Positions 1 through 64,000 of a stretch of 64,000 nt of DNA are shown here, one piece after another. The translations under genes and the position numbers were made by a program. The stretch spans positions 1-64,000 of the forward strand of contig NZ_QMFY01000020.1 of assembly GCF_003286915.1 (NCBI RefSeq). The letters are read 5' to 3'. The notes beneath the pieces were generated by a model that saw only the letters and a list, made by a program, of their open reading frames with translations, had not been told where the DNA came from and did no database searches. The DNA comes from Pseudochryseolinea flava. Lineage in GTDB: Bacteria > Bacteroidota > Bacteroidia > Cytophagales > Cyclobacteriaceae. The first letter of the stretch is position 1; each line of letters begins with the position of its first letter.

Positions 1-52
1 TTAAAGACTACTTTTGTTTTAGTACACACAAGCAAGATAACGACTTGCAACT

Positions 53-84
53 AGAAGAGGACTCACGTTCTCTTCTTTTTTTTT
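53..84 (+). terminator. Intrinsic terminator of a gene lying left of the window
   Basis: A 7-bp stem (AGAAGAG at 53-59, CTCTTCT at 70-76) is followed by a run of T on the plus strand. No plus-strand gene precedes it inside the window, so it probably ends a gene cut off by the left edge. The first 50 bases hold nothing else I can recognise. Confidence 0.5.
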
Positions 85-101
85 ATCCATACACAAAAGA
101 A

Positions 102-126
102 GAGGCTGCCCTTTTGAGACAGCCTC
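102..126 (-). terminator. Intrinsic terminator after the GH64 gene
   Basis: GAGGCTG (102-108) pairs with CAGCCTC (120-126). Read on the minus strand the hairpin is followed by a T-rich stretch, and it lies about 40 bases past the GH64 stop codon. Confidence 0.6.
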
Positions 127-163
127 GGGTTCCAATAGTTATCGAACATGTAGCATTAACGCC

Positions 164-2341
164 TTATTCTTTCAGCACCTTTTCTTTTTTAAGGACACCA
201 TTTGTCTGTTCGATGACAGCAATATGAAGACCTGGTCTGAGTGCCTGTACTGAAATTGATCTACCGGGATTTTCAACAGCAATCATTTCTTGACCTTGCA
301 CATTGAAAATTTTCACCCGCTTCACTTTCTCATGACCGCCGATGAATAACACATCACGCACTGGATTAGGCGACAAAGTGTACCCCTGCTCTTCTGCTGC
401 TATCTCGATGGTTGTCTGTGCTTCTCTTGCCGAAAGGTTGTTGGTAATGGTGAAGTAGTTGATGTTAAAGCCACCTGTTGATGTCGCAATGCCGATTGAA
501 TAAGCACCTGCAGGAAGTGTTACATTGTGCGAAACGTTAGTCCAATTCTGCCATCCGCCGGTATTCGGAATCGTAACACTACCGAGTTGTGTTGTTCCGG
601 CATCTTTCTCCAAACGCAGCGTTGTGTTCGCATTTGGACTTGCTACGCGGTAGATCACTTTGTACGTGCCTGCCGCCGGAATATTTACGTTGTACGCCAT
701 CCAATCACCAGCTTCTATCCAGCCAACATTTTGTCCACCGCCAGCGTCTGTTGTTGCTTCCAATTGTACACCTGCCATGGAGATATAACTTTCGGCTTCG
801 ACCTTAGACGAGAACGTAGCTGAATTGCTCGCCACGCGAATGGATGTCGCTCTATCATTCCAGCTATTTGCTACCAAGCAAGAATTATCAGCCGTCAACA
901 CGAGTGACGCACCTGTGAAGTTGTCATTTTCATACAGGGTTACTCTGTAACCAGAGTTGATTCGAAGTGATGAAATGTCGTCATTCAAAATGCCACGTGA
1001 ATTTAACGCAGACAAGTTGTAATCACCGACTGGAAGTCCAACTGCAGATCCAGCATAGTTACAATCTTTATACATCGTGGCAACACCAGACGGTGTAGTG
1101 CCAGCATATCCACCAACGGCAATAGTCGCTCTAATTGGCGATGGCGCATTGATTGTTGAAGATTTATCGAACACATCATCATAGCAAAAAGCGTATGTCA
1201 AACCGTTGTGACTGATATCCGTCTGATGCCAGAACTTGCAATACCAATTGAATGGCGATGCGATGTAGTACCTAGCATCGCTCGCAAAATCCTGCGTCGC
1301 GCCGCCGGCAAGATTCAAATCAATTGCATGGCGGTTAATAGCAGCACAAATCTGCGCTTGTACTACTTTATCCCATTGCCCACCTGCGGCGAGTACACCA
1401 CTTCCTTCCATTGTTTCGATCGTCGTGGGCTTGCGTGAAATGGTTGCTACTTGTCCATCTGAAGTGCGCGTGAATGTAAATACTTGTCCTGATACACGGC
1501 CTCTCCAAGTTCCAGCATCACCTGCGTTGAACACGAGGTCAGCACTTGAATACTTCGACCAGATTTGATCGATGTAACCGCCGAAATAATTTGCTTGCGC
1601 ACCTCCAGCAAGGAACGCTGATGTTTTTGAAGGAAACTTGATAATACCCTTCGCCGCATCAAGACATCCGGCAAAGGCAGCAGGTGCTTGTGATTGCCAC
1701 TGTGATATGATCTGCGCATGTGTTTTCAGTTCACCAACTTTTTTATAGAAGCCAGAATTTCCCCACACTTCAAGTCCCATCGGATATTGATACGAGTCTA
1801 CGCGAGTCGTGTTTGCCCATAGACCATTCGCAGCATTCGTGAGTTCGATCATCTCGAAGCGAATACCTTGGTTCGGATCATTTGGATTGGCCAAGTTCGG
1901 CGCCGCATATCCACCCGTAGCGCCGAAGAAGTACAGCCACAATTGTGAGTTGAAAGAGATTAAAATCCGGCATCCAGCTATGCCTGGAATGTTAATCGTC
2001 TTGTTGGGAATCTCGCTTAAGCGTGCGAAGCAATTGGCATATCGTCCGTTGCCACCAGGACCTTGGTCGCCATTGACCACCGGACCTTGAACAGTATTGT
2101 CCCCGGTACTCATTACTCTCACAGCGCTCGTTCTGGTATCGATCCACACGTGATTACCGTTTTGGATACCTACCACGGCCACAAAAATATTCGCATCTGT
2201 GTACGTTGAATTATTCGTCAGTGTAAACGGAACGGTAGGTTGACTCCACGCCATCGACGACAATAAAGTGAGTGCGAACAACATCGCCACGGATCGGCCC
2301 CGCAAGAGACCTTGAACACGGAACAGTGTAATTGTTTTCAT
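164..2341 (-). CDS. Secreted GH64 beta-1,3-glucanase with beta/gamma-crystallin, CBM6 and T9SS sorting domain
   Basis: Probable endo-acting beta-1,3-glucanase of the GH64 (laminaripentaose-producing) family, exported and then carried across the outer membrane by T9SS. Residues 1-33 form a signal peptide. The GH64 domain spans about 35-400. E166 and D182 are 16 residues apart and sit in the MIELT and TTRVDSY contexts, matching the catalytic Glu/Asp pair known for the family. A beta/gamma-crystallin-like module follows (about 421-501, two DxS-type half motifs), then a CBM6 (about 512-632), then a C-terminal sorting domain (about 650-725, with SPNPVRD). The crystallin module resembles the one in the protease gene at 45631 and the CBM6 resembles the one in the gene at 42386. 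The gene stands alone with its own terminator. Family assignment is firm; exact specificity is inferred. Confidence 0.85.
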   Translation of the reverse strand: MKTITLFRVQGLLRGRSVAMLFALTLLSSMAWSQPTVPFTLTNNSTYTDANIFVAVVGIQNGNHVWIDTRTSAVRVMSTGDNTVQGPVVNGDQGPGGNGRYANCFARLSEIPNKTINIPGIAGCRILISFNSQLWLYFFGATGGYAAPNLANPNDPNQGIRFEMIELTNAANGLWANTTRVDSYQYPMGLEVWGNSGFYKKVGELKTHAQIISQWQSQAPAAFAGCLDAAKGIIKFPSKTSAFLAGGAQANYFGGYIDQIWSKYSSADLVFNAGDAGTWRGRVSGQVFTFTRTSDGQVATISRKPTTIETMEGSGVLAAGGQWDKVVQAQICAAINRHAIDLNLAGGATQDFASDARYYIASPFNWYCKFWHQTDISHNGLTYAFCYDDVFDKSSTINAPSPIRATIAVGGYAGTTPSGVATMYKDCNYAGSAVGLPVGDYNLSALNSRGILNDDISSLRINSGYRVTLYENDNFTGASLVLTADNSCLVANSWNDRATSIRVASNSATFSSKVEAESYISMAGVQLEATTDAGGGQNVGWIEAGDWMAYNVNIPAAGTYKVIYRVASPNANTTLRLEKDAGTTQLGSVTIPNTGGWQNWTNVSHNVTLPAGAYSIGIATSTGGFNINYFTITNNLSAREAQTTIEIAAEEQGYTLSPNPVRDVLFIGGHEKVKRVKIFNVQGQEMIAVENPGRSISVQALRPGLHIAVIEQTNGVLKKEKVLKE

Positions 2342-2622
2342 TCGGATTAAGGTTTGGGTTTGATTAAGTTGTTGTAGTTATTGGTTTATCTCAGTAACAA
2401 TGAGGCTTACCTCGTTGCAATTGATTCATCGTTAGATCATTTTTTTCATAGCAGTATCACTCTCCCGTCTGTTAAACACTCGGGTGATGGGATAATTTTG
2501 CTTTCTTTTTTGGCTGTGTGTGGACTTAACTTACTGAATTGGGGATTTCAATAAGACAAATGAAATTTCACATCAAACGATTGAAAAGGCAAATTAAAAG
2601 GCTCTGGAACCTCATAAATCGT

Positions 2623-2667
2623 ATACATCAAAACTACATCGGTCGCCATACATCAAGAATACATCGA
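2623..2667. repeat. Imperfect 20-bp direct repeat, period 25
   Basis: ATACATCAAAACTACATCGG at 2623 recurs as ATACATCAAGAATACATCGA at 2648, 17 of 20 positions identical. Each unit itself contains two ACATC words. It lies about 280-325 bases upstream of the GH64 start and could be a regulator site; that role is inference. Confidence 0.4.
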
Positions 2668-2844
2668 TACTAGTACACGACGGCAAGATGTTACAAATGA
2701 ATGTTAGCCACATGAAAAAAGCCGCATATTACATTGTCAGGATTTACACACGGCTAACGGAGAAAGACTGCACTCCTCTCCGACTGGTAACGTTAGTCGC
2801 CAACGGTATCGCTACAGGTAGGGCGGGCGATGCCAAGAACGAAA

Positions 2845-2872
2845 AAAGGGCTCACCGCAAAGTGAACCCTTT
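2845..2872 (-). terminator. Intrinsic terminator of the TonB receptor gene
   Basis: An 11-bp stem with one mismatch (AAAGGGCTCAC at 2845-2855, GTGAACCCTTT at 2862-2872) is followed on the minus strand by TTTTTT. It begins 21 bases past the receptor stop codon. Confidence 0.7.
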
Positions 2873-2893
2873 CGAAAAGGAAACTAACGAGCT

Positions 2894-4957
2894 CTAAAAA
2901 TTATAGGCAAGGCCAGCACGCACTACGCGTCCTGTCCACTGGGCATCATATTCAGTTTGTCCACCAAAAGGACCAGAGTAATTTTTCTGATCGAACAAGT
3001 TATAGACATTAACATTTGCACTAAGTCCCTTGTAGATGTTTACGCTGCCGTAGAAATTCAAACGAACAAAACCATCAGCATTTGTTTTGTCTTGCACTTG
3101 CGCAGGCACATCCGATTGATAATCGCCGGGTGTTTTACGATCCGAGAAATATTGTCCGCTAAAATTAATGCGGGCACGGTTTCCGAAATTATACGTTACG
3201 GCAAAATTACCCGTGAAGGAACTCATGAAGAGTAGATCGCGTTTTGAGAAATCAATTTCTTGCGATGTATAAACGGTTTGATCTTTCAATCCAAAACCTC
3301 CGAGCTTCTCGGTCGCGTTTAACTTATAAGAAAGTCCCACCAAGAAATGAAGTTTAGATGTTGGCTTCAATACCGCATTCAATTCTAAGCCTGTAATACT
3401 TCTGCTATCGAAATTAAATGATACCTCGTCATCAATGATTCTCATTTCGCTTGGTGTTTGAATAGAATCAACAACGACTTCACTAATAAAATCTGTATAG
3501 TTATTATTGTACAAAGTCAGGTTCACATCCATTTTTTTCGACACATATCCGAACTGAACTTCCAATGTCTTCAGGTGTTCAGGTTTCAAATCATCATTAT
3601 ACGATGCAGCATCTAAATATTCGCGATATGCAGGAATACGGTAGGCCGTTCCATACAAAAGCTTTCCATACCAATTCTCCGTGAAAGAACCGGTGAGACC
3701 AACACGGTAGTTGAACTGATTATCGAAGTTCGACAAGATATCATAACGAATACCCGTAGTAAGATTGAAAATCTTAGAAAGCGTGTAAGTATCTTGTAAG
3801 AATAGACCGACCGTGCTTCTTGTAAAGCTAGATTTATTGTTCGCGATCATTGACTCTTCAATATTTACGCTCGTGCCGGCTTCCTCCGTGACCACAGAGC
3901 GAATATCATTGGCATGATCATTCAGTAGACTGATTCCGCCTACGATTTCATTCTTAGCAGACTTGTGATAAAATTCGACATCTGCGCCATAGAGTGTTGA
4001 GTTCAGATACTCGGTTGCAAGTTCCTTCACCGCTGTGCTGGTGGCATCAACATATTTCGTTTTGTCAATTTCGAATCCAAAGTGATTGTAAAACCCGCGG
4101 AACTTCAAGCTTGCATTATCGGAAAGGTCGAGGCTATAAGATGCCGCACCGTATACGGGTGTTCTTTTAAAATTATACTCACCCTTTGCGTCACGATACT
4201 TGTATGGATATTCGTAATTGGTGTAGCTACCAATTAGCTGAAGTCCTTTGTATTCATACGATGCGAGAAACGATTGATTGGTTGCCGTTTGGTCATGAGA
4301 GCGAACCTTACCGTCTGAATTCAAATCGGGAGAGAATCCATCCGTTTTGAAAACATTTGCATTGGCAAAGAGTCCTTTATAGTCAAACTGCGCGTTGGCT
4401 GAATAAGAGTTAAACGTTCCTCCGTCTACTGAGATAGACTTTCCTTGACGTTTCGTAGTAACACTTACAACACCAGAAAAACTATTCGTTCCGTACAGCA
4501 CAGAACCTGGGCCATTGATAATCTCAACGCGCTCAATGATTTCCACGGGAATCATCTCATCGATGTTAAAATTTCCATAGTAGCTGTCACGCATCGGCAC
4601 TCCGTCGATCAACAAGAGCACCTTATTATTATAGCGTGATTGTACGCCGCGTACCCACGTAAGTTGGTGACCGGCGCGATATTCTTGAATTTCAAATCCA
4701 GGCACTTGGTCGAGCACCTCACGAAGCGTTTGAAATCCATTTTGTTTGATGTCTTCTTTAGTAAAGAGTCGAATAACAGAAGGGGCTTTTTGAATGCTCA
4801 TTTCCGTTTTCGTAGAAGAGACTACCGTAATGCTCATCAATTCTTCCAAGGATAGCGCGTAAATGTCGGTGGAATCACCTTTGACATCTGTTTGCGCAAA
4901 TCCACTTGACGCGATACCGGAGAGCGCGATAATGCCAAGTAATCTTTTAATGTTCAT
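2894..4957 (-). CDS. TonB-dependent outer-membrane receptor, BtuB/CirA-like
   Basis: A 687-residue TonB-dependent receptor that would move an unknown ligand (metal chelate, vitamin or small oligomer) through the outer membrane. Residues 1-21 are a signal peptide ending SSGFAQ. The stretch around LEELMSITVVSSTKTEM is the TonB-box/linker region; the plug covers about 50-170, with RGVQSRYNNKVLLLIDGVP and the PGSVLYGTNSFSGVV motif; the rest is a beta barrel ending in a terminal aromatic residue (AYNF). It has no carboxypeptidase-like N-terminal domain and no SusD partner, so it is not a SusC. The gene is transcribed alone, divergently from the anchor-I lipoprotein gene at 5575, and the shared upstream region holds the inverted repeats described below. 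Substrate cannot be told from sequence. Confidence 0.85.
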   Translation of the reverse strand: MNIKRLLGIIALSGIASSGFAQTDVKGDSTDIYALSLEELMSITVVSSTKTEMSIQKAPSVIRLFTKEDIKQNGFQTLREVLDQVPGFEIQEYRAGHQLTWVRGVQSRYNNKVLLLIDGVPMRDSYYGNFNIDEMIPVEIIERVEIINGPGSVLYGTNSFSGVVSVTTKRQGKSISVDGGTFNSYSANAQFDYKGLFANANVFKTDGFSPDLNSDGKVRSHDQTATNQSFLASYEYKGLQLIGSYTNYEYPYKYRDAKGEYNFKRTPVYGAASYSLDLSDNASLKFRGFYNHFGFEIDKTKYVDATSTAVKELATEYLNSTLYGADVEFYHKSAKNEIVGGISLLNDHANDIRSVVTEEAGTSVNIEESMIANNKSSFTRSTVGLFLQDTYTLSKIFNLTTGIRYDILSNFDNQFNYRVGLTGSFTENWYGKLLYGTAYRIPAYREYLDAASYNDDLKPEHLKTLEVQFGYVSKKMDVNLTLYNNNYTDFISEVVVDSIQTPSEMRIIDDEVSFNFDSRSITGLELNAVLKPTSKLHFLVGLSYKLNATEKLGGFGLKDQTVYTSQEIDFSKRDLLFMSSFTGNFAVTYNFGNRARINFSGQYFSDRKTPGDYQSDVPAQVQDKTNADGFVRLNFYGSVNIYKGLSANVNVYNLFDQKNYSGPFGGQTEYDAQWTGRVVRAGLAYNF

Positions 4958-5160
4958 GAGGGAAAAGGGTTAAAAAATGTTGTTGATAAAAAATAAACAG
5001 CGACATCGTCCAGAATGTGTTCGCACAAATCTTCTCCTCGCTCTGGTAAAAACTGCCTACGACAAAGATGGCTGTCGTATACTGTTGTTTTTCTTGATTT
5101 CGAACAATAGCGTCTCACGTGTAAGCCAGACTGTCGTTTTTCGAAAGTTGGAACGATGAT

Positions 5161-5176
5161 ACCGGAAAAATCAGGT
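5161..5176. repeat. ACCGGA-N4-TCCGGT element, copy 1 (one mismatch)
   Basis: The sequence ACCGGAAAAATCAGGT matches the inverted-repeat pattern ACCGGA-N4-TCCGGT at all arm positions but one. It is nearer the TonB receptor than the other two copies and lacks the ACAACG tail directly after the second arm. Confidence 0.4.
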
Positions 5177-5280
5177 CGGTATATTTACAACGGTATGGCT
5201 ACTGCCGATCGCTTACACAAGCTTTTCCGACGGTTTACCCTGAAGAAACTTTTTTAACAAGGATGAAACTACGTAAGCGT

Positions 5281-5306
5281 TTACATGTAAGGTTTACGCG
5301 TAAACC
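5281..5306. repeat. Two adjoining perfect palindromes (10 and 16 bp)
   Basis: TTACATGTAA (5281-5290) is followed at once by GGTTTACGCGTAAACC (5291-5306). Further GTTTAC or GTAAAC words lie near 5231, 5277, 5419 and 5506. The central CG with GTTTAC arms recalls LacI/PurR-type operators, but no such regulator gene is nearby, so this is only a suggestion. Confidence 0.45.
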
Positions 5307-5357
5307 GTTTGTTTAACCAAATGTCAAAATCGAAAAAGCTGAGAATTGGACGCACCT

Positions 5358-5379
5358 ACCGGAACAATCCGGTACAACG
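5358..5379. repeat. ACCGGA-N4-TCCGGT-ACAACG element, copy 2
   Basis: Perfect 6-bp arms with a 4-base spacer (ACAA), followed by ACAACG. Copy 3, with first bases 66 apart, has the same arms and tail but a different spacer, which shows that arms and tail are conserved and the spacer is not. Confidence 0.55.
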
Positions 5380-5390
5380 GAACGCCTATA

Positions 5391-5402
5391 CGCCAATTGG
5401 CG
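5391..5402. repeat. 12-bp palindrome CGCCAATTGGCG
   Basis: A perfect palindrome lying between copies 2 and 3 of the ACCGGA element. No T-run follows it, so it is not a terminator. Confidence 0.35.
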
Positions 5403-5423
5403 CATCGATTCACGCTCGTTTAC

Positions 5424-5445
5424 ACCGGATTTTTCCGGTACAACG
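5424..5445. repeat. ACCGGA-N4-TCCGGT-ACAACG element, copy 3
   Basis: Perfect 6-bp arms with spacer TTTT and the ACAACG tail, 130-150 bases upstream of the anchor-I lipoprotein start. Could be a dimeric regulator site or a short mobile hairpin; the sequence alone does not decide. Confidence 0.55.
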
Positions 5446-5574
5446 TACAGGCTATCCGCGCATTTTCCCCTCGGCTTTTATCTTACATGATAAACGTGCA
5501 CCTACGTAAACAAAAGTTTCTCAGTGAGGAGCACATGCATATCTTGGCGTAGTCGTTAAAACAAATATCATCCT

Positions 5575-7131
5575 ATGAAGAAAAATTTCACACACGCTTT
5601 AATCCTTAGCGCCTTGCTTTTTGGTGCTTGCGGACCAGGTCCTGGACCTGCACCTGGCTCCTATTTTAAAGAGGTCGATGAGATCCAATTAGTCGGTGGT
5701 GCTACAGCTGCCGAGATTTCAGCATTCGATCCAAAAACAAAAAGACTATTCGTGATCAACGCGGTAAAGGCCGCCATCGACGTGATTGACATGCGTGATC
5801 CGCTAAATCTCGTCTACGAACGGGAGATCAGCATCAGCGCTTATGGACATGGCGTAAATAGCCTTTCTGTTAAAAATGGTCTTCTCGCTGCCGCCGTAGA
5901 GTCTAGTCCAAAGACAGCTTTAGGAAAGGTTGTTATTTGGGAAACTACTACGCTCAACGAGAAGGATGTTGTTACCGTTGGATCACTTCCAGACATGCTC
6001 AGCTTCAGCCATGACGGTCGTTACATCGTTGTTGCTAACGAAGGCGAACCGAATGAAGACTATACTGTCGACCCAAATGGTTCAGTGTCGATCATCACCG
6101 TGCACGGCGGAAGCTTCCAAGTTGTTACAACTGACTTCTCTTCTTTTAATAGTCAAGCCTCGGCGTTAACCAGCAAAGGCTATCGGATTGCTGGCCCTGT
6201 AGGTACAACATTAGCCGCCGACACTGAGCCTGAGTATGTTACCATTTCAGACGACGATAAAACAGCATGGGTAACACTACAAGAAAACAACGGTATCGCT
6301 AGGGTAAATCTCCTGACAAAGAAAATTGAAAGAATATTCCCACTCGGATTCAAGGACCACAGTGCTCCAGGCAACGAACTTGACGGATCAGACAAAGACG
6401 GTGGTGTAAATTTTGCAAACTATCCCGTTCGTGGCATGTATATGCCTGACGGTATTGCGTCGTTCAGCGCCTATGGAACACCGTTGCTCGTAACTGTTAA
6501 CGAAGGCGATAGCCGGATCAGACCTACTAGCGACGATGCTTTGCCTCCTTATGGTGAAGGTGATCTATTTAATGAAGAAGCACGTATTGCCGATGTAACG
6601 TTGGACTCGATCAAGTTTCCTAACTTTGCTTTACTCCAAAGTTCAGCAAAACTTGGACGTTTAAAAATTACCAACCGCATGGGTGATACCGATGGAGACG
6701 GTGACTACGATGCATTGTACACTTTCGGTGCGCGTTCGTTCTCGATCTGGAATGGTCATACAGGCGCACAAGTTTTCGATAGCGGAAGCGACCTCGAACA
6801 ATTCTTAATATCACAGCGTCCTTCTGGTTACGACGATGCACGCAGCGACGACAAAGGTGTAGAACCTGAAAACGTTGCCATCGGTCAGATCGGTCCACGT
6901 ACACTTGCGTTCGTCGGATTAGAGCGTGCTGACGCAATTGCTGTTGTCGATGTGACAAATCCGCAAGCGCCAAAGTATTTGCAAATCCTTGCAACAGGTG
7001 ACGCACCTGAGGGTGTTCTCTTCATCAATGGTAAGGATAGTCCAAACGGTATCCCTACGGTAGTAGCAAGCTGCGAGGGCGACGGTAGAATAAATGTCTA
7101 TCAGCTTAGTGTTACAGAACAATACGAATAA
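5575..7131 (+). CDS. Choice-of-anchor I family beta-propeller lipoprotein
   Basis: A 518-residue exported protein of the choice-of-anchor I family, whose members are YncE-like beta-propellers attached to the envelope in different ways. Here the anchor is lipid: residues 1-19 end in LFGAC, a lipobox with Cys19, followed by a Pro/Gly-rich linker. Propeller-type repeats follow, with VVANEGEPNEDY, VTLQENNGIARV and VTVNEGDSRIRP as the clear family words and a C-terminal blade with FVGLERADAIAVVDV. Acidic DxDGDGD-like loop DTDGDGDYD near residue 370 may bind calcium. Function in this family is largely unknown; some relatives carry phosphatase or nuclease annotations, which I do not see here. The gene has its own terminator and is preceded by the inverted-repeat region. 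Confidence 0.8.
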   Translation: MKKNFTHALILSALLFGACGPGPGPAPGSYFKEVDEIQLVGGATAAEISAFDPKTKRLFVINAVKAAIDVIDMRDPLNLVYEREISISAYGHGVNSLSVKNGLLAAAVESSPKTALGKVVIWETTTLNEKDVVTVGSLPDMLSFSHDGRYIVVANEGEPNEDYTVDPNGSVSIITVHGGSFQVVTTDFSSFNSQASALTSKGYRIAGPVGTTLAADTEPEYVTISDDDKTAWVTLQENNGIARVNLLTKKIERIFPLGFKDHSAPGNELDGSDKDGGVNFANYPVRGMYMPDGIASFSAYGTPLLVTVNEGDSRIRPTSDDALPPYGEGDLFNEEARIADVTLDSIKFPNFALLQSSAKLGRLKITNRMGDTDGDGDYDALYTFGARSFSIWNGHTGAQVFDSGSDLEQFLISQRPSGYDDARSDDKGVEPENVAIGQIGPRTLAFVGLERADAIAVVDVTNPQAPKYLQILATGDAPEGVLFINGKDSPNGIPTVVASCEGDGRINVYQLSVTEQYE

Positions 7132-7186
7132 ACTGAGTTAAACGGCGAAATTGTTAAACAAATTCGCTCCGACTTGAAAACAAATG

Positions 7187-7215
7187 GAAGGTGGCAAACG
7201 TCACCTTCTTTTTTT
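7187..7215 (+). terminator. Intrinsic terminator after the anchor-I lipoprotein
   Basis: GAAGGTG (7187-7193) pairs with CACCTTC (7202-7208), followed directly by seven T. It lies 56 bases past the stop codon. Confidence 0.75.
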
Positions 7216-7334
7216 GCCTGATTCCGTCAGCGCGATTAGTCGATTGTCGGTTGCCACGAAACCAAAAACGTCCCAATTTGTTATATTTTCAATATATTAG
7301 TTAAACGAGGAATGCGAATAGACGCAGTTTCGGA

Positions 7335-10172
7335 TTGTCTAAACTTTTGAATGTGAAAACAGCTCCAATACCACATAACGAAGCTGCGCGTCTGCAAGCG
7401 CTACGGCATCTGCAAATTATGGATAGTGAAGCCGAGCAAGACTTCGATGAAATGGTAAAGCTCGCCTCTATCATTTGTGAAACACCAATCTCACTGATTA
7501 GTTTGATCGACGAAAACCGTCAATGGTTTAAAGCAAAGATCGGACTTGACACACGTGAGACGCATCGCGATCTAGCTTTCTGTGCGCATGCTCTCGACAG
7601 CGACGACATTCTTGAAGTTAACGACGCAACAAAAGACGACCGATTTTTTGATAATCCGTTAGTAACTGGTGATCCGGAGATAAGATTTTACGCTGGCGCC
7701 CCACTTACGACTTCGACCGGATTAAAATTAGGCACGATCTGCGTGATCGATCGCAAAGCCAAACAACTCAACGCCGCCCAACAATTTGGTCTGAAAGTAC
7801 TCAGTAAGCAACTTGTCAAGATGATGGAGTTTCGCTTGAAAATGATTGAGCTGAAAAATCTAAATCAAGCGCTTGAAGAAAAAGAAGCTAAACTTACCGC
7901 TAGTGAAAAATTACACAGGCTACTAACAGAAAATCAGCAAGACATTGTCGCCGTGTTCGATCTCGACAACAAATTTCAATACGTATCACCTTCGATAAAA
8001 ACTGTTCTGGGGTATGATCCGTCGGAACTCATTGGCACTGTTGGTCGCGATATCGTTCACCCTGACGACTTTGCCGGACTTGAAGATCCACGACAAATTG
8101 CGAAAAATGGCATTAAGCGAACTCATCCACAATTTAGACTACGGGCAAAAACCGGCGACTACGTTTGGATCGAAGCGAGGTCAAATCCGATTGCTAATGA
8201 AAACGGAGAAATCATCGGTATTCAGACTGTGAATAGAGATATTTCAGAACGGATTGCCGCGGAAGAGATATTGATGGAAGCGCAGTCGCGTTATCGTCTC
8301 GTATCAGAAAACTCAAGAGACTTCATTGCACTTCATACGCCTGAGGGTTTGTACTCTTATGTATCGCCCTCTGTCAAAGATCTTCTTGGATACGAAGAAA
8401 GAGAATTGCTCGGCACGTCGGGATTTGAACTGATTCATCCTGATGACATGCAAACTATTGTCGAACACGCAAAAGAAGATGCGTTGAAGGGGAAAATCGT
8501 TGCGAATGCACAATTCCGCATGCGCCGTAAGGATGGAAATTATATTTGGGTCGAGTCGTATACGAAACCAATTTTAGATGATGCTGGAAATGTAACGGCA
8601 GTCCAAACGTCGGCGCGCGACATCACTGTTAGAAAAAAATCAGAACTCCAGCTTATAGACGCGAAAGAAAAAGCAGAAGAAGCAACGAAAGCGAAGTCGA
8701 CATTTCTATCGATGATGAGCCACGAGATTCGAACGCCACTCAATGCCATCATTGGATTAACCAATTTGCTCCTGGAAGAAGATCCTTCAGAAACACAAGT
8801 TGAAAGTCTTAGACTATTACGCTTCTCTGGTGAAAACCTTCTCACGATTATTAACGACATTCTCGACTTCAGCAAGATCGAAGCCAACAAACTTACCCTT
8901 GAGTATGTCGATGTAAATCTGAAAGATCTGCTTACCAATATCACCCAAATGTTATCGCAACGTGCAGCAGAGAAAAACATCCAAATACATTTCGACTTTG
9001 ACAAAAAAATACCGCCGCACTTAAAGGCGGACAAGGTTAGACTTGGTCAAGTGATACTCAATCTATTGAGCAATGCGGTAAAGTTTACAGAAAAAGGGGC
9101 GGTTGATTTTTCCGTGAGACAAATTACGAGTTCGAAAGGAAATCACACGTTAGATTTTCGCGTAAAGGACACAGGAATTGGTATTCCGAGAGAAAAGCTC
9201 GACATCATATTCGAAAGTTTCTCACAAGCAAACCTCGACACGACGAGAAAATTTGGTGGAACGGGGCTGGGACTCTCGATCACAAAAAAATTACTCGACC
9301 TCATGGGCACAACGATCCGTGTTGATAGCGAACTTGGCTATGGCACAACATTCGCCTTTACGCTCACGATGGAAGTAGGCGAAGGTGAAAGGCAGGCGAC
9401 ACAAAAAAGTGCGTCGGATATTCATGACAAATTCAAGCAAGAAGTTGTGCGTGTACTAATCGTCGACGACAACCGCGTTAACCAAGTGGTCGCTGGGAAT
9501 TGGTTAAAGAAATGGGGAATTGAAATCGACATTGCCGACGATGGATTCCAAGCGTTGGAAAAAATCAAAGACAAATCTTTCCATTTGGTATTGATGGATC
9601 TTCAGATGCCGGGCATTGATGGATTTGAAACCTCACGGCGATTACGGCAAATCAATCACGATAGTTATTTCAAAGAAATACCCATTATAGCGCTCAGCGC
9701 TTCCGCCATGAGTGAAATTAAAGGGCAAGTGACCGAAAGCGGTATGAACGATTTTATAAGCAAACCTTTTCAACCTGATGAACTTCAGGAAATCATTGGC
9801 AAGTATGCATTCAAGAAGATCGAAAATAACAACCTGGCACCAAAAACGTCAAAACTCGATTTGTACACCAGTGGCGATCTTGATTTCAAGCGACAACTTT
9901 CGTTGCTGATCATGAAAAACATTATCGAACTAAACGAGTCTCTTGCTACCTTCTTGAAAGAGCATGACGGGAAAATATTTCTAAACGCTGTTCACAAAGC
10001 AAAGACAGCAATCAAGATGCTAGACGATGATGAATACATCGCAATGATCGATAAGATTAGCAAAAGTATCGAGGCCAATCAGCAACCATCGTCACCTGAC
10101 GTAGAACTGTTTGATAAATTATCGCGCAAGACAATCGAAGGACTAAAAGAGATTAGTATCGCTGTGATTTGA
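7335..10172 (+). CDS. Hybrid histidine kinase: GAF-PAS-PAS-HisKA-HATPase-REC-Hpt
   Basis: A soluble 945-residue hybrid sensor kinase with no membrane segment. A GAF domain (about 20-165) and two PAS domains (about 190-310 and 320-435) form the sensor part. The HisKA domain carries the phospho-acceptor His463 in MMSHEIRTPLNA; the ATPase domain has LSNAVKFTEKG, DTGIGIP and GGTGLGL. The receiver domain has VLIVDDNRVNQ and acceptor Asp755 in LMDLQMPG. The last 110 residues look like an Hpt domain with His887 in VHKAKTAIKML, so the whole phosphorelay could run within one chain; the final output protein is not in the window. The start is unsure: the frame opens with TTG at 7335, with TTG 7347 and GTG 7353 as alternatives, and no in-frame ATG is near. 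A 12-codon ATG frame (7312-7350) ends just before GTG 7353. Confidence 0.85.
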   Translation: MSKLLNVKTAPIPHNEAARLQALRHLQIMDSEAEQDFDEMVKLASIICETPISLISLIDENRQWFKAKIGLDTRETHRDLAFCAHALDSDDILEVNDATKDDRFFDNPLVTGDPEIRFYAGAPLTTSTGLKLGTICVIDRKAKQLNAAQQFGLKVLSKQLVKMMEFRLKMIELKNLNQALEEKEAKLTASEKLHRLLTENQQDIVAVFDLDNKFQYVSPSIKTVLGYDPSELIGTVGRDIVHPDDFAGLEDPRQIAKNGIKRTHPQFRLRAKTGDYVWIEARSNPIANENGEIIGIQTVNRDISERIAAEEILMEAQSRYRLVSENSRDFIALHTPEGLYSYVSPSVKDLLGYEERELLGTSGFELIHPDDMQTIVEHAKEDALKGKIVANAQFRMRRKDGNYIWVESYTKPILDDAGNVTAVQTSARDITVRKKSELQLIDAKEKAEEATKAKSTFLSMMSHEIRTPLNAIIGLTNLLLEEDPSETQVESLRLLRFSGENLLTIINDILDFSKIEANKLTLEYVDVNLKDLLTNITQMLSQRAAEKNIQIHFDFDKKIPPHLKADKVRLGQVILNLLSNAVKFTEKGAVDFSVRQITSSKGNHTLDFRVKDTGIGIPREKLDIIFESFSQANLDTTRKFGGTGLGLSITKKLLDLMGTTIRVDSELGYGTTFAFTLTMEVGEGERQATQKSASDIHDKFKQEVVRVLIVDDNRVNQVVAGNWLKKWGIEIDIADDGFQALEKIKDKSFHLVLMDLQMPGIDGFETSRRLRQINHDSYFKEIPIIALSASAMSEIKGQVTESGMNDFISKPFQPDELQEIIGKYAFKKIENNNLAPKTSKLDLYTSGDLDFKRQLSLLIMKNIIELNESLATFLKEHDGKIFLNAVHKAKTAIKMLDDDEYIAMIDKISKSIEANQQPSSPDVELFDKLSRKTIEGLKEISIAVI

Positions 10173-10211
10173 CGACGAGATGGATATTATTGTCGGTAAG
10201 AAAAAAAGCCA

Positions 10212-10225
10212 TCTCCTTTCGGAGA
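10212..10225 (-). terminator. Weak terminator at the end of the PUL operon
   Basis: TCTCC-TTTC-GGAGA hairpin followed on the minus strand by GGCTTTTTTTCTT. It lies between convergent genes and would end the long leftward PUL transcript. The stem is short, so confidence is moderate. Confidence 0.45.
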
Positions 10226-10255
10226 CAGCCCTTCCTAAACAACTATCCCAAAAAA

Positions 10256-10738
10256 TTATTCTAACGTTACCGTATACTCGCCAACACCTTCCGTTCTTCC
10301 GCCAATGGACGCTAGCTCGAAAGTAACTTTCACACTTGTTGGCGCATCCAAGTTTGGCAGTACTTGAACATTGGTGAGCCGCGTTGTAAATGCATGATTG
10401 AGTTTGATTGTACCAATACCAGCACCATCCCAATTCCAGGTTGCACCAGGATCACTTGCGAGTGCCTCCACCCCATCCGACTCAAAACTTGCAGGCGCGA
10501 TGTCAACACCACTCCCGGTAGTTCCAAATGAAAATTCCAGTCCGTCTAATGCTTCCGCGTCTGCACCGTCAGGCTTAGCATCAACAGATACCACAGCCCA
10601 TGGACTTCCATCCTTTAAAGCCTTCGCTGCCTTTTGTTGATCCGTAATCGTCGCTGGATCATCGCTATCAGAACCCCCACAGTTCACGAATACAAAACCA
10701 AGCACGACTAAACTGAGAATAGCATATATATTTTTCAT
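10256..10738 (-). CDS. Small lipoprotein of unknown function, last gene of PUL 1
   Basis: A 160-residue lipoprotein. Residues 1-20 end in VFVNC, giving a lipidated Cys20, followed by an acidic GGSDSDDP tether typical of surface-exposed Bacteroidota lipoproteins. The mature part has no family I recognise; it is rich in beta-forming residues and ends VGEYTVTLE, which suggests a small beta-sandwich. It starts 41 bases after the beta-helix gene and is in line with the PUL operon, so a surface glycan-binding or scaffold role is possible but only inferred from position. Confidence 0.65.
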   Translation of the reverse strand: MKNIYAILSLVVLGFVFVNCGGSDSDDPATITDQQKAAKALKDGSPWAVVSVDAKPDGADAEALDGLEFSFGTTGSGVDIAPASFESDGVEALASDPGATWNWDGAGIGTIKLNHAFTTRLTNVQVLPNLDAPTSVKVTFELASIGGRTEGVGEYTVTLE

Positions 10739-10779
10739 TGTAATAATTTTAATATAGATAATAAGACTTTACAGAAAGG

Positions 10780-12258
10780 TTATTTCACCAGAATTTTCGC
10801 ATAGGTCGTTCTTCGATCATCTTGTGCTTTTACGATAAGCATACTTTTTCCAAAAGTTGAAGTTTCTATACGATGCTCACCAACGGAAAGATTCCGCTTG
10901 TACAAAAGTTGCCCCGTCGAATTATAGATCGTTAGTTTTACACGCTCAGGTGCTGCGATCAGGATGTATTCAGTGGCAGGATTAGGATGCACCGTTATTA
11001 AAGCAATGTCTTTCTCTGTATTAAGCACAGGCCCCAATCCCCGATACTCAAATGCACCGGCCGTGATGGATGAAGCAGTAAGATTCCGCGCTTCACCTGT
11101 TTGGTCTGTGTTACTGTATAGTCTCAATAAGTTGGGATTACCAAGACCCACCGCAGCGCTGCGCCATGTTGTAACTTCATGCCACACAATACCTTCTTCA
11201 ACATTGAGTTCCGCTAATAATAAATCACCCTCGTGAATATTTTTTGTACCGCCATTCACGGTAAGTCCCTCTGGCAATGTTGGAAAATATGAATTCGTAA
11301 TGGCTAACGTTGCTGGTGTTTCGGCAGACGAAATGGTTACGCCTTCATGTTCCGTAAAAACACTATTACGAATATCGTATTGCGTAGTGGTATGGTTCAT
11401 AAATAACGCATCGCCATTTCCTGCGCTATTACCATAGAAAGTGCAATTCACTAGCGTTGTGGTACATGCTGCTGCGGAATTGTACATCCAAAAAACACCA
11501 CCATTGTCGACTGTCGTATTTCCGGAAAAAGTACAATTCACAAATATCGGAGAAACGGATTCCAAACCGATTACACCACCATGATTAGAACTTGTGTTAT
11601 TGATGAATGCCGAGTTCTTCACGATATGATCTTTCATATTTGAACCATACGCATAAAACAACGCGCCACCCTTCGCATCCAAGGAATTCGCGCCTGCTTT
11701 ATTATTCAGAAAAACACATTTATCAAAAAGCGTTTCGGTATTCCCCGCTTCAATAAATGCCACCCCACCATTTTGATTTGCCTCATTATCCATGAAGACT
11801 GTGGCGTATGCCTCGACTGTAGCGCCACTCGTAATTCGCATGGCGCCCGCGTGTGCATTGGTTTTAGCGCCGCGCAATGTATCGTTTCGCAGAATCAAAG
11901 TTGGACCGTTAAACAACGTTAGCATCGCACCCCAATCTTCATGAGCTTGATCGGCGCCAATTAGCGTGAGGTCTTCGAACACCGTTTCGCCAGCTGCTTC
12001 AAGAATAAAACGTGCGCCAGTAGCCAAAGTGATGCTCGCGTCAGCTGTCGTGCCCTTAAATGTTTTTACGCCTGTAGCATGTGCCAGTCCCACCTGTTCT
12101 GTTAATACAACAGGGCCTGAAATTTCAATCACATCGCCACTTACAGACGCACCGATTGCATCGGTCAGTAAATCATAGGTTGTATCACCGATTTTTATCT
12201 GTGCGAAAACACAAATCGGTAGTAGGTGAACCACTACAAAGAGTAGTAACTTTTTCAT
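10780..12258 (-). CDS. Secreted right-handed beta-helix protein with T9SS sorting domain
   Basis: A 492-residue exported protein. Signal peptide at 1-19 (ending ICVFAQ). Residues about 75-330 contain repeats of the type NCTFSGNTTVDNGGVFWM, KCVFLNNKAG and NSAFINNTSSNHGGVIG, the ladder pattern of right-handed beta-helices such as polymorphic outer-membrane proteins and some polysaccharide lyases. No catalytic signature is clear. Residues about 415-492 (VHPNPATEYI onward) are a T9SS type A sorting domain. It lies 45 bases downstream of the GH43 gene and 41 upstream of the lipoprotein gene in the PUL operon, so it may act on or hold the same glycan; a binding or lyase role is inference. Confidence 0.75.
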   Translation of the reverse strand: MKKLLLFVVVHLLPICVFAQIKIGDTTYDLLTDAIGASVSGDVIEISGPVVLTEQVGLAHATGVKTFKGTTADASITLATGARFILEAAGETVFEDLTLIGADQAHEDWGAMLTLFNGPTLILRNDTLRGAKTNAHAGAMRITSGATVEAYATVFMDNEANQNGGVAFIEAGNTETLFDKCVFLNNKAGANSLDAKGGALFYAYGSNMKDHIVKNSAFINNTSSNHGGVIGLESVSPIFVNCTFSGNTTVDNGGVFWMYNSAAACTTTLVNCTFYGNSAGNGDALFMNHTTTQYDIRNSVFTEHEGVTISSAETPATLAITNSYFPTLPEGLTVNGGTKNIHEGDLLLAELNVEEGIVWHEVTTWRSAAVGLGNPNLLRLYSNTDQTGEARNLTASSITAGAFEYRGLGPVLNTEKDIALITVHPNPATEYILIAAPERVKLTIYNSTGQLLYKRNLSVGEHRIETSTFGKSMLIVKAQDDRRTTYAKILVK

Positions 12259-12303
12259 ATTGAATTGGGTTAAGGTTATTAGTAATACGATAAGCTTGAT
12301 ATG

Positions 12304-14010
12304 CTACTGAACCATGACCTTTCTAATAATGGTCTTGTCTTTCACACGAACGTGAAGCATGTATAATCCAGGCTTGAGTCCATCAATCGAAATTTCCGTT
12401 TCCCGAGCAACGAGTTTTTGCTTTTTTATCAAAACACCCGACGAGTCGTAAAGCTTCAAGGAGGTGCTTCTCTTTATGTCTTCTTCAAAGGCAATCGTAA
12501 TTTTATCAGCCACTGGGTTTGGATACACTTTGAAAACGTTTCCGTCCTCTTCCGTGGCCAAGACAATTTCTTTTGCTTTGATGTTGAGATGATTGATGTT
12601 GAACGCACCATCACCCATGAGCAATCGCATGATATGCGTTCCTTGTGGAAGCGTAACTTCCTTTGAAATCGTTTGGTATGATTGCCAACCATTCGTATTG
12701 GGCACAACCATCTTCCCTGTAACATCCTCGGTACCGAATTCAACACGCACAGAGCTTCCTGTTGCATTCGCCGACGCAACGCGAATTTCTAGAACATACG
12801 TCCCTGCTATCGACACATTCACTGTATACTCTAGCCACTCACCGCCGCTTATCCACCCAACATTAAATCCGCCTTCACCGCAGTTTTCAATATCGACAAA
12901 TTCATCAGGTCTGTATTTTCCACCGTTGTTCGAACTATCACTGTCGCTATATGCAATGATTTGCCCACCGTTGTCGAAATCCTCAGCTTGAATAATCCCA
13001 GGTATAGGCCAGGCGTTGTTTCCATACGGCGTGCCATGGCCTTTCGTAGGCGTGACTTTTTGAATGGTACCGTCTTCATTGTAGAAAAGTTTATCAACAC
13101 ACACCGACCGTAGCCAATCGTTTCCTGATAGCGCACTATTGTGATAGAACGAATACCACTGCCCTTTATACTCAACGATCGATCCATGATTCGTATAACT
13201 ATCAGTTGGATCCATGTAGACACCACGCGCTGTCCAGGGTCCTAATGGACTTGTACTCGTCGCATAACGCATTCGATTATGTTTGATGCCATCGTCATTA
13301 TTATCCGAATGCGACAAGTAGTAAATCCCATTGCGTTTGTGAACCCACGTTGCTTCGTGAAAATCTTCCAGCCCTTCCATGGCTTTCATTTCGCCGTCAA
13401 TCTCCATCATGTTGGATTTCAATTTTCCGCCTTTACAGGTTCCTCCACCGCCGTAGTAGAAGTACGCTTGTCCATCGTCGTCAATAAACACGCACGGGTC
13501 GATATGAGACTCCAAGTTCGGAATGTAGCCTTGCACCGTAAATCCGCTGGCAGGACTCGTGCTGGTTGCCACACCGATCTTCCAGGTTGTATTCCATGAG
13601 GTGCCACTTGGATGAGGGAAGTAGAAGTAGTAAACACCATCTTTATAAGCACAATCTGGTGCCCACATAAAACCTCCCTCCGGTCGCCCCCAAGACACGT
13701 CGGAAGAACGAAGTATTTCGCCGTGGTCAGTCCAATGAGTCATATCATCGGTGGAAAACACATGGTATTGATCCATGAGATCCGCGCCTCTTGGCGGTGC
13801 GATGTCATGTGAAGGATACAGGTATAATCTTCCATCTTGCCAAACGTGCGCAGAAGGATCTGCAGTAAACATGTGTGTAATGAAAGGATTAGGCGGAACA
13901 TCATTTTGGGCCACGATCGTCCGCGGCAGAATACTCATCACCAACATTTGAATGGCGATGAACAGATACCCACTCCGTTGTAATTCAGAAGTTATTTTCT
14001 TCATAATCAT
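12304..14010 (-). CDS. GH43 glycoside hydrolase with CBM6 and T9SS sorting domain
   Basis: Secreted GH43 enzyme, five-bladed propeller, probably an exo-acting arabinosidase, xylosidase or galactosidase. The signal peptide ends near residue 35. The three catalytic acids of the family are visible: D51 in TADPSAHVW (base), D171 in SHIDPCVFIDDDG (pKa modulator) and E219 in DFHEATWV (acid). A CBM6-type module follows (about 345-470, IIQAEDFDNGG to FNINHLNIK), then a T9SS sorting domain (about 490-568). The start codon abuts the stop codon of the GH71/99 gene, which suggests translational coupling; a second ATG two codons in is an alternative start. A plant-type activity in an otherwise mannan-like locus is slightly odd, so the target glycan may carry side chains. 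Subfamily cannot be assigned by eye. Confidence 0.85.
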   Translation of the reverse strand: MIMKKITSELQRSGYLFIAIQMLVMSILPRTIVAQNDVPPNPFITHMFTADPSAHVWQDGRLYLYPSHDIAPPRGADLMDQYHVFSTDDMTHWTDHGEILRSSDVSWGRPEGGFMWAPDCAYKDGVYYFYFPHPSGTSWNTTWKIGVATSTSPASGFTVQGYIPNLESHIDPCVFIDDDGQAYFYYGGGGTCKGGKLKSNMMEIDGEMKAMEGLEDFHEATWVHKRNGIYYLSHSDNNDDGIKHNRMRYATSTSPLGPWTARGVYMDPTDSYTNHGSIVEYKGQWYSFYHNSALSGNDWLRSVCVDKLFYNEDGTIQKVTPTKGHGTPYGNNAWPIPGIIQAEDFDNGGQIIAYSDSDSSNNGGKYRPDEFVDIENCGEGGFNVGWISGGEWLEYTVNVSIAGTYVLEIRVASANATGSSVRVEFGTEDVTGKMVVPNTNGWQSYQTISKEVTLPQGTHIMRLLMGDGAFNINHLNIKAKEIVLATEEDGNVFKVYPNPVADKITIAFEEDIKRSTSLKLYDSSGVLIKKQKLVARETEISIDGLKPGLYMLHVRVKDKTIIRKVMVQ

Positions 14011-15321
14011 TTAGCGTGATGGTTTTTTGATTCCGTATATACCCTCTCCATGAAACCAATGTGCACCTTGCCCCGTAAGCCATAAATAGTAGTCGGTGCC
14101 AAGGCTATCTTCAATGCCGACAAACTTTAACCCGCTGTCACCATTGAGCGGCACATTGCTTTCGTTGTTCACTTTGTAGATCGCGGTGCCTTCATCTATT
14201 TCATCGAACATCGCTACGTAAAGGGCTTGGGCACCTTCCGTCTTTGCACCAGCAATCTGTCTCCACAAGAAATCACCTGCCAGTCTTGGAATCGAATTAT
14301 AAAGACTAGGATCGTTGTGCATATTTGCCCAACTGAACCCCGGAAAGACTAAAGGAACGTAATCAACGCGATTGGCCTTACACCACTTTACATCTTCGGC
14401 AACATTGTTTGGATTATAGTTAGCCATGCCATATCTGCCAACAGCCCAAGGCATGATAATGTCTGCCTTCCGGATCATATCGTGCAGCAAGGAATTACTT
14501 TGCGTGTCGCTGCCGAACGTTCTCCAATAATATGGCACCCCCAACATAATCGATACTTTTTTTGTAGCGATGAGTTTGTCCATCAATGCGTTTACATCGG
14601 ATAGGCTATACGCACGATTATCATTAAACCCAACACCCCAAATCGTCACAAGCGGCTTTCCATTGTGTTGTAGGTAAGTCGGATTTTCTTTGCTATCAAG
14701 AAGATCGAAGGTTTCTACAAGCTCGTTCCAATCCGTTTCGAGATAGGCCACATCGGAGGAAGAACAACCACTAAGATCGTACATCACACTGATGGCACGT
14801 TCATACTTCTTCGCGGCTTTCAATGCATTGGCGAGAACTTGATTGAAGTGTCGCTTTCCCTTCGTGTTGGTGGGCTTGATTTCGCCGACAAAGCGTTGCA
14901 TGTGAACACCATCAAGACCATAGTCCTTCATCCATTTAAAATGGACATCAACCGTGGATTCATCGTAGGGGCTATACACGTATGCACTCGCTCCATCGGG
15001 GTACTTAAAAGAAGTCTCATAAGTGATGCTATATTCCGATACATCAGGCCACAGGTCAACGTTGGTGCACCCTGGAAAAAATCCACAACCGTTTTTTTGA
15101 TAGTGGTACCAACCGCGTTTAGATTCGTCTCCTTCGGCGGCATGCCATCCTTGGTATCCTGCCATGACAAGTTTGTGGTAGCTTTGATACTTCGCGTTTG
15201 GATCTGGTGTAATTGTGCTGTCTTCTGGTTCCGGTGGCGTTACACCGTTATCATCGGAACACCCCGAACAACAAGCGATCATCGGAAACAGCAGAATGTA
15301 AATCAGTTTTATCATTTTCAT
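14011..15321 (-). CDS. GH71/99-like surface lipoprotein
   Basis: A 436-residue lipoprotein with Cys residues at 17, 18 and 21 in the lipobox region (MIACCSGC) and an acidic tether. The body is of the GH71/99-like family, opening with KLVMAGYQGWHAAEGD. Near the C-terminal end, MFDEIDEGTAIY places E374 and E377 three residues apart, like the catalytic pair of GH99 endo-alpha-mannosidases; GH71 members are alpha-1,3-glucanases. It therefore probably cuts internal alpha-linkages at the cell surface. It lies between the DUF3823 lipoprotein gene and the GH43 gene and abuts the latter. With GH92 in the same operon, an alpha-mannan target is the simplest reading, but this family is poorly characterised and the substrate is inference. 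Confidence 0.75.
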   Translation of the reverse strand: MKMIKLIYILLFPMIACCSGCSDDNGVTPPEPEDSTITPDPNAKYQSYHKLVMAGYQGWHAAEGDESKRGWYHYQKNGCGFFPGCTNVDLWPDVSEYSITYETSFKYPDGASAYVYSPYDESTVDVHFKWMKDYGLDGVHMQRFVGEIKPTNTKGKRHFNQVLANALKAAKKYERAISVMYDLSGCSSSDVAYLETDWNELVETFDLLDSKENPTYLQHNGKPLVTIWGVGFNDNRAYSLSDVNALMDKLIATKKVSIMLGVPYYWRTFGSDTQSNSLLHDMIRKADIIMPWAVGRYGMANYNPNNVAEDVKWCKANRVDYVPLVFPGFSWANMHNDPSLYNSIPRLAGDFLWRQIAGAKTEGAQALYVAMFDEIDEGTAIYKVNNESNVPLNGDSGLKFVGIEDSLGTDYYLWLTGQGAHWFHGEGIYGIKKPSR

Positions 15322-15413
15322 TGAAATACTTTTTCGTTTTGTTTTTCAAAAGGACGTAGGTTTCCATCACTCAACATTTCAATGCAGAGCTAGCGTCAAA
15401 ATCTCCGTCTCAT

Positions 15414-16109
15414 TTAGAGTTTAATACTTACCGCGGCTGCGTAGTTAAATTTCGCTTCGGGGACATCGATCAATGCACCGACACGAAAGAAGATCAACTT
15501 GCCTTCTCGTAAGTCGGGATCCGAAAAAGTATCCAACTCAATTTGAAATACTTCATTTGGATCAACGATCTCATTCACGTTGACTTCTTTGCGCGCAAGA
15601 TGCATTGGCTCACCGACATTTGGATCCGGATGTGCATACAACCCGACTTTCAACACATTACTCACGCTGGTTTGTTCTAGCCTAAACGTTGCACGAATGA
15701 TATTGCCATCTTTCTCGATGTCCAGGTCTTTAATCCTGATGTAGGGTGTCACGCGAAAGTCGAGCGTTGTCTGTCCTTTGACATTCACTTCCTGCGGGTC
15801 AACAACTTTGAAATTGCCGCGCTTCGGTTGCACCGTGTAGCTGTTTGCAAATAATCGCGTATTCGCATACGTCCCATCATTTTTTAAAACAAGGTATTGT
15901 GGCGTTACATATCCGTTCTCAACAATTTCAATGACGCCGCCGCGAATAATATCTTGTTGAACCAACTCACCTGTTTCATCATCGACAATGCGACCCGACA
16001 ACCCTGCGTCAGGCTGATCATAATTATCAAGGTCATTCAGCCCACATGACGACAAGAGCACGATCAAAGCGAATAGTAAAATAATCGATGTTATATTCTT
16101 TGTACTCAT
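15414..16109 (-). CDS. DUF3823 lipoprotein, SusE/F-like surface glycan-binding candidate
   Basis: A 231-residue lipoprotein of the DUF3823 family, found almost only next to SusC/SusD pairs. Cys22 in LLSSC is the lipidation site. The N-terminal half (about 35-125, LSGRIVDDETGELVQQ onward) looks like a carboxypeptidase-regulatory-type beta-sandwich and the C-terminal half like a second sandwich. By position, 28 bases after SusD, it should be an auxiliary surface binding protein. Binding has not been shown for most members, so the role comes from context. Confidence 0.8.
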   Translation of the reverse strand: MSTKNITSIILLFALIVLLSSCGLNDLDNYDQPDAGLSGRIVDDETGELVQQDIIRGGVIEIVENGYVTPQYLVLKNDGTYANTRLFANSYTVQPKRGNFKVVDPQEVNVKGQTTLDFRVTPYIRIKDLDIEKDGNIIRATFRLEQTSVSNVLKVGLYAHPDPNVGEPMHLARKEVNVNEIVDPNEVFQIELDTFSDPDLREGKLIFFRVGALIDVPEAKFNYAAAVSIKL

Positions 16110-16137
16110 ACTTTCTATATTCAGTTAATGGTCGAAA

Positions 16138-18045
16138 TCAATATTGTGGATTTTGCACCAATCCATTCTCACCGATACCTTGCACAGGTCTATAGTAATC
16201 TTTCGGCTGAAAAGTTTGTGGATTAAAATTTGGCGCAGCCACACGAATGAAAATGTACTTCGGTGGACTTTCCCGCAGATCTAACACTGGAAGAAGCGCA
16301 TACTTCGGCCGGTTGTTAAAGTCAACATGATACTCCCTTCTGCGCATCAAATCCCAGAATCGTTTGTTCTCGAAGGCAAGCTCTACGGCTCTCTCGCGTT
16401 GGACATTTTCTACCGTCAATGGAATATCTGTAGTATGTGCTGCGCGTCTTCGGGTTGCATTCAAGGCCGCTTCGGCAGTGGCCATATCCCCTAAGCCACT
16501 TTCCACAACAGCTTCCGCGTAGTTCAACAAGACTTCGGCGTAACGGAACTCTAGCCAGTCCGTTGTGCTGCTATTCCATTGCGGCAATACAGGATTCGTA
16601 CTCATAAACTTCTTAAAAGAAAAACCGGTCTTCGTATTATTACCGCCATAAGGATCGAAACCAGAATACAAGTTTGGTGTGGCACCACCATAAGTATGAT
16701 AGACTGTCCCACTTACATTAATATTCGCTTTGGACAGCAACGTTGCTACGCCATTAGGAGCGACATAGCCAGCTTGAATAATAATCGTCTTATCTTTCCA
16801 TGTAGAGCCTGGCAATACAACGGTTGCTGCAAGCCTCGCATCTTTACCTTCAAAGATGTCAAGCGGAGAATCAAACTTGCGATACTCTTTCGACGAATTG
16901 TATCCGTTGTAGTCACCCACTTGTCCATCGGTTGTCGTCACAATCGTTCCGTCTTCGCCTGGATTATCATAGTATTCAAATTTATCAACGAGATCCAATG
17001 TTGGGTTCATTCTTCCTGGATGAGGCCAGCCATTGGCAACTTGCGCGGGCTGATACCAGATGTCGTAATTGTGACCATAGTCTGTTCCCACCAGCGTACG
17101 CCCTTTAATTAAAATGGCTTCCGTCCCTACCGTTTGGTTTGGATCACCGAACATGGCACGATAATTTTCCGTTGCCTCTTCCGCATTGGCTGGTGTTCCT
17201 CTGAACAGCGAAAACAATCCCGATTCCATAATTGCTTCCGCTGCATCAATCGCTTGTTGATAATAACCTTCTGCTAACGAGGCATCCAAACCCACGAGAC
17301 GTTGATCAACCGCAATACCAGACAATGGTGCCGTGTTACCGAATTTGGCTATCGACGCCGCGTGAAGCGCTACTCTACATTTCAATGCATAGGCAGACCA
17401 TTTCGAAGCACGTCGCGCGTCAAAATCTTCACTGAGCTTATCGATCGCTACATCACATTCCGCCAAAACAAAATTCCATGTATCCACTTCTGTGCTACGC
17501 GGTACTTTCAAGGCTTCAACATCGCCATCAAATTGCTGCGCCACGGTGATCAGGGGAACACCACCATACCGTTTTGCTAACGTGAAATAGCAGAACGCGC
17601 GAAGAAAAGATGCTTCACCCAAATAAGCATCTCGTTCGCTCTCTGAGATATTCAACGTTGGAATTACTTCAAACAATAAATTGATGTCCCTGATCACACG
17701 ATAGCCTTGATCTTTTCCATCTTGACTATCCCACCAACGTAAATCTTCATTGTTAATAAAATCACCACGTTCCGAATGCAAAGCTTCATCTGTCAACATT
17801 GCCCCTACAAATCCGCCGTTGTTCGGATCTTGCACATTATAGTTGAATCCTTGCTTCGGCGAATAGGTAAAATCTTCCATCGGCAATTGATAGTACAAGT
17901 TTGCCATGTACAACTTTGTTCCCTCGGGATCGGAAAATAAATCTTCAGCAGTAATTCTGTCTAAGGGTTTTAAGTCGAGCACATCGCTGCAACGTGTAGA
18001 CGAAAATGCCAATAGTACAAGAAATAGTATTTTGATATTTTTCAT
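16138..18045 (-). CDS. SusD/RagB family outer-membrane lipoprotein (PUL 1)
   Basis: A 635-residue SusD homologue that closes over the SusC barrel and captures the glycan. Cys19 in SSTRC is the lipid site. The N-terminal DVLDLKPLDRITAEDLFSDPEGTKLYMANLY and the helical TPR-like core (LGEASFLRAFCYFTLAKRYGGVPLIT) are diagnostic, as is the C-terminal ERAVELAFENKRFWDLMRRREY. It lies 11 bases downstream of SusC. Slightly longer than the usual 500-600 residues. Confidence 0.95.
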   Translation of the reverse strand: MKNIKILFLVLLAFSSTRCSDVLDLKPLDRITAEDLFSDPEGTKLYMANLYYQLPMEDFTYSPKQGFNYNVQDPNNGGFVGAMLTDEALHSERGDFINNEDLRWWDSQDGKDQGYRVIRDINLLFEVIPTLNISESERDAYLGEASFLRAFCYFTLAKRYGGVPLITVAQQFDGDVEALKVPRSTEVDTWNFVLAECDVAIDKLSEDFDARRASKWSAYALKCRVALHAASIAKFGNTAPLSGIAVDQRLVGLDASLAEGYYQQAIDAAEAIMESGLFSLFRGTPANAEEATENYRAMFGDPNQTVGTEAILIKGRTLVGTDYGHNYDIWYQPAQVANGWPHPGRMNPTLDLVDKFEYYDNPGEDGTIVTTTDGQVGDYNGYNSSKEYRKFDSPLDIFEGKDARLAATVVLPGSTWKDKTIIIQAGYVAPNGVATLLSKANINVSGTVYHTYGGATPNLYSGFDPYGGNNTKTGFSFKKFMSTNPVLPQWNSSTTDWLEFRYAEVLLNYAEAVVESGLGDMATAEAALNATRRRAAHTTDIPLTVENVQRERAVELAFENKRFWDLMRRREYHVDFNNRPKYALLPVLDLRESPPKYIFIRVAAPNFNPQTFQPKDYYRPVQGIGENGLVQNPQY

Positions 18046-18056
18046 TTTGATGCTGA

Positions 18057-21000
18057 TTAGAAGCTAAGATTAAGACCTACGTTATAAGATTTGATAACCG
18101 GGTAGGTGAAGCCAGCTCTATTACCACCACTACCCTCCAGTTTTTCAGGATCGAAAGGTTTTACAAAAGAATCGGCGAATGTGTGTAGGTTGAATCCACT
18201 CACATACAATCGAAGACTTTGAATGCCCACTTTTGAAATAAAGCTATGACGGAGCGTATATCCGAGCTCCACACTCTTTATTCTTAAGTACGATGCATCC
18301 TTTCTCCACTTGGAACTTTCGGCGTACATTCTCCCAACCGTTTCAACAGTCCTTGATGCTGGCCATTCACCTTTCACCCATTCGCTGTCTGGATCATAAG
18401 GATCAGCCTTGTGCCAACGATCGTAGAAGTAAGCAGGCGTATTTCCCCGGAACGCAAACAATTCGGCGTATACTTCAGAGAAGTACAAAGTATATTTTGC
18501 AGCACCCTGCAAAAGAATATTCAAATCAAAACCTTTCCATGCTGCATTTACGTTGAGACCGAAATGAATTTTAGGTGTGCCGTCATAAAATATCGGTGCT
18601 TCATCCTGTCCATCGATAACGCCATCGTTGTTGAGATCTTTGTAACGAAAATCACCTGGTAACTCTTTACGAATATTTCCTTGATCGCCATTTTGCATAG
18701 GCGCATAAAGCAGTTCTTCTTCATTTTGAAATTGCCCCGTGTACGTGTATCCCCATTCAATATCATTCCAACGATCGGCCTGCCCATTCCGATAACGATC
18801 CCAGCTATTGAGGAATCCACCACGCTCAACATGCAAATTTTTTGTGCGTGCATAATTGAAATTTCCAGATACGCTATACGTCAACTCATCAAATCGATTT
18901 TTATACGTAAGCGTGAATTCAATTCCTCGCGTGAGCTGACTGTTGATATTCTCTTCCGGCAGTTCACTACCGAAGGTGTTGGGTAAAGAAACATTTCTTC
19001 GCGTAGGAATACCTTCAAGCTTTCTATTGTACCAGTCGAATTCAAAAACAATTTTGTCATCGAATAATCCCACATCGTAGCCTAAGTCAAATTGCTTGGA
19101 TGTTATCCAACTTAAATTTTCATTCACAATGGGCGGCGCACCTACCCCAGTGGTGAGTGTACCATCTGCAAATTCGTAAGAACCACCGCTACCAATAACA
19201 TATCCAGGCACGAATTGAAATGGAATACCGCCTCCTGAACCAACCATCCCGTATGAGCTACGCAACTTAAGATTCGATATGAAAGCGAAGCGCTCCATAA
19301 ATTTTTCTCCGGTAACACGCCAACCTACCGAAGCGACGGGGTGAAATCCCCAACGGTTACTTGGGCCATAAGCATAGCTTCCCATGTAACGCCCGGCGAG
19401 CTCTAAAAGATATTTACCCTTGAAATCATAATTCAAGCGACCAATGTAGGATAGCGATGCCGATTGATTTTCCAGTCCATCGTTTTCCATACGCTGACGA
19501 TCAGCAAAACGAATTTGATCCTTCGTATAAAATCCTGCATAGTATCGCGTGAGATTCGACCAACGATCGTTCCACTGATTCTGTTCAACAACAAACACAG
19601 CGTTTACGTGATGCTTTCCAAAAAAATTATTATCATAATTAATATACCCCTGAAGCGTTACAGCATTGTTGTTACTATTGTAATTTCCAAGATTACCTGT
19701 TCCCAATCTCTGCGGCACGGGAACATATGGGTTTGACTCGTTCTCATCATACGTATAAAGATTGTAAGGCTTGAATAGCGACTTACCTTGATAATTGTTC
19801 GCATCATAGGAAGCAACACCCTTCAGCGATAGTCCTTTCACAAAGGGTACCTTATACTGAAGCGAAAATGAAGATTGCAAATTACGCGTCATGCCTTCTC
19901 CATAGCCAGTCAGATCTCTTTCCGACAACGCCAGTGGATTTTGAGTCGACAACACCGGCGCATAAAAACCAGGCGTGTTATTGGCATATGGCTTTTCAAT
20001 TGGCAAGGTCACACGTGTTCCTTTAAAGATGTTAAAGAAATTTTCGCCAGGTTCCCAACGTTCATCAAATCTACCGGCAACGAGGAACTGACCTTCTAAA
20101 TTCTTGGCGAGATTCATCGTAACGTTCGCGCGAATATTGTATCGCTTGTAGCCCATGTCTTCACTTTTTAAAAGTCCTTGTTCGTTCACATAACCTAGGC
20201 CGATGAAGTATCGCATAAAATCATTTCCGCCTGAAGCCGAAAGATTATGCTGAATCTGCGTAGCATATTTTTTCATGGTAAGATCATACCAATCTGTACT
20301 CTCATAACCTGGTGCGCCGTCGATATATTTTTGAATTTCCTCTTTCGGCAAATAAGGTTGTCCTCCTGGACGAAAGAGTTGTGCGTCGTTATACATTTGA
20401 ACATACTGCGCAGCATTTGCCATCTTTGGCATGTCCGTTGGCGTCATCGCACCGGCAACTACGCTGTAATTGAAAGTTGGTCTACCAGAACCTTTTTTTG
20501 TGGTGATCAGAATTACACCATTCGATGCACCAAGACCGTAAATCGCCGCCGATGCATCTTTGAGTACGGTGATACTTTCAATATCGTTTGGATTGAGTCG
20601 TTGAAATTCATTTCCACCTTCACGACGGATACCATCAATTACATAGATAGGCTCACCAAATCCACGAATGTTGATGGAACTATTGAAGTCTCCAGGTTGC
20701 CCTGAATTTTGTCGGATGTTAACAGCGGCTAACTTCCCTTGAAGTTTCTGCGCCAAACTGGTATGCGTTGTGGTTTGAATTTCTTTTGTTGAAATGGTAC
20801 TGATGGCTCCGGTGAGACTTTCTCTTTTTTGTTCCGCATAACCGACAACAACCACCTCATTGAGTGTTGCTACATCGGCTTCGAGTCTTACATCGATAAC
20901 CGTTTTTCCATCGACGACAATTTCTTGCGTTACATACCCGATAAAAGAAAACACAAGTGTCGATGATTGGTCCGCTACGGTCAGCGAAAACTTACCTTCG

Positions 21001-21242
21001 CTATCGGTTACCGTTCCATTCGTTGTTCCTTTCTCGATAACGTTAACACCAGGCATGCCAGCACCAGCGGCCTCTGTTACTGTTCCACTTACAGAAATTG
21101 CATGGGAAGAGCTAAGCACATTCCCTGGTGGCGATTGTGTTGAATGATGCCCTTCAATGTTCAGATCGTTCGCACCTGTTTGCGCTTGTAAGAACGATCC
21201 GACACCAATCATGAAGAGCAAAAACATGGAGATTTTACGCAT
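18057..21242 (-). CDS. SusC/RagA TonB-linked outer-membrane transporter (PUL 1)
   Basis: A 1061-residue TonB-dependent oligosaccharide importer. Signal peptide 1-20, then a carboxypeptidase-regulatory-like domain (about 48-128, with GMPGVNVIEKGTTNGTVTD), the SusC signature LNEVVVVGYAEQKRESLTG, a plug domain (to about 255, ILITTKKGSG) and the barrel, ending YNVGLNLSF. It has no N-terminal STN domain, so it is not expected to signal to a FecR anti-sigma factor, which fits the absence of such a pair here. It lies 64 bases after GH92 and 11 before SusD. Confidence 0.95.
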   Translation of the reverse strand: MRKISMFLLFMIGVGSFLQAQTGANDLNIEGHHSTQSPPGNVLSSSHAISVSGTVTEAAGAGMPGVNVIEKGTTNGTVTDSEGKFSLTVADQSSTLVFSFIGYVTQEIVVDGKTVIDVRLEADVATLNEVVVVGYAEQKRESLTGAISTISTKEIQTTTHTSLAQKLQGKLAAVNIRQNSGQPGDFNSSINIRGFGEPIYVIDGIRREGGNEFQRLNPNDIESITVLKDASAAIYGLGASNGVILITTKKGSGRPTFNYSVVAGAMTPTDMPKMANAAQYVQMYNDAQLFRPGGQPYLPKEEIQKYIDGAPGYESTDWYDLTMKKYATQIQHNLSASGGNDFMRYFIGLGYVNEQGLLKSEDMGYKRYNIRANVTMNLAKNLEGQFLVAGRFDERWEPGENFFNIFKGTRVTLPIEKPYANNTPGFYAPVLSTQNPLALSERDLTGYGEGMTRNLQSSFSLQYKVPFVKGLSLKGVASYDANNYQGKSLFKPYNLYTYDENESNPYVPVPQRLGTGNLGNYNSNNNAVTLQGYINYDNNFFGKHHVNAVFVVEQNQWNDRWSNLTRYYAGFYTKDQIRFADRQRMENDGLENQSASLSYIGRLNYDFKGKYLLELAGRYMGSYAYGPSNRWGFHPVASVGWRVTGEKFMERFAFISNLKLRSSYGMVGSGGGIPFQFVPGYVIGSGGSYEFADGTLTTGVGAPPIVNENLSWITSKQFDLGYDVGLFDDKIVFEFDWYNRKLEGIPTRRNVSLPNTFGSELPEENINSQLTRGIEFTLTYKNRFDELTYSVSGNFNYARTKNLHVERGGFLNSWDRYRNGQADRWNDIEWGYTYTGQFQNEEELLYAPMQNGDQGNIRKELPGDFRYKDLNNDGVIDGQDEAPIFYDGTPKIHFGLNVNAAWKGFDLNILLQGAAKYTLYFSEVYAELFAFRGNTPAYFYDRWHKADPYDPDSEWVKGEWPASRTVETVGRMYAESSKWRKDASYLRIKSVELGYTLRHSFISKVGIQSLRLYVSGFNLHTFADSFVKPFDPEKLEGSGGNRAGFTYPVIKSYNVGLNLSF

Positions 21243-21306
21243 GGTTTGATTTGGGTTTATGGTTTAATTATTCATTGGATTTTTCTTGGCTTCATCTTAT
21301 TTGCTA

Positions 21307-23571
21307 TCAATCAGCCTTAACATTTTCCGTCGGTTTGTGAACCATTTCAAATTCAAGTGTCCCTCCTTTTAAGAGGTCTTGATATTGAATGAATGGTTTT
21401 GACAGCGTCGTGCCGTTGAATTTCACTTTCTTCACGTATTTATGAGAAGGACTATTGTTGATGGCTTTGATTGAAAGGCGTTTCCCATTTTGAAGATTGA
21501 TTGTCACTTCGTCAAACAGTGGTCTACCCAATGTAAATGTTGGATCACCAGGCGCTACTTGATAAAGTCCCATACTGCTCAGAATAAACCAAGACGACAT
21601 TTGGCCACAGTCTTCGTTGCCTGATAATCCATTGGGATCATTGAAATAAAGTGTTGTTAGAATTTGATCAACTAGTTGTTGTGTCTTCCATGGTTGCGAG
21701 ACGAAATTGTAGAGATAAGTGATGTGATGACTCGGTTCATTGCCATGTGCATATTGACCAATCAACCCAGAGATATCAGCCGAAGAATTATTACCATCGA
21801 CAGAAGAGCTTGTTGAAAATAAGCTATCAAGCTTCACTGCAAATTTCTTTTCACCACCATAAAGTGATATAAGGCCTGGAACATCATGAGGAACAAACCA
21901 AGACCACTGCCAAGCATTCCCTTCTACATATTCATCTTTTCTATGATTAGAATATCGCGGATTGAATGGCGACTTCCATGTTCCATCTTCGTTCACACCA
22001 CGCATGAAACCTACCTGTTTATCGAAATACTTCTGATATCGTTTTGATCGCGCATAAAATTTCTTGTAATCTTCTTCCTTGCCCAATGCTTTTGCCATCG
22101 TGGCAATACACCAGTCGTTGTAAGCGAACTCCAACGCTTTCGACACGGATTCATTTTCCTTGTCGGCTGGAATAAATCCCAGCTTCTCATTGTAGAATTT
22201 CGCTTTCGGCATTAACCCCTCTTGCACTTCATGATCTGCAAAAGCAATTGACGTATCATAAGTAGACGCGTGAACGATAGCTTCGTAAGCTTTGTCTATA
22301 TCAAAATTGCTATGGCCTTTCATGTAGGAATCGACAATGACCGGAACGGCATGATATCCAATCATCGTTCCTGTTTCATTGGCGGCAAGTTCCCACATAG
22401 GCAACGCTCCGCTCTCGTCATATTTTTGTAGTAGCGAGCGAATCCAGGCTTCGTTTTGAGAAGGATTGATGATGGTCATGAGTGGATGAAATGCGCGAAA
22501 AGTATCCCACAACGAAAACACGGTGTAATTTGAATTACTCCCGCTACTGCGGTGTATTTGCTTATCCATCCCACGGTAATGACCATCATAATCCATAAAG
22601 AGATTGGGACTGATCGCCACGTGATAGAGTGCAGTAAAAAATATCTTCTGTTGATCTTTTGTTCCGCCTTTGATTGAGATTCGATCAAGCCACAGCTTCC
22701 ATGCTTGTGCTGCATTTTCTTTAATCTGATCAAAACTCCAGTTCGGAATTTCCTTTAGTACATTTTCTTTTGCGCCATCAAAACCTACCGCTGAAATACC
22801 AACCTTCACCAACACTTCACGCTTACTGAGATGATTGAATTTCAAGAGTGCCTTTGCGCCTGTATTGCTGATTTTACTGTCAGTAGAAGCGAGCACTTCT
22901 CCATTTGCTAATTGAAAGGAGAACGATTCAGAAAAAACCGCATGAAAATATACATGGTGCTCGCGTGCCCAACCTTTTGTCAGTTTATATCCTCTGATCT
23001 CATGATCGTTAATGATCTCAATTTGATTGATTTCGTTGCGATGGCTTTGCAACGTGTGGGCTACATCAACAATGATCCCTGCATCATTTATGTTATTGAA
23101 TGTATAGCGATGAAATCCTGCGTGCGTTGTTGCGGTGAGTTCCGCTTTCACGTCATAATCTTTGAGCACCACGGAATAGTATCCGGGCGTTGCGACTTCT
23201 GTACCTGTTACCTTTAATGATGCATAACCATGATCTGGATTTTCAGCTGTGCCTTGCGTGAGTTCCTGTTTCCCAACCGTCGGCATGAAAAGAATGTCGC
23301 CATAATCGCCAATACCGGTACCGCTAAGGTGTGTGTGTGAAAAACCTAAGATAGCAGGATCGGAAATATGATACCCAGAGCAAGCATCCCAACCGTTGAG
23401 TCGAGTATCAGGACTCAGTTGCACCATTCCATACGGAACAGTCGCCCCTGGAAAAGTGTGACCATGACCACCCGTTCCGATGAATGGATTCACGAGAGAA
23501 AGCTTGTCCGTTTGTCCAAATGTTTGAACGACACTAAAAAAGAAAAGAGATAACGAAAGAAGTTTGTGCAT
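21307..23571 (-). CDS. GH92 exo-alpha-mannosidase, first gene of PUL 1
   Basis: A 754-residue exported GH92 enzyme; the family consists of calcium-dependent exo-alpha-mannosidases acting mostly on alpha-1,2 or alpha-1,3 linkages. Signal peptide 1-19 (QTFGQ). Family words are VNPFIGTGGHGHTFPGA and PYGMVQLSPDT at the start, YVEGNAWQWSWFVPHD (E550, which I take for the general acid by recollection of the family) and GNEDCGQMSSWFILSS near the C-terminus. No lipobox and no T9SS tail, so it is likely periplasmic and trims imported oligosaccharides. It heads the operon and is transcribed divergently from the kelch/BTAD regulator at 23726. Confidence 0.92.
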   Translation of the reverse strand: MHKLLSLSLFFFSVVQTFGQTDKLSLVNPFIGTGGHGHTFPGATVPYGMVQLSPDTRLNGWDACSGYHISDPAILGFSHTHLSGTGIGDYGDILFMPTVGKQELTQGTAENPDHGYASLKVTGTEVATPGYYSVVLKDYDVKAELTATTHAGFHRYTFNNINDAGIIVDVAHTLQSHRNEINQIEIINDHEIRGYKLTKGWAREHHVYFHAVFSESFSFQLANGEVLASTDSKISNTGAKALLKFNHLSKREVLVKVGISAVGFDGAKENVLKEIPNWSFDQIKENAAQAWKLWLDRISIKGGTKDQQKIFFTALYHVAISPNLFMDYDGHYRGMDKQIHRSSGSNSNYTVFSLWDTFRAFHPLMTIINPSQNEAWIRSLLQKYDESGALPMWELAANETGTMIGYHAVPVIVDSYMKGHSNFDIDKAYEAIVHASTYDTSIAFADHEVQEGLMPKAKFYNEKLGFIPADKENESVSKALEFAYNDWCIATMAKALGKEEDYKKFYARSKRYQKYFDKQVGFMRGVNEDGTWKSPFNPRYSNHRKDEYVEGNAWQWSWFVPHDVPGLISLYGGEKKFAVKLDSLFSTSSSVDGNNSSADISGLIGQYAHGNEPSHHITYLYNFVSQPWKTQQLVDQILTTLYFNDPNGLSGNEDCGQMSSWFILSSMGLYQVAPGDPTFTLGRPLFDEVTINLQNGKRLSIKAINNSPSHKYVKKVKFNGTTLSKPFIQYQDLLKGGTLEFEMVHKPTENVKAD

Positions 23572-23725
23572 TGCCGTTGATTAAAATACTGGCGTAAACC
23601 TATCGGCAGGTGCTTAAAATCGAATTAATATCTGCTTAACGAGGAAATTCAAACGATTTTTTAAAGCAATTCTTCAATATTTTAGATAATTTGGTAAAAA
23701 AGTGGTGGCGTGTTGCGAACACTAT
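23572..23725. promoter_or_regulatory. Divergent promoter region of PUL 1 and its candidate regulator
   Basis: 154 AT-rich bases between the GH92 start and the kelch/BTAD start must hold both promoters and the likely binding site of the regulator. No strong palindrome is visible. I cannot place a clear Bacteroidota -33/-7 pair. Confidence 0.5.
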
Positions 23726-26275
23726 ATGCGAAGTTTTTTCTTTCTCATAGTCTTCCTGAATCTTCCTTACCTCCTTCAAGCACAACAACAACGGATCGAT
23801 CCCCAATATGGTCTCGCGTTTGCCTCGCATGAAGTGACTAAAGATCATCGAACGGGCTTAAATCTTAATCCCGACACTCCTTATATTATAGAGCAAGATT
23901 TTTCACTCTCGTTCGACTTTACATTGCAACGGCTTACCAATGCTTACGGCTACATCGTGCGCATCATCGCAAATGACACACTTAATATCGATTTGATGTG
24001 TACACCAGAGCACGATGATGAATTCAACGATCTCACAATGGTAATCAACAATAAGCCAATGCCACTCCGTTACGAATTTGCGGATGTAGGATTCCAACCC
24101 AATCAATGGACAACCTTCGACCTACACTTCTCATTTAAAAAGAATACGATTACAATTCTCTGGAAAGGCAAATCGCAGTCATATCCGTGCAACCTGCAAC
24201 ATCTCAACGCATTTCGTTTCTATTTCGGTGTGAATGATTACGCAAAGTTCAGTACATCCGACGCACCACCAATGGTCATCAAAAACATAACGTTGAAAGA
24301 AAATAATACACTCAACAAAAAGTGGTTGTTGCAGAAACACAATCACTTAGAGGTATACGATAGCGTTGCGAATTCCACCGCAACTGTTGTCAATCCAAGG
24401 TGGCTCATTGACAAACAAACAAAATGGGTACATCGCAAAAGTTTTAACATTGGAAAATATCCGTCTATTGCATTCAATAACGAAGCAGGCATTCTTTATG
24501 CAACAGATGAACGTAATCTTTATCAATATGATCTTCGCAACGGATCTGTTGATATCAAGCAAAACAAAAAAGGACATGTTGTATTTACTGACGCTAATCA
24601 ACTACTCTATGTTAATAACACACACGCCCTGGTGAACTACGACGTGTTCAGTAACAAAATTGCAACGTATGATTTCACCACCAACACATGGGGCCATGCC
24701 GACACAACGTATCTTGAACCTAACTATTGGCACAATAACAAATTTTATAATGCTGTAAATAAATCTTTATATGTATTCGGTGGTTATGGACACTTCACCT
24801 ATAAAAACAATTTCTTTCGCTACGACGAAAAGTCAAACCAATGGGAAACGGTAAAAACTTCTGGTTCAATTCCACCGCGTTATCTTTCCGCAGCCGGCAT
24901 TCGTGAATCAACTGGCGATGTACTGATCTTTGGCGGTTACGGAAGCATGAGCGGTAAGCAAGAGCTTTCACCACAAAGTTTCTACGATCTGTACAAATTC
25001 AACCTCACCTCACATGCAATCGAAAAAATACGTTCTTATGCGCCAGCCGAAGCAAGGGAAGACATCGTATTTTCCAATTCGCTCATTATAAATGAAGAGA
25101 AAAAATGTTTCTATACATTATCCTATCCTAAAAACAAATACGACAGTTACGTTCAATTGCGACAATACGCGTTAGAGAATGGAGAATCAAAAATCGTGGC
25201 AGACTCGATTCCGTTCCGATTCCACGACGAAGATTCATTTTGTGATCTTTTCCTCTCCCCTGCTACAAATGAATTGATTGCGGTGCTCGTATACGAAGAT
25301 GAAGGTCAGTATCAAGTGAATGTTCATGCTATACAATATCCGCCAATGCAAGCTGGCGATGTGCTCCAAGCACCAACGAACAAAAACAGTTCTTCCTTGG
25401 TGTTTGCAACATTATTCCTGTTACCTACTGCCATCGTCGGATACGTCGTTTGGAAGCGTCGACAAAGGGTAACCGTTCGTAATACAGTTGCCCCAATTCC
25501 ATCGGAACATACAACAACGGCAACACTACCGCTGCGAGACGAAAGTAAAATCACTTCCGCGATTCTATTGCTTGGCGGCTTTCAAGTCTTGGACAAGAAG
25601 GGCGTCGATATCTCATCGAAATTCACGATGACACTGAAGGAACTTTTTACAATCATCCTCTTACACTCCATTCGACATGAAAAAGGAATTTCGGCTACTG
25701 AAATTCAAGAACATCTATGGCCCGAAAAGGACGAAGTGAGCGCTCGCAATAACCGTAATGTAAATATCAAAAAGCTTCGGGCCCTCCTGGATGATATCGG
25801 TGGTATATCGGTCGAGAACAACAACGCTTATCTTAACCTCACCATTGACGATTTTGTTTTTTGTGACTATCAAACTGTCTATCGATTACTCCACGACAAC
25901 AATCCTGCTTTGGCAGAAGGCGATAAAATAAACATTCTCATCAGGCATGTAACGCGGGGAAGCTTACTACCAAACATGCAATCAAATTGGCTTGACAACT
26001 TCAAATCAGAAATTTCAAATCAAATTATTGATGCGTTATTAGAATACTCTCAAAAACTAGATCCGAAGACAAACGATAAACTCCTGCTCGAAATCGCCGA
26101 CGCCATTTTTGCATACGATACCATTAACCAAGAGGCGTTGGTTATCAAATGTTCTGTGCTGAACAAGAAAGGAAAATATTCACTAGCAAAAACATGGTAC
26201 GACCATTTCGTGAAAGAATATAAAAACTTATACGCAGAGAACTATCCTAAAAGTTTTGATGAAGTTATTTCGTAG
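23726..26275 (+). CDS. Membrane one-component regulator: LamG-like/kelch sensor, TM, winged-helix plus BTAD-like output
   Basis: A protein of about 849 residues that I read as a transmembrane transcription factor. The ATG at 23726 is preferred to the upstream GTG at 23702 because it opens a clean signal peptide (MRSFFFLIVFLNLPYLLQAQ). Residues about 20-195 resemble a LamG/concanavalin-type sandwich. Residues about 230-530 hold kelch-type blades (SLYVFGGYGHFTYKNNFFRY, DVLIFGGYGSMSG). A single membrane segment lies at about 557-577, followed by KRRQR. The cytoplasmic part begins with ILLLGGFQVLDKKGVDIS and continues with ISATEIQEHLWPEK and NRNVNIKKLRALLDDIGG, an OmpR/SARP-type winged helix, then a helical BTAD-like tail. 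It is divergent from the GH92 PUL and upstream of GH95, so it may sense a glycan outside and bind DNA inside. No phosphorylation domain is present. Function is inference from architecture and position. Confidence 0.7.
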   Translation: MRSFFFLIVFLNLPYLLQAQQQRIDPQYGLAFASHEVTKDHRTGLNLNPDTPYIIEQDFSLSFDFTLQRLTNAYGYIVRIIANDTLNIDLMCTPEHDDEFNDLTMVINNKPMPLRYEFADVGFQPNQWTTFDLHFSFKKNTITILWKGKSQSYPCNLQHLNAFRFYFGVNDYAKFSTSDAPPMVIKNITLKENNTLNKKWLLQKHNHLEVYDSVANSTATVVNPRWLIDKQTKWVHRKSFNIGKYPSIAFNNEAGILYATDERNLYQYDLRNGSVDIKQNKKGHVVFTDANQLLYVNNTHALVNYDVFSNKIATYDFTTNTWGHADTTYLEPNYWHNNKFYNAVNKSLYVFGGYGHFTYKNNFFRYDEKSNQWETVKTSGSIPPRYLSAAGIRESTGDVLIFGGYGSMSGKQELSPQSFYDLYKFNLTSHAIEKIRSYAPAEAREDIVFSNSLIINEEKKCFYTLSYPKNKYDSYVQLRQYALENGESKIVADSIPFRFHDEDSFCDLFLSPATNELIAVLVYEDEGQYQVNVHAIQYPPMQAGDVLQAPTNKNSSSLVFATLFLLPTAIVGYVVWKRRQRVTVRNTVAPIPSEHTTTATLPLRDESKITSAILLLGGFQVLDKKGVDISSKFTMTLKELFTIILLHSIRHEKGISATEIQEHLWPEKDEVSARNNRNVNIKKLRALLDDIGGISVENNNAYLNLTIDDFVFCDYQTVYRLLHDNNPALAEGDKINILIRHVTRGSLLPNMQSNWLDNFKSEISNQIIDALLEYSQKLDPKTNDKLLLEIADAIFAYDTINQEALVIKCSVLNKKGKYSLAKTWYDHFVKEYKNLYAENYPKSFDEVIS

Positions 26276-26424
26276 CCGCTAACCTCGCCAGTCTCTAAAA
26301 TCGTTATCACTACCCGTTACTACATATTCTTTATTTCGATATTCAATTCCCGTATTCATTAATTCGTTATTAAGTATAAATTAATGCAGTCAGTTTATGT
26401 TTGTCGGTATCATCATGTGATTCT

Positions 26425-28875
26425 ATGTTAAAATGTATTGCTATTACGATCTTCTTCGCGTCGCTTGTAACCGAAATTCAAGCTCAACAACATCAGCTCT
26501 GGTACGACAAACCGGCCGCCAACTGGAATGAAGCGCTTCCCATCGGAAACGGGCGTATTGCTGCAATGATCTTCGGTGGTCCTGGTCAAGAAAGATTGCA
26601 ACTCAATGAAGAAACGGTTTGGGCAGGCGAACCAGGCAATAACATTCCATCGACTGCTTTTTATGAATCGCTACGTACGATACAAAAATCAATCTTCGAT
26701 GGAGACTACCAATCAGCACACGATCGAGCGATGACAGTCGTACCACGGCATGCTCCCTCTGACAATAACTACGGAATGCCCTATCAGCCCGTGTGCGATG
26801 TACTGATAACCTTCCCCGGACACGATAACTTCAAACAATACAAACGGACATTAGACATTGGCCAAGCCGTGAGTACGACAACCTACGAGGTTAATGATGT
26901 TATGTTCACACGTGAAATTTTCAGCTCATTCACAGATCAAGTTTTTATTGTGCGCATGTCCGCGAGCGAGAAAAATAAGATCACATGTAAAATATCTTTA
27001 ACATCGCCACATGAAAAATACTCAATACGTTCGTCTGTAGACAATATAATTTTAACTGGAACATCTGGATCACACGCCAACAAAAAGGGCAGCGTATTAT
27101 TTACAACAATTGCGAAAGCAATTAATGTTGATGGACAAATTTCTACTATCGACAATAGTATCGTCATTGAAGGCGCATCAACCGTCACGTTATTTATTTC
27201 GATCGGAACAAACTTCAAAAGTTATAACAACGTCAGTGGTGATCAACTCAAGAAAGCTACTGACTACATATCATCTGCGACACAGAAAAAATATAGCGAT
27301 CTTAAGTACAGTCATATAAAATATTACAAAAAGTTTTATGATCGTGTTTCGCTATCGCTTGGCAGTAGCGAACCTGCGCGTAAGCCAACCAATATTCAGC
27401 TGGAAGAATTCAAAGACACAGAAGATCCAACACTTGTTGCGCTCTACTATCAGTTTGGAAGATATCTGTTGATTTGCTCTTCTCAACCAGGAACGCAGCC
27501 CGCGAACTTGCAAGGAAAGTGGAACAACTCACTGTCACCACCGTGGGACAGTAAGTATACGATCAATATCAACACAGAGATGAATTATTGGCCAGCGGAA
27601 GTCACCAATTTATCAGAGCTTCATCAACCACTCTTCATGATGTTGAAAGACTTGGAGCAAACGGGAAAAGTAGCCGCTGAAAAATTATATCGAGCACGTG
27701 GATGGGTTGTACATCATAACACAGACTTATGGAGAATAGCAGGGCCAGTGGATGGTTCGTACTACGGATTGTGGCCCATGGGTAGTGCATGGCTTTCCCA
27801 ACATATTTGGCAACATTATTTATTCACAGGCGATAAAAACCATCTTCAAAAATATTACACAACACTGAAAGGCGCGGCGTTGTTTTATCACGACATTCTC
27901 GTTGAAGAGCCGAAAAACAAATGGTTAGTGGTGTCGCCATCGATGTCGCCAGAGAATGAACATCGTCGCGGAATCTCTATCGCAGCGGGCACAACGATGG
28001 ACAACCAATTGGTATTTGATGTTTTCTCCAATTTCATTGACGCGTCAACAATACTAACACAAGATGAAGCACTACGAGATTCAATTATTCAAAAGCGGAA
28101 TCGTCTTGCGCCCATGCAAGTTGGGCAATTTGGTCAACTCCAAGAATGGTTAGAGGATTGGGACCGCGCCGACGACAAACATCGCCACGTGTCGCACCTT
28201 TATGGGCTTTATCCTTCAAATCAAATTTCAGTCTTTAGACATCCATCGCTTTTTCAAGCAGCACGCACATCATTGATCCACCGCGGCGACCATTCCACCG
28301 GATGGTCGATGGGATGGAAAGTAAATTTATGGGCACGACTACTCGACGGCGAAAGAGCGTATCAACTTATTAAGGCACAACTCACGCCTGTACACGAGGG
28401 AGAATCTCACGGCGGAACGTATTTGAATCTCCTTGACGCACATCCACCATTTCAAATCGATGGAAACTTCGGATGTACATCAGGAATCACAGAGATGCTG
28501 GTACAAAGTCATGATGGTGCAATTCATCTCCTTCCTGCACTTCCAGCACGTTGGTCTTCCGGATCTGTAAGCGGGATCAGAACCCGGGGTGGTTTTGAAA
28601 TTGATCTCTCATGGAATCATGGCCGCACACGCGAATTAAAAGTAACTTCTACCATTGGTGGCATCTGTAGGATACGAAGTACAATTCCGTTACACGATGA
28701 TCGATTGAAAAAGGTCGACTTGAAAAACACAAACGAATTACTTCGCGTAAATGAAATCAAGCAACCTGTCATTTTAAAACTTACAACGGAACAATCCTTT
28801 GTGGCGCCCGTCGTATATGAATACGACTTTACTACAGAAAGAGGAAAAGTATACGCTTTTGTTGTAGCAGAATAA
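26425..28875 (+). CDS. GH95 family alpha-fucosidase (or alpha-galactosidase)
   Basis: About 816 residues; the ATG at 26425 is preferred to the TTG at 26401 because it starts a signal peptide (MLKCIAITIFFASLVTEIQA). The GH95 signature LWYDKPAANWNEALPIGNGR follows at once. From memory of the Bifidobacterium AfcA enzyme, the catalytic residues should be N381 and N383 in the NIN of INTEMNYWP, E510 in SMSPENEH and D679 in FQIDGNFG, all present. The family inverts alpha-1,2-fucose linkages; some members act on alpha-L-galactose. No lipobox or T9SS tail, so probably periplasmic. It follows the kelch/BTAD gene by 149 bases on the same strand and may belong to the same regulon as PUL 1. Confidence 0.9.
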   Translation: MLKCIAITIFFASLVTEIQAQQHQLWYDKPAANWNEALPIGNGRIAAMIFGGPGQERLQLNEETVWAGEPGNNIPSTAFYESLRTIQKSIFDGDYQSAHDRAMTVVPRHAPSDNNYGMPYQPVCDVLITFPGHDNFKQYKRTLDIGQAVSTTTYEVNDVMFTREIFSSFTDQVFIVRMSASEKNKITCKISLTSPHEKYSIRSSVDNIILTGTSGSHANKKGSVLFTTIAKAINVDGQISTIDNSIVIEGASTVTLFISIGTNFKSYNNVSGDQLKKATDYISSATQKKYSDLKYSHIKYYKKFYDRVSLSLGSSEPARKPTNIQLEEFKDTEDPTLVALYYQFGRYLLICSSQPGTQPANLQGKWNNSLSPPWDSKYTININTEMNYWPAEVTNLSELHQPLFMMLKDLEQTGKVAAEKLYRARGWVVHHNTDLWRIAGPVDGSYYGLWPMGSAWLSQHIWQHYLFTGDKNHLQKYYTTLKGAALFYHDILVEEPKNKWLVVSPSMSPENEHRRGISIAAGTTMDNQLVFDVFSNFIDASTILTQDEALRDSIIQKRNRLAPMQVGQFGQLQEWLEDWDRADDKHRHVSHLYGLYPSNQISVFRHPSLFQAARTSLIHRGDHSTGWSMGWKVNLWARLLDGERAYQLIKAQLTPVHEGESHGGTYLNLLDAHPPFQIDGNFGCTSGITEMLVQSHDGAIHLLPALPARWSSGSVSGIRTRGGFEIDLSWNHGRTRELKVTSTIGGICRIRSTIPLHDDRLKKVDLKNTNELLRVNEIKQPVILKLTTEQSFVAPVVYEYDFTTERGKVYAFVVAE

Positions 28876-29115
28876 GCTTAGCTTGTAGTACGATAGGAAT
28901 TCGCAAATGAAAACAGTGAAATTTAAAATATCCGCAGGAACAAACGACCTTTCCTCATTTGTGACGGGACACGAATTGTTTTTGATCATTAAAATTAATT
29001 CTAGCTATTTCTGCTATACAATGGTGATAGACTAGAAGAAGGAAGACCTTATGCGATCATTTATCCGTTTCACATTATACTACCGGTAAAATATCTTCGA
29101 AAGGAAATCATCGTC

Positions 29116-29146
29116 GAGGCAAAACTCATTTAACAGAGTTTTCCTC
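29116..29146. terminator. Hairpin between GH95 and PadR, overlapping the PadR stop
   Basis: GAGGCAAAACTC (29116-29127) pairs with GAGTTTTCCTC (29136-29146) apart from one bulged C. No T-run follows on either strand, so termination is uncertain; it sits between two convergent genes. Confidence 0.35.
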
Positions 29147-29480
29147 AGATGCTAAACTGTAAGGCAACTTTCGGTATTTGATTGAACAGTTGGTTGCGCA
29201 ATGCATTTGCCTCTTCTATCGCGCGTTTACCTGTCGCCGTCAATAAAAATATTCGTTTACGACGTCCCCCGCGTTCATTGGTTGGGTCACCAAGTTTAGA
29301 CGACACTAATCCTTTATCTTCTAATCGCGTGAGCACAGCATGTACGGCACTGATGTTGAGTGATCGTCCCGTTTGTCTTTCAACTTCATCCATCACCGCA
29401 ACACCGTAAGCTTGTTTGTATAAAATTCCTACCGTGAGCAAAATAAGCTCTTCCAATTCACCTAAATATTCACCCTTCAT
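29145..29480 (-). CDS. PadR family transcriptional regulator
   Basis: A 111-residue PadR-type winged-helix repressor: LGELEELILLTVGILYKQAYGVAVMDEVERQTG, then VHAVLTRLEDKGLVSSKLGD and the basic wing RGGRRKRIFLLTATGKRAIEE. It begins 3 bases after the ABC permease stop codon and so is cotranscribed with it. Such pairs are common in Bacteroidota, the PadR protein presumably controlling its own transporter in response to toxic compounds; here the permease gene comes first. Confidence 0.9.
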   Translation of the reverse strand: MKGEYLGELEELILLTVGILYKQAYGVAVMDEVERQTGRSLNISAVHAVLTRLEDKGLVSSKLGDPTNERGGRRKRIFLLTATGKRAIEEANALRNQLFNQIPKVALQFSI

Positions 29481-29483
29481 AAA

Positions 29484-32105
29484 TCAATCGTTCTTTAATA
29501 CAGTAGCTGGGTTTGTTCGTGTTGCTTTCCATGCCTGAAACGCAATGGTGGCAAAGGCTATTCCCAACGCAGCAAAACCGACCAATACAAAAATCACAAA
29601 ATCGATGTCTACTTGATATGCAAACGTCGACAACCACTGTTTCATCAATACATAGGCCAGTGGAAATGCAATCACAATGGCGATCAATATCAACACAAAG
29701 AATCGTTTTGTGAAAAGTAAAAATATTTCCGCATCCGAACTTCCTAACACCTTACGGATACTCATTTCCTTTTTACGTTGCTCCACGGTGTGTGTCGACA
29801 ACCCGAACAATCCCAAACATGCTACTAAAATAGAAAGCGCAGAAAAAATGATCGTGATCTTGCTCAATTTACTTTCCGCTTTATATAGGCTTTCCAAACT
29901 GCTGTCGAGGAAAAAATATTCGAAAGGCCATCCTGGATATTGCTCCTCCCACTTTGATTCCAAAAAAGAAATCGTACTATTCATATCATCCGGAGACACT
30001 CTAACCGCCATATATTTAATAAAAAGATTAAATGCTCGAGGATTTAAATTCAAATCAATGACCAACGGTTTTATCGGTTGATGACGTGAAGCGAAATTAA
30101 AATCTTTGACAACCCCAACGATCTGTTTATTCAGCCGTCCATTAAAAGATTTACCGATCGCGGTTTCGTTGGTCCATCCCATTTGTTTTACCAACTGCTC
30201 ATTCACCAACAATGCGAGACTGTCGTCTGTGTAGATCTCTTCAGAATAATCTCTGCCAGCGACCAGGGGAATATCGAATGTTTTCAAGAAATCATGACGT
30301 ACGTTGAGCCTCGGTATAGGGCGCGTTTTTTCCATTACATCAAAACTATAGTTCCCCACTTGATGCTTAGCACCAAGCACATCTTCCACCGCAGTAACTT
30401 CAAGTACGTTCTTGTTGCTTTTAAATTCAGCTTTAATGGCTTCGAAAGTTTGTGCAACCGGCGTGCGGAGTGTTTGAATCATGATCACATTTTCTTGCTG
30501 AAAGCCAGTATCATTTTTCTGAAGCATCATCAACTGATCCATCGAAATTCCCGTACCGACTAGCAAAATAATCGACAAAGAAAATTGCACGACAACCAAC
30601 ACTTTTCTAAACATCAATCCCTTCTCTCCGCTGGATGCAGATTTCAAAGCGGTAATTGGTTGAAACGATGACAATACAAATGCTGGATAAAGGCCTGCAA
30701 ATATTCCCACAACCAACGGAAGCAAGATGAGTACTGCAACAAAGAACGGGTCCAACAATGTTGAAAAAGGTATATCCTTCTCGGCGAATGTATTAAAGAA
30801 TGGTAATGCGGCTATAACGATCCCTACTGCGACAACGGCAGCCAACGCACATACGGCTACCGACTCAAATAAGAATTGCGTTATCAATTGCCCTTTGTAG
30901 CTGCCAAGTGTCTTTCGCATGCCGACTTCCTTCGCTCGTTTAATTGCGCGCGCCGTACTTAGATTGATAAAATTTATCCCGGCAATCAATACAACAAAAA
31001 ATGCTACGCATCCAAAAATATACAGCGTCGACATCGATCCGTTGGGTTGAATCTCATAGTCGTGATTCGATTGTAGATGTATATCAGCAAGCGGAAATAA
31101 AGTTAGCGTAACATCATTGATAATCTCCTCGGGGAAATACTTACGAATGAACGCAGGCATTTTCGCTTCCAGTACGGGCGCGTCGCTTGGGTTGCGTAGG
31201 AGTAAATAAGTCCAACAAGGATTCCAATACCAGCCCGGCCAACTTGTGCCGTAATAATGTGTGAGTGTCGAAAAGGAGATCAGAAAATCAAATTGAAAAT
31301 GTGTGCTTTGCGGAACATCTTCGAGAACTCCCGTAACGAGTAAATTATGTTCACCTTGGAAAACCAAATACTTTCCCATCGGATTTGTATCACCGAAATA
31401 CTTCTTGGCCATGCTTTGCGTAATGATAACCGAGTTGGTATGATCGAGTGCAGTTGCCTTACTACCTGTGATGAGATTAAAATCAAATACATCGAAAAAA
31501 GTGGAGTCCGTAAAAAATGCACGTGACTCGTAGAACTCTTTTTCATGATCGATGGTGGACATCGCCAATGCCGGCGATTGAAAATTAAAGAATCGAACGT
31601 ATTGCTCTACCTGATCCGGAAAGTCCACTTGCAACGCTTCGGCTACTGGAAACGGAAGACTTGCTGATCGCTCACCGACACCTTCGCTTTCAAGAATTTC
31701 ATGCATGCGAAAAATTCGATCAGACTTTGTATGCATGCGATCAAAACTCATTTCATCTCTTATATATAAAGAGATCAACACAAAACAGGCGAGGCCGATT
31801 GCAAGCCCAAAAATATTGAGTGCTGCATAAGCTTTCTGACGAAGCAAGTTTCGCTTGAAAACTTGAAAGTAGTTTTTGTACATCATAGCAGGACGATATG
31901 GTGAGGTACGACGTTTAAGGTTTGACCACCGGAAGAAGCGAAGCACATTCCAACCAAAGGCCAGGTCCGCGCGAAATTTCCCTTTCGACTTGCATTGGCG
32001 TTCATATAGTTCATACGCATCCCCTTGAATCTCTTCAAGAAGATCCGTACGGCAGTACCAACACAAAAATCGATCAGCCCACTTTGGCGGTGTAGGATGG
32101 TGCAT
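29484..32105 (-). CDS. FtsX/MacB-type ABC transporter permease with N-terminal prefix domain
   Basis: About 873 residues from the ATG at 32105; the frame extends to an ATG at 32144, but the downstream start MHHPTPPKWADRFL fits the permease-prefix domain that opens these proteins. That prefix (about 1-70) is followed by a membrane segment (AYAALNIFGLAIGLACFVL), a MacB-type periplasmic domain, three membrane helices around 365-480, a second periplasmic domain and a last FtsX bundle (about 760-870, VEQRKKEMSIRKVLG). No ATPase gene is adjacent, so the partner must be encoded elsewhere. Role: export or mechanotransmission of an unknown substrate. Cotranscribed with PadR. Confidence 0.85.
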   Translation of the reverse strand: MHHPTPPKWADRFLCWYCRTDLLEEIQGDAYELYERQCKSKGKFRADLAFGWNVLRFFRWSNLKRRTSPYRPAMMYKNYFQVFKRNLLRQKAYAALNIFGLAIGLACFVLISLYIRDEMSFDRMHTKSDRIFRMHEILESEGVGERSASLPFPVAEALQVDFPDQVEQYVRFFNFQSPALAMSTIDHEKEFYESRAFFTDSTFFDVFDFNLITGSKATALDHTNSVIITQSMAKKYFGDTNPMGKYLVFQGEHNLLVTGVLEDVPQSTHFQFDFLISFSTLTHYYGTSWPGWYWNPCWTYLLLRNPSDAPVLEAKMPAFIRKYFPEEIINDVTLTLFPLADIHLQSNHDYEIQPNGSMSTLYIFGCVAFFVVLIAGINFINLSTARAIKRAKEVGMRKTLGSYKGQLITQFLFESVAVCALAAVVAVGIVIAALPFFNTFAEKDIPFSTLLDPFFVAVLILLPLVVGIFAGLYPAFVLSSFQPITALKSASSGEKGLMFRKVLVVVQFSLSIILLVGTGISMDQLMMLQKNDTGFQQENVIMIQTLRTPVAQTFEAIKAEFKSNKNVLEVTAVEDVLGAKHQVGNYSFDVMEKTRPIPRLNVRHDFLKTFDIPLVAGRDYSEEIYTDDSLALLVNEQLVKQMGWTNETAIGKSFNGRLNKQIVGVVKDFNFASRHQPIKPLVIDLNLNPRAFNLFIKYMAVRVSPDDMNSTISFLESKWEEQYPGWPFEYFFLDSSLESLYKAESKLSKITIIFSALSILVACLGLFGLSTHTVEQRKKEMSIRKVLGSSDAEIFLLFTKRFFVLILIAIVIAFPLAYVLMKQWLSTFAYQVDIDFVIFVLVGFAALGIAFATIAFQAWKATRTNPATVLKND

Positions 32106-32244
32106 ATTAATTCTACAAACGTGAAAGTAATTAATATGTTTCACATTTGTAGAATATTAACCGAAATAAACCAGATAGGTTAGCCGAAGTGAAAAAAGTA
32201 TCACGGTTTTAACTGGATACTTCATCAGATGCTACATCACGACA

Positions 32245-32484
32245 TCAGCGCTTCGAAGACCAAAATTTATCTTCATCAAGCGATTCGATGTAAAGCGCTT
32301 CGACCTTTTCTCTCGCCCAGGGTGTTTTACGAAGGAAGGCTAAACTTGATTTGATACTCGGGTCGAAATTAAAACAACGTATGTTGATGCGCTTGCCGAG
32401 CTCCTCCCAGCCGTAATATTCCACAAGGTGTTCGAGAATCATCTGCAGCGTTTTTCCATGCAAAGGGTTATTCGGTTGTTCCAT
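32245..32484 (-). CDS. VF530 family DNA-binding protein (DUF2132)
   Basis: A 79-residue protein with the family core [25 protein letters not shown] and [22 protein letters not shown]. The Vibrio VF530 structure led to a DNA-binding annotation, but the cellular role is unknown. Its start codon overlaps the stop of YwbE by one base (TAATG), so the two are translated from one message. Confidence 0.85.
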
Positions 32485-32684
32485 TATTCAGCGTCAATTA
32501 TCTCTTGAACTCTTCCGATTTGACCATCTTCAAGGCGCACCTTGATGCCACGGTGATGCTTGGGTGCACTCGTTAGAATATCTTTTACAAATCCCTCAGT
32601 GAGTGTTCCCGTCCTTTGATCTTTTTTTAATACGATCATCACGTGCGTTCCTTTTTTAATGTTGGCGCGAATTGTGCCGTTCAT
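32484..32684 (-). CDS. YwbE family protein (DUF2196)
   Basis: A 66-residue YwbE-type protein: [49 protein letters not shown]. It is predicted to be a small beta-barrel, perhaps nucleic-acid binding; its function is unknown. First gene of a two-gene unit with VF530. Confidence 0.85.
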
Positions 32685-33130
32685 AGCATTATATTAGCCC
32701 GCAAAGATACATGTGCGAAATTTACCAACAGCAATAGAACGAATCCCTTCGATGATTTTTACCCTCGTTTAGTCGGACAAATAGCAACCACGGCGACCAA
32801 TTTTCTATTTTACTGAACCGTCAAGCTTCGGCGTAGCGCCCACTACCTGCACTATTCGTGCACCCTCCTTGCGCGATCACTGTGTAGATGAAGTCTGCTT
32901 CACTAGGTAGCGAAGCCACCAACACCGCCCGGATCTTACGAGTTTTTCGTTGTCTATTCGATGGAGAAAATGTTGATGTCATCAGATTTTCTTGTCCCTT
33001 GTTTTAACGCGTCCATCATATTAGTGTATGTTTCAACACTTAAAAAAATCATGCCCTTTGCGCGTCAGATCCTCAACATTTGTTCGTGAAACGTGCGGAC
33101 AATCGATTACATAAAACATATTGACACACG

Positions 33131-33175
33131 CGCACACTTACCACGCTTGTCGTGTGAGTGCACGGCGTTTTTTTT
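33131..33175 (+). terminator. Hairpin with T-run upstream of the sigma gene
   Basis: CACG-CTTGT-CGTG (33142-33154) with partial outer pairing and eight T at 33168-33175. It looks like an intrinsic terminator, yet no plus-strand gene precedes it. It may end antisense or read-through transcription. Confidence 0.3.
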
Positions 33176-33202
33176 GTTGCGTCGATGGTTTTTTATATTT
33201 TG
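33173..33202 (+). promoter_or_regulatory. Possible Bacteroidota-type promoter of the sigma/FecR unit
   Basis: TTTG at 33173-33176 and TATATTT at 33194-33200 resemble the -33 TTTG and -7 TAnnTTTG elements, with a 17-base gap that is slightly short. The ATG follows 44 bases later. Weak evidence. Confidence 0.3.
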
Positions 33203-33245
33203 GTCGAAGCCACCGAGCTATACAAGTTCCCTTTCAATATTGACA

Positions 33246-33869
33246 ATGCGTGATTTCTCTTCATATTCTGATTTAGAAATCTGGTCTTCATTTCGGGCCG
33301 GTGATGAAGATGCATTCGCTTACATTTACCAACATCAAGCCTCATCGTTACTCAAATACGGTTACCAAATCGGAAAAGATAAAGCGCTTGTTGAGGATTG
33401 CGTTCACGATTTATTTATTCATCTCTCCTTACATCGTGCGACAATCAACGACACCACTTCAATTAAATATTACTTATTCAAAAGCTTGCGTCGAAAAATC
33501 ATCGAAGCTTTAGATCGGCAACAAACTGGCGAACGCCATCTGAAAACATATTTCTATTGGACGGAAAAAAAATCAAAATCGTTCGAAGAGAATTTGATTG
33601 CCGAACAGACTACTGAAACACAAGTTCAAAATCTTGCGCGTCATTTGAAGGACCTCCCTCCGCGTCAACAAGAAGCGTTATACTTAGTGTACTACTCAAA
33701 CTTAAGCTACGAAGAAATCGCATCGATCATGTCGCTGCAGGTTCGTACCGTTTACAACCACGTGCACACGGGCCTAGAAACATTGCGATCCAAAATGAAA
33801 GAACCTGGTTTTGAACGAATCATCCCATTGCTCATCCTCGCCCTAGCTTTGCAGTATTCTGCTCATTAA
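33246..33869 (+). CDS. ECF-type RNA polymerase sigma factor
   Basis: A 207-residue sigma-70 factor of the ECF group. The ATG at 33246 (MRDFSSYSDLEIWSSFRAGD) is preferred to the longer frame from 33093, which adds a non-conserved leader. Region 2 covers FAYIYQHQASSLLKYGYQI to KYYLFKSLRRKIIE and region 4 covers LPPRQQEALYLVYYSNLSYEEIASIMSLQVRTVYNHV. It is followed 65 bases later by FecR and then SusC/SusD, the classic sigma, anti-sigma and TonB-receptor relay. The C-terminal tail LLILALALQYSAH is hydrophobic but short. Confidence 0.9.
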   Translation: MRDFSSYSDLEIWSSFRAGDEDAFAYIYQHQASSLLKYGYQIGKDKALVEDCVHDLFIHLSLHRATINDTTSIKYYLFKSLRRKIIEALDRQQTGERHLKTYFYWTEKKSKSFEENLIAEQTTETQVQNLARHLKDLPPRQQEALYLVYYSNLSYEEIASIMSLQVRTVYNHVHTGLETLRSKMKEPGFERIIPLLILALALQYSAH

Positions 33870-33934
33870 AAATTTCAAAAAATAATTTTCAATAGACTGG
33901 TAAAAAGCGAGGGCACGCCCCTTTGCATTAGTGT

Positions 33935-34957
33935 ATGGAAGAAAGATATAATCAATATACAGTAGCAGACTTTGCTGCTGACGAAGACTTTATTCGCTGG
34001 GTGAAAAATCCATCGCAAGCAGATATTGTTTTCTGGGAACAGTGGATCAGCCAACATCCGACCAAAGCTTCTTCCGTAAAAGATGCGCGAATTCTTATTG
34101 AAGCGGTGCAATTTCCTGAATATCCGAACTTAAAAAATTCTATTGATCAAGTATGGCGTCGCATCGAAAACTCACGTCAATACTCCACAAGACCTTTACC
34201 GACAACATTTGAGGAAGAAGAGGTGCATCCATCAAGCTCGGTGTGGTGGAAAATTGCTGCGACATTCACCGGATTATTGATGATGGCCGGCATCGCGTAT
34301 TATTTTGTCCTTCCGAAGAATCAAATTTATCAAACAGCCTATGGTGAAACACGACGCGTTGTTTTACCGGATGGATCCATTGCTACGCTAAACGGAAACT
34401 CATCGCTTGAACTTGGTAAATGGGAAGATCAGCGCGAAGTATGGCTTGAAGGTGAAGCATACTTCTCGGTACAGAAACGTGAGGATGAAAAAACAAAAAC
34501 GCCAATCAAATTTATCGTTCACACCAGCGATGTTGATGTGAATGTATTGGGCACACAATTCACCGTTTCTGACCACCAGCAAACACGCGTGGTCTTAAAT
34601 GAAGGCAAAATTGAGTTGATGTTGATCGACAAAAAAGAACGTATTGTAATGCAACCTGGTGATCTTATTGAAATCGACAAAGGTGACAAGCAACTTGTAA
34701 AACGCACGGTAAATCCGGTGGTATACAGTTCTTGGAAAGATAATGAATGGATTCTAGATGGTATCTCGCTTAAAGAAATTGCCAAGCGACTCGAAGACAC
34801 GTATGGTCTAAAAGTGGTTGTCAAAAAAGACCCTGACCCAGCAGTAAAAGTTACCGGTGTTGTTCCGACGGATGATCTCGACAAACTACTCATTGCATTG
34901 TCGACAGTTTTTAATATGGAATTTAAACGCCAAGGAAACGAAGTGATCATTGAATAA
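33935..34957 (+). CDS. FecR family anti-sigma factor
   Basis: A 340-residue inner-membrane anti-sigma factor. The cytoplasmic N-terminal part (1-100) carries FIRWVKNPSQADIVFWEQWISQHP; one membrane segment lies at about 104-124; the periplasmic FecR domain follows (TAYGETRRVVLPDGSIATLNGNSSLEL), then a DUF4974 domain at about 265-340 (LKEIAKRLEDTYGLKVVV). The latter would contact the STN domain of the SusC at 35172. Confidence 0.92.
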   Translation: MEERYNQYTVADFAADEDFIRWVKNPSQADIVFWEQWISQHPTKASSVKDARILIEAVQFPEYPNLKNSIDQVWRRIENSRQYSTRPLPTTFEEEEVHPSSSVWWKIAATFTGLLMMAGIAYYFVLPKNQIYQTAYGETRRVVLPDGSIATLNGNSSLELGKWEDQREVWLEGEAYFSVQKREDEKTKTPIKFIVHTSDVDVNVLGTQFTVSDHQQTRVVLNEGKIELMLIDKKERIVMQPGDLIEIDKGDKQLVKRTVNPVVYSSWKDNEWILDGISLKEIAKRLEDTYGLKVVVKKDPDPAVKVTGVVPTDDLDKLLIALSTVFNMEFKRQGNEVIIE

Positions 34958-35171
34958 CGTAAACAGGCTCTCTATGAAAATAAACGTGTACAACAAGATG
35001 AATTCAATTGGAAGCAGCGACCCTTTTCAAACAGGGTAAACAAAGGACAACTCCTACTCCCAATTAACCAATAGCATATATTTTATCGAACAACGCATAG
35101 GCGCGACACTAGGCCACTCACCTAAGCTCGCGTTATGGAATGATTTTGTCTCAACCCTAACCTAACTAACA

Positions 35172-38100
35172 ATGAAAAAACAACTATTCATCAGCGTGCT
35201 CTTGCTCGTGCTTATGAGAATCAGCCCTCATGTTGTGCATGGTCAAGAACTATATGCGTCTGTAACTGCGCCAACCCAACGCAGCACGAGTCACTTCAAG
35301 TCGCTGAAGAAAGTAATGGATGAACTTCGTGCCCAACATGGAATTTACTTCATGTTCAACAGCAAAGACCTTCCATTGCTCGAAGTCGATACACGTGTGA
35401 ACATGTCGGCTCCTGTAGAAGACGTGCTTCGTCAACTGCTCACACCAATTGGTTTGACCTACAAGAAAGTTGATAAGATCTACATCATCGTGGAAAGCAA
35501 AACCTCAGAGATTGGTGCGCGGATCAAAGAAAAAATAATTACAGCACCAGCAACGAAAGGAAAACTTGCGCCCTATCTGTCGACTGAAAAAGAAGCCCAT
35601 GCAGAAACCATGGCGCAAATTTCAGCATTCGCGATTTCAGGCAAGATCACCAATGAAACAAACGAATCGATGCCAGGCGTGAACGTACTGGTGAAAGGTA
35701 CGACGATTGGTACGGTAACGGATGCTGAAGGAAGTTACAACCTTGATGCCCCAGATGGAAACGGTACACTCGTGTTCTCTTTCATCGGTTATACAACGCA
35801 AGAAATTTCCATTTCCCAACGTGCGACAATCGATGTACAATTACTTCCAGATATTAAGTCGTTAAATGAAGTAGTTGTTGTTGGTTACGGAACACAAAAA
35901 CGTTCAGAAGTAACCTCTGCTGTTACATCGGTAAAGGCAGCAGATTTCCGTCAAAGCGGTGCGCGTAACGCGATGGACCTTTTGCAGGGAAAAGTTGCCG
36001 GTTTAAGTATCACGCGTACAGGTGGAACCAACCCTAACAGTGGCGTTGTAATGCAATTAAGAGGTGTGGTATCACTCACGGGGGCAACCTCACCATTGAT
36101 TGTTGTTGACGGAATGCCAGGCGCTAACCTTGACCTTCTTCAGCAAGATGACATCGAGTCAATCGACATTTTGAAAGATGGATCAGCCGCCGCAATCTAT
36201 GGAACGCAAGCAAATGGTGGCGTGATTTTAATTACTACCAAAAAAGGCACAGGTGGCGCTCCGCGGATCGATTACAATACCTATTTCAGAAAAGAATATA
36301 TTCAGAGACGTCCTGACTTTTTAACCGCGAGTGAATTTCGTCAGAAAGTAAACGATGGCACGATCGACGCTGATGATTACGGTAACACCATCGATCAATT
36401 CGATCAACTTGTAAACCATGACAATGTTTCGCAATACCATAACATCGCCATGTCAGGAGGAAGCGAAAATGCTACCTATCGTGCAAGTGTGTTTTATCAA
36501 GATCTCCAAGGTATAGCGCTAGAAAATCGTCGTGAGCAATACGGTCTTCGTCTTTCTATGCAACAGCGCGGCCTTCAAGACAAATTCACCGCGTTAATCA
36601 ACTTGGCAACAAACTTTAACGATGCTAACCTTCTTGGCGGTGGCGGTTGGGAAAGTCAGCTTATTCGCAATCCGACTTTGCCGATTAAAAATCCTGATGG
36701 AACCTACTATTTTGAAGGTACCAGTACAAACGAAGTTGCGCGACTAGCGCAAGAAACTTATCACAGGAAACAACAAACAACATCGATTGACGCTAAGGCT
36801 AGCTTAGAATTTATCCCTGGCTTGAAGGGCTCTATTTTTGGATCCGTTCAGCGGAATAGTTGGATTGACGGATCTTATCGATTAAAAGCTTCAGAGTCAT
36901 CTGTAGAAAGTGGAACACCGGAAGGAAAAAATGGTGGATACGCTTACCGTGGTACGATGCTGGAGCGTCGATATGCTTTCGAGCCTACCCTTGAATTTGT
37001 TCGCAATATCGACAACAACCACAACGTAACAGCTATTGCCGGATATAGCTGGCGCTATGAAGTATTCGAAGGTTTTGATCAAAGCAATACTGGATTCATC
37101 AACGATATTTTCGAAGAGAACAATATTGGCGCAGGTACCGCTTTAGGACTTGGACGCGCCGGCATGGGCAGCTATAAAAACGACAACACATTGATCGCTT
37201 TCTTCGGACGTATCAATTACGCATTCAATGAAAAGTACATGGCACAGTTTATTCTCCGTCGTGAAGGTTCATCACGATTTGGAAGAAACTACAAGTGGGC
37301 AATGTTCCCTGCAGTCTCCGCGGGTTGGAATATCACGCGCGAATCATTCATGGATCAATTCGATTTCATCGATAATTTGAAATTGCGTGCCGGCTATGGT
37401 TGGACGGGGAACTCAGGTATTGGTAATCTGCTTTCTTTAGTGACCATGGGTACGGGCGGAAATTATATCAATCCAGACGGCGTTTGGAGACAAACTTACG
37501 GTCCGAATAGAAACCCGAATCCAAATCTACGCTGGGAAACGAAAAAAGAATTTAACGTCGGTATTGACTTCGGTTTATTCAATAATAGACTTGGTGGTGC
37601 GATCGAATTTTATTCGCGCCGTACCGAAGACTTATTGGAGACCTATACATCGCAACAACCACCTTTCGTTCGCGATAATATCTACACCAACGTTGGTACC
37701 ATTGGCACTGACGGCGTGGAAATAACCCTCAATGGTGTAGTAATGTCTAAAAACGACTTCACTTGGAGAATGGATGTGGTTGGAAGCACCGCGAAAAACA
37801 AGATGATCAGTTTCTCTAACGAAGTATACAAAGCTGACTTCAAAGATTACGGCGGCATCGGCGGTTATGGTGCACTCGGAAATGCAATTCGAACTTTTGA
37901 AGGTGGTGACCTCGGAAACTTTTACGGAAAACGTTTCGCTGGATTTGATGAAAACGGAAAATGGTTGTTCTATAAACGCGACGGAAGCAAAGTACCTTTC
38001 GACCAAATCAATAATTCAATCGATCCGAAATTATCTGACCACGTAGTTATTGGAAACGCTATTCCGAAATTCTATCTCGGATGGACAAACTCGTTTACCT

Positions 38101-38513
38101 ACAAAAACTTCGACCTCCGAATCTTTATGCGTGGACGCTTTGGTTACGACATCTTAAACACGATGGAGATTTCTTACGGAAACAAAGTGTCTAAAACAAA
38201 TCTTCTGAACAGTGCTTTCGACGAACATAACGAGTTGAACGACACTTACCAGTACTCTGATTACTACCTTGAAAAGGGCGGATTCTTAAAGCTCGACGAA
38301 GTGACTTTCGGTTATACGTTCAAGAACATTGCGCCATCATACATCAAAAATCTGCGCCTGTATGTGAACGGATCGAACCTTGCCATCTTCACAAAATATA
38401 AAGGAAACGATCCTGACTTTGTGAACGACATCGGCCTCGGTCCTGGTGTTGATGGACGCGGTCCATACCCAAGCACACGAACATTCTTAATTGGATTAAA
38501 TGTCGGATTCTAA
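35172..38513 (+). CDS. SusC/RagA transporter with STN signalling domain (PUL 2)
   Basis: A 1113-residue TonB-linked importer. Signal peptide 1-24; an STN domain at about 40-110 (LKKVMDELRAQHGIYFMFNS, PVEDVLRQLLTPIGLTYKK) that can signal through FecR; carboxypeptidase-like domain at about 153-230 (MPGVNVLVKGTTIGTVTDAE); the signature LNEVVVVGYGTQKRSEVT; plug with AAIYGTQANGGVILITTKKG; barrel ending TFLIGLNVGF. The ligand is unknown because no enzyme gene accompanies it. SusD starts 13 bases after its stop. Confidence 0.95.
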   Translation: MKKQLFISVLLLVLMRISPHVVHGQELYASVTAPTQRSTSHFKSLKKVMDELRAQHGIYFMFNSKDLPLLEVDTRVNMSAPVEDVLRQLLTPIGLTYKKVDKIYIIVESKTSEIGARIKEKIITAPATKGKLAPYLSTEKEAHAETMAQISAFAISGKITNETNESMPGVNVLVKGTTIGTVTDAEGSYNLDAPDGNGTLVFSFIGYTTQEISISQRATIDVQLLPDIKSLNEVVVVGYGTQKRSEVTSAVTSVKAADFRQSGARNAMDLLQGKVAGLSITRTGGTNPNSGVVMQLRGVVSLTGATSPLIVVDGMPGANLDLLQQDDIESIDILKDGSAAAIYGTQANGGVILITTKKGTGGAPRIDYNTYFRKEYIQRRPDFLTASEFRQKVNDGTIDADDYGNTIDQFDQLVNHDNVSQYHNIAMSGGSENATYRASVFYQDLQGIALENRREQYGLRLSMQQRGLQDKFTALINLATNFNDANLLGGGGWESQLIRNPTLPIKNPDGTYYFEGTSTNEVARLAQETYHRKQQTTSIDAKASLEFIPGLKGSIFGSVQRNSWIDGSYRLKASESSVESGTPEGKNGGYAYRGTMLERRYAFEPTLEFVRNIDNNHNVTAIAGYSWRYEVFEGFDQSNTGFINDIFEENNIGAGTALGLGRAGMGSYKNDNTLIAFFGRINYAFNEKYMAQFILRREGSSRFGRNYKWAMFPAVSAGWNITRESFMDQFDFIDNLKLRAGYGWTGNSGIGNLLSLVTMGTGGNYINPDGVWRQTYGPNRNPNPNLRWETKKEFNVGIDFGLFNNRLGGAIEFYSRRTEDLLETYTSQQPPFVRDNIYTNVGTIGTDGVEITLNGVVMSKNDFTWRMDVVGSTAKNKMISFSNEVYKADFKDYGGIGGYGALGNAIRTFEGGDLGNFYGKRFAGFDENGKWLFYKRDGSKVPFDQINNSIDPKLSDHVVIGNAIPKFYLGWTNSFTYKNFDLRIFMRGRFGYDILNTMEISYGNKVSKTNLLNSAFDEHNELNDTYQYSDYYLEKGGFLKLDEVTFGYTFKNIAPSYIKNLRLYVNGSNLAIFTKYKGNDPDFVNDIGLGPGVDGRGPYPSTRTFLIGLNVGF

Positions 38514-38526
38514 AATCGACTCAACT

Positions 38527-40170
38527 ATGAAATACATCAGATATTATTTTGTCTTCGGTTTGATTCTTTTAGGCGCAAATGCCTGTACAGATATATCCGA
38601 AAACGCCTACGATCAGTTGATCGCAGACAACTTCTACAATAACAAGAATGAAGTTGTATCGGCAGTACTAAGACCTTACACACACGCTAACGCATGGACA
38701 ACACCAGGACAAGACGGGTGGTGGCGCATTAGCGAACTCTCCGCCGATCAGCTCGCATGGCCTGTGAAGGGACGACACGGGCAAGATGGTGGTAAGTGGC
38801 TTCGTTTGCACTATCACACATGGACCGTCGATGATGGTTTTATCCAGAATCCTTGGGTACTGATGTGGTGGGGACTCGGATTGTGCACTGACCCTATTGA
38901 AAACTTAGAGAAGCGTCCAGTAGAATCAATGGGCCTCACGCAAGAAGAAAAAGACTCCTTCATTGCAGAGCTTAAACTTCTACGCGCATTTCACTACTTA
39001 AAATTGATGGACCTATACGGAAATATTCCGATCGTGACAAAAATCGGCGAGCCGCTGAGCCCTGCAACGGAGCCCCGTATCAACGTTTTCAATTTCATCG
39101 AAAAGGAAATTAAAGACAATATTGACAAAGCACCAAAGCTATCGAAAGCAATGTTGGGTAGAATGTCGCAAGCCGGTGGTTATGCAATGTTGGTGGAGCT
39201 TTACTTAAACGCTGAAGTTTGGACAGGCACACCACGTTGGGATGACTGTATCGCAGCAGCGAACAAGTTGATCAACGGAGAGGCTGGTGGTCAATTCGAT
39301 CAAGTCATGGCATTGGATCCAAACATCACTGATCCATTTAAAACAGGAAACCATACGTCGAGAGAAACGATCTTCTCGATTGCTTATGAATTTCAAGTAT
39401 CGAACTTCCAACCTCAATGGCCTGGTGACTTCTTCCACTTTAATCAACGCGATATCTACGGCGGTGGTAGAAACGGTAACGACGGCGTCGTATTGATCCC
39501 CGGCGTGTATACTACCTATGATGATGCTGATCTTCGAAAATCAAACTGGCTCCTCATCGGTGAGCAACGTCGATTCGATAACCCAGATGCAACGGTGAAA
39601 GGTGGCAGTGGAAACGAATACGATGGTCAACCGCTTGTATTCGTAGACAACATTCGACAAAATAAAAAGGCAGCCAACGAAGGAACAGATCCAGAACTTC
39701 TTCCATCAAACATGAATTTGGGTGAAGAGAACAGTGGTGTTCGCTTCAACAAATACAAACTTGGTCCACTTACAGATCCAAGCTACAACAGCACCGATTG
39801 GAACGTGTACCGACTCACATGGGTGTACTTTGCAAAAGCGGAGGCTATTATGCGCAAGAATGCAGGCGTAGCAACTGCTGAAGCTGTACAGTTAATTAAC
39901 GATTGTAAAAAGCGCGCTTTTGATCCGGCGGATTGGCCAACATTCGAATACAACACCACAACGTTGACATTAGATGAACTGTTAGCGGAACGTGGAAGAG
40001 AATTTATCTTCGAAGGATTCCGTCGTCAAGACTTAATTCGTTGGGACAAATTTACGACGGCCTCATGGTGGGATCATCAACCAACAGCAGCGACAAAGTC
40101 ATTGTTCCCAATCCCTCAAAGACAACGTTTGCTCAATCCTAACCTTGAGCAAAACGACGGTTACAATTAA
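38527..40170 (+). CDS. SusD/RagB family lipoprotein (PUL 2)
   Basis: A 547-residue SusD homologue. The ATG at 38527 is preferred to one at 38500, which overlaps SusC, because it gives a proper lipoprotein signal with Cys in GANAC. Family words: ELKLLRAFHYLKLMDLYGNIPIVT, and ELLAERGREFIFEGFRRQDLIRW near the end. Forms the lid of the SusC at 35172. Ends just before a strong terminator. Confidence 0.95.
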   Translation: MKYIRYYFVFGLILLGANACTDISENAYDQLIADNFYNNKNEVVSAVLRPYTHANAWTTPGQDGWWRISELSADQLAWPVKGRHGQDGGKWLRLHYHTWTVDDGFIQNPWVLMWWGLGLCTDPIENLEKRPVESMGLTQEEKDSFIAELKLLRAFHYLKLMDLYGNIPIVTKIGEPLSPATEPRINVFNFIEKEIKDNIDKAPKLSKAMLGRMSQAGGYAMLVELYLNAEVWTGTPRWDDCIAAANKLINGEAGGQFDQVMALDPNITDPFKTGNHTSRETIFSIAYEFQVSNFQPQWPGDFFHFNQRDIYGGGRNGNDGVVLIPGVYTTYDDADLRKSNWLLIGEQRRFDNPDATVKGGSGNEYDGQPLVFVDNIRQNKKAANEGTDPELLPSNMNLGEENSGVRFNKYKLGPLTDPSYNSTDWNVYRLTWVYFAKAEAIMRKNAGVATAEAVQLINDCKKRAFDPADWPTFEYNTTTLTLDELLAERGREFIFEGFRRQDLIRWDKFTTASWWDHQPTAATKSLFPIPQRQRLLNPNLEQNDGYN

Positions 40171-40205
40171 TTTTCGTTAGCGTATTTTATATCTTGGGTT
40201 TATTG

Positions 40206-40239
40206 AAAAAGCTGCTTCCTTACGGGGCAGCTTTTTTTT
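40206..40239 (+). terminator. Strong intrinsic terminator after SusD (PUL 2)
   Basis: AAAAAGCTGC (40206-40215) pairs with GCAGCTTTTT (40227-40236), followed by further T. The A-run on the other side makes it usable by the convergent GNAT gene as well. Confidence 0.85.
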
Positions 40240-40711
40240 ATGAGCCTCTGCCGCGCATATCCAATTCCATCTTGATATCAGCCGTGACAAATGGTGAATC
40301 TTCTACCGCTACATACTTGAATCCGAATTTCTCATACAACTTCAACGCCGCCGCTAACTTATGGCTGGAGAAAAGAATAACCTTCCTTGCTTTCAATTCC
40401 GCGGCACGCTGCATACAATGTTCAACCAACGCTTGGGCTATTCCTCGACCACGATGCGAGGGGGCCACACACATCTTCGCCAATTCATAAATACCATCGT
40501 GCTCCTTGAGCAACGCAGCCGACCCAACAATTTCGTTATTAACACGCACCAAGAAAAGCTCTCCACCAGGATCAAGAATATATTTCTCCGGCTCCGATAG
40601 CATGTCGCGATCAAGTTGCTCCGCCAAACCGTTACCTTCAAGCCATTCAAGATTTAATGATTCGAACTGCGGACGATATTGTTTTTCGTAAGTTATAATT
40701 TCAAATGCCAT
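40238..40711 (-). CDS. GNAT family N-acetyltransferase
   Basis: About 157 residues from the ATG at 40711 (MAFEIITYEKQYRPQF); an ATG three codons upstream is an alternative. The acetyl-CoA binding motif is CVAPSHRGRGIAQALVEHC and the last strand YEKFGFKYVAVEDSPF is typical. Similar proteins are annotated as MarR-linked or general acetyltransferases; the substrate is unknown. Convergent with PUL 2, sharing the terminator. Confidence 0.85.
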   Translation of the reverse strand: MAFEIITYEKQYRPQFESLNLEWLEGNGLAEQLDRDMLSEPEKYILDPGGELFLVRVNNEIVGSAALLKEHDGIYELAKMCVAPSHRGRGIAQALVEHCMQRAAELKARKVILFSSHKLAAALKLYEKFGFKYVAVEDSPFVTADIKMELDMRGRGS

Positions 40712-40756
40712 TGATCTCATTTTTAATGCTTGGATTCTATTTCGTCAGTGCGTCAA

Positions 40757-41098
40757 CTACACAGCATCATCGAGCGCAGATTTTGTATGTTGATAAAACG
40801 CGCCCCATTTTTCCAATTCTAAAATCATGACTTGCGTCGATTTACCCAAGTCCGTTAAGCTGTACTCAACAGTAGGTGGTACCGTCGCGTATACTTCGCG
40901 TTTTACCAACCTGGCGGATTCTAACATGCGAAGCTGCGCAGTCAACACCGTTGGTGTTATCCCCGTAATCTCGCGTTCGAGTTCTTTAAATCGCTTAGGA
41001 CTATTTTTAACAAGCGCGTGAATAATTGGTAACTTCCATTTTCCTCCCAATAGCTCGACAGCAACTTCTACTGGGCATCTTTTTTCAATGTTCTCCAT
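40757..41098 (-). CDS. HxlR family transcriptional regulator
   Basis: A 113-residue winged-helix regulator: CPVEVAVELLGGKWKLPIIH, FKELEREITGITPTVLTAQL, YSLTDLGKSTQVMILELEKW. The Cys at residue 8 is in the place of the redox-sensitive Cys of YodB/HxlR proteins. Divergent from the esterase gene at 41206; an inverted repeat at 41166-41196 is a plausible operator. Confidence 0.9.
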   Translation of the reverse strand: MENIEKRCPVEVAVELLGGKWKLPIIHALVKNSPKRFKELEREITGITPTVLTAQLRMLESARLVKREVYATVPPTVEYSLTDLGKSTQVMILELEKWGAFYQHTKSALDDAV

Positions 41099-41165
41099 TT
41101 TTTATCCTGTTGATGTTCACCATTACTAGCGTAAACCATAGTAACTCCTATTAGACTGACTACTT

Positions 41166-41196
41166 GTGCAAATATACAATCACGCCGTATTTGCAC
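41166..41196. promoter_or_regulatory. 9-bp inverted repeat, candidate HxlR operator
   Basis: GTGCAAATA (41166-41174) and TATTTGCAC (41188-41196) are perfectly inverted around a 13-base spacer. The site ends 9 bases before the esterase ATG and lies between the divergent HxlR and esterase genes. Operator function is inference. Confidence 0.5.
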
Positions 41197-41205
41197 GAAA
41201 AAGGC

Positions 41206-42114
41206 ATGAATACAAGGTTCTATATATTGATCACCATCATCTTACTCACCATGGACATCGCACAATCACAAAATACGCCCACCACACTAACGCCATCGTT
41301 AGTGGACAAACTCATTTCTGGCAGAGATTTCTTTGACGGCTTGGGCAAAATATATCCGCCATCATCGAACGTAACGACTGCGTCAGAAAACATCAATGGT
41401 ATCAGCACATACTGGTTTGCCCCTTCTCAAACGGTCAACAATAATATTATTGTCTTCCTACATGGCGGTGGTTACGCTTGGGGCTCCATCACATCACACC
41501 GAGCGATGGTTAGTCACATTGCTGAATCGCTCGCAATAAAAACATTACTGATTGAATATGCTTTGTCGCCAGAGCGCCCCTACCCTCATGGATTAAACGA
41601 CGTCGTTACCGTATATCGGGCATTGTTAAAAAAATTTCCGTCAACATCATTTATACTCATCGGTGACAGTGCCGGTGCCGGTTTGTCTATTGCCACGATC
41701 GATAAGCTACAACAAGAAAAACTTCCACTACCCATCGCAACAATACTGATATCTCCCTGGATAAACCTAGAAGCGAATACGGCGTCATATACTACACATG
41801 CTGACATTGATCCCATTTTATCAAGAGAGAGTGTATTGGAGTACGCTGCTGCCTACAACCCCAATCACAGGCAAGACGCCAATACAGCGAACCTGAAATT
41901 CACCTCTTTTCCGCCTACGCTTATACTGGTTGGTACACGCGAAATACTTCTTGATGATAGCAAGATATTTTTTGAAAAGATCAAGCTTATCCAGAGAAAT
42001 GCAGCGCTTCAAGTTTACGACGGAGAAACACACGTGTGGCCACTATCGGATATCAACAGTAAATCATCGCAGAAGGCTTTAAGACAAATGCGTGAGTTTT
42101 TAAATAGGTTATGA
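41206..42114 (+). CDS. Exported alpha/beta hydrolase, HSL-type esterase
   Basis: A 302-residue serine esterase of the hormone-sensitive-lipase group. The ATG at 41206 gives a hydrophobic export signal (MNTRFYILITIILLTMDIAQSQ); the frame is open from 41164 without conserved sequence. The oxyanion motif H86-GGG is in FLHGGGYAWGS, the nucleophile is S155 in GDSAGAG, and the acid and base are probably the Asp in REILLDDS and the His in ETHVWPL. It would cut short-chain or acetyl esters in the periplasm. Divergent from the HxlR gene that may control it. Confidence 0.88.
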   Translation: MNTRFYILITIILLTMDIAQSQNTPTTLTPSLVDKLISGRDFFDGLGKIYPPSSNVTTASENINGISTYWFAPSQTVNNNIIVFLHGGGYAWGSITSHRAMVSHIAESLAIKTLLIEYALSPERPYPHGLNDVVTVYRALLKKFPSTSFILIGDSAGAGLSIATIDKLQQEKLPLPIATILISPWINLEANTASYTTHADIDPILSRESVLEYAAAYNPNHRQDANTANLKFTSFPPTLILVGTREILLDDSKIFFEKIKLIQRNAALQVYDGETHVWPLSDINSKSSQKALRQMREFLNRL

Positions 42115-42146
42115 AGGTCAATCACACATCTGATAGAATACCCGAA

Positions 42147-42176
42147 AAATTCCTTTTGCTAGCTTAAGGATTTTCT
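42147..42176 (+). terminator. Possible terminator after the esterase
   Basis: AAAATTCCTT and AAGGATTTT form a stem with one bulged base around a 10-base loop. The following bases are only modestly T-rich. Confidence 0.35.
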
Positions 42177-42385
42177 AGCATCATACCGTCATCATTTAAG
42201 ATCGGCATACTTTGCTTTGACACTCCCACAAAGAAAGTCGCTGAACGCCCGTATCATTTCGTCACTGACCCATTAAGGTGAATAGTCAGATTGGGCATGT
42301 TGTATTTCGTTTGTCGCACACTTAAACCAACATGTTAAACCTAGGGGTAACAGTAGGCTGTTGCCACCATTCAAACCATTCACCT

Positions 42386-45300
42386 ATGAGTTACAAACTT
42401 AAACCCATGCTCAAGTTTGCTGCGTTGCTATTGCTCTTGCTGCAGCTTTCATTTTCATCGATCGCACAGATTACATGGCCATCGAATCAACTTCTTCCTA
42501 CGTTCCCGGCGCCAACACAAACACAAGATCTCATCATCTTGAGAGAGACGTCCACACGATGGGAAGCTGAAGGTTCCGCGCTCAGTCACGGCACTGGACG
42601 ATTAGAAACCGATGGCTGGCTTTGTCAAACGGGCATCGATGCAGCAAATCAACACATGGTCTATGGTCCCTATGTGAACACCATTCCCGCAGGTCCCAAT
42701 GTAGCGGAGTTTCGCATGAAAGTAGATAACAACACGGCTAACAATGATCCTATCGTTGACATTGATGTACGCAACGCAACTACGGGACAGATACTGGCTT
42801 CGCAGATCATCACACGGCAACAGTTTCCGATCGCTGGTGACTATACCAATTTTACACTCCCTTTCAACATGCCGGCAGAAAATCAATCTTTAGAGTTACG
42901 CATCTATTGGAGAGGCACGTCTTACACCAAGGTTGACTGGATTGCCGTTCAACAAAACAGTTCTTCCGCCGAGATGTATTTGTTTGCATCGCTTAAAGGA
43001 ATCGTTAACAGGACACAGCCTAGAATATTTTCGTATGAAGGTGACGCATTCGCCGAAGGTCAATACACATGGCTGCAGTCGTTGGGATTAAATTGGAATG
43101 AACCTGCAGATAAGTGGAGCCTCATCACAAAATATCGCAGTGAACTTTCCGGCGTTATTGTATATGATCCCGCACAAATTCACACCGTCAATCTTGCCAC
43201 TGTACTCGCAAAAGATCGTAAGGCATTGATAGCTTCGCCTTCTCTCCTTGCGAAACTTACTGCGGCGCCTTACAATTTGCCGATCTTGCTCGATCTGCGT
43301 GGTCAGTTCACAAGTAAAATGCAAGTGTATCAAACCCTATACAATACCTATTGGCCGACGTTGGATAAACGTGTGTTGGTTGGGCTGAATCCAGAAATAC
43401 ACAAAGCAGCACTGCGCGAATATGCTACTTCTATGGGCCTCGCTACCATTTGGCTCGACCCTAACATCGCGAACGAAAGTACATTGCTGAACAGTTTTCT
43501 ATCATCCATGCCTGCGGGAGCGAACTTCATGGGATGGTGGCCAGAAGAAGGCCCTGGTGTTCAACGCGCTTCTACCTATGGCATCTCTACAATTGCCAGC
43601 GACTGGGCCACCAATCTCACCATGCATAGTGGAACATCGCGTACCGTGAATGTAAAACCGATGCCAGCAAAACCTGCGCTCCAAAATAAATTGTATGTCG
43701 CCTTCATTTTAAGTGATGGTGACAACTTGCAATATGTGGAACACTTGATGCGTAAGCTTTGGAATAATCCTGATCGTGGTACTGTTCCGATGGGCTGGAC
43801 ATTATCGCCAGCAATGCTCGACGCCATGCCAGGTGCGCTCAACTACTACTATCAAACCGCTACCAACAACGACAACTTAATTTCCGGTCCCTCTGGATAT
43901 GGATACGCATATCCTAATAGTTGGCCAAACCAAACTGCACTCAACCAATTTGTTTCTAAGACGGAAGATTACAATCGTCGTGCAGGCTTCAGAGTGATTA
44001 CGGTCTGGAATACGATCACGGGAGGCATCAACCAAAATGTAGGACAAAGTTTCGCGACGTATGCGCCTACAACGCTTGGGCTAACAGGACAAAACACAGG
44101 TGGCGGTTTAACCATCTACAATCAAAGTTTACCGGGCATGGCACTGTCGTGCAATTACTGCACGAATGAACAAGCGATGAAAGATCACATTGCTTCTGCT
44201 GCGGCGGGATGGAATGGCGCTTCACCCCGGTTTATTGTTATTCAAGCACAACCATGGCAAGGTGTCACGCCAACTAGCTTTAAGAATGTCGCTACTTCAT
44301 TAAATGCAAACTATGTCGTTGTCCGACCTGATCACATTTTTCAATTGATACGTGAAGCAAATGGTCTTCCGATTGATCCCGGAAGTAGTCCCACTGGACA
44401 AGACATCACCAACCTCTCCGGAACATTAACGGCGCAATACCAAACCGGCTCTCCGGCTGGAGAAGACTACATGAAGTTGATCGACAACAACGTCAACACA
44501 AAGTATCTTACCTTCAATGCTTCCGGATGGATACAATACCAAACGACTTCGAGCTACGCCGTAACGAGCTATTCGATAACATCTGCCAACGACGCTGCAG
44601 AACGCGATCCGCTCAACTGGACCTTGCAAGGTTCAAATAACGGCAGCACATGGACGACGATCGACACGCGATCGAATGAAGATTTTCCAAACAGATTTCA
44701 AAAGAGAATGTTTACATTTACAAATACCACAAGCTACAATTACTATCGCTTAAATCTCACCAACAACAGCGGAACAATTCTTCAACTTGCAGAAGTAGAA
44801 TTATTTGGAACAAGTGCGTCGGCCTGGTCAACACAAATTGAAGCGGAAAATTTTGCGACCATGAGCGGCGTGCAAAATGAAACTTGCACCGAAGGTGGCA
44901 CAAATGTAGGATGGATTGATACTGGTGATTGGATTGTATGGGATGTGAACATTCCAAGTGCAGGAACCTATACAATCGACTATCGCGTTGCGAGCCAGAG
45001 CGGCGGTGGATCACTTCGTTTGGAACAAGCGGGGGGTGCGAATGTTTTCGGTTCGCTTACGATTCCAAGTACAGGAGGATGGCAAAACTGGTCTACCATT
45101 TCTCATCAAGTATTCTTAAACGCAGGGCAACAACAAATTGCCATCGCTGTACCGGCTGGCGGATGGAATATCAATTGGCTTAAGATACAACAAGGCAATG
45201 GTGCACGCATAAGTCAATCGTCCGCAGTGCAGGAAGAGGAATCAATTTCAGTTCATCCTAATCCGGCCACTAGCCACCTCGTTGTGAACGGCATCACTTC

Positions 45301-45460
45301 GCCGACCGAAGTCACCACTTACAATACTTCCGGAAAAGCGGTAACCGAAACGATGAAGGTTACATCAACGCAACACGAAATAAATATCAAAACACTCAAG
45401 CCAGGGCTTTATATCATCAAGCTTAAAAACGGCAAAACGCTAAGATTTGCAAAAGAGTAA
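42386..45460 (+). CDS. Secreted GxGYxYP-family protein with discoidin, CBM6 and T9SS domains
   Basis: About 1024 residues from the ATG at 42386, which starts a signal peptide (MSYKLKPMLKFAALLLLLLQ); the frame is open from 42332. The main part (about 30-660) is of the GxGYxYP family of putative glycoside hydrolases; the name-giving motif is GYGYAYP at 504-510. A discoidin (F5/8 type C) module follows at about 673-809, CBM6 at about 815-936 and a T9SS sorting domain at about 952-1024 (VHPNPATSHL). No activity is established for the family to my knowledge. The discoidin module closely matches that in the next gene and the CBM6 that in the GH64 gene. Monocistronic, with its own terminator. Confidence 0.82.
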   Translation: MSYKLKPMLKFAALLLLLLQLSFSSIAQITWPSNQLLPTFPAPTQTQDLIILRETSTRWEAEGSALSHGTGRLETDGWLCQTGIDAANQHMVYGPYVNTIPAGPNVAEFRMKVDNNTANNDPIVDIDVRNATTGQILASQIITRQQFPIAGDYTNFTLPFNMPAENQSLELRIYWRGTSYTKVDWIAVQQNSSSAEMYLFASLKGIVNRTQPRIFSYEGDAFAEGQYTWLQSLGLNWNEPADKWSLITKYRSELSGVIVYDPAQIHTVNLATVLAKDRKALIASPSLLAKLTAAPYNLPILLDLRGQFTSKMQVYQTLYNTYWPTLDKRVLVGLNPEIHKAALREYATSMGLATIWLDPNIANESTLLNSFLSSMPAGANFMGWWPEEGPGVQRASTYGISTIASDWATNLTMHSGTSRTVNVKPMPAKPALQNKLYVAFILSDGDNLQYVEHLMRKLWNNPDRGTVPMGWTLSPAMLDAMPGALNYYYQTATNNDNLISGPSGYGYAYPNSWPNQTALNQFVSKTEDYNRRAGFRVITVWNTITGGINQNVGQSFATYAPTTLGLTGQNTGGGLTIYNQSLPGMALSCNYCTNEQAMKDHIASAAAGWNGASPRFIVIQAQPWQGVTPTSFKNVATSLNANYVVVRPDHIFQLIREANGLPIDPGSSPTGQDITNLSGTLTAQYQTGSPAGEDYMKLIDNNVNTKYLTFNASGWIQYQTTSSYAVTSYSITSANDAAERDPLNWTLQGSNNGSTWTTIDTRSNEDFPNRFQKRMFTFTNTTSYNYYRLNLTNNSGTILQLAEVELFGTSASAWSTQIEAENFATMSGVQNETCTEGGTNVGWIDTGDWIVWDVNIPSAGTYTIDYRVASQSGGGSLRLEQAGGANVFGSLTIPSTGGWQNWSTISHQVFLNAGQQQIAIAVPAGGWNINWLKIQQGNGARISQSSAVQEEESISVHPNPATSHLVVNGITSPTEVTTYNTSGKAVTETMKVTSTQHEINIKTLKPGLYIIKLKNGKTLRFAKE

Positions 45461-45496
45461 CTCGCGGCGCAACTAGAATGTTCAACATAAAACTCA

Positions 45497-45525
45497 GGGA
45501 TCGTTAGTCATTAACGATCCCTTTT
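45497..45525 (+). terminator. Intrinsic terminator after the GxGYxYP gene
   Basis: Perfect 10-bp stem GGGATCGTTA (45497-45506) and TAACGATCCC (45512-45521), loop GTCAT, then TTTT. Confidence 0.85.
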
Positions 45526-45630
45526 GTGCGTGTAGCATTTACAACGTAGAACCTTAAAAATACCCTCTGTAGCCACTGGTAAAATTCGTCACCTCACCGC
45601 TTTGTCTTTTATACCAAACAATTAAATCCT

Positions 45631-47406
45631 ATGAAAGTCAAACTTACCTTCATGTTATGTTGTTGTGTACTGCTGTCAATTTCATTTGTCTCGCAGGCAC
45701 AAGTGGATATCACCAATTCAGGAGGCACGATTAGTGCACAGTATACCGACTCTCCAACGAATGAAGACATCACCAAATTAATTGACAACAATAGTAGCAC
45801 CAAGTATCTTACTTTCCACAATGCGGGCTGGGTACAATTTCGCGCAGGTAGCCCTTCCATTGTAACGAGCTACGCAATCACGTCTGCTAACGATGCGGCT
45901 GAGCGCGACCCCTTGAACTGGAACTTTCAAGCTTCCAACAATGGCACGACATGGGTGACACTGGACACACGCAGCAATGAAGATTTTCCAAACCGGTTGC
46001 AACGAAAGACGTATTCTTTTTCGAACACAACGGCGTACACCTATTTTAAACTCAATCTCACGAACAATAGCGGTACTATTCTTCAAGTGGCTGAATGGGA
46101 AATCTATGGTACTGCGTCGCCTGTAGCAACAGTCTATCAACATTGCAGCTACGGAGGATATGCCGTTGCGTTGACACCAGGAACGTACACGTTGTCAGCA
46201 TTACAAGCAAGAGGAATGGTAAACAACGATGTGTCATCTGTACGAGTAACGGCTGGTTATAAGATCATCTTTTTTGATCAAGATAATTTCGCCGGTACAT
46301 CCTTAGAAAAAACTGGCGACGACGACTGCCTTGTCAATGAAAATTTCAACGACCTCACAACCTCCATTCGTGTTGAACAAGTTACTGGTGGTGGTGATTG
46401 GAGCAACTTTGTGTTGCCAACAGTTGTATTTCAAGACTTATCGCCATCTTCTGCAGGAAGCATAACATTTCATCGCGCCATTCCTGATCCAGTGGCTACA
46501 ATGCGTAACTCCATTTTACCGATGCTTCAAAAAATCTATTCCGGTCCAAACGACAATGTTAGAACCTTCACAAAGCTCACGTTAATTATCGAAGACTACG
46601 ATGGTGTTGCTGAAGCGTGGGGCGGTGGTGGCGAACGCAGCATTCGTGTGAGTACACGTCACATTCAAAATGTGTACAACCAATCCAACAACGATGCAAC
46701 TGTACGCACAGAGATTCTCGGAATTCTCTCACATGAAGCTACACACACGGCACAGCATGAACCAAAAAATGCTGGTGGATATCAAGGCGGTACCGAGTTC
46801 TTTGGATTCATTGAAGGTGTTGCTGACTACGTTCGTATTTCTTTGGGACTACACCCAACACGCTCGCCACAAACCGGCGGAAATTGGAAAGATGGCTACA
46901 CCACTTCTGGTTTCTTCTTGAACTGGATTGTCAACAACAAAGGTGATCGAGACTTTGCTATCAAGTTTAATCGCGCGGCAGGTACGTATGCAACATGGTC
47001 TTGGGATATTGCATGTCGTGACATTTTGGGAATCGGTGTACAGACACTGTGGAACGAATATCAAGCGTCATTAAGTGCATCAAGAATTGCGACAAGTGCT
47101 CCATACGCAATGGGTATTACCGCTGATTGCAGACATGATGAAGAACACATAGCACCAAATGAAAAACAATCCATTCAAGTTTTTCCAAATCCGGCAAAAG
47201 GTAAGCTTGAAATTACACTACATCACATCGAAGCAAATGACCGTACAGAAGTACAATTTGTATCGGCTACATTTAAAAAGACGACATACATCACCGGCGC
47301 AAATGGAACTGTCAACACCGACGACCTTCCTGCAGGTATCTATGTAATGATCGTGCGTGACAAGAAGGGAAATTCGCATAAGCAGCGGGTTATTATTGAG
47401 AAGTAG
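45631..47406 (+). CDS. Secreted basic-secretory-protein-type metalloprotease with discoidin, beta/gamma-crystallin and T9SS domains
   Basis: A 591-residue exported protein. Signal peptide 1-23 (ending VSQAQ); discoidin module about 24-167; beta/gamma-crystallin module about 172-256; a basic secretory protein (BSP) domain about 265-500; T9SS sorting domain about 515-591 (VFPNPAKGKL). The zinc motif HEATHTAQH starts at H368, with E369 as likely catalytic residue, and EGVADYVRISLG is the second family hallmark. BSP proteins are plant defence-related proteins with putative peptidase activity, also found in bacteria. The adhesion modules suggest that the enzyme is held on a polymer or cell surface. 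Target unknown; it could attack wall glycoproteins. Own terminator. Confidence 0.82.
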   Translation: MKVKLTFMLCCCVLLSISFVSQAQVDITNSGGTISAQYTDSPTNEDITKLIDNNSSTKYLTFHNAGWVQFRAGSPSIVTSYAITSANDAAERDPLNWNFQASNNGTTWVTLDTRSNEDFPNRLQRKTYSFSNTTAYTYFKLNLTNNSGTILQVAEWEIYGTASPVATVYQHCSYGGYAVALTPGTYTLSALQARGMVNNDVSSVRVTAGYKIIFFDQDNFAGTSLEKTGDDDCLVNENFNDLTTSIRVEQVTGGGDWSNFVLPTVVFQDLSPSSAGSITFHRAIPDPVATMRNSILPMLQKIYSGPNDNVRTFTKLTLIIEDYDGVAEAWGGGGERSIRVSTRHIQNVYNQSNNDATVRTEILGILSHEATHTAQHEPKNAGGYQGGTEFFGFIEGVADYVRISLGLHPTRSPQTGGNWKDGYTTSGFFLNWIVNNKGDRDFAIKFNRAAGTYATWSWDIACRDILGIGVQTLWNEYQASLSASRIATSAPYAMGITADCRHDEEHIAPNEKQSIQVFPNPAKGKLEITLHHIEANDRTEVQFVSATFKKTTYITGANGTVNTDDLPAGIYVMIVRDKKGNSHKQRVIIEK

Positions 47407-47428
47407 TGGGAGTCGCGCGTTATGGGAT

Positions 47429-47465
47429 AGAGAGACTGTCGGATGGACAGTCTCTCTTTTTTTGA
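47429..47465 (+). terminator. Strong intrinsic terminator after the BSP protease
   Basis: 12-bp perfect stem (AGAGAGACTGTC at 47429-47440, GACAGTCTCTCT at 47446-47457), 5-base loop and a T-run. DoxX ends nearby on the other strand, which may share it. Confidence 0.85.
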
Positions 47466-47484
47466 GCTCGTCAAACTCCCGCAA

Positions 47485-47856
47485 TCAGAGCATTATCTTA
47501 AATGTTTTATCTGTCCATAGAATCACGACAGAAAGAACACACACGGCTAACGATTGGTAATAATGTTCATATTCCTGATGCGCCATATGCGTAGTGAATG
47601 CACCAATCGCAAATGGAAAAAGAAATAACACGCCAATTATTTTCAGACTTGGCTTGTATACCCCTGCAACAACCAACAACACACCAATAAGCTCAGCAAT
47701 ACCGATAGCGATAGTCCACGTTTTATTAAAACCGAGAGACTGCATGCTCTCCATCATCGATTGCTTTTGAAAGACTTTAAATAGCGATGCATAGGCGAAC
47801 ACGTAGAGGTAATACGCATAGCTCGTCCAATGAAGAATTATTCTTGCTGTTTCCAT
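47485..47856 (-). CDS. DoxX family membrane protein
   Basis: A 123-residue protein with four membrane segments: YLYVFAYASLFKVF, WTIAIGIAELIGVLLVVAGVY, IIGVLFLFPFAIGAFTTH and LAVCVLSVVILW. DoxX-type proteins are small quinone- or thiol-linked membrane proteins; in many genomes they sit next to HxlR regulators, as here (divergent). Role in oxidative or electrophile stress is plausible. Confidence 0.85.
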   Translation of the reverse strand: METARIILHWTSYAYYLYVFAYASLFKVFQKQSMMESMQSLGFNKTWTIAIGIAELIGVLLVVAGVYKPSLKIIGVLFLFPFAIGAFTTHMAHQEYEHYYQSLAVCVLSVVILWTDKTFKIML

Positions 47857-47870
47857 GTTTGTTATTCAAA

Positions 47871-47938
47871 TTTGTTCAGCAATATTCTAGAGAAATAGAA
47901 TATCAGAACAGAACGAACAAAATTGTGCGTTTCACAAT
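47871..47938. promoter_or_regulatory. Nested inverted repeats between DoxX and HxlR
   Basis: Three inverted repeats fill the 90-base gap: TTTGTTC (47871-47877) with GAACAAA (47915-47921); inside it ATATTCTA-GAGAAA-TAGAATAT (47882-47903); and beyond it ATTGTG-CGTTT-CACAAT (47922-47938). They are likely operators for the HxlR protein and perhaps another factor; this is inferred from position. Confidence 0.5.
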
Positions 47939-47946
47939 ATGCAAGC

Positions 47947-48309
47947 ATGAGAAAAAATTCTTCAACCAATACGATTAACGAGCAACATATCAACCAAACC
48001 TGTGGTATAGCTTACACGCTTTCTGTAATCGACGGACGATGGAAGATCAACATCTTAAGTTTTCTGTTGAACCAAGGTCGACTTCGATACAGTCATTTAA
48101 AATCAAGACTCCCTGGTATTTCCGAACGTATGCTTACCGCCAATCTAAAAGCCTTGGAGAAAGATGGATTAATCGCCCGCATCCATCACACGACAGTGCC
48201 GCCGAAAGTAGAGTATGAGTTAACGCAACTTGGATTGTCGTTTAAAAAGATTTTGGTATTGATGGATGAATGGGGCGAAGCGCATCGCCCACACACATCA
48301 GCACAGTAA
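47947..48309 (+). CDS. HxlR family transcriptional regulator (second)
   Basis: A 120-residue HxlR protein from the ATG at 47947 (MRKNSSTNTINEQHINQTCG); an upstream GTG at 47923 lies inside the inverted-repeat region and is less likely. Family words: CGIAYTLSVIDGRWKINILSFLL, LPGISERMLTANLKALEKDGLI, YELTQLGLSFKKILVLMDEW. The conserved N-terminal Cys is present. Divergent from DoxX. Confidence 0.9.
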   Translation: MRKNSSTNTINEQHINQTCGIAYTLSVIDGRWKINILSFLLNQGRLRYSHLKSRLPGISERMLTANLKALEKDGLIARIHHTTVPPKVEYELTQLGLSFKKILVLMDEWGEAHRPHTSAQ

Positions 48310-48324
48310 CAAATCTATTTAGAC

Positions 48325-48680
48325 ATGATCATTCCTTCTTCTGGTTTCCACTTGTCATACTCAGGTAGAAAGCAGCATCCGACGCCGCTTTTTTTCTCAA
48401 AGGACATCTTGTTCGAAAAGAAAATTGACGACCTGAATAACGCCATACCAAAAAATTACAAATTAACAATGAAGCAAAAGATGCGCTGTTGCACGCAATG
48501 GAGTAAGCGGCGTCTTCCTGATCCTCAGTTCGCACACTTAACGATTCTGGCCATCGCCCTCGAATCTGGCTTTAACTCAAAATCTTCCTTCAACGGAATC
48601 TTCATGAAGTCTACCGGTATGGCACCGAAAACGTTTAAGGAAGAATCACAACAGATCGTTCTAGCGGACAAAAACACGAT
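48325..48680 (+). pseudogene. Remnant of an AraC family regulator
   Basis: The frame from 48325 translates near its middle to PQFAHLTILAIALESGFNSK, followed by SSFNGIFMKSTGMAPKTFKEE: the second helix-turn-helix of an AraC-type regulator. The first helix-turn-helix and any sensor or membrane part are missing; the upstream residues (MIIPSSGFHLSY onward) do not resemble AraC. The frame then runs on into the start of the next gene without conserved sequence. It is most likely a decayed C-terminal fragment. A deliberately short 150-residue product cannot be excluded. Confidence 0.6.
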
Positions 48681-48716
48681 ATTTAAACTATTCCACTATT
48701 CAGGTATATTTCGAGA

Positions 48717-49262
48717 ATGTTCAGACTTGCAATATTATTATTCGTCTTCGGTTTTCACAGCGCCTTCGCACAAGTAGATTCAATTGGCTTTCTGCAATGG
48801 AGAACGGGGCATGACGCAAAAACGGCACAACTCATTCCAGCGGAAGGAAACGATCCCATTGTTCGTGAAGGAAACAATGTCTGGATACATGTCAAATTTA
48901 ATGTTTATGAATATGGCGAAGTCTCGTTTCCGATTGATCGCACCACGCGCACCGACGAAGAAGCCAAGCGCGTAGATCTCTCTGATAGAAAGTATGTGAA
49001 ACTGACGTATACGGCAAACCAACAAGTAATTTTACAACTCCGACAAACTGGTGAACACGGTGGCGTTCATAATCATGTAATCTTACCTCCCGTTGAACGT
49101 CCAACCTCTATTGCAATTTTATTGAAGTCATTTAAAGGTGGCAAGTCGATGATCGACTTAACGGATGTGGCTAAATTTAATTTTGCTTTCTTGTCCAACA
49201 ACAAAGAAGATGGTTATGCTGAATTGTTGATTACACAGATTGTGCTAACCGATCACAAGTAA
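48717..49262 (+). CDS. Small exported protein of unknown function, beta-sandwich-like
   Basis: A 181-residue protein with signal peptide MFRLAILLFVFGFHSAFAQ. I do not recognise a named family. The alternating strands (VWIHVKFNVYEYGEVSFPI, YVKLTYTANQQVILQLRQ) and the ending KFNFAFLSNNKEDGYAELLITQIVL resemble the CBM11/CIA30-type jelly-roll, so glycan binding is possible. Its start lies in the AraC remnant. Convergent with the pair at 49272-50335. Confidence 0.6.
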   Translation: MFRLAILLFVFGFHSAFAQVDSIGFLQWRTGHDAKTAQLIPAEGNDPIVREGNNVWIHVKFNVYEYGEVSFPIDRTTRTDEEAKRVDLSDRKYVKLTYTANQQVILQLRQTGEHGGVHNHVILPPVERPTSIAILLKSFKGGKSMIDLTDVAKFNFAFLSNNKEDGYAELLITQIVLTDHK

Positions 49263-49264
49263 AA

Positions 49265-49286
49265 GAGGACGTCAAAGCACGCCCTC
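49265..49286. terminator. Weak hairpin between convergent genes
   Basis: GAGG (49265-49268) pairs with CCTC (49283-49286), with inner CGT/ACG pairing and one mismatch. It spans the gap between two stop codons and may act on both strands. Confidence 0.35.
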
Positions 49287-49943
49287 TATTTCTGTCTTCA
49301 ACCTTTCTTTTTCCTTCGTAACAGGAATTGCTAACGGGGTGGCTACTGCTAAAGATAACGTTTTATATTGCAGCGTCGTCTTGTTAGAGACTGCTGAAAC
49401 AATACTGATTGTGTCGATATTATCCTTTACGATCTTCTTACCCACATCGTCCGCAGCGATCTGCATAAAAAGCGATGGCAAGAAGCCCAACGTACGCAAA
49501 ACATCCCAGCGATTATTTTCGGGTACAGCATCCGCATCAACATTAAGTTGAATTTGAAACTGAAGCACTTTCTCCAACTCCACACCAACGTTTTTGATAG
49601 CCCGCTTCAACTCCAACGAGCCCACCGATTTTTGATTGGAAGACTTCATGCGCACATAATTCTCGGGCTCTATTAGGGTGAAAGCAACAACTTCGCTGGT
49701 TGTTACAAACGTAATTTCGGATTTTGCGTAGGGATCAAGCAACCCGAGCACCATCAACCGTTGCTCATGCAGATGATTCTGCGCTTTCAAAATACTCCCC
49801 CTGATCACATGACCGTTTCTAAGCGATAATTCCAACTTCGGTAAGTTGGAACTATCTTCAAAGTCTTCTGCAACGGCAGCAAGTTCAGCAAACCAAGAAT
49901 CGAAATTCTTGAATCCTACATCCTTGAATACATCTAATTTCAT
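49272..49943 (-). CDS. Uncharacterised protein, 223 residues; C-terminal half is paralogous to the next protein
   Basis: No family recognised, no signal peptide and no membrane segment, so cytoplasmic. Residues about 35-95 (LELSLRNGHVIRGSILKAQ, LLDPYAKSEITFVTTSEVVA) look like a small Sm-type beta-barrel. Residues about 115-223 align with the 130-residue protein encoded just upstream: IAADDVGKKIVKDNIDTISI against ICKDDMGKEALKDKMEVIAL. Its start overlaps the stop of that gene by one base (TAATG), so the two are translationally coupled and probably work together. Function unknown. Confidence 0.65.
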   Translation of the reverse strand: MKLDVFKDVGFKNFDSWFAELAAVAEDFEDSSNLPKLELSLRNGHVIRGSILKAQNHLHEQRLMVLGLLDPYAKSEITFVTTSEVVAFTLIEPENYVRMKSSNQKSVGSLELKRAIKNVGVELEKVLQFQIQLNVDADAVPENNRWDVLRTLGFLPSLFMQIAADDVGKKIVKDNIDTISIVSAVSNKTTLQYKTLSLAVATPLAIPVTKEKERLKTEIEGVL

Positions 49944-50335
49944 TAGAGCAATTTTTCAACGTAGTCCGCAATTTGCGAGTCAGGCTGCGAGGTGAACGTA
50001 TTCCCTGCCAATTGCATTGTTAACGTAAGTGTTTTATTGTTAAGCGCCATTGTTACCGCATCACGGCTATCTGTATTTACAAGTGCAATCACTTCCATCT
50101 TGTCTTTAAGCGCCTCTTTCCCCATATCATCTTTACAGATTTTTTTAACGAACGACTCGAGGTCATCGAACACAATATCCAAGCGACTCAAGGGATACTG
50201 ATCGTAGGCAGTAAACGTATTCCAGTCGATATCTAACTTGATTGGATATCCAGCGATTTGATTAAGTTTTGATTCAAAGGCAGGAAGTTTCTCTGACTTG
50301 ATGCTTTCGGCTAAACGCTTTTCTGCTAATCCCAT
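49943..50335 (-). CDS. Uncharacterised 130-residue protein, partner of the 223-residue protein
   Basis: Opens MGLAEKRLAESIKSEKLPAF and contains KLNQIAGYPIKLDIDW and KDDMGKEALKDKMEVIALVN. I recall similar unnamed bacterial proteins of about the same length, but no function. Cytoplasmic by lack of any signal. It is the first gene of the coupled pair, with its start close to a terminator that ends the preceding gene, so it has its own promoter. Confidence 0.7.
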   Translation of the reverse strand: MGLAEKRLAESIKSEKLPAFESKLNQIAGYPIKLDIDWNTFTAYDQYPLSRLDIVFDDLESFVKKICKDDMGKEALKDKMEVIALVNTDSRDAVTMALNNKTLTLTMQLAGNTFTSQPDSQIADYVEKLL

Positions 50336-50459
50336 GTGCTTTTAGTTTTAATTGAATGATTGTGTTGTAAAAGTATACCACCCGAATCCACGAGAAATCA
50401 CCTCTTAAAATGATTTATTTAAATACCTAGAAATGGGGAGGCAAAAAAAGGCAATAAAA

Positions 50460-50487
50460 AATCCCTGGAATTGTGTTTCCAGGGATT
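50460..50487 (-). terminator. Strong terminator after the gene at 50511
   Basis: 11-bp perfect stem (AATCCCTGGAA at 50460-50470, TTCCAGGGATT at 50477-50487), followed on the minus strand by TTTTTATT. Confidence 0.85.
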
Positions 50488-50510
50488 CACCCGCGTACAT
50501 GAGATAAACG

Positions 50511-51446
50511 TTATTTCGTTTTCTTCTTCTGTTTAATGATAATACGCGATACAAAATCAGCAGAGGTATTGGCAGACTGTATTTCACCATACGATACAGA
50601 AGACGCTTCTGCGCGTTTGATACTTTCTTTACTTGCTCCCTTATCGGTAAAATAGTCTGCAGCTTTTGTCGCTTGTTTTGCGTCACGCGTCTCCGTACGC
50701 TGTAGATAGAAGTGCGAGATCATATGATAGACCAGGCCTTTCCCGTGTGGAAATCGCACAACCACCGATTCGGCACCGTATTTTTCACCCAACTCTTTTG
50801 ACCGAATCAAAACTTTTACTTTTTCTTTATCCAAAATTTCGATTGGGTAAGAAGATCCTTCCAGCCACCACACTGGATCTGCCTTCTCATCTAAAAATCC
50901 CGTGATCACAGAATCTTGTTTATCGAGTGCTTCAATGCGTACAACCTCATCCGCAGTGGGTTTATTATTGTACGCTATGGTGTTGGGGAATGCTACTTCA
51001 ATAACATTTTTTAGCGCCCAATCCGTTGTGATCAGCTGACCACCTTCCGCTACAAAGGTAGCCAGTTTCCTTGCTGCCTCAGGCGGAAATGACGACGCAC
51101 AGTTTACAAAAATGGTTTGATGCGGCTCTAGCTTCGCGTCCATCAATTGATGATGGTCAATCCCCGCGAATGGAATCTTCAAACTTTGCAACACCCGAGC
51201 AATGTGATCATACGTACCATTCACAACGATGACATCGTTCTTTTTTAACTCATCAAGAATTTTAATATTCTCCTCCCCTTCTCTGTTCAGTCTTTCTCTT
51301 ACCATTTCGTTTGCGAGCTTGTAAGCTTCTTCCATTTGTGCTTGTGTTTTTGTGGTGAATAAAAAGATAATACCGATAGCCAGAAATGTTGCCATACGAC
51401 ATCCGCTCGTCGCGTGCATGCGCCCGAAGAAAACTATGATGTTCAT
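50511..51446 (-). CDS. Exported protein with a glutamine-amidotransferase-like fold
   Basis: About 311 residues from the ATG at 51446; the frame is open from a TTG at 51476, and an ATG at 51395 would give the neatest signal peptide (MATFLAIGIIFLFTTKTQAQ). The core, DVIVVNGTYDHIARVLQSLKIPFAGID through FVNCASSFPPEAARKLATFVAEGGQLITTDWALKN, has the layout of ThuA/GATase1-like domains in which the nucleophile region is NCASSFPP; HGKGLVYHMISHFYLQRTE follows. The Cys is in a turn like that of class I amidotransferases, but the acid and base are not clear, so it may be a binding protein. Ends in a basic tail KQKKKTK. Confidence 0.6.
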   Translation of the reverse strand: MNIIVFFGRMHATSGCRMATFLAIGIIFLFTTKTQAQMEEAYKLANEMVRERLNREGEENIKILDELKKNDVIVVNGTYDHIARVLQSLKIPFAGIDHHQLMDAKLEPHQTIFVNCASSFPPEAARKLATFVAEGGQLITTDWALKNVIEVAFPNTIAYNNKPTADEVVRIEALDKQDSVITGFLDEKADPVWWLEGSSYPIEILDKEKVKVLIRSKELGEKYGAESVVVRFPHGKGLVYHMISHFYLQRTETRDAKQATKAADYFTDKGASKESIKRAEASSVSYGEIQSANTSADFVSRIIIKQKKKTK

Positions 51447-51612
51447 AACCTGTTTTTTGGAATAACTTAACGTCAATTACCGCGAATAGCTTCAGACAAT
51501 GAGTGCGTTGGTATTTTGACTAAGTGAATCCTGGAAATGGATAAGGCAATTTTCGGACAACGGTGCTGTACTTAACGGCTGCGCTAGAAAAAAGGTTACT
51601 GTTTAATACAAA

Positions 51613-51643
51613 AGCTCATGAGCTAAAAGATGTAGCTACATCT
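51613..51643 (-). terminator. Tandem palindromes after the DUF1444 gene
   Basis: AGATGTAGCTACATCT (51628-51643) and AGCTCATGAGCT (51613-51624) are perfect palindromes, and on the minus strand each is followed by TTT. They may form two weak terminators in series or a regulator site. Confidence 0.4.
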
Positions 51644-51647
51644 CACC

Positions 51648-52328
51648 CTACAAGTTATAAACCGTTATTTCACCACTCGATTTTCGCCAATAAAGTTTGT
51701 CACTCAATTTTTTTTTCGCATAGTCGGGGTTACTAAATATTTCCTGAACTTTCTTCTGCATCAGCGCTACGTCGTCGGGCATATCGGCGCGCACAAAAAC
51801 AAAAACATCTTGCGTCGGAATGGCAAATATCAAGTCGCTGGCATTGACGGCTTGTGCTATACTTGTCCAGATCTCTCCGGTTAACACCAGGCTTGACTCC
51901 AACCGATCGCCATCCGTGAGCATCCCCATATTCTTCGTGATCATGTGAATCGACAACTTTTGACTGATACTCCTAAAAAGGTTTTCGTAAGCCTTATTAA
52001 GAAGATCATAAACAGAAACATTGTCCTTGATCACATCCATATGTTTCTTCTGAAACCACTCATAGTGTGTACCCTCGTCAATTCCAAAAACGATCGACAA
52101 GTCTTCATCGAAGGGAACCGGAAACAGAACGGGCATAGCACTCTCGGGCACTTGGTGCTCCTTTCCATCTGATGTCACAATCTTATCCACCGGGCCTTTC
52201 CCCTGTTTGACAATCGGCACTATTCTTTCAATGCGATCCTTAAACAGTTGCTGTTCACGACGTGCATCCTCCATCATTTGCTTAAATGCGGGAGAATCTT
52301 CGAAAGTATCTTCTGGTGATTGGCTCAT
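51648..52328 (-). CDS. DUF1444-like protein (YtpQ-type)
   Basis: About 226 residues from the ATG at 52328 (MSQSPEDTFEDSPAFKQ); an ATG four codons upstream is possible. Charged and cytoplasmic. The C-terminal half, LESSLVLTGEIWTSIAQAV followed by LIFAIPTQDVFVFVRADM, resembles the DUF1444/YtpQ family, whose function is unknown. Stands alone. Confidence 0.6.
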   Translation of the reverse strand: MSQSPEDTFEDSPAFKQMMEDARREQQLFKDRIERIVPIVKQGKGPVDKIVTSDGKEHQVPESAMPVLFPVPFDEDLSIVFGIDEGTHYEWFQKKHMDVIKDNVSVYDLLNKAYENLFRSISQKLSIHMITKNMGMLTDGDRLESSLVLTGEIWTSIAQAVNASDLIFAIPTQDVFVFVRADMPDDVALMQKKVQEIFSNPDYAKKKLSDKLYWRKSSGEITVYNL

Positions 52329-52630
52329 AATTATGATCAAATATACAAACTATCACCGTTGTTCACCACCAGCATTTGCTCACTCGTGATCTTCATACGT
52401 ATCACCTGTCGACAACGAAACCAGAATTGTAATACAAATCACCCAGATTTTCCAAACACATCTTCTCAATCTTTGCATGCCGTTTATCAGATAGACTGAA
52501 CCATCGTCAAAAACGCTGGACAATTAAACAACTTTTTTACCTACCGCCTGCATCAAAATGTGGCAGCACTTCCATTTCTATTTTGTAGTTACAGCCATTG
52601 TTATGTTTCTTGTTGCTTCGATAAAAATAT

Positions 52631-54034
52631 ATGTCTACATATTATACAACATTATTAAAAACGCAACACGAGTTACCCACGCTACTGGTCGACTTATGTA
52701 CATTCGTCGGCACACAATCGCACGGCTCATTGGGTTGGTTCGACAACATCGGCGCTGAAGACATCCCTTCTGCATGGGATCCTTCGGCAGCTGAAAAACT
52801 AAATGCTCACGGATTCGCTTTCATTCAACTGCCCGACGGATCTTTTATTGCGCTACTCAACACCGGTACAACGGGAGCGCCATACGCCGTGGTCTTATTA
52901 GGGTCAGAGGGAGAGTTTCGTACAATCGCCAACAGTTTAGAAGAATTTATCATCCTGTGGTCTAAAGGCGAAACTGGCGTGCATGACCTTGATGATAAAA
53001 AAATCGACGGCCGTGATAATTTAGTCGCTTGGATAAAAGCGCGTCGCATGAAGGCACCCAAAGCTAAGGATTTCGACTTCGGTGCATGGCTTGACAATGC
53101 ATCAACGGCAAAGGTAACGGACACGATATACGCTGAACGCACTCCTACCGATGCGTACGAAAAACTTGGCCCTAAGATGCGGACGTTGGTGGATATGATG
53201 GGACGTCGCGCCGATGATGAAGCGCTCATAACATGGGTGACGCAAACACTTGGAAAAAAAGTGCCTGCCCACACTTCGAACGACAGTGTGAACGTTACAG
53301 CACCCAAGTTGGGAATCGAACTAGTTTTCTCACACAACGTCCTCAATGAAAAATATCCACCGATTAAAAAAAGTGCAAGATCATTTATCCCCTATTTATC
53401 ACACGCTTGGATACGTGAAAAAATTGGCGAGCCCATTTTTGGTATCGATCTAAAGAATAGCACCGAAGAAGACGCGATTCGCTCACTCGGGCAACCAGAC
53501 GGACGCAGACCGCAATTCGCGACGGACACTGAACCCGTGATCGCATATTGGCACAAAGTCGTGGATCAGGGAGCCGATATCGTTCTCGTTATAGAGTCAG
53601 ATGACGGAATAAGCATCGATGTCACGGTGAAAACATCGTCAGCGCTGGAAGAATATCCAGAAGTCAGTACACATCTGTTCGTCGCGTGGGCCTGCGAGAA
53701 AGGTTTGCTGGATGAGACTAGATTTGTTGAGCACGCCGCGCTATTTCAAAAAGTAAAAACACGGCAAGCCCGCGGCGCTGAACTTGTCGCTACGGCACTA
53801 ACGCGTGGGCTATGGGAAAATCATTTGATCAACAAGCCAGGCTTACGTCGTACTGCATATCAATGGTTTCACAACATGAAAAACCTTTGGATTACCGCTG
53901 ACTTGAAAAAAGTATTTGGCGCAAGAAAAGGTCCGTACGGTCACGACGAACCGGCGGTAGATAACGACCACTGGGACAACGTAGATCTTGCCAGCAAAGC
54001 TTTTCACAAAGTATTTGACAAGTGGTTAGATTAG
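52631..54034 (+). CDS. Uncharacterised 467-residue protein, SUKH-like N-terminal part
   Basis: Cytoplasmic, no signal or membrane segment. Residues about 45-115 (FAFIQLPDGSFIALLNTGT, VVLLGSEGEFRTIANSLEEF) resemble the second half of SMI1/KNR4 (SUKH) domains, which often serve as immunity or scaffold modules. The middle (about 220-340, GIELVFSHNVLNEKYPP to YWHKVVDQGADIVLVIESDD) and C-terminal part (VSTHLFVAWACEKGLLDE onward) are unlike anything I can name. No toxin gene is adjacent, so an immunity role would be a guess. Confidence 0.55.
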   Translation: MSTYYTTLLKTQHELPTLLVDLCTFVGTQSHGSLGWFDNIGAEDIPSAWDPSAAEKLNAHGFAFIQLPDGSFIALLNTGTTGAPYAVVLLGSEGEFRTIANSLEEFIILWSKGETGVHDLDDKKIDGRDNLVAWIKARRMKAPKAKDFDFGAWLDNASTAKVTDTIYAERTPTDAYEKLGPKMRTLVDMMGRRADDEALITWVTQTLGKKVPAHTSNDSVNVTAPKLGIELVFSHNVLNEKYPPIKKSARSFIPYLSHAWIREKIGEPIFGIDLKNSTEEDAIRSLGQPDGRRPQFATDTEPVIAYWHKVVDQGADIVLVIESDDGISIDVTVKTSSALEEYPEVSTHLFVAWACEKGLLDETRFVEHAALFQKVKTRQARGAELVATALTRGLWENHLINKPGLRRTAYQWFHNMKNLWITADLKKVFGARKGPYGHDEPAVDNDHWDNVDLASKAFHKVFDKWLD

Positions 54035-54120
54035 ACCGACGATTACTCCTAATATCCATTGTGAAAAGATTTCGAACGTTATTGTTTATTTAAATACATC
54101 CTTGCAAACCAATAGCCACC

Positions 54121-56202
54121 ATGCGTAATATCCTTATTCTTTTTATTTGCCTCGTTTTTTCTATTTCATCACTAAACGGGCAAATCAAAGTAGATCTAAA
54201 AAAATTCAACAAGAAAAGCGGCACAACCGCAGTAGCAAAAAATAATACACTTTCCGTGTCGTGGCCTGCGGGAGAAAATAAAACAGGCCAGCTACTTCTC
54301 GACCTTTCCGCTGAAAGCCCGATAATAAAAAGTATTGTACTACAAGAAGGGAATACCAAGTCACCTATCGTCTCCGACGTCGATCCTGCGTTCATTCTTA
54401 CGGTAGGAAAGCGTGACCTTGTATCACAAAACGGTTGGAATATTTTCTTCGATAAGGTTCCCAACAAACCGTTCAAATCTTATAACGTCGCCATAAAAAA
54501 ACAAGCGGCGTCCGTTTACAGTGTTGGCACCCGAACGCTGATTTCCGTTGGCACACTAAGTGCGCCTGGATTTACAGGCACCTTAGAGATAACACTATAC
54601 AATGGAAGTCCTCTACTCAACATTGCAGCGGTTATGTCGACGGATATTGATTCAACGGCAATCCTCTATGATGCCGGACTGGTTTCTAAAAAGCCAAGTT
54701 GGAATCGGATTGGCTGGAGCGATGTTGACGCACAAATAAAAAACGCGCCGCTTTCGGCCAACGATAAGGCTACTGATCTGATGGTGAAATACAGGACTAT
54801 TGTTGGCGAGCACGATCATGGTAGTTTTGCAGTCTTCCCTGCTCCACACCAATATTTCTATCCACTCGATGAAGCTTTTAATTTGAAATTTGTCTGGGCA
54901 GGAAGTCAGTATCGCAACATGATCGATGGTTACGGTATCGGCATCCGCCAAGATCTTTATGGTGACAAAAGATTTGTTCCGTGGTTCAATGCTCCCCCTG
55001 CAACAAAGCAACGTCTTAATTTCTTTGTGTTGTTGAACAGCGGAAATACATCGACCGCATTGGAGGCTGTAAAGAAATTTACCAACGCAGACCGTTACCA
55101 ATCATTGCCCGGATACAAGACTTTGACAAGCCACTTTCACAACGAATTTATTATGAAAGTTGTGCGCGCAAATAAACCTGTTCCGGCACAACCTGCTTTC
55201 ATTGACGTTTTCAAAAAGCACGGCATCGACATTGTACACCTTGGTGAATTTCACTACACGGCACATCCCAAAGGTCCCGACAGTCTTCGTCTTCAAGAAT
55301 TACATGCATTATTCGAACAATGTGAGCGACTTTCATCAAATGACTTGTTGATGCTTCCAGGTGAAGAGCCGAACGAATTTTTTGGCGGTCATTGGTTGCA
55401 ATTATTTCCACGCCCCGTGTATTGGATCATGTCGCGCGCTCAAGATAAACCGTTTGTAAGCAATGATCCTGTGTATGGAAAAGTTTATCGCATCGCCAAT
55501 GAAGAAGAAATGTTGGCGTTGCTAAAAACTGAAAACGGACTTGCATGGACAGCACACCCACGTACGAAAGGTTCGACTGGCTACCCTGACAAATACAATA
55601 CGTCGAAATTCTTCAAAGACAATCACTTTCTCGGCGCAGCATGGAAAGCAATGCCAGCGGATCTGTCACTTCCGTTTCTTGGCAAACGTGTTCTAGAACT
55701 CATGGACGACATGAACAATTGGGGCGACCGTAAGAAGGTTCTCGCAGAAGCGGATCTTTTCACCATTGAGAATGAAAACGAAATGTATGCACACTTGAAT
55801 GTCAATTACATTAAACTTGACAAGCTCCCTGCTTTCAAAGATGGTTGGCAATCGATAAACGACGCCCTGCAAAACGGCCAATTCTTCTCTTCTACTGGCG
55901 AAGTATTGATTCCGGAATTTACCGTAGACGGAAAATCATCCGGTGAAGAAATTGCAAGTGCAGACAAACCACTAAATGTGTCGTTCAAAATCAAATGGAC
56001 ATTCCCGATGAACTACGCTGAAATCATTTCAGGTGATGGTAAGAATGTTTATCGCGAAAAAATCAATCTCGACAATACCACCGCCTTCGGTGAACAAACC
56101 GTAACGAAATCAATCAACCTTAGCGGAAGAAAATGGGTTCGCCTAGAAGCGTGGGACGTCGCTGCTAACGGAGCCTTCACACAAACGATCTGGATCAAAT
56201 AA
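54121..56202 (+). CDS. Exported PHP-domain-like metallohydrolase (CehA/McbA type)
   Basis: A 693-residue exported protein with signal peptide 1-20 (SSLNGQ). The N-terminal half (about 25-330) is a beta-rich region with LEITLYNGSPLLNIAAVMSTD. From about 340 a PHP-type metal site appears in order: SHFHNEF, HGIDIVHLGEFHYTAH, LMLPGEEPNEFFGGHW, AWTAHPRTKG, and DALQNGQFFSSTGEVL near residue 590, followed by a C-terminal sandwich. Such proteins are putative metal-dependent phosphoesterases; the substrate is unknown. The next gene, GH43, starts on the base right after its stop codon, so the two are coupled and may act on one glycan. Confidence 0.7.
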   Translation: MRNILILFICLVFSISSLNGQIKVDLKKFNKKSGTTAVAKNNTLSVSWPAGENKTGQLLLDLSAESPIIKSIVLQEGNTKSPIVSDVDPAFILTVGKRDLVSQNGWNIFFDKVPNKPFKSYNVAIKKQAASVYSVGTRTLISVGTLSAPGFTGTLEITLYNGSPLLNIAAVMSTDIDSTAILYDAGLVSKKPSWNRIGWSDVDAQIKNAPLSANDKATDLMVKYRTIVGEHDHGSFAVFPAPHQYFYPLDEAFNLKFVWAGSQYRNMIDGYGIGIRQDLYGDKRFVPWFNAPPATKQRLNFFVLLNSGNTSTALEAVKKFTNADRYQSLPGYKTLTSHFHNEFIMKVVRANKPVPAQPAFIDVFKKHGIDIVHLGEFHYTAHPKGPDSLRLQELHALFEQCERLSSNDLLMLPGEEPNEFFGGHWLQLFPRPVYWIMSRAQDKPFVSNDPVYGKVYRIANEEEMLALLKTENGLAWTAHPRTKGSTGYPDKYNTSKFFKDNHFLGAAWKAMPADLSLPFLGKRVLELMDDMNNWGDRKKVLAEADLFTIENENEMYAHLNVNYIKLDKLPAFKDGWQSINDALQNGQFFSSTGEVLIPEFTVDGKSSGEEIASADKPLNVSFKIKWTFPMNYAEIISGDGKNVYREKINLDNTTAFGEQTVTKSINLSGRKWVRLEAWDVAANGAFTQTIWIK

Positions 56203-57177
56203 ATGAAAACTGCTATTACAACGCTTGCACAGTTTGTCTTTGTTTTAGCAACTGTTTTTGCTTCTACGGATGCGATTCCGCAGGTAAAAGGTGACACGAT
56301 TGAATTGGCCGACCCGACAATTTTTCCTTATGACGAAAAATTCTACCTCTATGGAACGGTCGAAAAAAGTTCACGTAATGGATTTCAGGTCTACGTTTCG
56401 CGTGATTTGAAATCATGGGAACTTTCGGAAAAGAATGATGGATACGCGCTTAAAAAAGGCGATGCCTTTGGTCGTTCCGGTTTCTGGGCGCCACAAGTGT
56501 TCTTTCACCATGGGCAGTTCTACATGGCCTACACCGCGAACGAACAAATTGCCATAGCCAAAAGCGATAGCCCGCTGGGTCCGTTCACACAAACCAAAAA
56601 AGATTCGCTGTCGTCGACGATGAAGCAAATCGATCCATTTGTTTTCATTGACGACGATGGAACGAAATATCTTTATCACGTTCGACTAACAAATGGTAAT
56701 CGCATTTTCGTATCCGAGATGAACGATGATCTTTCGGGGGTAAAATCCGAAACAACAAAAGAGTGCGTGAGTGGAATCGAACGATGGGAGAATACACAGA
56801 GCGTACCGTGGCCAGTAACAGAAGGCCCGACTGTGATTAAGCAAGATGGAATCTACTACATGTTCTATTCAGCAAATGATTTTCGAAACCCTGATTACGC
56901 CGTCGGATATGCTACCAGCAAGCATCCTCTCGGTCCGTGGACAAAATATTCAGGAAATCCAATTCTGGTAAGAGACATGTTCGGCATCAATGGCACTGGT
57001 CATGGCGATCTTTTCAAAGTAAAGCGACAGTGGTATTATGTTTTTCACACGCATCATTCCAATGCACGTACAGGGCCAAGAAAAACAGCACTTGTAAAAG
57101 CAACTTCGGCCTCACAAAATAATGGCCGATGGAAAATCGTCCCAAGTACATTTGAAATACTAAAAACCGGAAATTAA
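56203..57177 (+). CDS. Exported GH43 glycoside hydrolase (second)
   Basis: A 324-residue single-domain GH43 enzyme with an N-terminal signal (MKTAITTLAQFVFVLATVFA). Catalytic acids are D37 in LADPTIFPYD, D144 in KQIDPFVFIDDDG and E207 in PVTEGPTVIK. FWAPQVFFHHGQFYMAYTA and HGDLFKVKRQWYYVFHTHH are typical. No CBM and no T9SS tail, so probably periplasmic, unlike the GH43 in PUL 1. Likely arabinosidase or xylosidase; not decidable by eye. Directly follows the PHP-like gene. Confidence 0.88.
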   Translation: MKTAITTLAQFVFVLATVFASTDAIPQVKGDTIELADPTIFPYDEKFYLYGTVEKSSRNGFQVYVSRDLKSWELSEKNDGYALKKGDAFGRSGFWAPQVFFHHGQFYMAYTANEQIAIAKSDSPLGPFTQTKKDSLSSTMKQIDPFVFIDDDGTKYLYHVRLTNGNRIFVSEMNDDLSGVKSETTKECVSGIERWENTQSVPWPVTEGPTVIKQDGIYYMFYSANDFRNPDYAVGYATSKHPLGPWTKYSGNPILVRDMFGINGTGHGDLFKVKRQWYYVFHTHHSNARTGPRKTALVKATSASQNNGRWKIVPSTFEILKTGN

Positions 57178-57264
57178 CATCCTTTGTCCGTCATGTCAGT
57201 GAGCCGCGTCATCGCGCTGTCTTTCAAATTTGCGTATTGCCTGATTAATGCTTAGATTAGTAAG

Positions 57265-57304
57265 AGTCCATCACGTTCTATCCATGGAATTGATGGGCTT
57301 TGTT
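57265..57304 (+). terminator. Possible terminator after GH43
   Basis: AGTCCATC and GATGGGCT form an 8-bp stem (one G-T pair) around a loop that itself contains CCATGG. The following TTTGTTG is only moderately T-rich. Confidence 0.4.
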
Positions 57305-57390
57305 GTTTAGGTCATCAATCATTTTCTTTCGCGAGTAGTTCGAACACATAGTCAGTCAACTGAGATTTAGATAGTAGCTGTTTAATAATC

Positions 57391-57966
57391 ATGGTATTGA
57401 CAACACGTCAGAAGTTTACGTTCCGCTTTTCAACACCCAATTTTGTGTTGCTATTGTGCGCACTGCTTACCATAAGCGTTGCGAACTCCAAAGCAAAACA
57501 ACCGATGCTTGAATATCAGGTAAAGGCAGTTTTCTTGTACAACTTCGCACAGTTTGTAGAGTGGCCCAAACAAGCATTTACGACAGATAATGCGCCGCTG
57601 ATCATCGGTGTTTTAGGAGCGGATCCATTCGGAAGTTACCTTGATAAAACGGTGAAAGGCGAAAATGTTAATGGGCATCCTATCATCGTGAAGCGCTTCC
57701 AAAAGATTGAAGACATCAAAAACTGTCATATCCTTTTTATCAACATCACCGGTAAAGATCGCGTACGAGAAATCTGCGAGCAATTGAACGCAAAGAATGT
57801 GCTTACTGTAAGTGATATGCCAAACTTCACAAAGCAAGGTGGCATTGTAAAATTCTATGTAGAAGACAACAAAACAAAAATTCGCATAAACCTCGAAGCG
57901 TCAAAGCGTGCTGATCTCAGCATCAGTTCGAAGTTGCTTCGCGTCGCCGAAATCGTTAATAACTAG
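57391..57966 (+). CDS. YfiR family periplasmic protein (DUF4154)
   Basis: A 191-residue protein with a membrane or signal segment at about 17-35 (FVLLLCALLTISVANS). The family core is LEYQVKAVFLYNFAQFVEWP, LIIGVLGADPFGSYLD and CHILFINITGKDRV, with GGIVKFYVEDNKTKIRINLE near the end. In Pseudomonas YfiR is the periplasmic repressor of the CHASE8-containing diguanylate cyclase YfiN. Here it precedes, by 5 bases, a kinase whose sensor also looks like CHASE8, so it may hold that kinase in check. Confidence 0.88.
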   Translation: MVLTTRQKFTFRFSTPNFVLLLCALLTISVANSKAKQPMLEYQVKAVFLYNFAQFVEWPKQAFTTDNAPLIIGVLGADPFGSYLDKTVKGENVNGHPIIVKRFQKIEDIKNCHILFINITGKDRVREICEQLNAKNVLTVSDMPNFTKQGGIVKFYVEDNKTKIRINLEASKRADLSISSKLLRVAEIVNN

Positions 57967-57971
57967 TCGTT

Positions 57972-59795
57972 ATGCTAAGGAATACGCCGATCAAACAAAA
58001 ATTGATGATCGTCATTCTGCTGGTCAGTGGCGCTGTTTCGCTTTTGACGAGTGCCGCATATTTCACCTATGAAGTCATCACCTTTCGCCAAACCACGATC
58101 AGACAACTTACGCTGCTTGGACAAATCATCGCAGCCAATAGCACCGCTGCGCTTGCGTTCGATAGCCGAGAGGATGCGACAGAAACGCTTCTCGCGCTAA
58201 GGGCAGATCCAAACATTGTTGCCGCTGCACTCTACGACGTTCAGGGAAATCTATTTGCTTCTTACCCTACAAACTTACCTGACAGCACTTTTCATCCTGA
58301 AGAAAAAAGAAAGGGCTACTACTTCGAAAACAAGTTTCTATTCGGTTTTGAACACGTCGTTCAGGGTAAGAAAACTCTCGGCACATTATACATGAAGGCA
58401 GACATGCGCGTACTGAATGAGCGAATTATTCTGTACGTCAGCATTGGACTTCTTGTCATCATGACTTCCCTTCTGCTAGCCTTTTTACTTACCCGCAAAA
58501 TACAGACGCAAATTTCACAACCGATCTTAGAACTTGCTACCAAAGCAAAAGTCGTTTCTGAATTCCAAGATTATTCTGTAAGGGCTAACAAATTGGGCGC
58601 AGATGAAATTGGCACACTCACCGATGCATTCAACGCCATGCTCGCGCAGATACAGTCGCAAAATTCAGCGTTGAGTGAAAGTAGCGCCAGGATGATCGCC
58701 GTGATGAACTCAGCACTCACCGCAGTGGTGGTGATTAATTCAACAGGACATATCACGGAATGGAACTCGCATGCTGAGCAAATCTTTGGATGGTCACGTT
58801 CGGAAGCACTTGATCAAGAACTTGCCAACCTTGTGGTGCCACATCGATATCGCGACGATCATCGAAAAGGCCTACATCATTTCATAGCAACAGGCGAAGG
58901 ACCAGTTTTAAATAAACTGATCGAGATGAATGCTCTCCGACGTGATGGAACAGAATTTCCCGTAGAGCTCAGCATCAGCCCACTCAGAACTGCTCATGCT
59001 ATTGCTTTCTGTGGATTCATTACGGATATCACAAAACGAAAGCAAGCAGAAGAGGAAATACGATCTCTTAATCAAGAGCTAGAACAAAAAGTTGCCGCGC
59101 GCACGCAAGAACTGCAAATCGCCAACAAAGAGTTAGAAGCATTCTCGTATTCAGTATCGCATGACCTTCGCGCGCCGCTCCGTTCGATCAACGGTTACAT
59201 GACAATTTTTGCTGATGACTACACCAGCAAGCTTGATGACGAAGCAAAGAGGCTCATGACGATCATCCTCAACAACGCAAAAAAAATGGGGCAATTGATC
59301 GACGATCTTCTTGAGTTCTCGAAATTAGGAAGAAAAGAATTAACGAAATCTAGAATTCACATGCGAGAGATGGCGTTGTCGATTTATGACGATCTAAAAA
59401 AACCGGAGGCGCCACGTCAAGTAGAATTCACTGTACACAATATTCCTGATGTTAAAGGTGACAACGCCACAATTAGGCAAGTTTGGATCAACCTAATTTC
59501 AAACGCGCTAAAATACTCGCGACACACCAACAAAGCGGTTATCGAAATAGATGCAGAAGAACAAGACGATCTGATCACATACTTCATCAAAGACAACGGC
59601 GCTGGCTTCGATATGGACTATTACGATAAACTCTTCGGTGTATTTCAGCGACTACATACCGCTAAAGAATTTGAAGGCACCGGCGTTGGTCTCGCCATTG
59701 TTCAGCGAATCATTTCAAGACATGGGGGAAAAGTATGGGCCACAGCAACGCCTAACAAAGGTGCTACGTTCTATTTCTCGTTGCCCAAGCAATGA
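57972..59795 (+). CDS. Membrane histidine kinase: CHASE8-HAMP-PAS-HisKA-HATPase
   Basis: A 607-residue sensor kinase. Membrane segments lie at about 10-32 and 151-177 around a periplasmic domain with TIRQLTLLGQIIAANSTAALAF, the start of CHASE8. Then come HAMP (about 180-233), PAS (about 245-365), a short coiled coil (EEIRSLNQELEQKVAARTQE), HisKA with His397 in SYSVSHDLRAPLRS, and an ATPase domain with IRQVWINLISNALKYS and FEGTGVGLAIVQ. No response regulator is adjacent. Coupled to YfiR. Confidence 0.9.
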   Translation: MLRNTPIKQKLMIVILLVSGAVSLLTSAAYFTYEVITFRQTTIRQLTLLGQIIAANSTAALAFDSREDATETLLALRADPNIVAAALYDVQGNLFASYPTNLPDSTFHPEEKRKGYYFENKFLFGFEHVVQGKKTLGTLYMKADMRVLNERIILYVSIGLLVIMTSLLLAFLLTRKIQTQISQPILELATKAKVVSEFQDYSVRANKLGADEIGTLTDAFNAMLAQIQSQNSALSESSARMIAVMNSALTAVVVINSTGHITEWNSHAEQIFGWSRSEALDQELANLVVPHRYRDDHRKGLHHFIATGEGPVLNKLIEMNALRRDGTEFPVELSISPLRTAHAIAFCGFITDITKRKQAEEEIRSLNQELEQKVAARTQELQIANKELEAFSYSVSHDLRAPLRSINGYMTIFADDYTSKLDDEAKRLMTIILNNAKKMGQLIDDLLEFSKLGRKELTKSRIHMREMALSIYDDLKKPEAPRQVEFTVHNIPDVKGDNATIRQVWINLISNALKYSRHTNKAVIEIDAEEQDDLITYFIKDNGAGFDMDYYDKLFGVFQRLHTAKEFEGTGVGLAIVQRIISRHGGKVWATATPNKGATFYFSLPKQ

Positions 59796-60060
59796 TACAC
59801 ATACAAAATCTGCGAGCACTGCTCTGTCATTGTTGGAACATTACTTTTTAAATCACTTACATCAGCGTCCCTCACGAGCAACACTAACGGTTATGATCAT
59901 TACCCTACAAAGGTGTTTTTGCATCCCCTGCTACGGGCATAATCGATCGTAACACTGCATTAGGTTATTTTTTTACCGAACCGCCTTTCATATTTGCAGC
60001 CGTCAACTGAAAGTTTTTCAATCGCGGTCAACGCTGACGTACCAAAACCAACCCTCAACT

Positions 60061-62420
60061 ATGAAAATTAGAATTCTACTGGCGTTCATTTCGTTTGCCA
60101 CACTTACACATGCGCAAAATGGAAACGTAAACGGTGTGATCTACGACGAAAACGGGCAACAACTTCCTGCCGTTACTGTCACGTTAAAAGGAACACCACA
60201 TGGCACCCTCACTGAACAAGATGGTCGTTTTGAAATCAAAAATATCCCTGAAGGCTCGTACATCTTAAACGCATCAATGATTGGATCTGAGAAATTCGAG
60301 CAAGCCATCTTCATCAAGAACAATGAAACAACTACCGTTCCAACGATCAAATAAAAAGAGAATCAAAACCAGCTTGACGAGATCGTTGTCTCCGGATTAC
60401 GGGAAGAAGTTTATGTTGAACGTAAGGCTTCTGAGTCACTTAGACTGCAAGCAGATTTAATTGAAATTCCACAGAACATCAACATTGCAACGCGTCAGAC
60501 ATTGAAAGATATGGGCTTGCTTTCCAAGGGGAGATTTCGCGAATCTCCAGTGGCATCACAAAAAGTTATGGTGGAGCACTCGACATGACGTTGCAAATAC
60601 GCGGTACCAATGCAACGTACGGCACATATCGCAATGGCGTTGGGGGACCAATATGGTGGAACGCTCAAGAAGATGCTTCCATGATTGAGCGCATAGAATT
60701 CGTAAAAGGCCCTGCAGGATTTATGCTAGCGAATGCCGAACCTGGTGGACTCGTCAACACAGTAACAAAACAACCTGGCCGCGAAAGTACTCGCGAAATT
60801 ACATTCGGCGTTGGCAGTTTTAATTTAATGCGTACAACAATCGACCTCGGTGGCGAAGTAAAAAAGAACAGTCCGCTCACCTACCGGCTAAACACAGGTA
60901 TTCAAAAAAACAACGAGTTCTATCACTTCGGAGAGTTCAATAGATTTTTCATTTGTCCAGCATTAAAATATGAGTTTAATGAAAACACCAGTGTAACCAT
61001 TGAGCACAACTATGTAAAAGCGCAAGCGCAAGAAAACACACATTCATCAGTTTCTATTAACGGTGATTTTTGGGCGCTGCCTATTGACTTCGCGATTAAC
61101 GATCCTAACAATGAACCGTTTCTTGGTGCTGATGTTTATTCACGAATTTATCTAAGTCACAAGTTAAACGACGATTGGAGATTCAATGGGCAAGCAGCAT
61201 ACATGACGACCAACTGGGATGGAACATCGTTATATCTTGAAGGAATTTCTACTACAAAAGATACATTGCATCGCTCAAGCTCGATGAGCGATTGGTGGGG
61301 AAAGCTGATGAACATGCAACTATTCCTTGATGGAAAATTCAACACAGGAAAATCCGTTGAGCATAAAGTAATGGTCGGCATAGACTTTGGAGATGGTGCA
61401 GAAGGTAGTGCCTATGGTGGCACATGGGGTGAGAAAAAATTCCCATTGCTCATTCATGAACCAACCTATTATCTACCGAAAGACTCGCTTCGTTTTCGAG
61501 GAGAAACGTGGCGATGGATGGCGAGCAATCGATGGATGGCTTTGTATATCCAAGATCACATCAAAGTTTATAACAAGGTTGTGATTACGCTCGCTGGGAG
61601 ATTCACCAACCTCACCACAGGACAAGATTGGAACAGTCCACCACATGATCCAGAATACGAACTCACGGACACAAAATTTACGCCCCGACTTGGACTGACC
61701 TACCTTGTTAATGAAGACATCTCGATCTACGCGCTCCACGATGAGAGCTTTTTATCACAACGTGGTGCAATATTCGGTGGTGGAAGGTTACCCGCGTTAA
61801 CAGGTAGCAACAACGAACTTGGTGTAAAAGCCATGCTATTCAAAAAACAACTTTCGTTGAGTGCATCAGTCTACGACATTCGTAAAAATAACGTTGGCAC
61901 AACGGACCAATTACACGACGGATTCTATCTTAAAACCGGGCAAATAAAAAGCACAGGATTTGATTTCGATATGATGGGAAAAATCACGCCATCACTGGTC
62001 ATCAATGCAAACTACTCCTATGTTGATGCACGCATTACGAAAGACACTGATTTGTCTCTTATCGGATTAACCAATGCCGGAACGGTGGATCACCTTGCCA
62101 ATATTTGGATGAAGTATACGATACAGCACGGCATACTACAGGGCCTCGGCGTTGGTGTTGGCATGCAGCACACAGGAAAACGAAGTGGCGTATCGCCGGG
62201 TTGGAACAGCGGTGATGGCAATCGATACCTTCCGGATTATACTTTATATGATGCTTCGCTATCGTATACTACCGATCGATTTAGTGTAATGTTCAACATC
62301 TACAATCTAACGGATGAACGATATGCAAGTAACGGCTGGTACTATCCAGAGTTTGGTGAATGGATGTTCGATGTTGGTGCTCGGATGAATTTCCGAATAC
62401 AAACGAGCATCAAACTATAG
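60061..62420 (+). pseudogene. TonB-dependent siderophore receptor, disrupted by a stop codon and a frameshift
   Basis: A receptor of about 786 residues in two separated frames. Part 1 (60061-60354) has a signal peptide and a carboxypeptidase-like domain (VNGVIYDENGQQLPAVTVTL) and ends at a TAA at 60352; the same frame continues with NQLDEIVVSGLREEVYVER, the TonB box and plug start, so the TAA is a nonsense change, perhaps from TTA. A frameshift then occurs in the GGGG run at 60528-60531: one more G would join LLSKG to EISRISSGITKSYGG. The rest (to 62420) is an intact plug and barrel of the siderophore type, including TLQIRGTNATYGTYRNGVGG, ending MNFRIQTSIKL. Two independent lesions make a sequencing error unlikely, though the G-run alone could be one. 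It follows the YfiR/kinase pair. Confidence 0.8.
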
Positions 62421-62491
62421 GAATTGCCTCTGCCCCTGCGACCTTAATGGCACCACATTTTCTTAATTCATATCCGTAATCAAATGCGATA

Positions 62492-62698
62492 ATGGTGAAA
62501 AAGAAAAAGTCATTGCAAAAAAAAGATAGGCATGAACCGGAAGTTCCAAAAGACCTACATGATCTGTCGAAGCTGGAATTATCTGGGAGTAGCGACAACG
62601 ATACGGTATCATTGTCGGCAACCGACACGGATGAAGATGAAAATGAGGGGCTCGGCGACGGTAATATGGGTGGTCGGCGACTCGTAAAGAAACCATAA
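62492..62698 (+). CDS. Small charged hypothetical protein
   Basis: 68 residues with a basic start (MVKKKKSLQKKDRHEPEVP), an acidic middle (ATDTDEDENEGLGD) and a basic end (RRLVKKP). No family recognised. The composition fits a disordered cytoplasmic protein. A serine-rich frame on the opposite strand is likely its shadow. It could also be non-coding. Confidence 0.4.
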   Translation: MVKKKKSLQKKDRHEPEVPKDLHDLSKLELSGSSDNDTVSLSATDTDEDENEGLGDGNMGGRRLVKKP

Positions 62699-62855
62699 AA
62701 CAGGTCGTTCCCCTGGCTTAAAAGCGTCGAATAAGGCCATAATAGCCCCATTTTCGGGGAGTTTGAATAAAAAATTGACACGGTTTTCGATTTTTACTTT
62801 ACTAATACCATTACCTTTTGCACATTGCCGCCTTGAAAATTTAATTTCCTACAAC

Positions 62856-63035
62856 ATGAAAAAATTCGAAGACTTGAAGACCTTGATAGCTTCTGTAGAA
62901 GATGACATGGATAAGTTCTACAATAAGCAAAATAGCGCCGCTGGAACACGTGTTAGAAAAGCCATGCAAGATTTAAAATCATTGGCTCAAGAAATCAGAA
63001 CAGAAGTTCAAGAAACAAAAAACAAAGAAGCTTAA
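62856..63035 (+). CDS. Histone H1-like small protein
   Basis: A 59-residue protein from the ATG at 62856 (MKKFEDLKTLIASVEDDMDK). The frame is open from 62763, but the added residues are not conserved. The core AAGTRVRKAMQDLKSLAQEI and EVQETKNKEA are typical of the Bacteroidota histone H1-like (Hc1-type) proteins. Despite the name, DNA binding is not proven for these short forms. Ends in a strong terminator. Confidence 0.85.
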   Translation: MKKFEDLKTLIASVEDDMDKFYNKQNSAAGTRVRKAMQDLKSLAQEIRTEVQETKNKEA

Positions 63036-63090
63036 CGCTCATCGTGCATTAACGCGATCGACACGTTAACAGATCGCTTAACAACAATAA

Positions 63091-63126
63091 AAGCTCGCAA
63101 ATTGAATTTGCGAGCTTTCTTTTTCT
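63091..63126 (+). terminator. Strong intrinsic terminator after the histone H1-like gene
   Basis: 13-bp perfect stem (AAAGCTCGCAAAT at 63091-63103, ATTTGCGAGCTTT at 63107-63119) followed by CTTTTTCTT. DUF3667 ends 40 bases away on the other strand. Confidence 0.85.
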
Positions 63127-63159
63127 TATCACACCGTACGGGTCACACCATCAAGGTTG

Positions 63160-63978
63160 CTAAACCAAATGAATTGCGATAACAAATAGGATAAACTTAT
63201 ATACCGTCTGCACAAACGCGAATAGAAATGTAAGTAGCACAATGGTATAGATTGTTCTTATCCAGAAATTCCATTCAAAGAAACGCTTTGCTGCAAAATT
63301 AACATACAGGCCAAGTCCCAAGCCCATAATAATAACTACGAATCCCTCGCGCTCAAACAACGCCATACCCATCGATGCAAATAACATTTTTATCAGTGGC
63401 AGTAATAAAAATCCCCAAAGTATAAATACGCTCGCTATTTCAGTCGCAAATATGAAATGATCATAGTAGTATTTCCGCTTTCGAAATGCCATCGCATACG
63501 ACACGAGTGCTGTAAATGGAATAATAATGATCAACAAGAACTTCGACGTCTTTTCGCCTTTGTAGTGAAATGCTTCTTCCAATTCTTTAGGTGATAAGTC
63601 TTTTTGTTCTTGTACTTTTTCAGATAGCGACGTTGCGTACTCGCCGTACAGTGGACTTGCCAAGTGAAAGCTAAGTTTCATATTCAATCCACCAAACAAA
63701 GGAAACATCAAATAAAGAATTACAGCCATCAAGAAGAACGGAATGGGCTTAAAGTAACGTCGGCGAATTCCGTTGATGAAATCCAGTGACAATTGCCCAG
63801 GACGAAATGGCAAAACTCTTAGCGTATTAAACAATGTTCCTTCAAAATGCGTGAAGAAGTGAAAAACTTCTTCGAACAAATGCTTGAATGAACGATCATG
63901 AGAGTAAACCTTCTCACCACATTCATTGCAGTATTTCCCTGAAAATTCGTTAGAGCAGTTCTTACAGGTATTGATCAT
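63160..63978 (-). CDS. DUF3667 membrane protein with N-terminal zinc ribbon
   Basis: A 272-residue protein. The N-terminus has paired cysteines, CKNC at 5-8 and CNEC at 17-20, a probable zinc ribbon, followed by the family segment FHFFTHFEGTLFNTLRVLPFRPGQLSLDFINGIRRRYFKPIPFFL. At least four membrane segments follow (about 77-95, 150-165, 180-215, 245-270). The function of the family is unknown. Its start lies 22 bases from the window edge. Confidence 0.85.
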   Translation of the reverse strand: MINTCKNCSNEFSGKYCNECGEKVYSHDRSFKHLFEEVFHFFTHFEGTLFNTLRVLPFRPGQLSLDFINGIRRRYFKPIPFFLMAVILYLMFPLFGGLNMKLSFHLASPLYGEYATSLSEKVQEQKDLSPKELEEAFHYKGEKTSKFLLIIIIPFTALVSYAMAFRKRKYYYDHFIFATEIASVFILWGFLLLPLIKMLFASMGMALFEREGFVVIIMGLGLGLYVNFAAKRFFEWNFWIRTIYTIVLLTFLFAFVQTVYKFILFVIAIHLV

Positions 63979-64000
63979 CGATCTATTAAAAAATTGCGCG

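Follow-up and report, generated by a model that had tools for sequence, protein, structure and literature searches.

A putative transmembrane SARP-type regulator with a kelch sensor beside a GH92-containing PUL in Bacteroidota

How is a PUL switched on when none of the familiar regulators lies beside it? Bacteroides PUL regulation is described with three regulator types (PMC3878776, in the parts available), and a 64,000-nucleotide stretch of Pseudochryseolinea flava DNA (hereafter the window) contains a locus, PUL 1, for which this question arises. Specifically, the original prediction had noted the lack of an ECF sigma factor, FecR or hybrid two-component system (HTCS) near PUL 1, and a scan of ORFs from the 10-29 kb region found none of them; the ECF/FecR pair that lies closest (33093-34957) is part of PUL 2. 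The SusC of PUL 1 had likewise been said to have no STN domain, and it gave no STN match at E<=0.1. A PAS-kinase-receiver hybrid at 7335-10172 showed no DNA-binding domain at E<=0.001. The genes of the locus, including the divergent GH92 and the following GH95 in the arrangement originally described, are these:

12304..14010, - strand, GH43 with CBM6 (Pfam)
14011..15321, - strand, 436-aa protein without a Pfam match, whose cluster recurs in 12/46 loci
15414..16109, - strand, DUF3823 protein (Pfam)
16138..18045, - strand, SusD-like protein (Pfam)
18057..21242, - strand, SusC-like TonB-dependent transporter without STN (Pfam)
21307..23571, - strand, GH92, first gene of the predicted operon (Pfam)
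23726..26275, + strand, kelch-type transmembrane SARP-type regulator, 849 aa (ORF, Pfam, AlphaFold2 and fold match)
26401..28875, + strand, GH95 (Pfam)

The combination of GH92, GH95 and GH43 suggests an alpha-mannose-containing glycan as substrate, and GH92 makes the label 'mannan-type' plausible for PUL 1. The TTG at 26401 falls inside a predicted -7 box (see below), which makes ATG 26425 the likelier start of GH95.

The gene between GH92 and GH95 appears to supply the answer. Its ORF runs, as first described, from ATG 23726 to a stop codon ending at 26275; it encodes 849 aa, with an alternative start possible at GTG 23702. The following parts were delineated on the + strand:

23726..23785, predicted signal peptide, residues 1-20 (N-terminal helix 2-20 in the model; hydropathy)
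23855..24391, beta-sandwich domain, residues 44-222 (AlphaFold2; resembles LamG in secondary structure only)
24428..25336, kelch beta-propeller, residues 235-537, putative periplasmic sensor (Pfam, AlphaFold2)
25388..25462, TM helix, residues 555-579 (model; positive-inside toward the C-terminus)
25463..25540, flexible linker, residues 580-605 (pLDDT <50 at 580-603)
25559..25846, OmpR/SARP-type winged helix, residues 612-707 (AlphaFold2, Foldseek)
25865..26269, BTAD-type TPR-like helices, residues 714-848 (AlphaFold2, fold match, hhalign)

Several Pfam kelch models exceeded their cut-offs (residues 305-436) within the propeller modelled by AlphaFold2 at residues 235-537, in agreement with the kelch-type sensor proposed from the sequence. 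The exported LamG-like domain proposed ahead of it is retained as a modelled beta-sandwich at residues 44-222, without profile support for the LamG name: Pfam LamG gave no match at E<=0.1 in the N-terminal domain of the regulator, and a LamG identity was rejected after hhalign against Pfam-confirmed LamG domains returned 2.8%. The single membrane helix holds at residues 555-579, with an excess of K/R on its C-terminal side; across the family, the TM window score is >=1.6 in 47/48 members and the K/R count is higher after the helix than before it in 47/48. Pfam detected no HisKA, HATPase_c or receiver domain in the regulator at E<=0.1, and the protein is predicted to combine a DNA-binding domain and a TM helix in one kinase-free chain. 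An NCBIfam scan of the regulator yielded one chance-level match only.

The last 240 residues had been read as a winged helix with a BTAD-like tail, and here predicted fold and profile agree, EmbR and AfsR being closest. The C-terminal AlphaFold2 model has a pLDDT of 94.7, and Foldseek against the PDB retrieved six chains at E<=0.001, all of them EmbR or AfsR, with a fold alignment spanning the whole module and BTAD directly behind the winged helix. Alignment of the module by hhalign with a set of nine proteins, six of them Pfam-confirmed BTAD proteins, gave 99.8% (E 1.6e-28, 233 columns), compared with 0.2-2.8% for four other domain pairs. By Pfam, Trans_reg_C stayed below the cut-off in the regulator (E 0.068; E 0.011 for the isolated domain) and matched at E<=0.1 in 11/46 members, BTAD matched at E<=0.1 in just 7/46, the window protein not among them, and a sequence profile search of the PDB returned two TPR chains and, otherwise, only weak hits to PhoB/SaeR (E 0.035-0.061). 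The module is placed at residues 612-848, behind the TM helix, rather than at the N-terminal position of classical SARPs, and we therefore call it SARP-type, not a classical SARP. Alignment A1 was built without the near duplicates L041 and L044, L029 (early ORF end), L056 (same gene as L048), L008 (a fragment), the weakly matching L026, L051-L053 and L058, and nine LamG-type proteins.

Homologues of the regulator do occur beside PULs, as the original prediction implied. SusC, SusD or GH92 lies nearby in 36/39 kelch-type loci (SusC or SusD in 31/39, GH92 in 18/39), with none of the three nearby in the remaining 3/39. In a like-for-like comparison, GH92 is found at 14/34 loci (binomial P 2e-16) and PF07980-type SusD at 17/34 (binomial P 2.6e-6), although these P values treat the loci as independent and are too small because many loci come from related genomes; any SusC/SusD is found at 26/34. 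The background consisted of the larger first-look numbers, the alternative counts being at least about 54 for several genomes. The neighbourhood set was composed without the kelch hits L029, L041, L044 and the G029:C379 fragment, and without the LamG-type L050, L057 and G016:C18. Among the three loci that lack SusC, SusD and GH92 nearby, L074 has a GH38 gene as its neighbour. The STN scan covered 26 of the 30 SusC ORFs; the N-terminus is intact in 24 of these and missing from L086, L090 and the four excluded ORFs. Two matched STN: the SusC of PUL 2 and that of L084, both of which adjoin FecR.

What would such a regulator bind? The intergenic region between GH92 and the regulator (23572-23725), singled out in the original prediction as a place for DNA binding, holds a conserved SARP-style triple repeat, consisting of three TTAA-centred heptamers at an 11-bp phase. 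Two copies of this candidate operator exist in the window, one before the GH92-SusC-SusD operon and one before GH95, each followed by a box resembling the -7 promoter element:

23613..23641, - strand, candidate operator 1, oriented towards GH92; on the + strand it reads CTTAAAA-N4-ATTAATA-N4-CTTAACG
23595..23602, - strand, -7-like box TAGGTTTA of the GH92 operon, one letter off TAnnTTTG, 11 bp after the last TTAA
26357..26385, + strand, candidate operator 2, before GH95; CATTAAT-N4-TATTAAG-N4-AATTAAT
26396..26403, + strand, -7-like box TATGTTTG of GH95, which begins 11 bp past the last TTAA

Candidate operator 1 is conserved between the window and four named genera. Across 48 kelch loci (39 kelch loci plus the nine loci L130-L138), 31 triples occur at period 11, whereas periods 5-10 and 14-16 give none, and TTAA ranks first among all 256 tetramers at the 11-bp phase. 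In the 42 loci besides the window and its named kin, 22 triples were seen versus about 0.5 expected under a Markov model. The clusters are intergenic in 27/27 cases (39 loci), compared with an intergenic share of bases of 9%; when spacers of 7 or 8 bp were permitted, 2/36 clusters were intragenic (48 loci). The exact triple is present in 18/39 kelch loci and missing from 21/39; it occurs in 0/9 more distant loci, in none of a five-locus paralogue group and in none of the seven LamG-type loci. No other tetramer was prominent at the 11-bp phase in the paralogue group (5 loci), in 11 further loci or in the seven LamG loci. The shared site does not account for the regulator's own promoter.

Judged by its sequence, the TTAA triple resembles the direct-repeat operators published for SARPs, which are described with repeats at 11 or 22 bp located 8 bp from the -10 element (PMC10936776, in part) and, for PimR, with three heptamers separated by 4-nt spacers (PMC5930380, in part). 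The distance from heptamer end to -7-like box is 10 bp at both window sites, close to the published 8 bp but not the same. Within 45 bp of a triple, five exact TAnnTTTG boxes were found, all starting at offset 11, although they accompany only 5/31 triples; TAnnTTT stands at offset 11 in 6/31, and 12 other TAnnTTT occur at other offsets. On the GH92 side, only TAnnTT remains of the box in the four named genera. Each of the five exact boxes has a G at an n position, a letter said to be virtually absent there from Flavobacterium johnsoniae promoters (PMC6847099, in the portion available); these boxes may be weak promoters needing an activator, or no promoters.

When the regulator's own genome is searched throughout, the GH95 and GH92 promoters rank as the two best composite matches. 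The motif is nevertheless not exclusive to the kelch regulator: of seven triples in this genome, three belong to a stretch that also encodes a Response_reg-Trans_reg_C regulator, and one of these directly precedes the gene for it. Thirteen genomes with the regulator contain 136 triples versus 86 in the reversed control, and eight relatives without a regulator match contain 38 versus 39; in G034, G049 and G184, triples are no more numerous than in the reversed control. These tallies per genome are complete. Composite sites (<=1 mismatch) fall at the regulator's own locus in 2/2 cases in G000, 5/5 in G007, 1/2 in G090 and 2/4 in G231, four genomes chosen after the genome-wide triple counts were seen.

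We consider it likely that the protein is a one-component transmembrane SARP-type PUL activator, sensing glycan outside and binding the triple inside. The predicted fold and the sequence patterns are consistent with a scheme in which the exported beta-sandwich and kelch propeller would detect a periplasmic glycan or a fragment of one, and the single helix would relay the signal across the inner membrane to the SARP-type winged helix and BTAD tail. These cytoplasmic domains would then bind the three TTAA-centred heptamers cooperatively, beside the -7 box, and recruit RNA polymerase to the promoter of the putative GH92-SusC-SusD-DUF3823-436aa-GH43 operon and to that of GH95, the regulator thus standing in for the ECF/anti-sigma, HTCS or SusR protein of other PULs.

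Three other scenarios can be envisioned. The sensor and operator could be the same but regulated proteolysis might have to free the SARP-type domain into the cytosol, for which the 26-residue flexible linker behind the TM helix offers room, its length varying among members such that cleavage would be tolerated. Yet no protease was detected among 20 neighbour proteins scanned (a weak argument, as some recurrent clusters lay outside the scan or had no Pfam match), and for transmembrane transcription regulators the described place of action is the cytoplasmic membrane (PMC10269533, in part); we judge release unlikely. It is more improbable still that a separate OmpR-family response regulator binds the triples and the kelch protein has another role. 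The Response_reg-Trans_reg_C stretch with its three exact triples indicates that such proteins may use this geometry; however, all eight triples of G007 cluster around the kelch gene within one 32-kb stretch, the eight relatives without a kelch match show background triples only, the LamG-type loci, which carry a sister regulator, have no triple, and in the window no two-component regulator was detected next to the kelch gene.

Equally improbable in our judgement is a kelch protein acting solely as repressor or autoregulator, with no part in PUL activation. GH92 and the regulator do share their intergenic region, and the site covers the expected position of a -33 element, but its location ahead of the -7 box resembles that seen with SARP activators, and the regulator promoter has no share in the second site, which precedes GH95.

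Under the favoured activator model, the protein would be a transmembrane one-component SARP-type regulator, a reading that is supported in silico by structure modelling and comparative sequence data. Searches of the open-licence PMC literature brought up no SARP/BTAD- or kelch-type PUL regulator of Bacteroidota among the titles listed, and the evidence points to an undescribed way of switching on glycan use. With somewhat less confidence, we favour a broader view in which transmembrane SARP-type proteins with exchangeable sensors form a further Bacteroidota class beside ECF/anti-sigma, HTCS and SusR, the kelch type reading alpha-mannoside-type glycans (GH92/Sus loci) and the LamG type reading substrates of a 3-keto-glycoside pathway, and in which the kelch type activates from the membrane with three protomers lined up on phased heptamers beside the -7 box. 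A further regulator type with a readable operator would allow regulons to be predicted from sequence. If correct, the model would also bring the SARP mode of activation, known best from the antibiotic gene clusters of actinobacteria, into membrane-bound nutrient sensing and provide a simple system for studying DNA binding by a membrane-anchored transcription factor.

The comparison with known systems places the regulator between several of them. Like the SARPs AfsR, EmbR and PimR, it has a winged helix followed by a BTAD-type tail, and its predicted sites, present in 18/39 kelch loci, share with SARP operators the heptamer direct repeats with 4-nt spacers, close to a -10 element or, here, a -7-like box; unlike in SARPs, the module stands at the C-terminus, where a TM helix joins it to an exported kelch sensor. 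EmbR carries an FHA domain. In AfsR, the SARP domain is followed by NOD and TPR domains (PMC10936776, in part). Like ToxR and CadC, the protein is predicted to be a one-component regulator that combines a TM helix with a winged helix. In ToxR and CadC, the winged helix is N-terminal and cytoplasmic and the sensor C-terminal and periplasmic, an order reversed here, where the winged helix is C-terminal and bears a BTAD-type tail. Neither BTAD nor kelch was found in the main text of a census of transmembrane regulators (PMC10269533), and a Pfam-based census likely misses the regulator because its winged helix falls below the Pfam cut-off. It differs from ECF sigma/FecR systems with an STN-bearing SusC, none of these elements being present for PUL 1 among the ORFs scanned. 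Like the Bacteroides HTCS, it is predicted to be a single PUL-linked chain with a large sensor in the periplasm and a DNA-binding domain in the cytoplasm (PMC3878776, in part), but without kinase, phosphoacceptor or receiver domain. Finally, SusR is likewise a PUL activator and membrane protein that senses in the periplasm and binds DNA in the cytoplasm, the arrangement predicted here; its DNA-binding domain is said not to resemble significantly that of any other known transcription factor (PMC3878776, in part), whereas the one here is predicted to be SARP-type.

The gene at 23726-26275 (+) encodes the 849-aa kelch regulator, which diverges from the GH92 gene of PUL 1 (a GH92-SusC-SusD cluster plus GH95). 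The full-length AlphaFold2 model (alignment of 39 sequences, mean pLDDT 88.5) comprises the following parts:

Start of the regulator: N-terminal helix
Residues 44-222: beta-sandwich
Residues 235-537: propeller
Residues 555-579: transmembrane (TM) helix
Between TM helix and winged helix: disordered linker
Residues 612-707: winged helix
Residues 714-848: helical tail

The kelch-type domain of the original prediction is borne out by Pfam kelch repeats above the cut-off at residues 305-436 and by the modelled propeller; kelch propellers, LZTR1, KLHDC and plant specifier proteins among them, also make up most of the full-length model's best matches in the PDB. The LamG-like label proposed for the N-terminal domain finds no support in a profile comparison (2.8%). 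In 47 of 48 family members a strong hydrophobic stretch (score at least 1.6) lies ahead of the cytoplasmic module, and K/R residues are more numerous after this stretch than before it, likewise in 47 of 48. The pattern is consistent with export of the N-terminus and a cytoplasmic location of the C-terminus.

The cytoplasmic part modelled alone (alignment of 46) reached a pLDDT of 94.7 and a pTM of 0.88, and a Foldseek search of the PDB with this model yielded six chains at E ≤ 0.001, every one EmbR or AfsR, with query-normalised TM-scores of 0.62-0.67. The Pfam match of the 849-aa regulator to Trans_reg_C is too weak to stand alone. A profile of the 46 cytoplasmic sequences found further proteins in the phylum, and all six weaker-scoring matches scanned (L139, L144, L146, L147, L150 and L152) carry BTAD above the Pfam cut-off. 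Against a nine-protein set including these six, the module profile scored 99.8% (E 1.6e-28, 233 columns), compared with 0.2-2.8% for profile-profile controls of four other domain pairs; the set was collected with the module's own profile, so the comparison confirms the link and is no independent discovery. The predicted fold, its top matches and this E-value all agree with the OmpR/SARP-type winged helix and BTAD-like tail originally proposed, and on sequence and model the module is of SARP type (winged helix plus BTAD-type helical tail).

Like the domain folds, the family is delineated by computation, with matches in 19 of 98 genomes of the taxonomic family (18 strong, 1 weak) and 18 of 194 of the order (13 kelch type, 2 LamG type only, 3 weak). 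Relatives in Chryseolinea, Parachryseolinea, Chryseosolibacter and Dawidia share 47-56% identity with the regulator; its own genome holds one paralogue (26%). A second, sister subfamily (L093-L099) places a LamG sensor, Pfam-confirmed as Laminin_G_3 in 6/6 scanned, before the TM helix and a C-terminal SARP-type module of the same kind. Tandem arrangements occur at L138 (7998-12489; regulators of 646 and 853 aa) and L133 (6993-10714; 869 aa plus a 259-aa protein with little beyond the cytoplasmic module).

We compared 46 loci (39 kelch-type, window included, and 7 LamG-type), mostly with 8-10 kb flanks, shorter at contig ends. Homologues do sit beside PUL genes, in line with the original reading: of the 39 kelch loci, computation finds 31 that contain SusC or SusD, 18 that contain GH92 and 36 with at least one of the three. 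The three with no SusC, SusD or GH92 nearby are L068, L074 and L091; in L074 a GH38 protein adjoins the regulator. In one genome (G015) the sole GH92 lies ~2.6 kb from the regulator. Against background rates from 30 genomes (chance per locus 1.7% for GH92, at most ~15% for PF07980 SusD), GH92 was observed in 14/34 loci (P 2e-16) and PF07980 SusD in 17/34 (P 3e-6), related loci being treated as independent. SusC/D occurs in 1/7 LamG-type loci and GH92 in 0/7; most adjoin GFO/IDH/MocA oxidoreductases, 3-keto-disaccharide hydrolases or DUF5916 proteins, and this subfamily may regulate a 3-keto-glycoside pathway. Two PUL-linked protein clusters, of ~436 aa (window 14011-15321) and ~734 aa (L079:14121-16322), recur in 12/46 and 5/46 loci, their scanned representatives lacking a Pfam match.

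PUL 2 (window 33093-40170: ECF sigma, FecR, STN-bearing SusC, SusD) is a built-in contrast to PUL 1. A scan for STN covered 26 SusC proteins, 24 of which have their N-terminus intact, and matched two, that of PUL 2 and that of L084, both adjoining FecR; in L083 FecR adjoins, but SusC has no STN match.

Phased sites also emerge from the computation. When the DNA between GH92 and the regulator gene in the window was aligned with its counterparts in the four named genera, three conserved blocks appeared in 11-bp steps with variable 4-bp spacers, and the triple TTAA-N7-TTAA-N7-TTAA has two copies in the 64 kb, one in this intergenic region:

23613-23641, read on the + strand: candidate operator 1, CTTAAAA-tcga-ATTAATA-tctg-CTTAACG
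26359-26384, directly before GH95: candidate operator 2, TTAA triple

L003 and L005 have additional copies before SusC. Across 48 kelch loci (975 kb), triples number 31 at period 11, 7 at 12, 1 at 13, 1 at 17, 4 at 22 and 0 at the remaining periods from 5 to 27, and TTAA tops the 256 tetramers at period 11 (runner-up, 7). Intergenic DNA makes up 9% of bases; every one of the 27 clusters in 39 loci falls there, no more than 350 bp upstream of a gene, and when 7-8 bp spacers are allowed, 34/36 clusters in 48 loci are intergenic. An exact triple occurs in 18/39 kelch loci; the paralogue group has 0, and LamG loci have no period-11 triples.

The own genome (6.5 Mb) holds seven triples versus two in a reversed control: two at PUL 1, three in a stretch (L166, G000:C33:10000-29900) that encodes histidine kinases as well as a Response_reg-Trans_reg_C regulator, and two elsewhere. 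In a search for composites (triple plus -7-like box), the GH95 (0 mismatch) and GH92 (1 mismatch) promoters rank best genome-wide, the other five triples having two mismatches each. The three triples of L166 are exact and in 11-bp phase: the first separates the genes for the Response_reg-Trans_reg_C regulator and a trehalose-phosphate synthase/phosphatase, the second precedes a mechanosensitive-channel gene and the third a single-receiver gene. Elsewhere, one 32-kb stretch holding the regulator contains 8/8 triples and 5/5 composites with ≤1 mismatch of G007; the sole perfect composite of G090 is at the regulator (1/2 with ≤1 mismatch), as are 2/4 with ≤1 mismatch in G231. Thirteen genomes with the regulator have 136 triples versus 86 in the control, and eight relatives without a regulator match have 38 versus 39; against specificity stand G034, G049 and G184, whose triples do not exceed control, as well as the 18/39 figure for exact triples and their absence from the paralogue group.

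Exact TAnnTTTG boxes within 45 bp of a triple number five for 31 triples, all starting 11 bp past the last TTAA; of 18 TAnnTTT found near triples, six are at offset 11. The Bacteroidota -7 element described in PMC6847099 is TANNTTTG, and by that account G is virtually absent at both n positions in F. johnsoniae; 5/5 exact boxes carry G at an n position, and the GH92-side box of the four named genera is reduced to TAnnTT. Such boxes may represent weak promoters in need of an activator. The listed TTG start of GH95 falls within the predicted -7 box, and ATG 26425 fits better (window 26401-26425).

On our results, PUL 1 is most likely controlled from two promoters by an activator of SARP type, a one-component protein that is anchored in the membrane and carries a kelch sensor; we infer that it would recognize a ligand, bind DNA and activate transcription, acting from the membrane. 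The main text of a transmembrane-regulator census (PMC10269533) yielded neither BTAD nor kelch. SARP operators, as described in PMC10936776, are direct repeats 11 or 22 bp apart, the 3' repeat lying 8 bp from the -10 element, and PimR is described with three heptamers separated by four-nucleotide spacers (PMC5930380); by these descriptions, the candidate operator closely resembles them in repeat number and spacing and comes near them in position.
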